The position numbers were made by a program, and so were the translations under genes. Below, piece after piece: positions 1 through 39,157 of a stretch of DNA of 39,157 nt. Source of the DNA: Flaviaesturariibacter aridisoli (GTDB lineage: Bacteria > Bacteroidota > Bacteroidia > Chitinophagales > Chitinophagaceae); the NCBI RefSeq assembly GCF_004343705.1, contig NZ_SKFH01000036.1, positions 1 to 39,157 of the forward strand. The letters are read 5' to 3'. Under the pieces are notes generated by a model. It was not told where the DNA came from. It searched no databases and worked only from the letters and a program-made list of their open reading frames with translations. Position 1 is the first letter of the stretch. Every line of letters begins with the position of its first letter.

Positions 1-503
1 AGCAGCCGACACTACGATGATGCGTCATTGCGACCGCCACACCCCGGCCCGTCATTGCGAGCGGAACGAAGTGGAGCGAAGCAATCTTATACTCGCTGAC
101 TCTGCTGCCGCTTGGCTGCAGAGTGGACGTGGTTAAGGTTGCCAGCCCGGCTGACGCCAGTCGGACGGGCTTCGGGCATGCGCTTCGATCCGTCCCTCGC
201 AAAAGAGATCCCGTTCGCAAGCGAACGGGATGACGGCCCCTTTATTAAATAAAAAGAGAAAGCCCCTTCAGGGCTTTGGGCAACAAACGGCCTTATCAAG
301 GGAAATGCATTACTAAACCAGGGTGCGAGTCACTGGGCACCTTGAAGGTGCTGCCGTAATTGGCCGCCCGTCGGTACGGCGCTGCCGGTGCTCGTTGCGG
401 AGCCGCGACCGGTCATTGCGGCCGATCATTTTGGCGCGGCGGTGTGCGGAACTACCTGCTTTTAGGTACGGTGACAGAATAAAGGAAAAATTATCTTTAG
501 AAA
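1..503. repeat. Gene-free repeat debris
   Basis: No convincing gene lies here. Positions 24-35 and 50-62 both carry GTCATTGCGA. The second starts a diverged left arm (to about 96, ending GAGCGAAGCAATC) of the dispersed inverted-repeat family found intact at 11931, 13108 and 15495. The rest is G+C-rich sequence with several copies of CGGT/GCGG-type words. The small open frames that cross it have no recognisable product. Confidence 0.55.
247..276 (-). terminator. Terminator-like hairpin
   Basis: An AAAGCCC/GGGCTTT-type stem at about 258-276 is followed, reading the minus strand, by a T-rich run (CTCTTTTTATTT). No minus-strand gene ends here, so it may be a relic or may belong to repeat sequence. 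Confidence 0.3.
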
Positions 504-3500
504 ATGCATACCAAACTGACGGCCCTTGTATTTCTACTGGTTTGTTACTGTCCGCTCCGGGCCCAGGAGCCCCGCCTGATGCTTCCCGTGGGGCATACGA
601 TGGAGGTCAACTTCGCCACTTTTAGTCCCGATGCGAAACGGGTGGTGACCGCTTCGGAGGACAACACCGCGAAGCTGTGGGATGCGCGTACCGGCACTTT
701 GCTGGCCGATCTGAAGGGCCATTCCGGACCGGTAGGTTATGTGCGCTTCAGCCCGGACGGCAAATGGCTCGTGACTGCCTCCGATGACAATACGGCGCGG
801 GTATGGAACGCAGCCGCCGGTAGCCCGGTTGCCCTGCTCGAAGGACACCAAACGGACGTAACCTATGCTGCCTTCAGCCCCGATGGAAAATATGTGGCCA
901 CTGTTGCCAACGATGAAACGACACGCATCTGGGAAGCGGCGACCGGCCGCGAGCTGCATCAGCTGCGTAGCGACATGGACGAACCGGTGTATGCCGCCTT
1001 CAGCAACAATGGAAAACAATTGCTCTCCGCAACCGCGTCGGGCGAGGTGCGTTTATGGGAAGTGGCCACCGGCCGTTTGCAGCGCGCGTTGACAGGGCAG
1101 CCCGCTTTATCTTTCCTGGCTGCGTTCAACCGGGGCGGTGTTGCTGCAAAGCCGGTGCCGGCAAGCGCCGCATCCACCTGGAAGAACAAACCGGTTAAAT
1201 TGGTCAGTGATTTCGAAGGGCACGTACGGCAGGTGAACGATGGAATTTTTAGCCCGGACGGGCGCCGCGTGGCGCGCTATACCCTGGGGGGTGTCGTGGA
1301 GCTGCTGGAGCTGCCATCGGGGGCGGTGCACGCCGAGTTGAAGGGCCATGATGCCGCAGTGCGCACGATTCGGTTCAGTCCGGACGGGGCCCTGGTGCTG
1401 ACCGCCAGCCAGGACAGCACGGTACGCCTTTGGGATGCCGCGACCGGTGCGCCCCGTGCCGTGCTGCGGGGCTACGGCGGCATGGTAAACGGTGCATCGT
1501 TCAGCCCCGACGGAAGCCAGGTCCTCACCTGGTCGGAAGACCGGTCCGTGCGTATCTGGGATGTAAAGGCCGCCCGTCTTGTAATGACCATAAAAGGACA
1601 CTCCCCCCGTATTTATACGGCACACTTTACGCCCGACGGCAAGAAGTTGCTGCAGGCGGTGGAAGATGGATCGGTGAAAGTAGTGGACGCCTATAGCGGT
1701 CAGCTGCTGGCGCTGTGGAAGGGGCATGCCGGGCCGGTAAGCCGGCTGCTGCTGAGCGCTGATGGGAGCAAAGCAGCCAGCATCGCCGGAGAAGACAGCA
1801 TCCGGGTTTGGAACGTGGCTTCCGGCCAATTGCTGGCCACCCTGCGCGGCGATGTGTTCGGAATTGCCGGCGCGGCGTTCAGCCCCGACGGTACGCGCCT
1901 GGCCGTAGCCACAAGAACCGATAGCTGCAAGATCTGGGACATCGCCAGCGCCTCGGTGGTCGTGGATCTTAAAAGAGGCGAAGAAACCATCAACTCCATA
2001 GCCTTTAGCCCGGATGGGCGCCGACTGGTAACTACCTCCGAACGCGAGCGTGTGGCCCGGGTTTGGGACGCGGCCAATGGCCAGCCCCTGTTCCTGTTGC
2101 CCGGGCATGATCGGGGGGTGAACAGTGCCGTGTTCAGCCCCGACGGCCGTCAGCTGGCCACTGCCGGCGCCCATGGCGTCGCCCGTACCTGGGATGCCGC
2201 AACGGGTGCCCTGCTGCACCAGCTGCCTGTGCCGGAAGACAATGTCTATACGATCGCATTCAGTCCGGACGGGCGGACGCTCCTGGCCACCTTCCGCGAC
2301 AGCAGTGCCCGGTTATGGGACGCGGCTACAGGGGCCTTGTTGGCAGATTTGAGCGGGCACGAGAAACGGGTATTATCGGCCGTTTTCAGTCCCGATGGCC
2401 GCCATATACTGACAGCCTCCCGCGACTGGACCGCCCGTGTGTGGGACGCGCGCACCGGCGCGCCGCTCCATACGCTGGCCGGCCACGGCGACCAGCTGCG
2501 CTCCGCGGAATTCAGTCCCGACGGCACACGCATCGTTACCACCGCCTGGGATAATGCGACCAAGCTTTGGAACGTTAGCGACGGGCAGCTGCAGTTCACT
2601 TATTTCGGTCTCGACAGCGCCGACTTCCTGGCACTCACTCCCGGCAATTATTACCATGCTTCGCCGCCTGCCGCCCGGTTGCTTCATTACGTGGATGCCC
2701 GCCTCGCCGTCATTTCCTTCGAGCAGCTCGACGTCCGCTATAACCGTCCCGATAAAGTGCTGGAGGCTGCGGGTAGTACGGACACGGCCCTGATCCGTTC
2801 GTACCGGAAGGCGTATGAAAAGCGCATCCGTAAGCTGGGCATCGATACCAGCGCTTTCGGTGCCGGCGGCTTTGGCGTTCCCCGCGCCGATTTCGCCGGC
2901 CGTACGGCTTACGGGGCGGAGCAAAGGGGAAACGTATTGAAGCTGCGCATCAGCGCCAGCGACCCTTCCGCGGCGCTTGACCGCTGGAACATCTGGATCA
3001 ACGAGTCGCCGCTTTTCGGCATCCGCGGTCTCAGCCTCCGCGGCCGCGGTTTACGCTCCTTCGATACTTCGGTTACCGTAATGCTGGCCGCAGGCAAAAA
3101 CAGGGTGGAAACGTCGGTGACCAACATCCGGGGTACCGAAAGTTACCGTTCGCCCCTGGAAGTGACCAGTGTGCCCCTGGTGCCGCCCGTGGCCAGGCTT
3201 TACTTCGCGGGCATCGGCATCAACACATTCCGCGACAGCGCGGCCAACCTTCGCTACAGCGTGAAAGATATGCGCGACCTGGCGAGGGCTCTGGCTGCCC
3301 GCTATGGAGACCGGGTTGTACTGGACACCCTGTTCGACGACCGTGTTTCTACGGCAGCCGTTACCGCACTCCGGAAGCGACTCGAACGAACCACGGTAGA
3401 TGACAAGGTGATCGTGGCTTTTTCGGGCCATGGGTTGCTGAGTAGCAGCTACGATTATTACCTCTCCACGTACAACGTGAACTTCGCGAAGCCGGAAGAA

Positions 3501-3980
3501 GGAGGCCTGCCCTACGATGCCCTGGAAAGCCTGCTCGATTCCATTCCGGCCCGGCAGAAGCTGCTGCTGATCGATGCCTGTCATTCGGGCGAAGTGGACA
3601 AAGAGGAAATGCAGCACTACGAGCAGGTGAAGAGCGCCCTTCCCGAGCTGAAAGGAATTCTCGTCAAGCCGAAAGACCCCGCACGCCTCGGGATGAAGAA
3701 TTCGTTCGAACTGATGCAGGAGCTCTTCGTAAACGTCGGGCGGAGCACGGGTGCCACCATCATCTCGGCAGCCGGCGGCCTGCAGTCGGCGCTGGAAAAG
3801 GGCGACCTGCAGAACGGCGTATTTACGTATGCGATCCTCGAATTTATGAGGCTACATGCCACCGCTACGATCAGTGCGTTGAAAGCTTATGTGAACCAAC
3901 GGGTGCCCGAGCTTACCAAAGGATTGCAGGTGCCCACGTCGCGGGCGGAGAACAAAGCCGTGGATTGGACCGTATGGTAA
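504..3980 (+). CDS. Exported WD40-repeat caspase-like protease
   Basis: The 1158-residue protein starts with a signal peptide (about residues 1-20, ending LRAQ), so it is probably exported. Residues ~25-690 hold about 15 WD40 repeats of ~42 residues (FSPDG ... WDAATG). That is enough for two seven-bladed propellers, with an irregular insert after repeat 4. A linker with the family-typical RYNRPDKVL phrase and an Ig-like segment follow. The C-terminal ~260 residues form a peptidase C14 caspase-like domain with the catalytic His in SGHG (~H976) and Cys in DACHSGE (~C1026). Both catalytic residues are present. The WD40 propellers probably act as a binding or regulatory platform; substrate and trigger are unknown. 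A TATCTTT box lies 5 bases before the ATG. The GAF gene follows after 53 bases without a terminator. Confidence 0.9.
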   Translation: MHTKLTALVFLLVCYCPLRAQEPRLMLPVGHTMEVNFATFSPDAKRVVTASEDNTAKLWDARTGTLLADLKGHSGPVGYVRFSPDGKWLVTASDDNTARVWNAAAGSPVALLEGHQTDVTYAAFSPDGKYVATVANDETTRIWEAATGRELHQLRSDMDEPVYAAFSNNGKQLLSATASGEVRLWEVATGRLQRALTGQPALSFLAAFNRGGVAAKPVPASAASTWKNKPVKLVSDFEGHVRQVNDGIFSPDGRRVARYTLGGVVELLELPSGAVHAELKGHDAAVRTIRFSPDGALVLTASQDSTVRLWDAATGAPRAVLRGYGGMVNGASFSPDGSQVLTWSEDRSVRIWDVKAARLVMTIKGHSPRIYTAHFTPDGKKLLQAVEDGSVKVVDAYSGQLLALWKGHAGPVSRLLLSADGSKAASIAGEDSIRVWNVASGQLLATLRGDVFGIAGAAFSPDGTRLAVATRTDSCKIWDIASASVVVDLKRGEETINSIAFSPDGRRLVTTSERERVARVWDAANGQPLFLLPGHDRGVNSAVFSPDGRQLATAGAHGVARTWDAATGALLHQLPVPEDNVYTIAFSPDGRTLLATFRDSSARLWDAATGALLADLSGHEKRVLSAVFSPDGRHILTASRDWTARVWDARTGAPLHTLAGHGDQLRSAEFSPDGTRIVTTAWDNATKLWNVSDGQLQFTYFGLDSADFLALTPGNYYHASPPAARLLHYVDARLAVISFEQLDVRYNRPDKVLEAAGSTDTALIRSYRKAYEKRIRKLGIDTSAFGAGGFGVPRADFAGRTAYGAEQRGNVLKLRISASDPSAALDRWNIWINESPLFGIRGLSLRGRGLRSFDTSVTVMLAAGKNRVETSVTNIRGTESYRSPLEVTSVPLVPPVARLYFAGIGINTFRDSAANLRYSVKDMRDLARALAARYGDRVVLDTLFDDRVSTAAVTALRKRLERTTVDDKVIVAFSGHGLLSSSYDYYLSTYNVNFAKPEEGGLPYDALESLLDSIPARQKLLLIDACHSGEVDKEEMQHYEQVKSALPELKGILVKPKDPARLGMKNSFELMQELFVNVGRSTGATIISAAGGLQSALEKGDLQNGVFTYAILEFMRLHATATISALKAYVNQRVPELTKGLQVPTSRAENKAVDWTVW

Positions 3981-4033
3981 CTCCAGGTCTTTGCGCTGGT
4001 TTTCGTACCTTACCGGTCCTCACCTTGTTTTCT

Positions 4034-4537
4034 ATGCCTCCTCCCGTAGTTTCCGTCATCCTCGAAGAAGCCCGCCACATGCACGAGCGCGGCGTGCTTC
4101 CGCACATCATCCTGGCCCACCTGGCCGAAGCCGCCGAGCTGCTCGCGCCCGCGGGCGACGCCGTGTCGTCGATCCTCATTCTGGACAAAGAAGGATTACT
4201 GCGCAACGGCGCCTCGCCGAAGCTGCCCTACGACTACCTCACCGCCATCGACGGGCTGAAGCCGAATGCCAACGTGGGCACCTGCGCCGCCGTGGCCGCC
4301 ACGGGCGAAATGATCGTGACGCCCGACTTTCACAGCGATAACAAGTGGGCCGAGCTGCGCCACCTGCCGCTGGCCCTCGGCTTCGTGGCCGCCTGGAGCT
4401 ACCCCATCAAAGATGCGAAGGGCGCGGTGCTGGGCACCTTCGGTACCTATTTTCGCACCCCCCGCGCACCCCTGCCCGGCGAGGTGGAAGGCGTGAAGGC
4501 GTTTGCGCAGCTGGCTGCGGAAGTGCTGCAGGCCTGA
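4034..4537 (+). CDS. Stand-alone GAF domain protein
   Basis: The 167-residue protein is almost entirely one GAF domain of the type usually found as a sensor in signalling proteins. The conserved stretch runs from NVGTCAAVAATGE (~80-92) through the WSYPI block (~121-125) to VLGTFGTYF (~132-140). The family phrase ACWS appears here as AAWS, and only one cysteine (C84) remains, so the multi-cysteine free methionine sulfoxide reductase role is unlikely. The ATG at 4034 is preferred over an upstream in-frame start at 3965, which lies inside the preceding gene and adds residues unlike the family. The short gap and missing terminator suggest co-transcription with the caspase-like gene. The ligand is unknown. 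Confidence 0.8.
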   Translation: MPPPVVSVILEEARHMHERGVLPHIILAHLAEAAELLAPAGDAVSSILILDKEGLLRNGASPKLPYDYLTAIDGLKPNANVGTCAAVAATGEMIVTPDFHSDNKWAELRHLPLALGFVAAWSYPIKDAKGAVLGTFGTYFRTPRAPLPGEVEGVKAFAQLAAEVLQA

Positions 4538-4544
4538 GCATTTT

Positions 4545-4560
4545 TTCCGTAATCACGGAA
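4545..4560. other. Palindrome between convergent genes
   Basis: A perfect TTCCGT-AATC-ACGGAA stem-loop sits between two convergent stop codons (4537 and 4564). It has no T-run after the stem on either strand, so it is not a canonical intrinsic terminator. It may still stop transcription in both directions. Confidence 0.4.
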
Positions 4561-4563
4561 GTA

Positions 4564-7500
4564 TTACCGCACATACAAGCCTGCCTCCGTCTTGCGCAGG
4601 GCTCCCAGTTCTACGAAGGTCTCCAGCAGGTTGCCGATGGCGCGGGCGCGGGCGCTGCGGGCGGGTCCCTTGAAGCAACGGTTCAGCTCGTCGGCGGATG
4701 CCGGGCCGCTTTGCTGTTGCAGGAGCCGCTTCAGGGCCGCCGCCTGTGCCGCCAGGCCCGAAGGCCATTCGGTTTCAGCGGAGGCTGCTAAAGGTCCGTC
4801 TGTCGTCGCTTCCGCTTTCGCTTCCACAGCCAGGCCGGCCTGTTGGCCACCCTGCGGCGCCTGGTACTCGGGCCGCAGCCAGCGCACGAGGCCGCGCGCT
4901 TCCTCGGCAGCGCGCTCCTTATTGAGCGCCACCAGCCGCTCCAGGATTTCTTCTTCCGGGAGATCGGCCGGCCAGCCGTAAGCTTCTGCCACGGCAGCAT
5001 CCAACTCGCGGTGGATTTGTAAAAGGGTCGTTACGAGCCCTTCCTCGTTGATCTTTTTATCCTTTGCCGTGAGCGCCGCGCCCGACTTCAGCTTCTCCAG
5101 CACGTTATACATATCGGTGATGGTCAGCGAGGGATGCTGCGCCTGCTGGCGCTTGCGGTGGGCGTCGAGTTGCTCGGCGAGATGACGTATAGCTTCTTTT
5201 TGAACGTCGGTGGCAGCAGGGAAAGGAAAGGTTTCGAAGCAGCGGGTCTTGTTGTAACGAGGGTCATTGCCCATGCCAAGGCGGCCGCCTGCGGCAAGCG
5301 CCCACAGAACATGAAATCTACTTGATAAAACACCCAACAAAAAAGCTTCATCGCTTGCAATGGCGACAAGCATATTGTCGGGTAGAATGGACTTATCCAG
5401 GAATGTGAAAAAGCGGTGCTTGGAGGTTTCTACAGTAACAATGTAGCGATCTAATTCTGATAACGCCTTTCTGAGCTCTCCACGCGTTTTTCCAAATAGC
5501 CACCAAGTTTTTGCATAGGAGGCACCGTCCTTCGTTTGAGCTTTAGCATCTCTCTCGGGTTTAACACGTTCAAGAACCCATTGGTATACGGATGGGAATT
5601 TTGATCGAATAGTTTCTTCCTGAAGCCCGAACAAGTCAATGACTAGTGCTTCTCTAGACTTACTGGTCAGATCCTTGCCATTTCTGTAGCCACGAATATG
5701 CTGACTTAGTGTTGGGTCTGAATGAATTCCTAAAAGAACTGCTTCATCTTGGGTCACAATAAAGCCGGCTCCGTGCAATTTCACGCCCGGACAACTGATT
5801 GATTCGTTGGCACGCAATTGTTTTGACTCCGATACTTCCGCACCAATGGTAAGGTCACCTTGTATCTTTCCTTGTTTCTCTTCAAATTGAACGCCTATTT
5901 CATCGCTGCTCGTTTTTGTTTCTTGGACTACATTAAGTAGCCGGCCATTTTGATCGCCTTTCTGCGCACAGGTCATGGCAATTCGAACCGCAGCGCCATC
6001 GGTAATGTCTACCCAAGGGTGATCGGGGATGGCCATCTTCAGCGACAGCATATTAGGCTCTTGCAAGGCATTCTCTATGATCCTGCGATTGAACGTTTGA
6101 CGAATGCTGTTGGTCGTAATAAATCCAAAGCTTTCCATCTTGCCATTCTTTGCGAGTTGGGCGGCTTTCTGCCACCAATACATCACGAAGTCGCTGCTGT
6201 CCGGCACTTCTCCTTTGTAAGCTTTGCGCAGCGATTCTGTATAGCCATCACCTAAGGCCTCCCGCATCCGCGAAGCCCCGATAAACGGCGGGTTCCCCAC
6301 GATAAAATCCGCTTCCGGCCATTCCGCCGGCTTCGGGTCTTTGTAATCATAAACAGGAATACGCGCCTCTTCATCCGGCACTTCCTTGCCGGTTACGGGG
6401 TGCGCCTTCGTGGTCACGCCGTCCCAGCGCGTTACCGGTTTGCCGTCGGCATCGTGGCGGGGCACCCGCTCGCGGTAGCTCAGTACGGCGTCTTGCTGTT
6501 TAATGTTCCCGTAGTTGCGCAGGATGGGATCCTGCAGCTTTTTCGCATGGCCGTGGGTGCGGAAGTGCCATTGCAGGTACCCGATCCAGAGCACCACGTC
6601 GGCGATGGCGGCGGCGCGCGGGTTCACCTCGAGGCCCAGGAGCTGCGCGGGCGTCACGGTGTAGCCGCCGGTCATGTCGAGGCGTATCTGGTCGCCTTCT
6701 TTGGCAAAGTGCCCCAGCCCTTCGAGCACCTCGCCCTCGAGGCGCTTCAGGTGCTCGAGCGTTACATAAAGAAAGTTGCCCGAGCCGCAGGCCGGGTCGA
6801 GCACGCGCACCGAGCAAAGGCGGCGGTGAAAGGCTTCGATCTCGCGGAGGGCGCCAGCGGCATCGCCTTCGTCTTCGAGGATTGCGGAGGCAGCGCGGGC
6901 CGCTTCCCATTCCTCGCGCAGGGGCTCGATCACGGTGGGCAGCACGAGGCGCTCCACGTAGGCGCGCGGCGTGTAGTGGGCGCCGAGCTTATGGCGCTCG
7001 CGGGGTTGCAGGGCCCGCTCCAGCAGGGTACCGAAGATGGCCGGCTCCACGTCGGCCCAGCTCGCCTCGGCGGCCTGCACCAGCAGGTCGAGCTGCGCAG
7101 CCGACAGGGGCAGCGCCTCCGTGTCTTTGAAGAGGAAGCCGTTGAACTGCGGGATGCGCGTGCGCAGGGCCGCGTCGAAGCCGCCGCGGTCCATATTGTT
7201 CCACAGCGCCTGCAAGGCGTCGGGCAGGTGCTCGAGGCCCGTGCGGTAATCCTGCAGCAGCTTTGTGAACGATCGCTCGGGCAGCAGCTCCACGTCTTCG
7301 GCAAACATGGTAAAGAGGCAGCGCATCAGGAAGCCCGCGACCTTTTCGGGTGCGTGGCCGGAAGCCTCGAGGAGGGCCGCCAGTTTGGCGAGGCGTTCTG
7401 CGAGCGCCCGCGTAACGCGCGCCGAGCGCTTACCCGGGTCGAGTTCCAGCGGGTCGGTGAACAGCAGGCGCAGCCGCTCGCGCACGGCTTCTTCGTTGAG

Positions 7501-8061
7501 GTCGTCGAGGAAGAGGCGGTAGTGCTGCGGGTCGGGGAAGGGCACGTAGGTCTTGCCCTGCCGGCTGAAGTCCGAGTAGAGGTCGATGCAGTAACCCACG
7601 TCCACCACCACCAGGAAGGGGGGCCAGCCGTCGGCTGTGGGCAGTGAGCGGGCGTAGCGGAGGGCCTGCTCTTTGGCGCGGCCCATTTCGCGCTCCCAGC
7701 CGCGCGTGTTGCGCACAGCCGTGCCGGTCTTGGTTTTTTCGCGCGCGCCGCCCAGCAGCTCGGCCTCCGTAGGCCCATTGCGGTCGGAACCCTGCTTCGC
7801 TTCCAGCACGAAGCAGTGGCGCTTATAGAGGTCGATGAAGTTCGTGCTCGTTTTGCCGGCACCATCGTCGAAAACAACGGGGCGCTCGAAGTTGTAGGTA
7901 GCCTCGGCTACTTTGTCGGTGGCTGGGCGCGGCTTTTCCACGCCGAGCAAGTCACAGAGCTCGGTGAGAAACAGTTGGTAGTTGGCGCGCTCCGATGCGC
8001 CGGAACCCTTCCAGCGGGTAATGAAAGCGTCAGGGGTAAGCAGGGACGTACTGGTAGACAT
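4564..8061 (-). CDS. MmeI-like Type IIL restriction-modification enzyme
   Basis: The 1165-residue protein has the layout of MmeI-family single-chain restriction-modification enzymes. The N-terminal nuclease domain shows D77-X9-E87-X-K89 (within FIDLYKRHCFVLEAKQ), the MmeI-type catalytic pattern. A helical spacer follows (~200-400), then an adenine N6-methyltransferase core with motif I DPACGSG (422-428) and motif IV NPPF (590-593). A target-recognition region and a helical C-terminus come next, with an extra tail of about 150 residues after ~1010. Such enzymes cut at a distance from their site and methylate one strand for self-protection, so no partner gene is needed and none is adjacent. Bases ~5290-6250 (residues ~604-923) are about 45% G+C, against over 65% in the rest. 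All catalytic motifs look intact. Confidence 0.88.
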   Translation of the reverse strand: MSTSTSLLTPDAFITRWKGSGASERANYQLFLTELCDLLGVEKPRPATDKVAEATYNFERPVVFDDGAGKTSTNFIDLYKRHCFVLEAKQGSDRNGPTEAELLGGAREKTKTGTAVRNTRGWEREMGRAKEQALRYARSLPTADGWPPFLVVVDVGYCIDLYSDFSRQGKTYVPFPDPQHYRLFLDDLNEEAVRERLRLLFTDPLELDPGKRSARVTRALAERLAKLAALLEASGHAPEKVAGFLMRCLFTMFAEDVELLPERSFTKLLQDYRTGLEHLPDALQALWNNMDRGGFDAALRTRIPQFNGFLFKDTEALPLSAAQLDLLVQAAEASWADVEPAIFGTLLERALQPRERHKLGAHYTPRAYVERLVLPTVIEPLREEWEAARAASAILEDEGDAAGALREIEAFHRRLCSVRVLDPACGSGNFLYVTLEHLKRLEGEVLEGLGHFAKEGDQIRLDMTGGYTVTPAQLLGLEVNPRAAAIADVVLWIGYLQWHFRTHGHAKKLQDPILRNYGNIKQQDAVLSYRERVPRHDADGKPVTRWDGVTTKAHPVTGKEVPDEEARIPVYDYKDPKPAEWPEADFIVGNPPFIGASRMREALGDGYTESLRKAYKGEVPDSSDFVMYWWQKAAQLAKNGKMESFGFITTNSIRQTFNRRIIENALQEPNMLSLKMAIPDHPWVDITDGAAVRIAMTCAQKGDQNGRLLNVVQETKTSSDEIGVQFEEKQGKIQGDLTIGAEVSESKQLRANESISCPGVKLHGAGFIVTQDEAVLLGIHSDPTLSQHIRGYRNGKDLTSKSREALVIDLFGLQEETIRSKFPSVYQWVLERVKPERDAKAQTKDGASYAKTWWLFGKTRGELRKALSELDRYIVTVETSKHRFFTFLDKSILPDNMLVAIASDEAFLLGVLSSRFHVLWALAAGGRLGMGNDPRYNKTRCFETFPFPAATDVQKEAIRHLAEQLDAHRKRQQAQHPSLTITDMYNVLEKLKSGAALTAKDKKINEEGLVTTLLQIHRELDAAVAEAYGWPADLPEEEILERLVALNKERAAEEARGLVRWLRPEYQAPQGGQQAGLAVEAKAEATTDGPLAASAETEWPSGLAAQAAALKRLLQQQSGPASADELNRCFKGPARSARARAIGNLLETFVELGALRKTEAGLYVR

Positions 8062-8091
8062 GCGTTGGGAATTGGGAAAGCAAAATAGCAG

Positions 8092-8200
8092 GAAAAGTCG
8101 GAAGTGGGGTAAGGAAGTGAGTAAGTCGGAAGTGGGAAGTCGGAAGCGTACGCATAGTTCCCCTTCCCTTTGGGAAGGGGTTAGGGGATGGGTCTTTTCG
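8092..8200. repeat. Low-complexity GTCGGAAGTGG words and hairpin
   Basis: The leader of the restriction gene carries GTCGGAAGTGG-type words (for example 8097-8106, 8128-8137 and 8138-8147), a family that recurs at 12125-12155, 17607-17627 and 28746. A CCCCTTCCC/GGGAAGGGG hairpin lies at about 8160-8180. No gene is visible. Confidence 0.6.
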
Positions 8201-8211
8201 GGGATGGGCCG

Positions 8212-8236
8212 AAAAAAGCCTCCCTGCTGGGGAGGC
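8212..8236 (-). terminator. Intrinsic terminator of the 8259-8951 gene
   Basis: On the minus strand a GCCTCCC/GGGAGGC stem with a 5-base loop (8218-8236) is followed by six T (8217-8212). It lies 22 bases after the stop of the helical protein gene and separates that gene from the restriction enzyme gene. Confidence 0.8.
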
Positions 8237-8258
8237 TTTTCTCAGGGCATGCGGCGCG

Positions 8259-8951
8259 TTACGCATTCGGCGTCACGCCGGCCGGGTCTCCTTTCCGCGC
8301 GCCCACATTGTCGATGTGCCGCACGGCGAAATATTTCTTCACGAAATCGGGGTGTCGTTCTTCGAGGTTGCGCAGCATCGGGTCGATGCGTTCTTTGAGC
8401 AGCTTGTCGGTGGCGGAGAAGAGGGCTTCGATCTTTTCCACTTCCAGGCTCTTGTCGGCGCGGCCCAGTTTCGGGGCGGGTGAAAGCTCGCGGAAGCGGG
8501 CCGTGAGGGCATCGTGTGCCGTGAGCTGGTCGTCGCTAAGACCCGCGCGTCTCAGGCCGGTTTCATGGGTACGAGCGAGGGCCACGATGGAGTCGACCAC
8601 CGAGGGCAGGCGTCCGTCACGGGTTCGCTCCAGCATGCTTTGCGAATAGGGGCGCAGCAGGGCGGCGAGCGCTTCGTCGCCCTTCGTGCTGGCCTCCACG
8701 CGGAGCAGGCCCACGAGGCGCATGCAGGAAGTGGCTACTTGTTTCTTCGCCGTTTTCTTTTCGGCGGCCGTGCCGGCGCCGGCGGCTACTTTGCGGCCGC
8801 AGGCTTCTTCAATGAGCTCCATGTTTTCCTGGAGCTTGTCCTGCGCCTCATCGAGGGCTTCGATCCCCGACACGATGGAGCTGTGTTCGGTGAGCACATC
8901 GTCGGCGGCTTCAAACGTGTTGAATTTGGGTTCCTGACGTTCGGTCATCAT
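8259..8951 (-). CDS. Unrecognised helical protein, 230 residues
   Basis: I do not recognise the family. The protein has no signal peptide, no membrane segment and no known catalytic motif. It is rich in Ala, Leu, Glu and Lys and should be almost entirely alpha-helical. It has a Lys/Ala-rich loop (~55-72), a helical middle, and a conserved-looking C-terminus (HPDFVKKYFAVRHIDNVG, ~205-222) followed by a short polar tail. Two adjacent ATG codons (8951 and 8948) could start it. The gene has its own terminator, so it is probably a single-gene unit. Its upstream side faces the gene-free 21-bp repeat array. Codon use matches the neighbours, which supports it as a real gene. Confidence 0.75.
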   Translation of the reverse strand: MMTERQEPKFNTFEAADDVLTEHSSIVSGIEALDEAQDKLQENMELIEEACGRKVAAGAGTAAEKKTAKKQVATSCMRLVGLLRVEASTKGDEALAALLRPYSQSMLERTRDGRLPSVVDSIVALARTHETGLRRAGLSDDQLTAHDALTARFRELSPAPKLGRADKSLEVEKIEALFSATDKLLKERIDPMLRNLEERHPDFVKKYFAVRHIDNVGARKGDPAGVTPNA

Positions 8952-9170
8952 AATTGAATATTTAGGGGTGAGTAAATCAATTATTGGAAAGGAACGGACC
9001 GGCGTCTTTGCAGAGGTTAGGTGAAAGCTCTTCCGAATTTAATCCTTCCCGGGCAGTTGCGCAAGCTTTGGGCGTGGAAAAATGCAAAGCCCCGCCGGAA
9101 TATCCCGGAAGTGCATACATCTGAATAGGTTACATATTATGTCGCTCATTTATACGGTGCTGTTTTTTGA

Positions 9171-9569
9171 CATTACGGCGCTTCACTTGGCCATTACGGC
9201 AGTGTCGTTGGCGGTTACCGAGCTGCGTCCCTTCATTACGGAGCTGCACTTTGCCGTTACGACGCAGCCTCCGGCCATTACGTCGCTGCGCCCGTTCATT
9301 ACGGCATTGCCTCCGGGAATTACGGCGCTGCGTCCCGTCATGACGGTGTTGCGTCCCGACATTACGCTACCGTCGCCGGACATTACTTTGCTGCGCCTGG
9401 CCGCTACGATGTTGCGTCCAGTTATTACGTTGCTGCTTGTGGTTGTTACGAAACGGCACGTGCTCATTACAGACCTGCCGATGGCCGTTACGGCATTGTA
9501 CTCCTTGGTGCCAGCATCGCGTTTCTTCATCGCCATGCAGGTCGCCTTCATTTCGTACCGCACCCGGAA
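9171..9569. repeat. Tandem array of ~19 degenerate 21-bp units
   Basis: Sixteen consecutive units keep an exact 21-base period from 9171 to 9506 with no insertion or deletion, and three more decayed units run to 9569. Each unit begins with a CATTACG-like core (exact or nearly so in most; variants CGTTACG, CATGACG, TATTACG). Many also share a GCTGCGTCCC-like second block. Because 21 is a multiple of three, frames on both strands stay open: a plus frame from the ATG at 9139 would read x-I-T-x-L-R-P heptads. This does not prove a protein. Third codon positions of the core (ATT ACG) are no more variable than first and second positions, so conservation looks nucleotide-level. 21 bases is two helical turns, which puts every core on the same face of the DNA. 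Confidence 0.85.
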
Positions 9570-9592
9570 GCAACATTTCAAATCTTACATAT

Positions 9593-10501
9593 GATATCTG
9601 AGATCTGAGAGGCTGTCTGAAATTAGTTCTTTGAAAATGCATTGGTAGCGAACCGTCCCATCGGGACGGCCTGTTGGTAGCTCCCGCCGCTGCGGGACAG
9701 GCTCCGGGTGAAACCCTATCGTGTGGACACAATTTGGTAGGCAAGACCGCGCCCGTAGAGGGCGCCATATCGGTAGCCGGCAGGCGCAGCCTGCCGGTAA
9801 ACGGCGGTACGGTAACGATGCGCCCCGAAGGGGCGCCATATCGGTTCCGGGGTCCGAGGCTCGGACCGAAGGTCAACGGGGAGCTGCCACCCCCGATGAG
9901 CGGGGCCAATTGGCCGGCCGGGAAGCGTCATTCCGCCGCCCGGCTGCGCCGGACGTAATACAGATGGCGCCCTGAAAGGGCGCGTTGTTCCTGCTTTTAA
10001 CCTGTTCCGGCGGGCAAAGCCCGCCGGCTACCAGGATGGCACCGCTTCGCGGCGCTGACGATTCCAAAGTAGTTTAATTTGTGTCCACACGATAGGGTGA
10101 AACCCGGGGTCCAGGATAGCCCCACCCGCTTCTGCGCTCCGAAGGAGCGCCGTGCTGCCGTCTTTTGAAGGGGCAGAGCGCCTTTTTTTGGGAGCAGGAG
10201 ACACACGGCACCACTTCGTGGTGCATCCACACGCTGACTCCTGCTCCCCCGGGCTTGCGCCCGGGGCCAGTAACACGGTGCTCCTTCGGAGCATTGATTT
10301 ACACCTCCTTATTGGATTGGAACATCAGGGAAGAAAAAGGCATGGCCAGGAAATGTGTCCGCACGATCGGGTTGCACCCGGGGCTAAGACATTCCGCTCC
10401 TGACAGAGCAGTTTGGTATCGATAGGCCACCTCTTCGAGGCGGTAAGCACCATCGGTAATAACCCATTTAATTTTAGACAGCCTCTGAAATCTGAGATCT
10501 G
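9593..10501. mobile_element. Candidate non-autonomous element packed with hairpins
   Basis: AGAGGCTGTCT at 9608-9618 is matched by its reverse complement at 10476-10486. Both arms continue inward with AAATTA-like sequence. Immediately outside lie near-identical 15-base direct repeats (9593-9607 and 10487-10501, 14 of 15 the same). Read differently, the ends form a ~28-base inverted repeat with four mismatches. Inside there is no credible gene but about 15 short perfect hairpins with 6-7 bp stems, such as CCGTCCC/GGGACGG at 9653-9669 and GCGCCC/GGGCGC at 9749-9765. Several are followed by ATATCGGTAG or TTGGTAGC. A motif with core GTGTCCACACGATAGGG occurs three times, once inverted. This resembles a MITE or insertion-sequence relic carrying a REP-like hairpin array; the assignment is inference. 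Confidence 0.5.
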
Positions 10502-10518
10502 AAATCTGGGATCCCACA

Positions 10519-11784
10519 TCAATACCCATACTTATCCCCCCACCGGCTCTTCAGAAACCTCCTGAGTTCTTCCTCCCGCGGTGTCTTGCCCGGCGTATAA
10601 AACGCTTTGCCTTTCAGTTCGTCCGGCAGGAATTCCTGCTCGGTAAAGTTCTGGTCGTAGTCGTGGGCATACTTGTAGCCCTTGCCGTAGCCCATGCGCT
10701 TCATCAGGCCGGTGGGCGCGTTGCGCACGTGCAGCGGCACGGGCAGGTCGCCCTTGTCCTGCACGGTCCAGATCGCGTCTTCGATGGCCTTATAGGAGGC
10801 GTTGCTTTTGTGCGAGGAGGCGAGGTAGGTGCAGCACTGCGCCAGGATGATGCGGCTCTCGGGGTAGCCGATCTTGTTCACGGCGTCGAAGCAGGCGTTG
10901 GCGAGCACGAGCGCCGTGGGGTTGGCGTTGCCGATGTCTTCGGCCGCGAAGATCACCATGCGGCGGGCGATGAACTTCACGTCCTCGCCGCCCTCGATCA
11001 TGCGGGCCAGCCAGTAGATGGCGCCGTTGGGGTCGGAGCCGCGCATGCTTTTGATGAAGGCCGAGATGATGTCGTAGTGCTGCTCGCCGCTTTTGTCATA
11101 CAGCGCGATGCGCTGCTGCGCCACTTCCATTACGGCCGCGTCGGTGATCACGAGCGGGTCCACATCCTGCAGCGCATCCACCACGAGCTCGAAGAGGTTG
11201 AGCAGCTTGCGGGCGTCGCCGCCGGAGATGCTGAGGAGCGCTTCGGTCTCCCGTAGTTCTACGGCCTTGCCCCGGAGCCATTCGTCGCGTTCGAGTGCCT
11301 GGTGGAGCAGGCCCACGAGGTCTTCGGGGGCGAGCGACTTCAGTACGTATACCTGGCAGCGGCTGAGGAGGGCCGAGTTCACCTCGAAGGAGGGATTCTC
11401 GGTGGTGGCGCCGATGAGGGTCACGGTGCCTTTTTCCACGGCGCCGAGGAGCGCGTCCTGCTGGCTTTTATTGAAGCGGTGGATCTCGTCGATGAACAGC
11501 ACGGCGCCGGTGAGCTTCTGCGCCTGGGCGATCACGTCGCGCACTTCCTTGACGCCCGACGAGATGGCGCTGAGCTGGAAGAAGGGTACGTTGAGCGTAT
11601 GGGCGATGATGTGGGCGATGGTGGTCTTGCCCGTGCCCGGCGGGCCCCAGAGGATCATCGAGGGGATCTTGCCGTGCCCGATCGCCGTGCGCAGGATCGA
11701 GCCTGGACCCGTCAGGTGCTGCTGGCCGGCGAGGTCTTCCAGCGATTCGGGACGCATGCGTTCTGCAAGAGGTGCCGTGGTCAT
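10519..11784 (-). CDS. Replication-associated recombination protein A (AAA+ ATPase)
   Basis: The 421-residue protein is a full-length RarA/MgsA, the bacterial relative of yeast Mgs1 and human WRNIP1. It is a homotetrameric AAA+ ATPase that acts on single-stranded DNA ends at stalled replication forks. The N-terminal domain carries Walker A GPPGTGKT (47-54) and Walker B VLFIDEIH (95-102), with the sensor region in the IGATTENPSFEVN stretch. The C-terminal half has the family-typical RGSDPNGAIYWLARM and the ARRMVIFAAEDIGNANP block. The ATG at 11784 agrees with the family's start. A TAATTTG box ends only 4 bases before it. The stop lies 17 bases from the adjacent repeat element. Confidence 0.96.
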   Translation of the reverse strand: MTTAPLAERMRPESLEDLAGQQHLTGPGSILRTAIGHGKIPSMILWGPPGTGKTTIAHIIAHTLNVPFFQLSAISSGVKEVRDVIAQAQKLTGAVLFIDEIHRFNKSQQDALLGAVEKGTVTLIGATTENPSFEVNSALLSRCQVYVLKSLAPEDLVGLLHQALERDEWLRGKAVELRETEALLSISGGDARKLLNLFELVVDALQDVDPLVITDAAVMEVAQQRIALYDKSGEQHYDIISAFIKSMRGSDPNGAIYWLARMIEGGEDVKFIARRMVIFAAEDIGNANPTALVLANACFDAVNKIGYPESRIILAQCCTYLASSHKSNASYKAIEDAIWTVQDKGDLPVPLHVRNAPTGLMKRMGYGKGYKYAHDYDQNFTEQEFLPDELKGKAFYTPGKTPREEELRRFLKSRWGDKYGY

Positions 11785-11819
11785 GCGGCAAATTACTAAA
11801 AGACCAAGCCAGGGGGAGA

Positions 11820-11900
11820 TGTCTGATCTCGGATTTCGGATTTCAGATTTTTGATGTGGGATGTAGGAGGTGTGATGTGTGATGTAGGATGTAGGATGTC
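11820..11900. repeat. Low-complexity ATCTC/GATTTC and GATGTAGG words
   Basis: The leader of rarA contains short near-tandem words: GATCTCGGATTTCGGATTTCAG-type sequence, then GATGTAGGATGTAGGATG-type sequence. The first kind recurs at 9593-9607 and 10487-10505. No gene is visible. Confidence 0.6.
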
Positions 11901-11930
11901 GAAAGTGCAGGAGGCTGTGACGCCCTTGGC

Positions 11931-12096
11931 GTCATTGCGAGCGCAGCGAAGCAAACTCCTCCGTTACGCAAGCTCCTTCCACCAATAAGAAGTTTTCGAT
12001 TGAAAGGTCTTCTTACTGGGAACAGCTCTCAGGTTGTGGAGGTTGCTTCGTTTCACTCGCAATGACCCCGCCAGAGGCGGGGTCGCTGGCGCCAGC
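11931..12096. repeat. 166-bp inverted-repeat element, copy A
   Basis: The element begins GTCATTGCGAGCGCAGCGAA and near its right side has the complementary arm ending CTCGCAATGAC. A CCCCGCC/GGCGGGG hairpin and GCTGGCGCCAGC follow. Both end regions are nearly identical to copy B at 13108-13272, in the same orientation, while the centre differs. Arms of about 29 bases and a variable centre suggest a MITE-like or structured repeat. Confidence 0.75.
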
Positions 12097-12100
12097 TTTG

Positions 12101-12155
12101 CCGATTCCCGATTCCCGATTCCCGATTCCCACTTCCGACTTCCGACTTCCGACTT
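12101..12155. repeat. GATTCCC and ACTTCCG short tandem words
   Basis: Four near-exact CCGATTC-type units are followed by three ACTTCCG units just after the end of the DUF4846 gene. The second word is the complement of the GTCGGAAGTGG family seen near other genes. Confidence 0.7.
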
Positions 12156-12170
12156 TAATACTTCCTTCGC

Positions 12171-13010
12171 TCACCACGTTCTCAGCTCGGTCGCCTTGAA
12201 ATCCCATTCCGGCGTTTCCAGTACCGGGCCGAACCGGTTGCTGTACCACGGGTTGCCGTCGGCATTCGCCTCGTTCTTCAGCACCTGGATGTCCTGCGCG
12301 GGCATGTAGCTCTGCGCGAGGAGAAAGCGCTTTTCGCCGGCGGCGTTTGTCACTACGTCTACCACGATCACGGCATGGCCGGGCGAGCCGCCGCGGATGA
12401 ACACGTCGCCGATGGCGAGGTCGGCCAGGGGTCGCGGCTTCAGGCTGGCCGAGAGCGACAGGGTGCCGGCGTAGGTGAACACGAGGTCGAGGTATGCGCG
12501 GAAGGAGGCGTAGGAGTCGTCGCGGGTATCGTATAACTTCCAGTAGGGGTGGCCGTTGCGGATCCCGATGCGTTCGCCGTGGCGCCAGCGCCGGAAGTCG
12601 GCGCGAAAGCCGTCGGACAGGCGGAAGGAGATCTCGTCTTTACGGCCGGCGCCCCAGAGCCACTCGGCGCGGAGGCGCATCACCGCATCGGCGCACTGCT
12701 GCAGGTCGCGGGTGCCTACGTCGAGGTCCACCACGGCGGCGTATACGTTGGCGGGTTTCTCCACGCCGTTGTAATAGTGCACGCGGGCGCCCGCCGGCTT
12801 CAGCGGCAGGCGGCGCAGGTAGGCGGCGAAGGAGCCGGCGGCTGCCGGCTGGCGGGTAAAACCCGGGGGCGGGGCGAAGCGGGATTCGATCGTGTTGCCG
12901 GATGTTGCCTGCGCGGTTGCAGGGGCGTTATCGGAGGGATTCTTGCCTGCGGAAAGCGCGCAGGAAAACAGGAGCAAGCTTCCCAGCAGAAAGGGGATCG
13001 CAGCGGTCAT
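12171..13010 (-). CDS. DUF4846 lipoprotein
   Basis: The 279-residue protein starts at the ATG at 13010 with a lipoprotein signal (hydrophobic core FLLGSLLLFSC, lipidated Cys ~C17). An open frame extends upstream, but that extension only translates repeat sequence. The mature part matches the DUF4846 family: RFAPPPGFTR, YLRRLPLKP, VDLDVGTRDLQQCADAVMRLRAEWLW, a SFRLSDG block, and near the end GDVFIRGGSPGHAVIVVDV and AQSYMPAQDIQVLKN. GSPGHAVIVVD recalls a Cys/His hydrolase fold, but catalysis is not established. It is probably membrane-anchored and faces the periplasm or the cell surface. Two copies of a ~165-bp repeat flank it, so it may be a recombination cassette. Confidence 0.82.
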   Translation of the reverse strand: MTAAIPFLLGSLLLFSCALSAGKNPSDNAPATAQATSGNTIESRFAPPPGFTRQPAAAGSFAAYLRRLPLKPAGARVHYYNGVEKPANVYAAVVDLDVGTRDLQQCADAVMRLRAEWLWGAGRKDEISFRLSDGFRADFRRWRHGERIGIRNGHPYWKLYDTRDDSYASFRAYLDLVFTYAGTLSLSASLKPRPLADLAIGDVFIRGGSPGHAVIVVDVVTNAAGEKRFLLAQSYMPAQDIQVLKNEANADGNPWYSNRFGPVLETPEWDFKATELRTW

Positions 13011-13107
13011 GCGGTGTGGTTTCCCGGTTAGATGCGGGAAGGGTAAAATTCCATAAGGATTGAGCTTGCACCCGATGTTGAAACTGTGGGATTGACGGGC
13101 AATGCCC

Positions 13108-13272
13108 GTCATTGCGAGCGCAGCGAAGCAAACTCCTCCGTTACGCAGGCGACACCCACCTTGAAGCGTTTCGAATCGAAGTTGCTCCCAAATGGGACCA
13201 GCTTTCAGGTTGTGGAGTTTGCTTCGCTTCGCTCGCAATGACCCCGCCGCTGGCGGGGTCGCTGGCGCCAGC
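13108..13272. repeat. 165-bp inverted-repeat element, copy B
   Basis: This copy has the same ends as copy A (11931-12096) in the same orientation. The left arm begins GTCATTGCGAGCGCAGCGAA, the right arm ends CTCGCAATGAC, and a CCCCGCC/GGCGGGG hairpin and GCTGGCGCCAGC follow. Only the ~60-base centre differs clearly. It lies between the esterase stop and the DUF4846 start. Confidence 0.75.
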
Positions 13273-13274
13273 AA

Positions 13275-13328
13275 CCTTCAAAACCTTCAAAACCTTCAAA
13301 ACCTTCAAAACCTTCAAAACCTTCAAAA
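13275..13328. repeat. Six exact copies of a 9-bp repeat
   Basis: CCTTCAAAA is repeated six times without a mismatch, with a partial seventh copy to 13332. It abuts copy B and lies 16 bases beyond the stop of the esterase gene, so it is outside the coding sequence. Confidence 0.95.
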
Positions 13329-13343
13329 CCTTTTCTTGCCTCC

Positions 13344-14216
13344 CTACCGCACCCGCTCCTTCAGCCAGGTGGCCATCGAATCGAGCGACTTCCGCAGGGT
13401 GGAATCGGCGTACACGTGTTTTTCGCCGGGGTAGAACAGGTAGCTGGTCGGCACGTTGTTGGCCTGCAGGCGTGCCTGCAAGGCGTCGGTTTGCGCGTAG
13501 GGCACTACCGAGTCGAGCATGCCCTGCACGAGGAAGCTCGGGATCGTATGCAGGCCCACGAAGGTCTGGGGGCTCGACTCCTGGTACAGGGTTGCGTTGC
13601 TCACCGGCGAGCCGCCGAGGAGTTGCTGCAGGCGCCATTGGCCGGGGGTGGATTGGTAGTTGTAAAAGTCGGGGAGGTCGGAGGGGCCGGAGAAGGCGGC
13701 GACGGCCTGGATGGCCACGGGGTTGGCGCGCTTGTAGCTATGCAGCAGGGCCAGTTGGCCGCCGGTGCTCCAGCCGGCCAGCACAAAGCGGTCGGAGAGG
13801 TGCCAGTTGACGCGGTTCCGGTAAAGGTAGTTGATCGCCACCTGCAGGTCGGTTTCCTGTGCCGGGAAGGCATTGACCGGAGGGGTTTTGTTGAGGCGGT
13901 AGTTGACGTTGGCGATGGCCCAGTTGGGGAGGGCGGCGCGCAGCTGGCTGACCCAGCCGCGGAGGTCGCGCTTGTCGCCGGAAGCCCAGAGTTCGCCGTC
14001 GCCGCCGTGGAGGAGGAGGAGCACCGGGGTGCTGTCCACGTTGCGGCCGGTGGGCAGGTACAGATCCAGCCGGGTGGCCGTATCGGTATCGTACGACAGG
14101 TTCATCAGGCTGTCGGCCGGCAGGGGCGGATTGTTCCAGGGATCGGTGGTATCGCGGGTGGTACAGGCCGTTACCAGCACCAGGGCCGCCACCGCGGCCT
14201 TCAGCATCTTCGTCAT
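13344..14216 (-). CDS. Lipoprotein alpha/beta-hydrolase (esterase), first of a pair
   Basis: The 290-residue protein has a lipoprotein signal with lipobox LVTAC (Cys18). The rest is an alpha/beta-hydrolase of the BD-FAE/carboxylesterase type: oxyanion HGG (70-72), NVNYRL, nucleophile elbow GWSTGG with Ser150, then the likely acid Asp in QGMLDSVVPY and His in GEKHVY. The third oxyanion residue is Asp rather than Gly (HGGD), which departs from the common HGGG. It probably hydrolyses esters in the periplasm or at the cell surface; the substrate is unknown. The paralogous gene upstream ends only 30 bases away, so the two are likely one transcript. Confidence 0.85.
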   Translation of the reverse strand: MTKMLKAAVAALVLVTACTTRDTTDPWNNPPLPADSLMNLSYDTDTATRLDLYLPTGRNVDSTPVLLLLHGGDGELWASGDKRDLRGWVSQLRAALPNWAIANVNYRLNKTPPVNAFPAQETDLQVAINYLYRNRVNWHLSDRFVLAGWSTGGQLALLHSYKRANPVAIQAVAAFSGPSDLPDFYNYQSTPGQWRLQQLLGGSPVSNATLYQESSPQTFVGLHTIPSFLVQGMLDSVVPYAQTDALQARLQANNVPTSYLFYPGEKHVYADSTLRKSLDSMATWLKERVR

Positions 14217-14246
14217 AGCGTCAGTTGGTAGCCGAAAGTACGCCTT

Positions 14247-15104
14247 TTAGGGTACATGCCGCTCCAGGAAGCGCTGGACCGTATCAAAGGAGCGATGAAG
14301 CGTGGTTCCCTGCCAGCCGTGCCGCGCGGAGGGAAAGAGCACGAGCTGGTGGGCCACGCCGGAAGCTTCCAGGCGCTCGGCCAGGGCGCGCGACTGGTCG
14401 GGGTGCACCACGTTGTCGGCGCCCCCCTGCAGGATGAGGGTCGGCGGATTCTGCGGGCGCACAAACGCCAGCGGGCTGGCGGCACGGTAAGCCTCCGGTG
14501 CCTCGCGGTACGTTTTCCCGATCACCGTCTGCAGTGCCAGCGGCACCAGCGGGTGCCAGGGTTTTTCGGCCATCCGCACCAGGTCGGTGGGACCGAAGAA
14601 GTCCACCACGGCCCGCACCGAGGGGTGGGGATGCTTGTAGGCCTGGAGCAGGGCCAGGTGCGCCCCGGCGGAGGCGCCGAGCAGCACCACCCGGCCGGTG
14701 TCGATCCCGTAGCGGGCGGCGCCGGCCTGTACGAAGCGCAGGGCCGCGGCCACGTCGGCTTCCTGCTGGGGCAGCAGCGTGCCCCTGCCGTTCACCAGGC
14801 GGTAGTTGATGTTGAAAAAAGCGTAGCCGGGCATCCGGCGGCGGAAGTCTTCGATATAGGCATTGAACTCCGACTTGTTGCCCCCGCTCCAGCCGCCGCC
14901 GTGCACGAGCAGCATCACGGGCGTCGACTGCCGGTCGCGCCCGGCGGGCAGGTATACGTCCATGCGCTGGGCGCTGTCGGTGCCATAGGCGACGTTGTAA
15001 AATGTATAGCCAAGCTGCCGGCTGAGGGCCGGCTCTTTGCTCTGGCCCTGCTGGCAGGAGGGGAATAAAATCATGGCGGTTATGACGGTTAGGATGCTGC
15101 GCAT
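14247..15104 (-). CDS. Lipoprotein alpha/beta-hydrolase (esterase), second of a pair
   Basis: The ATG at 15104 gives a 285-residue lipoprotein (lipobox LFPSC, Cys17). An upstream open extension has no signal-peptide logic. Oxyanion motif HGGG (68-71), NINYRL, nucleophile elbow GASAG with Ser145, the Asp in QGGADNVVHP and the His in ARHGWQG complete the catalytic set of a BD-FAE/acetyl-esterase-like enzyme. It is a paralogue of the downstream gene, with the same order of motifs and similar phrases (YDTD/YGTD, LDLYLP/MDVYLP). A role in removing acyl groups from carbohydrates would fit the lifestyle, but no glycan locus is next to it. Confidence 0.87.
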   Translation of the reverse strand: MRSILTVITAMILFPSCQQGQSKEPALSRQLGYTFYNVAYGTDSAQRMDVYLPAGRDRQSTPVMLLVHGGGWSGGNKSEFNAYIEDFRRRMPGYAFFNINYRLVNGRGTLLPQQEADVAAALRFVQAGAARYGIDTGRVVLLGASAGAHLALLQAYKHPHPSVRAVVDFFGPTDLVRMAEKPWHPLVPLALQTVIGKTYREAPEAYRAASPLAFVRPQNPPTLILQGGADNVVHPDQSRALAERLEASGVAHQLVLFPSARHGWQGTTLHRSFDTVQRFLERHVP

Positions 15105-15276
15105 TGGTTGTTGAAACAGCAGCAAGTTGCATGCCCCGATGCGAGAAGATTTCGTTAACAGGAGGACTTTATTTTCACCGTCCCCCAACCCTTTTTGCCG
15201 CGGCACAGTATATGTCGGTATGAAGCGCCAGCGACCCCTGTTGCCCGGGGCATTTTCCGGGCTAAACCTGTCCCAG

Positions 15277-15447
15277 ATGCAGTACGAAGAAGAACGCCGC
15301 AACGAGCTGCTTGCCGGCCTGCTGTACCGGCTGCTCGGCCTCGGCATCGGCCTGCTGCTGGCGGCGGGTTTAATTGCCGGATTGTATGAAACGTATCGCA
15401 CGGATCCCCCGGAAAACCTGCCGGCCACAGCCGACGGCGGGCGCTAA
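15277..15447 (+). CDS. Small single-pass membrane protein
   Basis: A 56-residue protein starts MQYEEERRNELLAG, followed by one hydrophobic helix (about residues 17-39, LGLGIGLLLAAGLIAGLY) and a short polar, Pro-rich tail. The family is not recognised. An in-frame ATG at 15220 would add 19 residues that look less protein-like. The gene diverges from the esterase pair. Its size makes it uncertain, but the charged-hydrophobic-polar layout is typical of real small membrane proteins. Confidence 0.5.
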   Translation: MQYEEERRNELLAGLLYRLLGLGIGLLLAAGLIAGLYETYRTDPPENLPATADGGR

Positions 15448-15494
15448 CGAAGCGCCAGGCCTTTTGCACGGGCGCTCCCGAAGCTCCTCAGTTC

Positions 15495-15633
15495 GTCATT
15501 GCTAGGGCTGGAGCGCAGCGCAAGCCCGAAGCCTGTCCGACCTCCGGGCGGGCAATTTCACCCTCGTTGGGGCTGCTTCCCATTGGCTGCGGACGGGCCG
15601 TGTAGCAGATTGCTTCGCTACGCTCGCAATGAC
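15495..15633. repeat. Diverged copy C of the inverted-repeat family
   Basis: The left arm GTCATTGCTAG is degraded and the right arm GCTACGCTCGCAATGAC is well preserved. A further short TCGCAATGACG copy follows at about 15650. The surrounding 15448-15735 has no gene. Its last part has a GTCGTCGTGCCGTCGTGCCGT-like run. Confidence 0.6.
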
Positions 15634-15735
15634 GGACGAAGTAGTGGCTCGCAATGACGCATTATCGTAGCGTCGTCGTGCCGTCGTGCCGTTGTGACCG
15701 AAGGCTGCCTGCAGCCGCCGCTTTTCAGAAACTTT

Positions 15736-17586
15736 TTACGCCGTTGGGTCGAGTTTGATCTGCAGCTCGCGGAATTGCTTTTCGTCGATCTCCGAAGGTG
15801 CGTCGAGCATCACGTCGCGGCCGCTGTTGTTTTTCGGGAAGGCAATAAAGTCGCGGATGCTTTCCGAGCCGCCGAGCAACGCGCACAGGCGGTCGAAACC
15901 GAAGGCGATGCCGCCGTGCGGGGGCGCACCGTACTCGAAGGCGCCGAGCAGGAAGCCGAACTTGTGGCGGGCTTCTTCTTCGCTCATGCCGAGGGCCGCG
16001 AACATTTTTTCCTGCAGCTGCCGCTGGAAGATCCGGATGGAGCCGCCGCCGATCTCGTTGCCGTTGAGCACCATGTCATAAGCGTTCGCCTTGATGCCCG
16101 AATAGGGGTGCTCCAGGTATTTTTCGGGGTTGTCGATGGCGGGGTTGTTGTCGATCATCGTCTGGATCTGGTCGGGCTTCGGCGCGGTGAAGGGGTGGTG
16201 GCGCGCTACCCAGCGGCCGCTCCCGCCCGAAGCGGGATCTTCTTCTTCGGCGTATTCAAACAACGGGAAGTCGAGCACCCACAGGAGCTTGAATTCGTCT
16301 TTCCGGCGCAGTCCGAGGCGCTCGCCCAACTCCATACGCAGGTCGGAGATCGCCTTGCGCGTGCGCTCTTCGGCGCCGGCCAGTATCAATACCAGGTCGC
16401 CCGGCTGCGCACCCGCCGCATGGGCGATGGCCTTGAGGCGATCTTCGCTATAGAACTTGTCTACGGAGCTCTTGTAGCTGCCGTCGGCGTTGCACTTGAT
16501 GAACACGAGTCCTTTCATCCCGATCTGCGGACGCTTTACCCACTCGGTGAGCTCGTCGGTCTGCTTGCGGGTGAATTCCGCGGCGCCGGGTACGGCAATG
16601 GCCAGCACGGTTTCGGCCTCATCAAATACCTTGAAGTCGGCACCGTTCACGAGTTCACCCGTGGCTTCCAGCACGCCGTTGCGGCGGAAGGCCGACTTCA
16701 GGTTGGCGAGCTTCATGCCGAAGCGGATGTCGGGCTTGTCGTTGCCGTAGGTCCACATCGCTTCTTCCCAGGTGGTGCGCTCCACGGCTTCGCTGTAGTC
16801 GATGCCTTTCACTTCCTTGAAAATGTATTTGACCAGACCTTCAAACATGTTGAGGATGTCTTCCTGCTCCACGAAGGCCATCTCGCAGTCGATCTGGGTG
16901 AACTCGGGTTGGCGGTCGGCGCGCAGGTCTTCATCGCGGAAGCACTTCACGATCTGGTAGTAGCGGTCGTAGCCGCTCACCATCAGCAGTTGCTTGAAGG
17001 TCTGCGGGCTTTGGGGGAGAGCGTAAAACTGGCCGGGGTTCATCCGCGAGGGCACCACGAAGTCGCGGGCGCCTTCGGGTGTCGACTTGATGAGAAAGGG
17101 CGTTTCGATGTCCATGAACCCATGGCCGTGCAGGTAGTCGCGGGTGGCGCGGTTCACGGCGTAGCGGAGCTCGATGTTTTTCTTCACCGCATTGCGGCGC
17201 AGGTCGAGGTAGCGGTATTTCATGCGCAGCTCGTCGCCGCCGTCGGTATCGTCCTGGATGGTGAAGGGCGGCACGGCGCTGCGGTTCAGGATCAGGAACG
17301 ACGCGATGGTCAGCTCGATGTCGCCGGTGGGGAGGTTTGGGTTCTTGTTGGTGCGCTCGGTGACGGTGCCCGTGGCCTGCAGCACGTATTCGCGGCCCAG
17401 GGGGTCGGCTTCGAGCTGCGGGTTCAGTTCTTCGTTGAAGTACAATTGCGTGATGCCGTAGCGGTCGCGCAGGTCCACGAAGGTGATCGAGCCGAATTTG
17501 CGGATGCTTTGCACCCACCCGGCGAGGGTCACTTGGGTGCCGGCTTGAGCGAGGCGGATTTCGCCGCAGGTATGAGAACGGAACAT
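15736..17586 (-). CDS. Aspartyl-tRNA synthetase
   Basis: The 616-residue protein is a full-length bacterial class II aspartyl-tRNA synthetase that attaches Asp to tRNA-Asp. An OB-fold anticodon-binding domain comes first ([22 protein letters not shown]). Motif 2 follows in [19 protein letters not shown], then the bacterial GAD-type insertion (~300-430), and motif 3 in [15 protein letters not shown]. The ATG at 17586 gives the usual MFRSHTCGE start; an upstream TTG at 17595 is less likely. A TATCTTTG box ends 6 bases before the ATG. Asp versus Asp/Asn specificity cannot be settled here. Confidence 0.97.
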
Positions 17587-17592
17587 AGGCGC

Positions 17593-17600
17593 CAAAGATA
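17593..17600 (-). promoter_or_regulatory. -7-like box of aspS
   Basis: TATCTTTG on the minus strand matches the Bacteroidota -7 consensus TAnnTTTG exactly. It lies 6 bases from the aspS ATG, so the transcript would start at or very near the start codon. No clear TTTG lies 19 bases further up; that region is made of GTCGGAAGTGG repeat words. Confidence 0.4.
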
Positions 17601-17637
17601 AGTGCGAAGTCGGAAGTGGGAAGTCGGAACGTGCGCA

Positions 17638-18696
17638 CTAGCGGGAGAGGAGGCGGGAGAAGCGCTGCACGTTGGCCTCGGGTGTCAGCGGCGCGTCGTG
17701 GAGCAGGTGGTGCACGAGCTGTTGGGCGAAGTAGGGCGCCAGCGAGGTGCCTTTCGTGCCAAGCCCGTTGAAAATGCCGATCTGCGGGTGTGTGGGGTGC
17801 AGCCCAACAAAGGGCCGCCGCTCGACCGTGGCGGGGCGTACCGCCGCCTTGTGCTGGAGCACGGTAAAGGGCAGGTGCAGCAAGCCTTCGAGCAGGGCCG
17901 TGGTGCGGGTGCGGAAGGCTTCGGTGGGGCCCGAGTCGAGGTCGTTCCAGGCATAGCTGGAGCCCGCCCAAAAGGTGTGCTGCACCGGAAGCGGCGCCAG
18001 CAGGAAGCCTTTTTTGTAGATGTGATCGGCCGGCAGGTCGCGGCACTCGATGACCAGCGCTTCGCCTTTATTGAGGGCAAAGGGTAGCATCCGGAACCAG
18101 GGGTTGGCGGCGCCGGCGGCGCCGTCGCAGAAGAAGATCTTTTCGGCGCTGATGTTGCCGTAGCGCACACGGTCGCCGCTCAGCTCCAGGTCGTCGGACC
18201 GGAAGTCTTCCGCCAACAGCGACTGCGTTTGCACGAGCATCCGCCGCACATCGGCCAGCAGCAGGGGCAGGTTGGTGACGTAAGCCGGCGCGATCTGGCC
18301 GCAGCCGAAGTCGTAGCGCAGCGTGTCGTTGAAGCGATTCTGGTCGGAGTAGGCCGACATATACGGATTGCCGTCCCGGGCGAGCTCCACGAACAGGTTG
18401 CGTGCGTCCGGGGTCGGGAAGAATTCGATGATGTCTTTCCGGTAGATGTACTCGCTGCCGAGTTGTTCACCCAGCTCCGTATAGGTCTTGAGCGCGAACG
18501 CATGCAGCTCCGCGGCTTTCCAGGTGGTGTGGTAGCGGCGCCCCGTTACCGGGTTGATGATGCCCGCCGCCACCTTGGAGGCCACCGCGTCGGCGCCGTT
18601 GTCGATGACCAGTACGCTCTTTCCTTCGCGCAGCAGAAATGAGGCGAGCAGCGAGCCCGCAATGCCTTGTCCCACGATGAGGTAGTCCACGTTCAT
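17638..18696 (-). CDS. FAD-dependent oxidoreductase (DAO family)
   Basis: The 352-residue protein begins with a Rossmann FAD-binding segment, GxGxxG at 9-14 in VGQGIAGSLLASFLL, followed by the acidic end of strand two (VLVIDNG). AAGIINPVTGRR (~43-54) is a phrase shared with the C-terminal oxidoreductase domain of MnmC and with glycine-oxidase-like enzymes. The C-terminal part has a second FAD-contact block (VRPATVERRPFVGLHP ... GLGTKGTSLAPYFA). It likely oxidises a secondary amine or an amino-acid-like substrate in the cytoplasm. The MnmC methyltransferase domain is absent. It precedes aspS by 51 bases in the same direction. A TACTTT box lies 6 bases before its ATG. Confidence 0.85.
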   Translation of the reverse strand: MNVDYLIVGQGIAGSLLASFLLREGKSVLVIDNGADAVASKVAAGIINPVTGRRYHTTWKAAELHAFALKTYTELGEQLGSEYIYRKDIIEFFPTPDARNLFVELARDGNPYMSAYSDQNRFNDTLRYDFGCGQIAPAYVTNLPLLLADVRRMLVQTQSLLAEDFRSDDLELSGDRVRYGNISAEKIFFCDGAAGAANPWFRMLPFALNKGEALVIECRDLPADHIYKKGFLLAPLPVQHTFWAGSSYAWNDLDSGPTEAFRTRTTALLEGLLHLPFTVLQHKAAVRPATVERRPFVGLHPTHPQIGIFNGLGTKGTSLAPYFAQQLVHHLLHDAPLTPEANVQRFSRLLSR

Positions 18697-18726
18697 GCCG
18701 GGAAAGTACGGCGTTCCCTGAGAGGA

Positions 18727-18752
18727 GAGAAAGAACCCCGCCTTTTGCGGGG
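18727..18752 (-). terminator. Probable terminator after the alpha-2-macroglobulin gene
   Basis: A CCCCGC/GCGGGG stem with a CTTTT loop (18736-18752) is followed on the minus strand by TTCTTTCTC. It lies about 190 bases past the alpha-2-macroglobulin stop and before the next gene's start. The T-run is interrupted, so it is rated moderate. Confidence 0.45.
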
Positions 18753-18939
18753 CAGGCCGCAGATTTTTTATGATTTGTTACGATGCACGCGGATTTTGTT
18801 TTGCCATGGTCTTGTTCTCGTTACTACAACGTTAGTTGGGAACGCGTTTTCGGCGCTCTATTATGATCGATGGTACGATTGCTTTTTCAAGAGCAACCGT
18901 CTTTTTTCAAATCAGAAATCAGACATCCGACATCCGACA

Positions 18940-21900
18940 TCATTCCACCGTGATTCTTTGTCCTTCGCTGTGGGCGCTGAACTCCGGCGCGTAAAGGCAT
19001 TGCGCGCTGGCGAGGCCGGCGCTGAATTCGCCCTTGTGCGTCACGAACAGGCTGTACTCGAACACGAACGTGCCCCGCGGCAGGTAGCTGAGGAAGAAGT
19101 TCGTGCTCAGGTCGCGCGTCGACTGGTAATAGCCGGCGCCATCCTGCCAACGGTAGCCGCTCAGTACGTCTACCGGCTCGAGGCAGGAGGCCCGCAGGTC
19201 TTTCAGGTGCACGTAGTCCATGGGCCGGTCGCTGCGCAGCACGATGCGCACCCGCACGCGGTCGCCCACGTGCAGGTTGGACGGACTTTGCAGCGCCTCG
19301 AGCTGCGGACCCTTGGCGGTGTTCACTTCGCGGAAGAGGCGGCGTTCGATCGACAGCGGCGTAGCGGCCGACGTCACCTTGTCCATGTCCTCGAAATATT
19401 GCCAGTAGGCGGCGCCCCAGCTGGGTGCGGCGCCGCGGCTGCTGTCGCTTTCCACCTGTATGCTGATGCGGCCCATCTCGGGGCGCACGAGCACGCCCGG
19501 GATCGTTTTACGGAAGTAGCCGGTGCCCGCTTCTGCACTGCTGTCGTTGCTGGCCTGCAGTGGTCCGGCCCGCAGCAGCACGCGCGGTGTGCTGCTCAGC
19601 CAGTCGGCACCGCGCAGCAGCAGCGCATAGCAGGCGTCGGCCGTGGCGATCGTGGTGCGCCAGTTGTTCGTCTGCTTGTTTTTTACCAGCCAGGTGCGCA
19701 GCTCATTCACGGTAGCACTGTCCTGGCCGATCTCGGCAAACGCTTCGATGAGCAGCGCCTGTGTTTCTACGGGTGCGTCCTGCCAGAACCAGCTGCGGCC
19801 GTACCGGATGTCTTTCCAGTACATCCCGAGTTCTTCGTTGCGCACAGCGGTTTCGCGCAGCGACTGCAGGATGTCGGCCGGCACGCGCTTCGAGCCGTAG
19901 CGGTACAGCGCCAGCGCCGTCAGGCCCTGGCCGCGTTTGGATTGACTGAGCCAGGTTTTTTCCAGCCGGCCCAGGTAGTAGTCGAAGGCCGCGCGGGCCG
20001 CATCGCCGGGGCGGTTGCGGGTGAAGCTGCGGGCATAGAAGTGCAGCAATTGCAGGGAATTGGGTACCACTTTGGCGAGGTTCACCTTGGATTTGCGCAG
20101 GGCTTCGTAGTCGCGGCGGAGGGCGGCATCAGTATAGACAAGCGCCTTGTTGCGCACACTGTGGAGGGCGCCCGTTTCGACGCCCAGCTCCTGCAGGTGC
20201 CCGATCCCGCTCAGGATGTACTCCGTGATGTAGCGGTCGGGGAGCCCGCCGTCGAACCAGGGGAAGGAACCGTCGGCACGTTGCAGCTTTTGCAATTTGT
20301 CTATCGCCCGCTGCTGGCCCGCGGCCAGCTTGCTCAGGTCGAAGAGCAAGGCGATGTTCTTCATCCGCTGCGTTTCCGACACGGCCTCCAGCACCCAGGG
20401 CGTTTCTTCGAGCAGCGCCGATTTGAGTTCTTCGTTTTTCTGCAGGTTGGAGATCAGTGCGGACGTATCCGCCTGCTGCCAGCGGGCAAACACGGCGCGT
20501 ACCCTGGGTGCGCGTTGCAGGATGTGCGCTGCCAGCGCATGCGCATAATAACGGTTCCACACCTGTTCGGCGCATTCGTAGGGGTACTCCATCAGGTAGG
20601 GGAGTGCCTGCACCGCCTGCCAGGCCGGGTTGGCCGTGTATTCGAGCGTCAGGCCCTGGTGCTGCAGGGTTTCGCTGCCGCCGGATTGCAGCAGCTTTTC
20701 GAATGTAAACGTTTTGGTGCCGCTGCCGCGCATCGGCAGGGGCAGGGTTTCAGTAACCAGGATTTTGGCGGACAGCACCGGCAGCGTCGCTTCTTCAGCG
20801 TCGGAGAAGTCGCCCGAGCGGGCCGTGAAGCGCCAGGTGAGGGCGCTGTTGTATAAATACGGTACCTGGACGGGGAAGGCCACGGCCTCGCTGCTGTTGG
20901 CCCCCACGGTGAAATATTGGTTCGGGAACAGGTTCTGGAACCAGCCGTCCACAGGCTTGCCGGTAGCGGCGTCGAACAGCTCCAGCTGCACCTGGCCGGT
21001 GAGTTCCTTGCCGGTCATGTTCACGATCTTGGTCACGAGCTCCAACTGGTCGCCCTGGCGCAGGAAGCGCGGTGGGTTGGGCTGCACCATCAGGTCTTTC
21101 TGCGTTACCACGCTGTTGCTGTGGAGGCCGAAGGCCAGGTCCTGTGTGTGGGCAAGTGCCTGGAACTTCCAGCGGGTCAGCGCCTCCGGAAGAGTAAAGG
21201 AGAAGCTGATGCCGCCGGACGAGTCGGTGCGCAACTGCGGGTAGAAAAAGGCGGTCTCGTTGAAATTCCGGCGGGGCGTCACCGGTGCCGGGGCGCTTTC
21301 GGGCGCGCCTTCCGGGGGCGCACCTGTTGTGTCGGCAGTGGAAACGTAGCCGTTCGCCTGGACGGTCACACCCGACACTTTTCCCTCCAGGGCTGCGGAT
21401 ACGGGCGCCGCGGCGGCCGGCATTCGCATCATCCGCGGGTTTCCTTTTGCCGCGGCGTCCCTGCGGTAAGACGCATAGTTGAACTCGGGGAAAGGCCGGT
21501 CGGTAAACAGGAACGCATCCGGTATGCGGTAGGGCACCGGCACCGGTACAGGTCCCCTGTAATACCCGATACCTTGTGCCGCGCGGAAGCCGCCATCGCT
21601 GGTCAGGCGTGCATGGAAGTAGTTGTTTTGCCAGATCATCGGCACGTTCCACTGGAACGGCTGAAGCTGGTCGAGCGAGGCGTCGTACAGGCTGGCCAGC
21701 AACTCGGCGGCTACCTGTTCGCCCTTGGGCCCACGCACGGTCACGCGCCATTGCTCCTGGCTGCCCGGCAGGGTTTTGTCGCGGAAGGTGGCCAGCGCCA
21801 CCTGCAGTTCCTTGTTCGACCAGGGAACGGCGATGGGGAAGACGGCCGTATAAATACGGTTGTCGCGAACGGTATAGTAGCCCACCTGTAAGCCGCCGCG

Positions 21901-24900
21901 GTCTTCATCGCCGATGGTCAGCAAAGGCTGGACGACACCAGGCTCCGCCGCCAAGGCCGTAATGGTCTGTTCGGTGCTGTCCTTGCCGTGGCGCTGCAGG
22001 TGCTGCAGCACGTGCAGGTCGGTGGCCGATTGCAGCGTTACCTGTACGGCCTCACCGGGTTGCGCTTTCGTTTTGTCCGCGCTTGCCGCGAAATACACCG
22101 GGCGATTGCTGCGGCCGGGTGCCAGCAGCTCTACCCGCTGGCGGGTGCGTACGCTGCGGCCCGCGCTGTCGGTAGCGCGCAGCTCGATCTCATAGAAGCC
22201 GGCCGGGAGCATCGTTCCCGGAGGCAGCCGGAGCCGGCCGTCGCGGATCGTATCGCTCCAGCTGAGTCGCTCGCCATCGAGCGGCCAGGTAAGCGGGTTG
22301 TCTTCTTCGCGGTAAGGGTCATTCGGGAACAGCCGCACAAAGCTGTCGCGCGGCATCAGGTGCTGGTCGGGAGTTTCCCAAAGTCGTGCACGGAGCAGGC
22401 GTTGCTCGGCACGAACGGCGTGGACCTTCGCTTCGATGCGGCCACGCTGCGGCTCCCCGTTGGCATTGGCCAGGAGTACCGGCACGGCGCGGAACGAATC
22501 GGCTGCCAGCCGCTCCGGCAGGCGCACTTCCAGGAGGAGCGAGGTGTACCCGGCATCGACCGTTTCATTACCGCTGTGCGATTCGCCATTGAGGTCGGTC
22601 ACGTCCACCAGCACCTTGTAGCTGAATATACTGTTGCTGGCCGAGTCGAACTCAGGATCGGGACGGGCTGCGAAGCGCAGCGAGAAGCGACCGCTGTTGT
22701 CGGTGGCCGTTTCGCCCTGCGTGATCTCTACCGGTGTAGGCGTGGGATACCAATAGCGGTAGTAATACGGGATCTGCGGCGTCCGGATGATGCGGTACCG
22801 CACCCGGGCGCCCCACAGGCTGTTGCCGGCGTAGGCCAGCGCATGGCCGTTGACCGTGATGGTGTCGCCTACACGGTAAGCGGTACGCATCGTGTCGAAA
22901 CGGACCTCAAATTTCGGACGCTTGTATTCTTCCATCGAAAACGAAGCGGTGCCCTGCCACTCGGGGCTGCTCACCACGAAGTTGCCGCTGAGCCCGCCCG
23001 AAGGCAGCGTGAACTGCGCCTTGAACGATCCGTAATCGTTGGTTTGAACGGTCAGCGTACCCTGCTCTTTGCGGTTGGCGTCGAACAGCTGCAGCTGCGC
23101 CGTGCCGCCGCGTAGCAGTTCGGGACTTCCGGTTTCCTGCAGCACAATGCCTTTGAGGTACACGGTTTGGCCGGGGCGATAAATGCCGCGGTCAGTGAAA
23201 AAGTACACCGAGGGTTTATGGGCCGCCCGGTTGTTCACGCGCCGCGGTATATAATAATACGTGGGCTCATCCGACAGGTAGAGGCGGTCGTTGCCGGAGC
23301 TGACCTCCACGACATAGCGGCTATACGATTCGGGTGGGAAACTGACCTGCGTCCGTCCATCTGCGTTGGTCGTATAGGTACCCTTGAGCGTACGCTCATA
23401 GCGACCGCGGATACTGTTGTAGGCGTATTCGTAGAGGCGTAGCCGCGCACCCGCCACGGGGCGTCCCGAAGTTCGGTTGAGCACGAAGAAGCCATCCTGC
23501 TGTTGCAGGTAGGCCAGGTTGGATACATGAAACGGAACGGCCGACACAGTACTTACGTCTGTGCGGAAACCGGCGCTGCTGCTGCTGATCAGCAGGTAGC
23601 GCCCCGGCGCGAGCACCGGTGCTTTTCCTTCGGCGCTGTGCTGCTGGGCATCGTCAGTAACGGGCAGTTCCTGTTCCCAGCTGGCAACGGAGGGCATGCT
23701 GAAGACACGCTGCCAGTCCTCATCGTCGTTCAGTGCCATATCGGCCGTATCGTTCAGGGCGACGATGCGCAGGTATACGCGCGGCAGGTTGCGCCAGAGC
23801 AGCAGGAAGCGGAAGGGTTGTCCCGGCAGCGTTACCCGTTCCACGCGCAGGTCGAGTACTGTACTCCGGATCTCGCGCTCCAGGTTGACGCTTTGTGCCC
23901 AGTAGTACGGATGACGCGTGCTGTCGCGCAGCACCGGTTGCAGCAGGCGGAGGGCTTCCCCGTTGGCGTAGCGCCAGGTGCTGTCTTTGCCTGGCTTGTA
24001 GCTGCCGGCCCGTTCGCGGTACCAGCGGGCCAGCTCGTAGCGCGCTGCCGCATCCGGCTGTGCCGGCTTCTCCGTGGCGATCCGGGCGCGGAGTGCGCGC
24101 GTAAACAGGCTGTCCTTGTCGGTCCCGTCGAATTCTGCATAGGCAAACAGCAGGCGGTCGATATCGGTGAGCTCAATCAGTGCGGGGTTGTTCCGGCTGT
24201 AATGAAAACGCGTCAGCTCCTGGTGCAGACGAAGCCGTTTGAGGGTCGGGTGCTGGCCGCTGTCGGGTGCCGATCGTATAAATACGGGTGACTGCGCGAA
24301 TACCCAGGGCGCCGTCAGGGCGTAGTCGCGATCGGGCCGTGCTTCGTTGAGGTTACTGTTGGCGTAGATGTCGAGCGCGCGGTGGGCCACCAGGTCGTAC
24401 AGGGTGGGGCGCAGCCAGGCAGTATTGCCTCGGCGCAGCAGCGGCGCCCAGGTATCGGTGGGCACCTGTTGCAGCAACGTTTTCGCACGGAGAGCTGCAT
24501 CGAGCTCGCTATCGATGGACTGCAGCAAGCGGGTAAGGCTCCAGGTGCGCAGGTCGGTACTGGTATCGCTGGCTACCGTAGTCCGGTCGCGCAGCGACCA
24601 GAGATTGCGCAATACATAATTATAGTATAGTTCGGCCTTCAGCGCATGCGCCACCGCCGCGCCGGCGCCGCGCAGTCCCGCCGTTTCTCCTTCGAGCTCA
24701 CGCAGGCTCAGCGCCGCATTGTCCTCGCGGTTCTGGCTCCGGAGCACGCCGCGGTAATAGATGGCGCGGAGCAGCTGTGGCTCGTTGCCCTGCCGCCGCG
24801 CGGCGGCGTACACCGTGTCGGTGCGCTTGAGCGCCGTGGCTGGGCGGCCCGCTTTATCCGTCAGGCTGTCGATGGTCTTCCACTGGCGGTCGTACCAGGG

Positions 24901-24969
24901 TTTCGTTTGTGCGTCAACGTGGTTCAAGAGGCTGCCGGCGAGCAGCAGCAACAGGAGCAGGCGCTTCAT
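18940..24969 (-). CDS. Alpha-2-macroglobulin family protein with thioester motif
   Basis: The ATG at 24969 gives a 2009-residue protein with a signal peptide (MKRLLLLLLLAGSLLNHVDA). Bacterial alpha-2-macroglobulins trap attacking proteases in or outside the periplasm. A helical N-terminal region (~25-370) is followed by repeated macroglobulin-type beta domains, including the KPSVYFFTDRGIYRPGQTVYLKG block. At the bait position (~1180-1235) there is a low-complexity Ala/Pro segment holding ALEGKVSGVTV. The A2M core follows, with FFYPQLRTD (~1240) and LPEALTRWKF, and then CAEQ (Cys ~1466), which fits the thioester CxEQ motif inside an alpha-toroid domain. The thioester residues look intact. No pbpC partner gene is adjacent. 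A TTG-N19-TATATTCG promoter lies just upstream. Confidence 0.93.
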   Translation of the reverse strand: MKRLLLLLLLAGSLLNHVDAQTKPWYDRQWKTIDSLTDKAGRPATALKRTDTVYAAARRQGNEPQLLRAIYYRGVLRSQNREDNAALSLRELEGETAGLRGAGAAVAHALKAELYYNYVLRNLWSLRDRTTVASDTSTDLRTWSLTRLLQSIDSELDAALRAKTLLQQVPTDTWAPLLRRGNTAWLRPTLYDLVAHRALDIYANSNLNEARPDRDYALTAPWVFAQSPVFIRSAPDSGQHPTLKRLRLHQELTRFHYSRNNPALIELTDIDRLLFAYAEFDGTDKDSLFTRALRARIATEKPAQPDAAARYELARWYRERAGSYKPGKDSTWRYANGEALRLLQPVLRDSTRHPYYWAQSVNLEREIRSTVLDLRVERVTLPGQPFRFLLLWRNLPRVYLRIVALNDTADMALNDDEDWQRVFSMPSVASWEQELPVTDDAQQHSAEGKAPVLAPGRYLLISSSSAGFRTDVSTVSAVPFHVSNLAYLQQQDGFFVLNRTSGRPVAGARLRLYEYAYNSIRGRYERTLKGTYTTNADGRTQVSFPPESYSRYVVEVSSGNDRLYLSDEPTYYYIPRRVNNRAAHKPSVYFFTDRGIYRPGQTVYLKGIVLQETGSPELLRGGTAQLQLFDANRKEQGTLTVQTNDYGSFKAQFTLPSGGLSGNFVVSSPEWQGTASFSMEEYKRPKFEVRFDTMRTAYRVGDTITVNGHALAYAGNSLWGARVRYRIIRTPQIPYYYRYWYPTPTPVEITQGETATDNSGRFSLRFAARPDPEFDSASNSIFSYKVLVDVTDLNGESHSGNETVDAGYTSLLLEVRLPERLAADSFRAVPVLLANANGEPQRGRIEAKVHAVRAEQRLLRARLWETPDQHLMPRDSFVRLFPNDPYREEDNPLTWPLDGERLSWSDTIRDGRLRLPPGTMLPAGFYEIELRATDSAGRSVRTRQRVELLAPGRSNRPVYFAASADKTKAQPGEAVQVTLQSATDLHVLQHLQRHGKDSTEQTITALAAEPGVVQPLLTIGDEDRGGLQVGYYTVRDNRIYTAVFPIAVPWSNKELQVALATFRDKTLPGSQEQWRVTVRGPKGEQVAAELLASLYDASLDQLQPFQWNVPMIWQNNYFHARLTSDGGFRAAQGIGYYRGPVPVPVPYRIPDAFLFTDRPFPEFNYASYRRDAAAKGNPRMMRMPAAAAPVSAALEGKVSGVTVQANGYVSTADTTGAPPEGAPESAPAPVTPRRNFNETAFFYPQLRTDSSGGISFSFTLPEALTRWKFQALAHTQDLAFGLHSNSVVTQKDLMVQPNPPRFLRQGDQLELVTKIVNMTGKELTGQVQLELFDAATGKPVDGWFQNLFPNQYFTVGANSSEAVAFPVQVPYLYNSALTWRFTARSGDFSDAEEATLPVLSAKILVTETLPLPMRGSGTKTFTFEKLLQSGGSETLQHQGLTLEYTANPAWQAVQALPYLMEYPYECAEQVWNRYYAHALAAHILQRAPRVRAVFARWQQADTSALISNLQKNEELKSALLEETPWVLEAVSETQRMKNIALLFDLSKLAAGQQRAIDKLQKLQRADGSFPWFDGGLPDRYITEYILSGIGHLQELGVETGALHSVRNKALVYTDAALRRDYEALRKSKVNLAKVVPNSLQLLHFYARSFTRNRPGDAARAAFDYYLGRLEKTWLSQSKRGQGLTALALYRYGSKRVPADILQSLRETAVRNEELGMYWKDIRYGRSWFWQDAPVETQALLIEAFAEIGQDSATVNELRTWLVKNKQTNNWRTTIATADACYALLLRGADWLSSTPRVLLRAGPLQASNDSSAEAGTGYFRKTIPGVLVRPEMGRISIQVESDSSRGAAPSWGAAYWQYFEDMDKVTSAATPLSIERRLFREVNTAKGPQLEALQSPSNLHVGDRVRVRIVLRSDRPMDYVHLKDLRASCLEPVDVLSGYRWQDGAGYYQSTRDLSTNFFLSYLPRGTFVFEYSLFVTHKGEFSAGLASAQCLYAPEFSAHSEGQRITVE

Positions 24970-24993
24970 ATGAAAAGGTTTGCGGCGTAGGCC

Positions 24994-25024
24994 CGAATAT
25001 AGACCGCTTCCGGCAGTTGGCAAC
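24994..25024 (-). promoter_or_regulatory. Promoter of the alpha-2-macroglobulin gene
   Basis: On the minus strand, GTTG (25024-25021) is followed after exactly 19 bases by TATATTCG (25001-24994). This is one mismatch in each box from the Bacteroidota consensus TTTG-N19-TAnnTTTG. Transcription would start about 20 bases before the ATG at 24969. Confidence 0.5.
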
Positions 25025-25111
25025 CCCGGCGGTCCTTTAACGTTTGTTTAGAAAAGCGCTGCGAACCTCTTGCCTGAAATACCGATCTTTCCAGCAAGGA
25101 GACTATTATTT

Positions 25112-25939
25112 ATGAGAACCATTTTTACCCTCTTGCTCGCGATCGCCTTTACTACCGCCATGGCCCGTCCCTACGATGAAGGACGCCTCACGATCACGTT
25201 CGCGGCTCCCACCAACCTGGTGGTACAGATCGACAACCGTTATTACAACCCCGAAGACAACGTGGTGTACGTGGACCACATTCCCGCCGGCCGGCACACG
25301 GTACGGGTGTATTCCGCCCGCAACGGCCGCGGCAACGTGCTCTACACAACGCAGGTGCAGATCCGCCCGTACACGCACGTGGATGTAACCTTCAACCGCT
25401 TCGGACGCGCCTACATCGACGAGCGCCGCCTCAACGGCGTGGTGGCCAACAATTACGATCCCTGGGGCAACGACAACTACAACGACAACCAGGGCTCCAG
25501 CAGTCCCGACTGGAGCGGCGGCTGGGGCAACAACGGCAACGGCGGCAACAACAGCGGCTGGGGCAATAATGGCGGTAGCGGTAACGGCTATGGCAACGGC
25601 GGCTATAACAGCGGCAACGGCGGCTACAACAACGGCAACAGCTATGGTGCCATGAATACCTCGAGCTTCAACGCGCTGCTGCAACAGGTGCGCGCCGAAA
25701 CCTTCGACAACACGAAGCTCACGATCATTAAAGACGCCCTTGCTACCAACCGAGTAACGGCGGTGCAGGTGAAGCAGCTCATGCAGCTCTTTACTTTCGA
25801 CAACGACCGTCTCGAGCTGGCCAAGGCTGCCTACCCGCGCACCACCGATAAAAACAATTACTTCCAGGTCAACGATGCCTTCGAGTTTTCGAGCTCCAAG
25901 GAGTCGCTTTCCACCTGGATCCGCAACCAGCGGCCCTAA
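25112..25939 (+). CDS. DUF4476 secreted protein
   Basis: The 275-residue protein starts at the ATG at 25112 with a signal peptide (MRTIFTLLLAIAFTTAMA). A beta-rich domain (~20-125) holds the family-typical VQIDNRYYN and RVYSARNGRG...YTTQVQIRP sections. A Gly/Asn/Ser-rich linker (~135-190) follows. The DUF4476 domain (~190-275) comes last: FNALLQQVRAETFDNTKL, VTAVQVKQLMQLFTFDNDRLELAKAAY, and ESLSTWIR. The function of DUF4476 is unknown; it is common in Bacteroidota. An AAGGAG sequence lies 9 bases before the ATG, unusual for this group. It diverges from the alpha-2-macroglobulin gene, and a strong terminator follows. Confidence 0.9.
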   Translation: MRTIFTLLLAIAFTTAMARPYDEGRLTITFAAPTNLVVQIDNRYYNPEDNVVYVDHIPAGRHTVRVYSARNGRGNVLYTTQVQIRPYTHVDVTFNRFGRAYIDERRLNGVVANNYDPWGNDNYNDNQGSSSPDWSGGWGNNGNGGNNSGWGNNGGSGNGYGNGGYNSGNGGYNNGNSYGAMNTSSFNALLQQVRAETFDNTKLTIIKDALATNRVTAVQVKQLMQLFTFDNDRLELAKAAYPRTTDKNNYFQVNDAFEFSSSKESLSTWIRNQRP

Positions 25940-25989
25940 CGGTTTTTCTTTCTCAGGCTACCATTGAACGACACCCCACCAAAACAAGG

Positions 25990-26015
25990 CCCCGACGTTG
26001 TAGTCGGGGTTTTTT
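25990..26015 (+). terminator. Terminator of the DUF4476 gene
   Basis: A CCCCGAC/GTCGGGG stem with loop GTTGTA (25990-26009) is followed by TTTTTT. Nearly the same hairpin, in the same plus-strand orientation, occurs at 27751-27770. Confidence 0.9.
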
Positions 26016-26417
26016 GTTGGGTTGGTTAGAACGCGAAGACAAGAAGAAAATATTTTGGCCGCGGAGGCGTTGTCGTCGCAACTAGGGCGGGGAGGGTTTC
26101 CTGCAGTCAACCTGCTTGCAATTCATTGAGCCGCCCTTGCGTTCGTTGTCGTAGTGCAAGCGCTCCGCAAGCGAAGCATGCGCGAAGGCGGAACTACTGG
26201 TAGCATCACTACTTACACTGGCGTCTCTACGCTAGGCCTTAACGAAGGGCAGTTCGTGCTTTAGGACACCCTTCGCGGATGCGTTGCGAAGCAACGCGCT
26301 GCACCTACGACGTGCAGAGGCATTGCAGCCGATCGTAAGGTTACCACCGGAGTTCCCAAACGCAGCGCTCTTTGCCCCCCTCTGCGATTTATGTTCTTTC
26401 TCCTTTCTCCGTGAATA
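26016..26417. other. 402 bases without a recognised gene
   Basis: I see no gene or RNA here. The sequence holds small palindromes, such as GCGTTGC/GCAACGC near 26282-26298 and CTGCAC/GTGCAG near 26300-26318. CTGCGATTTATGTTCTTTC-type sequence towards the right looks like a decayed member of the CGCGAAGACA/CCGCGGAGGC interspersed repeats seen in related genomes. It adjoins IS copy 1. Confidence 0.5.
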
Positions 26418-26460
26418 GTCCTAGAATAGGTTGACAGTTTTTAGAAAGATCCCGGCTGCC

Positions 26461-27225
26461 TCAGGTGGCCGGGATTTTTTGTTGGTGTACCTGTTCGGGT
26501 GTTTTCATTTTTAGTGCGAGGTGAGGCCGTTTGGTATTGTATAAATGTATGGATTCGGCTACAAGCTTTTTCAGGAGTGCTTTGCTTTTGATGGTCCTGT
26601 CCATTCCAAATTCCTCTTTGATGGTTCGGTTCATGCGCTCAGCCAGTGCATTTTCATATGGATCGCCGTTTTCGGTCATAGAGAGAAGAATACCGTTTTT
26701 AGAGGCTAACGCGACGTATTCCTTACTGCAATATTGCACACCGCGATCTGAGTGATGGATGGTTTCAGTGCACTTGTCTTTTCGTTGGGCAAGCGCCATG
26801 CTCAGCGCTGGTATCATCGATTCGGTTTCCATGTTATCGGCAAGCGCATGGCCCACGATGCTGCGGCTGAAGCGGTCGGTGATCATATTGAGGTAGCAGG
26901 TGCCTTCTTCCGTTTTCAGGTACGTGATATCGCTGACCCAGACTTGATCGGGAGCGGTGGCGTGCACTTCCTTTTCGACATTGGGCCACTTACGCATCCA
27001 GTGCTTGCTCATGGTGGTTTGCACGTACCTGCGCCGGGGGCGGATCTGCAGGCCGTAGCAGCGCATGAGCGCGAAGAGCCCGTCACGTCCCATCTTCAGG
27101 CCCCTGGCCTTTAAATTACCTGCGATCAGGTGCTGGAGCTTGCGCGTTCCTACACGCGGCAGCACCTTGCGCTCGCGGTCCACGAGTTCTTTGACGGCCT
27201 GCTGCATGGCTTGTTTGCGGGCCAT
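26461..27225 (-). CDS. IS3-family transposase OrfB, catalytic part
   Basis: From the ATG at 27225 the 254-residue product holds the IS150/IS3-type helical segment and an rve integrase core with a DD(35)E triad: D99 in WVSDITY, D160 in HHSDRGVQY and E196 in NALAERMN. In IS3 elements this frame is normally joined to OrfA by a -1 frameshift. Here the -1 frame after the heptamer reads RVACALGYSRQYVYKQQ and then meets TAG (27231-27229), two codons before this ATG. The fused OrfAB would therefore be cut, so the element is probably defective unless OrfB works from its own start. Confidence 0.85.
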   Translation of the reverse strand: MARKQAMQQAVKELVDRERKVLPRVGTRKLQHLIAGNLKARGLKMGRDGLFALMRCYGLQIRPRRRYVQTTMSKHWMRKWPNVEKEVHATAPDQVWVSDITYLKTEEGTCYLNMITDRFSRSIVGHALADNMETESMIPALSMALAQRKDKCTETIHHSDRGVQYCSKEYVALASKNGILLSMTENGDPYENALAERMNRTIKEEFGMDRTIKSKALLKKLVAESIHLYNTKRPHLALKMKTPEQVHQQKIPAT

Positions 27226-27263
27226 ATCCTATTGCTGTTTGTAGACGTATTGACGGCTATAGC

Positions 27264-27692
27264 CTAAGGCGCAGGCGACGCGTCCGACTCCGATCCTTTT
27301 TCTTCCGCCCCCTGCTGCTGATCGGCACGTTGCTGCGACAGGGGTAAGCACTTTTTTCTGATCTCGGTGCCCAGTTGCTCATCGGCGATGTCGATGGCAA
27401 GATTGAGGATATACTTCTCCTCCTCGAGGCGCTTGATTTTGGCTTCCAACTGTGATATATAAGTCTTGGGCGGAGCTTTCTTTTTCATGGGAGCTTTACT
27501 AGTCCAATCCAAAGTTCCGTGTTTTCTGAGCCACACCAAAACGGTGCTTCTGCCCTGGATGCCATACTTGCCCTGTGACTGCTTCCAGGTAAGGTGCCCT
27601 TTTTCTACTTCATCAATAACCTGCAGTTTGAAGGCTAGGCTATAATCCTTCTGAGTCCTGCGCTGATAATCGCGAGCGCCTGTATCTGTCAT
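27264..27692 (-). CDS. IS3-family transposase OrfA
   Basis: The 142-residue protein carries the helix-turn-helix typical of OrfA (KDYSLAFKLQVIDEVEKGHLTWKQSQGKYGIQG ... VLVWLRKHG) and a leucine-zipper-like helix (LEAKIKRLEEEKYILNLAI). It binds the IS ends. The ATG at 27692 is chosen; a TTG at 27713 would start in the inverted repeat. The C-terminal tail after about residue 110 is Gln/Glu-rich and is the part read past the frameshift site. Confidence 0.82.
   Translation of the reverse strand: MTDTGARDYQRRTQKDYSLAFKLQVIDEVEKGHLTWKQSQGKYGIQGRSTVLVWLRKHGTLDWTSKAPMKKKAPPKTYISQLEAKIKRLEEEKYILNLAIDIADEQLGTEIRKKCLPLSQQRADQQQGAEEKGSESDASPAP
27351..27357 (-). other. Programmed -1 frameshift heptamer (copy 1)
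   Basis: The minus strand reads A AAA AAG with the orfA frame AGA AAA AAG, the correct phase for tandem slippage into the orfB frame. Confidence 0.65.
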
Positions 27693-27740
27693 ATAAGTCA
27701 ACTTTTGTGTCAACCTATTTTAGGACGAGGCACCGCGTTA

Positions 27741-27771
27741 AAAACAAAAGCCCCGACGTTGCAGTCGGGGC
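27741..27771 (-). terminator. Terminator of sucD
   Basis: A GCCCCGAC/GTCGGGGC stem with loop GTTGCA (27750-27771) is followed on the minus strand by TTTTGTTTT. It lies 24 bases past the sucD stop. Confidence 0.85.
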
Positions 27772-27794
27772 TTTCTTATTCGTTGCCGGTGTAC

Positions 27795-28673
27795 TTATTT
27801 TTTTCCGATCACGGAGGCCATCGTCTTGCCGATGTCGGCAGGGCTTGATACCACGTGGATGCCACATTCTTCCATGATCTTCATCTTGGCGGCTGCCGTG
27901 TCTTCAGCACCGCCTACGATGGCGCCGGCGTGACCCATGCGGCGGCCGGGAGGGGCCGTCTGGCCAGCGATGAAGCCAACAACGGGTTTTTTATTGCCGG
28001 TGCTCTGGATGTAACGGGCCGCTTCGGCTTCCATGCCGCCGCCGATCTCGCCGATCATCACGATCGCGTCGGTCTCGGGGTCGTTCATGAACAGCTCGAC
28101 GGCTTCTTTGGTGGTGGTGCCGATGATCGGGTCGCCACCGATGCCTACGGCCGTGGAAATGCCGAGGCCGGCTTTGGCGATCTGGTCGGCGGCCTCATAG
28201 GTGAGGGTGCCCGATTTGGATACGATGCCGATGCGGCCTTTCTTGAATACGAAGCCGGGCATGATACCCACCTTGCACTCGTCGGCCGTGATGACGCCGG
28301 GGCAGTTGGGGCCGATGAGACGGGTGCCCGTGCCCTGGAGGAAGTTCTTGACCTTGACCATGTCCTGCACGGGAATGCCTTCGGTGATGCACACCACGAG
28401 GGCAACGCCGGCGTCGGCGGCCTCCATGATGGCGTCGGCGGCGAAGGCCGGGGGCACGAAGATGATCGACACGTTGGCACCGGTTTCTTTCACACAATCG
28501 GCGACGCTGTTGAACACGCGGCGGTCGAGGTGGTCGGTGCCGCCTTTACCGGGCGTAACGCCGCCTACCACGTTGGTGCCGTACTCGATCATCTGCGAAG
28601 CATGGAAAGTGCCTTCCGTGCCGGTAAAGCCCTGGACCAGGACCTTCGATTCCTTATTGACAAGAATGCTCAT
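27795..28673 (-). CDS. Succinate-CoA ligase alpha subunit
   Basis: The 292-residue protein is a full-length SucD. It carries the CoA-binding fold and the active-site histidine that is phosphorylated as succinyl-CoA is converted to succinate with NTP formation in the TCA cycle. The CoA-binding start is [15 protein letters not shown] and [10 protein letters not shown]. The ligase part has [21 protein letters not shown] and GIGGDP. The phosphohistidine loop is [13 protein letters not shown] (~His248). The beta subunit gene sucC is not in the window, which is common in Bacteroidota. A TACTTTTG box lies about 20 bases before the ATG and a strong terminator follows. Confidence 0.97.
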
Positions 28674-28693
28674 ATCGGTTTTTAAAAGTTGGG

Positions 28694-28701
28694 CAAAAGT
28701 A
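28694..28701 (-). promoter_or_regulatory. -7-like box of sucD
   Basis: TACTTTTG on the minus strand matches TAnnTTTG exactly, 20 bases before the ATG. No good -33 box is visible at the usual distance. Confidence 0.35.
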
Positions 28702-28792
28702 AGCCAAAGAAGTATTCCGCCGTTGCTGAAGCTTTAGCCGACAGGGAAGTCGGAAGCCGGAATTGTTGCCGCACGCCGGTTCCCCGTTGCCG

Positions 28793-28823
28793 AAAAAAAA
28801 CGCCCGCAGCAAAGCAGCGGGCG
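28793..28823 (-). terminator. Terminator of the 28845-29351 gene
   Basis: A CGCCCGC/GCGGGCG stem (28801-28823) is followed on the minus strand by eight T. It lies 21 bases beyond the stop of the membrane protein gene. Confidence 0.9.
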
Positions 28824-28844
28824 TCTCTGAAGGAAAAAGCCGGG

Positions 28845-29351
28845 TTAATTCATGTATTTGCGCTGTCCGGCGTACAGGAGGGTGAATACAAGGGCAACGA
28901 CGACGGAGAAGCCGCCCATGACCATCGTGACCAGGTTCGTGCCCATCAGGATGAACATGACGACAATGGGTACCCACTCGCCGATGGCCCAGATACTGAA
29001 GCCCTGTTTTTTAAGCTTGCGCATCTGCAGGGCGCCGACCAGGCAGAGCGTGGTAAACAGCAGCGCCACCACCAGGTTAATGTATTTGTACTGTTCGGCG
29101 CGTTGCATCATGTCCAGGGAAGCATCCATCCATTTGCCCATAAAGCCGTCGCCCATTTGTTCGCGGTTGTCACGGATCTTGTCGGCCTGTTCCTGGGCAT
29201 TCTTTCCCGAAACCAGGCCCCAGAGCGCGCTGATATACGCAATGCCACAGCCAATAAACGTCAGGATGGTCAACACATTGAGCGTGCTGGGCAGTTTCTT
29301 GGGCAGCTGGTCGTGCAGGAGCTCGGACTGGGTCGTGTTGTAGGATTCCAT
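28845..29351 (-). CDS. Four-helix membrane protein (DUF5362-like)
   Basis: From the ATG at 29351 the product is 168 residues. It has a polar N-terminus (MESYNTTQSELL) and four hydrophobic stretches: ~23-46 (LTILTFIGCGIAYISALWGLV), ~93-113 (YINLVVALLFTTLCLVGALQM), ~123-140 and ~143-160. A polar amphipathic segment of ~45 residues sits between the first two (KNAQEQADKIRDNREQM). It resembles small Bacteroidota membrane proteins of the DUF5362 kind, but I am not certain of the family. Transport, channel or enzyme motifs are not seen. It has its own terminator. Confidence 0.7.
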   Translation of the reverse strand: MESYNTTQSELLHDQLPKKLPSTLNVLTILTFIGCGIAYISALWGLVSGKNAQEQADKIRDNREQMGDGFMGKWMDASLDMMQRAEQYKYINLVVALLFTTLCLVGALQMRKLKKQGFSIWAIGEWVPIVVMFILMGTNLVTMVMGGFSVVVALVFTLLYAGQRKYMN

Positions 29352-29507
29352 AAAGCAGGGTTTTTGATTTAGGCAGGAAATTAAGGAAATGCGGCCAAAG
29401 TAGGCGCAATGGGGTGATTGGGTTAATTGGGTAATGGGAGAATGCGACAATAGAAGCCGGCAGGCAACCTGTTACCGATAAATCAATAGACTAATAAACC
29501 ACTACAC

Positions 29508-30353
29508 CTATTCCTCGGGTGGGGGAATGAGCTCCGGCGCGTCTTCGGCCGTCAGCTGCTCCATGTTGCGCTCGTTGGAGATCTTGCCGGTTTCTTCCAG
29601 CTGCCGCATGTCCTTGGCGTCGCGGAGGAATTCGGAGGCAAAGATGAAGTCGTTGAGGCGCTGGTTCTTCGAGAAGATGATCTCCCGGTTGTTGCCTTCC
29701 CATTCCTTGTGCCCCTGGTACATATACACAATGTGATCGCCGATCTCCATCACCGAGTTCATGTCGTGGGTGTTGATGACGGTGGTGATGTTGTATTCCT
29801 CGGTGATCTCCTTGATCAGCTGGTCGATGAGGCCGGAGGTTTGCGGATCGAGGCCCGAGTTGGGTTCATCCACGAACAGGTATTTGGGGTTGAGCACGAT
29901 GGCGCGGGCGATGCCCACGCGCTTCATCATACCGCCCGAAAGTTCGGCGGGGAATTTCCGGTTGGCGCCCTTGAGGTTCACGCGCTCGAGCACTTCGTTC
30001 ACGCGGGCCCGCTTTTCGCGCTGGCCCATGGTCGTAAACATGTCGAGCGGGAAGATGATGTTCTCCTCCACCGTCATCGAGCTGAACAGCGCGGAGCCCT
30101 GGAAGAGCATCCCGATCTCCTTGCGGATCTCTTTCTTCTGCTTTACATCCATGGCCGTAAAGTCCTGACCGCCGTAGAGGATCTGGCCCGAGTCGGGGGT
30201 GAAAAGGCCCACCATGCATTTCATGAGCACGGTCTTGCCCGACCCCGACGAGCCGATGATGAGGTTGCACTTACCGGCGTCCATCGTCACGTTGGCGTCG
30301 TTGATCACGGTCTTACCGGCAAATCCTTTCCTGAGGTTCTTGACTTCGATCAT
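29508..30353 (-). CDS. MlaF-like ABC transporter ATP-binding protein
   Basis: The 281-residue ATPase has Walker A GSSGSGKT (34-41), signature LSGGM (138-142) and Walker B YLFVDEP (158-164), then SGLDP and a switch His in NTHDMNSV. It belongs to the MlaF/Ttg2A group that powers phospholipid movement between inner and outer membranes. A ~35-residue acidic tail after ~250 exceeds the E. coli form and may mediate contacts. Its ATG overlaps the upstream mlaE stop by four bases (ATGA), so the two are translationally coupled. Confidence 0.92.
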   Translation of the reverse strand: MIEVKNLRKGFAGKTVINDANVTMDAGKCNLIIGSSGSGKTVLMKCMVGLFTPDSGQILYGGQDFTAMDVKQKKEIRKEIGMLFQGSALFSSMTVEENIIFPLDMFTTMGQREKRARVNEVLERVNLKGANRKFPAELSGGMMKRVGIARAIVLNPKYLFVDEPNSGLDPQTSGLIDQLIKEITEEYNITTVINTHDMNSVMEIGDHIVYMYQGHKEWEGNNREIIFSKNQRLNDFIFASEFLRDAKDMRQLEETGKISNERNMEQLTAEDAPELIPPPEE

Positions 30354-31096
30354 GATTGTAGCAGTAAAGCGGCCAGGATATAATCGGCAAACAGGATGGC
30401 CACGCAGGTCACCACCACCGACTTGGTGGAGGCCCGCCCGATCTCGAGGGCGCCGCCGCTAACGTGGTAGCCGAAGTAGGCGGGGATGCTCGAAATGAGG
30501 AAGGAAAAGGTATACGCCTTGCTGAGGGCGAAAAAAACGTTGTAGGGAATAAAGGCCATGAGCAGGCCGCGGTCGTAGGTGGTGGCGTCGATGATGCCCG
30601 AGGCCACCGAGGCAAAACGCCCGCCCCAGATGCCGAGCACGGCAGCGATGACGATGAGCATCGGGATCACCACCAGCGAGGCGAAGATCTTCGGCATCAC
30701 GAGGTAGGCCTTCGTGTTGATGCCCATGATCTCGAGGGCGTCGATCTGCTCCGACACACGCATGTTGCCCAGCTCTCCCGCGATCTTGGAGCCCACCACG
30801 CCGGCCAGAACGATACAAACGAGGGTAGGGGCGAATTCGAGGATCACCGTGTCGCGCACAATCTGCGGGATCGTTTCCGGCGGAATGAGTGGGTTGGTCA
30901 GCTGGTAGGCCGTCTGCACCGCCGACACGGCACCCATGAAGATCGAAATGATCACCACGATGCCCATCGAGCCGATGCCGATCTCCGAACACTGGTGCAT
31001 GAACTCCTTCCAATACATCTTGAGGTTTTCCGGTTTGGAAAACATGCTGCGGATCATCAGGATATAGCGGCCAACGTCGGTGAAAAATTTTGTCAT
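30350..31096 (-). CDS. MlaE-like ABC transporter permease
   Basis: The 248-residue integral membrane protein belongs to the MlaE family (Pfam MlaE). An amphipathic N-terminal helix is followed by about five membrane helices, with the conserved phrase VVGSKIAGELGNMRVSEQIDAL near the middle. With MlaF it forms the inner-membrane core of the Mla lipid transport system. The MCE-domain partner (MlaD) is not in this window, though in Bacteroidota it can be elsewhere. Confidence 0.92.
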   Translation of the reverse strand: MTKFFTDVGRYILMIRSMFSKPENLKMYWKEFMHQCSEIGIGSMGIVVIISIFMGAVSAVQTAYQLTNPLIPPETIPQIVRDTVILEFAPTLVCIVLAGVVGSKIAGELGNMRVSEQIDALEIMGINTKAYLVMPKIFASLVVIPMLIVIAAVLGIWGGRFASVASGIIDATTYDRGLLMAFIPYNVFFALSKAYTFSFLISSIPAYFGYHVSGGALEIGRASTKSVVVTCVAILFADYILAALLLQS

Positions 31097-31126
31097 GTAT
31101 TCTTCTGGTTCAATCTGTCCTTAGTT

Positions 31127-31179
31127 CGTCGTGAGGCGTCAGGCGTGAAGCGGGAGCAAAAGCGCTGACGGCTCGCGGC

Positions 31180-31192
<13 letters not shown>
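31127..31192. repeat. Inverted CGTGAGGCGT words overlapping the maeB stop
   Basis: CGTGAGGCGT (about 31132-31141) and ACGCCTCACG (31182-31191) form an imperfect inverted repeat. The second one encodes the last residues and the stop codon of maeB. The same word occurs at 36964-36984, also at a stop codon. Confidence 0.6.
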
Positions 31193-33516
<2,324 letters not shown>

Positions 33517-33629
33517 AGTTGTAGGCCCGCCGGCAGGCCGGCGGGGAGCACCGCGCGGATGCAACGGTTCTGCAAAGAAAAGACAATGCAGGGAGATGAC
33601 CTTGCCCGGCGGCGGGCGGGCAAATTGAG

Positions 33630-33660
33630 TTTACTCTTATCTGGCCGCATTTTATCTTTC
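33630..33660 (+). promoter_or_regulatory. Promoter of the phytochrome gene
   Basis: TTTA (33630-33633), then 19 bases, then TATCTTTC (33653-33660): a fair match to the Bacteroidota TTTG-N19-TAnnTTTG promoter. The box ends 5 bases before the ATG, so the mRNA would begin at about the start codon. Confidence 0.45.
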
Positions 33661-33665
33661 CGGCG

Positions 33666-35945
33666 ATGAACATCACCGACATTGTCAACCGGAACGTGGC
33701 CACGCTGGCCACCTGTGAAAGCGAGCCCATTCATATTCCCGGGACCATTCAGCCGCACGGGGTGCTGGCCGCCCTGAACGCCGGCGGCATCTTCCGCTAC
33801 TGCAGCGCCAATTGCGCCCGATATTTCGGGAAAGAAGCAGGCGCCCTGCTCCAGCAACCGCTCGCTTCGGCCGACGAAGAGCTGGCCCAGGCCCTGCAGC
33901 CCGCACTCAATGGCGCGGGCAACCTCGCAAAGCCATTGCGCTTCTTCCGGAACGACACGCACTGGGATGTTTTCGGCTGCTTCAACGAGGACGGGCTTTT
34001 CGTGATCGAATGTGAAGTCGCCGTGCCCGACGCGGCATCCGACGACCTGTATGACCAGACGAGCCGCTTCGTGCAGCACATCGACCGCGCCCGCACGCTG
34101 CAGGACCTCTGCCAGCGCATCGCCGAGCAGACCCGCGTCCTTACCGGCTACGACCGCGTAATGATCTACCGCTTCGACAAGGATTACAACGGGCAGGTAT
34201 ATGCGGAAAGCCGCGAAGCCCACCTGGAGCCCTACCTCGACCTTCATTACCCGCATACCGACATCCCGGTGCAGGCCCGCGACCTGTACCTCCGCAACCT
34301 GATGCGGATGATCCCCGACGTACGCTACGAGCCCGTGCCGCTGCTCACCGTGGCGGCTGGCAGCCCGGCCCCGCTCGACCTGAGCGACGCCCGCCTCCGC
34401 AGCGTATCGCCGCTGCACATTCAATACCTGAAGAATATGGGCGTCGCCGCCACGCTCACCATCTCGTTGCTCCTCGAAGGACGCCTCTGGGGCCTCGTTA
34501 CCTGCCACCACTACAGCCCGCGCCACCTGGGCCACCTGCAGCGTAAGGCGGCCCTGCTGCAGGCGCACTTCCTGAGCTCGCAGATCCAGGTGCGGGAAGT
34601 GGCCGAGGAATACGCGGTGCATACCGTGGTGGATGCACACCTGCAGCACCTGCTGCACGCCATGGAAACGGGTGGCGACTTTTCCGCCCGCTTCCGGAGG
34701 CTCAACTCGCTGCTGCCGGTGGCCAACGCTTCCGGCGCGGCCATCCTGCACGAGGGACGCATCTACACCATGGGCCGCACGCCGGCGCCCGAGCGCCTCC
34801 GCGCTCTTTTTCAATGGCTGGCCGGTAAGCCGGGAATGGAATTCGTGACCGCCCACCTCGAAGAGCACTACCCCGACGCCGCCCGGATCGCCGGCGAAGC
34901 GTCGGGCATACTGTATCACAAGCTCGGCGACCCGAAGCGCGAGGCCATCCTGTGGCTGCGCGAAGAGCAGGAGCGGACCATCAACTGGGCCGGCAACCCG
35001 CACGAAGCGGTGAAGCGCTCGCCCGCTACCAACGCCCTGACGCCGCGCAGCTCCTTCGCCATTTTCCGCGAGCTGGTGCAGGGCAGGAGCCTCGATTGGC
35101 GCCGCTCCGAGGTCGCCGCCGCGAGTCGCTTCGCCACGACGCTGCAGAACAACTTTCACCTCGAGCACCTGCAGGCCGAGGAAGCAAGCCAGCGCGTGCT
35201 CAACGAAAAGCTGATGAAGGCCAACCAGGAGCTCGCCAACATCAACTGGATCACCACGCACGACCTGAAGGAGCCGCTCCGCAAGATCCTCGTCTTTGCC
35301 TCGCGCATCGCCGGCGAAGAGGACGCGCAACTGTCAGCGAACCTCCTGCATTCGCTCAACCGCATCCAGCAGTCCGCGCGGCGGATGCAGACGCTGGTGG
35401 AAGACCTCATGGCCTACCGCCTCCTCGACGTCAATGAGAGCCCTTTTGTGCCCGTGGACCTCAACGCGGTACTGCGCGATATCGTAGACGAATACGAGGA
35501 AGAATTACGGGAAAAGGGCGGCGTACTTGTGTGGGAGGGACTACCGGTGCTGCCGATGATTCCTTACCAGGCGCGGCAGCTGTTCGGCAACCTCGTGAGC
35601 AACGCCCTCAAGTTTCAGCGCCCCGGCGTAGCGCCGCATATTACCGTGCAGTGCACGGATGCGGCGGCGGGATCATTTCATCATCCCACACAAAGCCGCA
35701 CCGGCGACTTCTACCACATCCGGGTGCAGGACAACGGCATCGGCTTCGACCCCGACCAGAACGCACGCATTTTCGATATCTTCTACCGCCTGCACAATGC
35801 GGAAGCCTACCGCGGCACCGGCATCGGGCTGGCCATCTGCAAACGCATCGTGGAAAATCACGGTGGCTTTATCACTGCCTCCGGCGATGAGGCGCGCGGG
35901 GCTTCCTTCTCTATCTTTCTCCCGAAGGATCGGGGAGAGGGCTGA
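33666..35945 (+). CDS. Bacteriophytochrome histidine kinase
   Basis: The 759-residue protein is a red/far-red light sensor with domain order PAS-GAF-PHY-HisKA-HATPase. The chromophore-binding cysteine near the N-terminus fits C17 (TCESEPIHIPGTIQPHG), the canonical place for covalent biliverdin. The GAF domain has YPHTDIPVQAR (where many members have YPASDIPAQAR) and RSVSPLHIQYLKNMGV. The PHY tongue has PRSSF. The phospho-accepting His is ~H532 in THDLKEPLRK. The HATPase core has N and G boxes (QDNGIGFDPDQ, GTGIGLAICKRIVENHGG). It should autophosphorylate in the cytoplasm in a light-dependent way. No response regulator or heme oxygenase is adjacent. It diverges from maeB. Confidence 0.95.
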   Translation: MNITDIVNRNVATLATCESEPIHIPGTIQPHGVLAALNAGGIFRYCSANCARYFGKEAGALLQQPLASADEELAQALQPALNGAGNLAKPLRFFRNDTHWDVFGCFNEDGLFVIECEVAVPDAASDDLYDQTSRFVQHIDRARTLQDLCQRIAEQTRVLTGYDRVMIYRFDKDYNGQVYAESREAHLEPYLDLHYPHTDIPVQARDLYLRNLMRMIPDVRYEPVPLLTVAAGSPAPLDLSDARLRSVSPLHIQYLKNMGVAATLTISLLLEGRLWGLVTCHHYSPRHLGHLQRKAALLQAHFLSSQIQVREVAEEYAVHTVVDAHLQHLLHAMETGGDFSARFRRLNSLLPVANASGAAILHEGRIYTMGRTPAPERLRALFQWLAGKPGMEFVTAHLEEHYPDAARIAGEASGILYHKLGDPKREAILWLREEQERTINWAGNPHEAVKRSPATNALTPRSSFAIFRELVQGRSLDWRRSEVAAASRFATTLQNNFHLEHLQAEEASQRVLNEKLMKANQELANINWITTHDLKEPLRKILVFASRIAGEEDAQLSANLLHSLNRIQQSARRMQTLVEDLMAYRLLDVNESPFVPVDLNAVLRDIVDEYEEELREKGGVLVWEGLPVLPMIPYQARQLFGNLVSNALKFQRPGVAPHITVQCTDAAAGSFHHPTQSRTGDFYHIRVQDNGIGFDPDQNARIFDIFYRLHNAEAYRGTGIGLAICKRIVENHGGFITASGDEARGASFSIFLPKDRGEG

Positions 35946-36055
35946 GCCGTCGGATGCGCCCGCAGCGCAGGACTTCGTCCCGTGATTAACCCCGTACGTC
36001 AAATAAAGCTCCGGGACTTGGCTGAAGATTCTACTTTCGGTTCATAACCACGCTT

Positions 36056-36967
36056 ATGAATACGCAGTACACGATCGAAACCCGCAACCTTACCTACCGA
36101 TTCGGCACCGATGCGGTGGTGCTCCAGGACATCAACCTGCAGGTGCCCGCCGGTGCCGTATATGGTTTTCTCGGACCGAACGGGGCCGGCAAGACCACCA
36201 CGTTGCGCCTGCTCCTCGGCCTGCTCCGCTCCCAGGAAGGCAGCATCCGCCTTTTCGGCCTCGACCCCGCCACCGAACGGCTCGCCATCCTGCGCCGCCT
36301 TGGCTCCCTCATCGAGCAGCCCTCGCTCTACGGCCACCTGACCGCACGCGAGAACCTCGAGGTATACCGCCGCATTTACGGCGCCGCACCCGAGCGCACC
36401 GAAGCCGTGCTCGAGCTCGTGGACCTCGCCCGCACCGGCAAGAAAAAAGCAAAGCAGTTTTCCCTCGGCATGAAACAACGCCTGTCCATTGCCGTGGCGC
36501 TGCTGCACAGCCCCGAGCTCCTTATTCTGGACGAGCCCACCAACGGCCTCGATCCCAACGGCATTATCGAAACGCGCGAGCTGATCAAGCGCCTCAACCG
36601 CGAGCAGGGCGTTACCATCATCGTGTCGAGCCACATCCTCGCCGAGGTGGAGAAGATGGCCACGCACGTGGGCATCATCCACCAGGGCCGCATGCGCTTC
36701 CAGGGTACGCTCGCCGAGCTGCAGGCGCTGCAGTCGGGCCGGAGCTTCCTCCAGCTCGATACGTCCGACAACGAGGCCGCCCTGCAGCTGCTGAAAGCCG
36801 AAGGCGCCGAGCACCGCGCCGGCCACCTCGTGCTGCCTCTTACCGATAAGGCCGGCACCGCCCGCGTGGCCCGCATCCTCGTACAGGGAAACCTCGACGT
36901 GTTTCTCCTGCAGCCGCAGCAACAAGACCTTGAGCAACACTTTATCGACATCACCTCGGGTTCGTGA
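36056..36967 (+). CDS. ABC-2 type exporter ATP-binding protein
   Basis: The 303-residue ATPase has Walker A GPNGAGKT (40-47), signature FSLGMKQR (135-142) and Walker B LLILDEP (155-161), with the ISxx switch in SSHILAEVEKM. It belongs to the BcrA/CcmA-type exporters (bacitracin or lantibiotic resistance and related drug export). The C-terminal ~80 residues are the typical small alpha/beta domain. The permease gene follows after 74 bases. The substrate is unknown. A TACTTTCG sequence lies 17 bases before the ATG. Confidence 0.93.
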   Translation: MNTQYTIETRNLTYRFGTDAVVLQDINLQVPAGAVYGFLGPNGAGKTTTLRLLLGLLRSQEGSIRLFGLDPATERLAILRRLGSLIEQPSLYGHLTARENLEVYRRIYGAAPERTEAVLELVDLARTGKKKAKQFSLGMKQRLSIAVALLHSPELLILDEPTNGLDPNGIIETRELIKRLNREQGVTIIVSSHILAEVEKMATHVGIIHQGRMRFQGTLAELQALQSGRSFLQLDTSDNEAALQLLKAEGAEHRAGHLVLPLTDKAGTARVARILVQGNLDVFLLQPQQQDLEQHFIDITSGS

Positions 36968-37041
36968 GGCGTGAGGCGTGAATCGTCAATGGCCGCCGCA
37001 GCCAACTACAAACCACAAACTATAAACTATAAACTTTTCTC
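36964..37041. repeat. GTGAGGCGTGAG and ACTATAAACTATAAAC words between exporter genes
   Basis: After the stop codon the sequence repeats GTGAGGC-type words, then ACTACAAACCACAAACTATAAACTATAAAC-type near-tandem words up to the permease ATG. Confidence 0.6.
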
Positions 37042-37818
37042 ATGTCACTCGCTATCTCTTACCAATCTGAGATGCTGAAGTCGCGCCGCACGGCGTCCTT
37101 CTGGCTGGCGGTCATCGGGGCCGCGTTTATTCCCACGATCTTTTTCCTCATCTACTGCTTCAAGCCCGAAAAGATGGTGGCGCAGCTGCAGCTGATGCCC
37201 TGGGAGCAGCACCTGCTCATGGGCTGGCAGGTGTTCAATTCCTTTCTGTTCCCGATGTTCATCATCCTGATCTCGGCGCTGATCCCGCAGATCGAGTTCC
37301 GCAACAATGCCTGGAAGCAGGTGTGGGCCTCCCCGCAATCGACCGGCGAAGTGTTCGTGGCCAAATTCCTGGCCGTGCAGAGCATGGTGCTGCTGTGCGT
37401 TTTGAGCTTCAATGTATTCGAGATCCTGGCCGCTGTGCTGGCCAATACGATTAACGCTAAATATCCCTTCTTCAGCAACCGCCTCGACTGGGCCGCCCTG
37501 CTGCGGCTCAACCTGCGCACCTATGTGTCGGTGCTGGGCATCTCGGCCCTGCAGTTCCTCGTGAGCATGCGTTTCAAAAGCTTTATCGGCCCAGTGGGTA
37601 TCGGGTTGTTGCTGCTCATCGCCGGGCAGATCGCCACGGGCTTCCGCTGGGAGCACGCCGAGTGGATCCCGTACTCGCACCCGCTGCTGACGCTGCAGTC
37701 GATGACGATGAATAAGACCGGCTGGATGGTGCGCCACGAGTGGCTGTCGCTGGGCTATGCCGCGCTGTTCCTCACCCTCGGCTACCTCGACCTGCGCTTC
37801 CGGAAGGAGCGGGGCTAA
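37042..37818 (+). CDS. ABC-2 type exporter permease
   Basis: The 258-residue protein has about six membrane helices: ~18-38 (FWLAVIGAAFIPTIFFLIY), ~65-85, ~110-135, ~160-175, ~185-205 and ~238-255. This is the usual size and layout of BcrB/lantibiotic-immunity-like permeases. Together with the upstream ATPase it forms a two-gene exporter. It starts at MSLAISYQSEMLKSRRTASFW, a typical cytoplasmic lead for this family. It ends 37 bases before IS copy 2. Confidence 0.88.
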   Translation: MSLAISYQSEMLKSRRTASFWLAVIGAAFIPTIFFLIYCFKPEKMVAQLQLMPWEQHLLMGWQVFNSFLFPMFIILISALIPQIEFRNNAWKQVWASPQSTGEVFVAKFLAVQSMVLLCVLSFNVFEILAAVLANTINAKYPFFSNRLDWAALLRLNLRTYVSVLGISALQFLVSMRFKSFIGPVGIGLLLLIAGQIATGFRWEHAEWIPYSHPLLTLQSMTMNKTGWMVRHEWLSLGYAALFLTLGYLDLRFRKERG

Positions 37819-37860
37819 ACATCGAATAATACCTAATGGATAATGTCTATTTGACCCGTC

Positions 37861-38781
37861 CTAGAATAAGTTGACGGTTTTTAGATTGTTTTTAGATCCC
37901 TGGTTGCTGATTGCTTCCAGGGATTTTTCATGGATAAAGTTCGGGGTTTTGTAGTGTAGGCTGAGGTGCGGTCTCTGGGTGTTGTAGATGTGGATGGATT
38001 GGGCCACTACTGTTCGCAGGCTTTGCAGATCGGGACAAGGTGTGAGCAGGAACTCGTCTTTGAGGATCCCGTTGATGCGTTCCGCCAGCGCGTTTTGATA
38101 GCAATCTCCTCCCTGCGTCATCGAGCAGAGCACGTTGCCGCTCTGTAATACTTCCTGATATGGTGCTGCGCAATATTGAATACCGCGATCGGAGTGGTGG
38201 ATTAGCGGAAGGTTCGCTTTTCGCTGCTTCAAGGCCGTTTTCAGGGCACAGGCAACACCTTCTGTTGCCAGGCTATCGGATACGAAGTGCCCTACAATCT
38301 TGCGCGAGTAGGCGTCGGTGATCAGCGACAGGTAGGCGGTATTTTCCTTGGTTGTGACGTAAGTGATGTCGGCCACCCAGAGTTGTTCCGGACGCGTCAG
38401 CTCCAGGCCTTCGGTGCGGTTGGGATGCTTGCGCAACCAGTGTTTGGAGTTTGTCGTTTTCGTATAGCACTTACGCGGTTGCACCAACAGGTGCTCGCCC
38501 CGCAGGTAGTCGAACAGGGCGTCGCGCCCCAGCTTCAAGCCCCGGGTCTTTAGTTCGGGGGCAAGCAGGTAATGAAGCTTGCGGGTACCAAGACGGGGCA
38601 TGAGCTGTCGCTTTTCCTGCACCAGGTGGCGTACAGGCGCCAGCCGAAGGGCGCGCACTTCATTGCGGCTGCGCTGCTGGTAAAAGGCTTGCCGTGAGAT
38701 GCCAAGCAGCCTGCAGGCGCGGCTCAGGCTCAGCCGTCCTTGCGTTTGGAGGGTTTGGGCAGCTTGGCGCGCAACTTTTTT
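37861..38781 (-). CDS. IS3-family transposase OrfB (expressed as OrfAB)
   Basis: The frame entered by -1 slippage starts KKVARQAAQTLQTQ, continues through the helix-turn-helix phrase SRACRLLGISRQAFYQQ, and has an rve core: D in LWVADITY, D in HHSDRGIQY, E in NALAERING. No in-frame stop separates the heptamer from the catalytic core, so the fused OrfAB should be made. The stop codon lies in the left inverted repeat. Coordinates begin at the slippery site because no independent start is evident. Confidence 0.82.
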   Translation of the reverse strand, partial: KKVARQAAQTLQTQGRLSLSRACRLLGISRQAFYQQRSRNEVRALRLAPVRHLVQEKRQLMPRLGTRKLHYLLAPELKTRGLKLGRDALFDYLRGEHLLVQPRKCYTKTTNSKHWLRKHPNRTEGLELTRPEQLWVADITYVTTKENTAYLSLITDAYSRKIVGHFVSDSLATEGVACALKTALKQRKANLPLIHHSDRGIQYCAAPYQEVLQSGNVLCSMTQGGDCYQNALAERINGILKDEFLLTPCPDLQSLRTVVAQSIHIYNTQRPHLSLHYKTPNFIHEKSLEAISNQGSKNNLKTVNLF

Positions 38782-39116
38782 GGCAACACGATTCCGAACT
38801 GCTTTTCCGCTACCTCGATGGTGGTTTCCAGCAGCAGGTTCTTGTCGCGCTCCCATTGAAGTGCAGCTTCCAGTTCTTTGATGCGCTGCTCCGGGGTCTT
38901 TTCTGCTTTTTCCATACGCGAACGGGTTTTCCACTGTAAGGTACCCAGTTTGCGTAGCCAGACCAACACCGTTGTCTTGCCTTGAATTCCGTAATGACGC
39001 TGGGCCTGCAGGTAGGTAAACTCCCCTTTCTCGATCTGGGCAACTACCTGCAATTTGAAGGATAGTGTATAATCCTTCTGACTCTTCCGTTTCCTTGACT
39101 GTCCTGATGTTGACAT
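38730..39116 (-). CDS. IS3-family transposase OrfA
   Basis: The 128-residue protein has the OrfA helix-turn-helix (KDYTLSFKLQVVAQIEKGEFTYLQAQRHYGIQG) and a leucine-zipper-like segment (RIKELEAALQWERDKNLLLETTI), followed by a Lys-rich tail. It binds the IS ends and forms the N-terminus of the OrfAB fusion. It starts at the ATG at 39116. Confidence 0.85.
   Translation of the reverse strand: MSTSGQSRKRKSQKDYTLSFKLQVVAQIEKGEFTYLQAQRHYGIQGKTTVLVWLRKLGTLQWKTRSRMEKAEKTPEQRIKELEAALQWERDKNLLLETTIEVAEKQFGIVLPKKLRAKLPKPSKRKDG
38775..38781 (-). other. Programmed -1 frameshift heptamer (copy 2)
   Basis: The minus strand reads A AAA AAG in the orfA frame CCA AAA AAG, the phase needed for slippage into orfB. 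Confidence 0.65.
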
Positions 39117-39157
39117 ACATAAGTCTCAGATGTGTCAACTTATTTTAGGACGGGGCA

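Follow-up and report, generated by a model that had tools for sequence, protein, structure and literature searches.

A probable set of nested, gene-less mobile elements built of REP-like hairpins, with an IS5-type MITE outside, in the genome of Flaviaesturariibacter aridisoli

One close described counterpart of the locus analysed here is the REP/REPIN system and its TnpA-REP (RAYT) protein, in which short GC-rich hairpins with GTAG are disposed in inverted pairs beside a Y1 gene (REPINs being paired REPs; PMC3116915). The motifs DHxH, WQ and YxxxQxxHH mark TnpA-Y1 subclass 1.2, for which Table 1 of the 2018 survey has 'no' under REP (PMC6006769); no paper tying subclass 1.2 to REPs was found in the open-licence literature. 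TIRtrons, which carry a Y1 gene (TIRYT) between terminal inverted repeats and whose end repeats are dispersed in genomes, have these inverted repeats in place of REPs, and the motif GGGGWSAS is common in them (PMC3733652); 20 of 26 TIRYTs are of subclass 2.1 (PMC6006769). REPs also serve as targets: IS1397, ISKpn1, ISPsy8 and ISPpu9 insert inside REP palindromes, and insertion sequences of the IS3, IS110, IS4, IS256 and IS5 families are reported to target REPs (PMC1525189). IS5-family MITEs share their ends with an IS5-family insertion sequence (IS) of the same genome, are flanked by TNA duplications, lack a transposase and are present in several copies. Elements of the IS200/IS605 group, to our knowledge, have no terminal inverted repeats and make no target duplication.

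The DNA in question, referred to as the window, is a whole stretch of 39,157 nucleotides from the 4.37-Mb draft genome (84 contigs) of F. aridisoli. (Labels such as C1, C5 and C10, with or without the prefix G000:, denote contigs of this genome; L-numbers denote loci fetched from other genomes.) An intergenic block at 9593-10501 contains an element of 877 bp (9609-10485) that begins 33 nt past the stop codon of a rarA/mgsA-like gene for an AAA+ ATPase, so named by reading its sequence. The element is gene-less, as a first-pass annotation had stated; the open reading frames that can be drawn in it, as predicted frames only, do not exceed 94 amino acids. The annotation had counted about 15 perfect hairpins. 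The array is real, and the number of non-overlapping perfect hairpins (stem of at least 6, loop of 3-9) is 12, against a mean of 1.4 and a maximum of 5 in 200 dinucleotide shuffles; imperfect hairpins, for example 10427-10443, are also present. Folding, a check proposed at that stage, gives z = -12.0 for 9609-10485 as single-stranded DNA relative to 20 shuffles. The words ATATCGGTAG and TTGGTAGC, said to follow several of the hairpins, do so at stems 9653-9669 and 9749-9765, where GGTA begins 6 nt past the stem, and are absent from most of the twelve. The rest of the window also has short perfect hairpins, 0-6 of them per 909 nt, which is what chance palindromes in GC-rich DNA, joined by a chance inverted repeat, would look like; set against the shuffles, against the 47 BLAST matches of the block in its own genome (itself included) and against the matches of an independently built covariance model (R1, described below), this explanation is already refuted and retains next to no probability. 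When a plasmid collection was searched with window 1-20000, three records were returned, matching at a methyltransferase gene only.

The inverted repeat reported to bound the block is genuine and extends to 17 nt with one mismatch, as GAGGCTGTCTGAAATTA at 9609-9625 on the forward strand and TAATTTTAGACAGCCTC at 10469-10485 on the reverse strand. The end sequence AGAGGCTGTCTGAAA is found at 32 sites in the genome at up to two mismatches, compared with 3 for its reversed control. Five complete copies of an element with these ends (designated MITE-A), each of 310-331 bp and without a transposase, lie elsewhere in the genome (on C6, C7, which has two, C14 and C59), so that the earlier call for other copies was answered within the genome itself. 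Target duplications of the TNA type are identical in 5 of the 6 complete copies, the window's included, and read TAG/TAA in the sixth; this count leaves out the incomplete or rearranged copies at C1, C4/C67, C16 and C6:61182. A DDE transposase with matching ends, also proposed as a thing to look for, is encoded by a complete IS of 881 bp at C10:2-882, whose ends, GAGGCTGTCTAAAATTA and ...TTTAGACAGCCTC, match those of MITE-A; its 251-residue transposase scores 181.9 bits with the IS5-family model NF033580 (cut-off 110) and contains the Pfam domains DDE_Tnp_1 and DUF4096. The copies of the IS sit at contig edges, and no target duplication is visible for them for that reason. The complete copies, together with an IS5-family IS that has the same ends, identify the shell, on the basis of sequence, as an IS5-type MITE, which would have been moved by the IS5 transposase in trans.

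In one respect the shell departs from the IS5-family MITE pattern: its interior is not a deleted IS; it consists of REP-like units of an unrelated Y1 transposase, and further elements are nested in the hairpins. In the shorter copies the core of MITE-A is preserved whole and consists of two REP-like units in inverted orientation. In the window the left unit (9653-9697, forward strand) has the form hairpin - N6 - GGTAG - hairpin, and the right one is represented by a hairpin with one mispair at 10427-10443 on the reverse strand, recognised by reading the sequence and by comparison with the intact copies. The placement of GGTAG 6 nt after the first stem is unlike what is seen in REP/RAYT systems. 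Full-length MITE-A was found in none of 97 other genomes; counting its own, 6 of the 98 genomes searched gave matches, those in the other five being pieces of 22-68 nt only. The contig ends C4:203343 and C67:1 overlap within one hairpin cluster and are probably one nested element split by assembly.

MITE-A lies in a repeat of the heptamer ATCTGAA/ATCTGAG (window 9589-9608 and 10483-10513), into which it appears to have inserted downstream of the rarA/mgsA-like gene with duplication of TGA (9606-9608 and 10486-10488). With up to two mismatches allowed, a 20-mer of the heptamer repeat matches 42 sites in the genome, the window's two included, and its reversed control none. Of eight cuts tried, removal of the element together with one TGA best restores the heptamer phase (21/25; the next best gives 19). 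The direct repeat of 15 bases that was seen to hug the block is thus real as a repeat and was rejected as a target duplication: it is part of the heptamer repeat, and only TGA is duplicated. These features bear on the idea that a REP-like cluster formed in place and acquired its IS5 ends through separate IS insertions and deletions, the block as such never having moved. At 877 bp the interior is indeed far longer than copies of 310-331 bp and has clearly been reworked; yet the five complete copies share ends, have cores that align and lie between short TNA duplications, identical in four, and the TGA duplication of the window restores the heptamer phase. Formation in place is, in our estimation, improbable.

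A structured array transcribed downstream of rarA, and selected for a role as RNA in termination or mRNA stabilisation, is a different proposition. The distance of 33 nt from the rarA-like stop codon, the strong fold and some compensatory changes in the stems (see below) speak in its favour. Against it, Rfam has no family at gathering score in window 9000-11000, the weak matches below that score, to Chlorobi-1 (E 0.064) and Hammerhead_1 (E 0.13), being both far below it; pieces of the block recur at many other places; and BLAST finds nothing like the block after rarA in the loci fetched from 17 relatives of the same genus, three of which were also read by eye with the same outcome. (The comparison was extended to at most 1.5 kb beyond the gene, and nothing in these 17 rarA loci matches the window to the left of 10514; the empty site that one might hope to find in relatives was not encountered there.) Selection for an RNA role is accordingly rated quite unlikely as the origin of the block, which may nonetheless act on transcripts as hairpin-rich 3' sequence.

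Inside the MITE lies an element of a second type, designated B. The complete copy, B2, occupies 9717-10094, is gene-less, has the ends TATCGTGTGGACAC and GTGTCCACACGATA, and is placed between two forward-strand copies of the palindrome GGGTGAAACCC (9706-9716 and 10095-10105); most of its length is taken up by a cluster of REP-like hairpins (9749-10055). Adjoining it, at 10106-10368, is B1, the remnant of another B insertion, which has lost its left end and retains its right end, TGTGTCCGCACGATC, at 10354-10368, followed by GGGTTGCACCC; a second REP-like hairpin cluster lies in B1 at 10134-10293. Ends of the same type are found on C1, C4, C26, C31 and C67. Window 10100-10366 is 95% identical to C26:28458-28723, where the B copy has a diverged right end and GGCAGCCGGGC on both sides. 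The C1 copy is bordered on both sides by GGGTGCAACCC and the C4 copy by GGACTAAAGTCC, each a palindrome with a short loop. The B copies of this genome that have both ends (window, C1 and C4) are surrounded by direct repeats of 11-12 bp that equal the palindrome, and the lone right ends (window 10368, C31 and C67) abut palindromes in three cases out of three. Judging from these palindromic direct repeats, B inserts into hairpins and duplicates them. By letters the direct repeats are 11-12 bp long; B may begin with CC and end with GG, and for this reason the true duplication may be 7-8 bp. The proposal of a non-autonomous mobile unit accordingly stands as far as copies, a same-genome DDE transposase with matching ends, target duplications and some compensatory stem changes (see below) go, and gives way in that the block is not one unit: it is a nest, in which at least two B elements, one complete and one without its left end, would have inserted into palindromes of the host element.

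Insertion inside a palindrome is what B has in common with the REP-targeting IS; it differs from them in being gene-less here and in carrying, elsewhere, a Y1 gene along with hairpin units of its own. Among 294 genomes of the family, 17 (this one included) have B-like ends at no more than one mismatch; in several of the 17 the single one-mismatch matches look like chance, because their flanks, inspected by eye, contain no palindrome. A Y1 gene is present at B ends in 7 of 18 regions, which come from six genomes, three times between two ends and four times inward of a lone end. The most informative of these is L291:2394-3174, a complete B of 781 bp with hairpin pairs on both sides and an intact Y1 gene of 148 codons between its ends. 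L286 and L292 are two-ended elements with a partial and a degraded Y1 gene, respectively. At four loci the gene lies 138-220 nt inward of a lone end; it is intact at L284, degraded at L294 and truncated by the contig end at L290 and L293. Because a complete B with an intact Y1 gene exists in another genome of the family, the window's B copies most plausibly descend from Y1-carrying elements by loss of the gene. (Two elements with B ends, L281:1682-2401 and L282:1746-2451 (G291), are about 0.7 kb long, have no Y1 gene and contain only one or two hairpins.)

For B the nearest idea in print is the TIRtron, which B at L291 resembles in having a Y1 gene between terminal inverted repeats, an arrangement not seen in the outer shell, and in having end repeats that are dispersed in genomes. 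In contrast with TIRtrons (PMC3733652), it has hairpin units in addition to outer inverted repeats, its end TATCGTGTGGACAC lacks GGGGWSAS, and its Y1 protein is of subclass 1.2. B is likewise set apart from IS200/IS605 elements by its inverted ends and direct target repeats.

Which enzyme moves B is a separate matter. We know of no target duplication by Y1 enzymes that move single strands, and a different enzyme may move B for that reason. It could be a palindrome-targeting DDE transposase, with the Y1 gene and the REP units as passengers. Such an enzyme would suit inverted ends and direct repeats of a palindromic target, which are as in DDE elements, and the 5 of 8 two-ended B elements in other genomes that have no Y1 gene (L280, L281, L282, L287 and L296); several IS families, moreover, are reported to target REPs (PMC1525189). 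On the other hand, the mobile-element gene that is repeatedly found with B, in those 7 of 18 regions, is the Y1 gene, no DDE transposase was recognised by reading the longest open reading frames listed inward of 11 B ends, and tblastn with queries that included the IS5 transposase of F. aridisoli gave no match. Movement of B by a DDE enzyme is a serious alternative, to which we give somewhat less than an even chance.

The genome of F. aridisoli has seven Y1 genes of the IS200-like type (PF01797), on C5, C10, C11, C12, C24, C25 and C39. They are divergent paralogues (36-50% identity to the first) and not copies of one IS, which distinguishes them from IS200/IS605 elements even though the proteins belong to the same superfamily (PF01797; 3 of the 4 tested score above the cut-off of the IS200 model NF033573). 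All seven proteins have the DHxH and WQ motifs, and YxxxQxxHH is found in six, the C24 protein having YxxxQxxQH; at about 150 residues they bear, as assigned by motifs, the signature of TnpA-Y1 subclass 1.2, in contrast with the class-2 Y-motif, which ends in NP. Their identification as RAYTs was considered and rejected, the four proteins tested falling under the RAYT cut-off (24-38 bits with model NF047646, cut-off 80).

Each kind of hairpin in the nest has its counterpart at one of these genes. When cores were compared with the flanks of the Y1 loci (with the C24 locus trimmed to roughly 1 kb of flank on either side, so as to leave out a dispersed copy 2.3 kb from the gene), the core of the MITE-A copy C7a matched only the flanks of the C5 locus, the B2 core matched C11 best (E 1e-31; next locus 5.5e-4) and the B1 core matched C25 best (E 1e-10; next locus 5e-3). 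Three cores thus correspond one to one with three Y1 loci, and three control stretches of 20 kb give nothing. The link to C5 rests on the intact MITE-A copies because the window's own A segments match little: the left one has no match at threshold and the right one an 18-nt match to C5. Repeats of at least four of the seven paralogues (C5, C11, C25 and C39, with C12, C10 and C24 left out) are also found elsewhere in the genome, the C39 type being dispersed to C8, C18, C2, C1 and C47. (The C39-flank repeat also forms tandem arrays with a spacing of about 71 nt, at C8:37047-37489 and C18:75515-75779.)

Some of the stems appear to change in compensation, on few sequences, which is a partial answer to the question, raised at first pass, of whether they do. 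In eight C11-type clusters (seven from this genome, the eighth from L150), one helix has three pairs that are changed on both sides. The seven both-side-changed cells, and the score, were reached by none of 500 shuffles, and the count of three changed pairs was reached by 98 of 500; in helix 4, one pair is unpaired in 5 of 7. The nine A-type hairpins compared show both-side changes at two pairs, an outcome reached by 5 of 500 shuffles. (The contig of L150, labelled as a gammaproteobacterial MAG, has similar hairpins, encodes a Y1 protein that shares 86% identity with the C11 protein, and is probably misbinned.)

The association of hairpins with Y1 genes is not peculiar to this genome. In the best 80 of 535 loci of related Y1 genes, which are mostly labelled Bacteroidota, the density of hairpins with stems of at least 7 is 2.02 per kb in the first 400 nt from the gene, falls to 0.65 between 400 and 800 nt and is 0.39-0.49 farther out; shuffled sequence has 0.28-0.37 per kb, and the 400 nt next to rarA genes have 0.48. 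GGTA follows 45 of 298 near-gene stem ends of these best 80 loci, at an offset of 6 in 25 of the 45, and 4 of 194 beyond 1 kb. GTAG units number 67 within 700 nt of the gene (106,699 nt), in 33 of the best 80 of 535 loci, the other 47 having none within that distance. Sequence more than 1 kb away holds a single unit in 221,438 nt, and the 22,400 nt taken from beside 16 rarA genes hold none; the stretch from 700 to 1000 nt is skipped in this count. Inverted matches between the two flanks with scores of at least 18 occur at 20 of 71 loci, and direct matches between the flanks at 19 of 71; for the inverted ones the comparison values are 2 of 349 pairs taken across loci and 0 of 68 distal pairs. 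(In the hairpin-density, GGTA, inverted-flank and unit counts, the gene end was set at position 2950 for most loci, where the matches end at 2887-2953.) Rfam, applied to 20 of the 80 loci, recognised only two cobalamin riboswitches and a tRNA. Under a strict definition of the unit as a hairpin with GTAG, there is one in the block, one in the rest of the window and one in one of three 20-kb control stretches.

The covariance model R1 was built from 28 units, none of them from the genome of F. aridisoli. (What this means in practice is that 28 of 37 units entered alignment A4, from which L170, L181 and L198, near duplicates, and L192, L200, L207, L208, L226 and L229, which fit poorly, were left out by hand; only perfect hairpins that had GTAG or ATAG were admitted as rows, so that the covariation of A4 is inflated and was not used as proof.) The model was applied to the C24 locus and to 29 Y1 loci from relatives, all 29 lacking a megablast match to any of the 80 loci. 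At E of 0.1 or less, 16 of the 29 were matched, which breaks down into 15 of the 18 loci given first and 1 of the 11 given last; the C24 locus was missed, and so were all 16 rarA control loci. The last 11 include short, weakly scoring Y1 matches, and some of them may, as assigned without a tree, belong to other subclasses.

Within the window, R1 matches only 9653-9684 (24.2 bits, E 3.7e-4) and 9821-9845 (E 0.027), both inside the block. Its other matches in 21 sources from the same genome are nine MITE-A copies or remnants and the flanks of C5, and 60 kb of control stretches of that genome gave nothing. The match at the flanks of C11 is weak (E 0.22), and at E of 1 or less there is none at the flanks of C12, C25, C39, C10 and C24, whose repeats would either have diverged from the R1 unit or differ from it. 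Dispersal of the repeat was also looked for in another genome, that of L182 (labelled Mucilaginibacter), with six matches, two at the locus itself and four weak ones elsewhere. (Y1 genes of the same kind with similar flanking hairpins occur at L227, labelled Verrucomicrobiota, and L197, labelled candidate division KSB1, which suggests transfer between phyla or misbinning.)

The block can thus be thought of, with good though not complete confidence, as mobile elements that lack genes, consist of REP-like hairpins and are nested in one another, with an IS5-ended MITE outside, B insertions inside and cognate Y1 proteins encoded elsewhere in the genome. The core of the shell would be an inverted pair of REP-like units of the kind that flanks the C5 gene. 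Each Y1 protein would recognise and cut its own hairpin-GTAG units in single-stranded DNA, somewhat as TnpA-REP does, and so spread them, and the IS5-type and B-type ends would allow packages of such units to move whole. What appears to be new is the tie of TnpA-Y1 subclass 1.2 to a REP-like unit of its own, and the packaging of such units in two kinds of inverted-repeat shell, both as read from sequence comparison. Taken further, subclass 1.2 may constitute a second, independent REP-making system (hairpin - N6 - GGTAG, often with a second hairpin) of Bacteroidota and a few other phyla, with repeats packaged twice, by IS5 ends and by B ends, and packages movable by two unrelated chemistries; with each new package inserting into hairpins of an older one, the arrays would grow by nesting. 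This wider proposal is tentative, and in our judgement rather more apt to fail than to hold.

A group of proteins described without REPs or IS properties would gain, in the DNA beside its genes, a probable substrate, so that a direct test in vitro is possible. REP-like repeats would have a route away from their Y1 gene, as cargo of ordinary DDE-type elements, and insertion into hairpins would be a way of building large gene-less hairpin arrays between genes. R1 is a simple tool with which to search for these repeats across Bacteroidota.

Repetitive sequence of other kinds is also present in the window. A degenerate tandem repeat of 21 bp (TTACGGCGCTGCGTCCCGTCA, 7.2 copies, 9215-9366) ends about 240 nt to the left of the block, within a frame that is open over 9082-9594, and a perfect 9-bp tandem repeat, AACCTTCAA, is present in 6.7 copies at 13273-13332. 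Two sets of open reading frames, at 26461-27713 and 37861-39138, look like IS3-type elements by reading of their translations.
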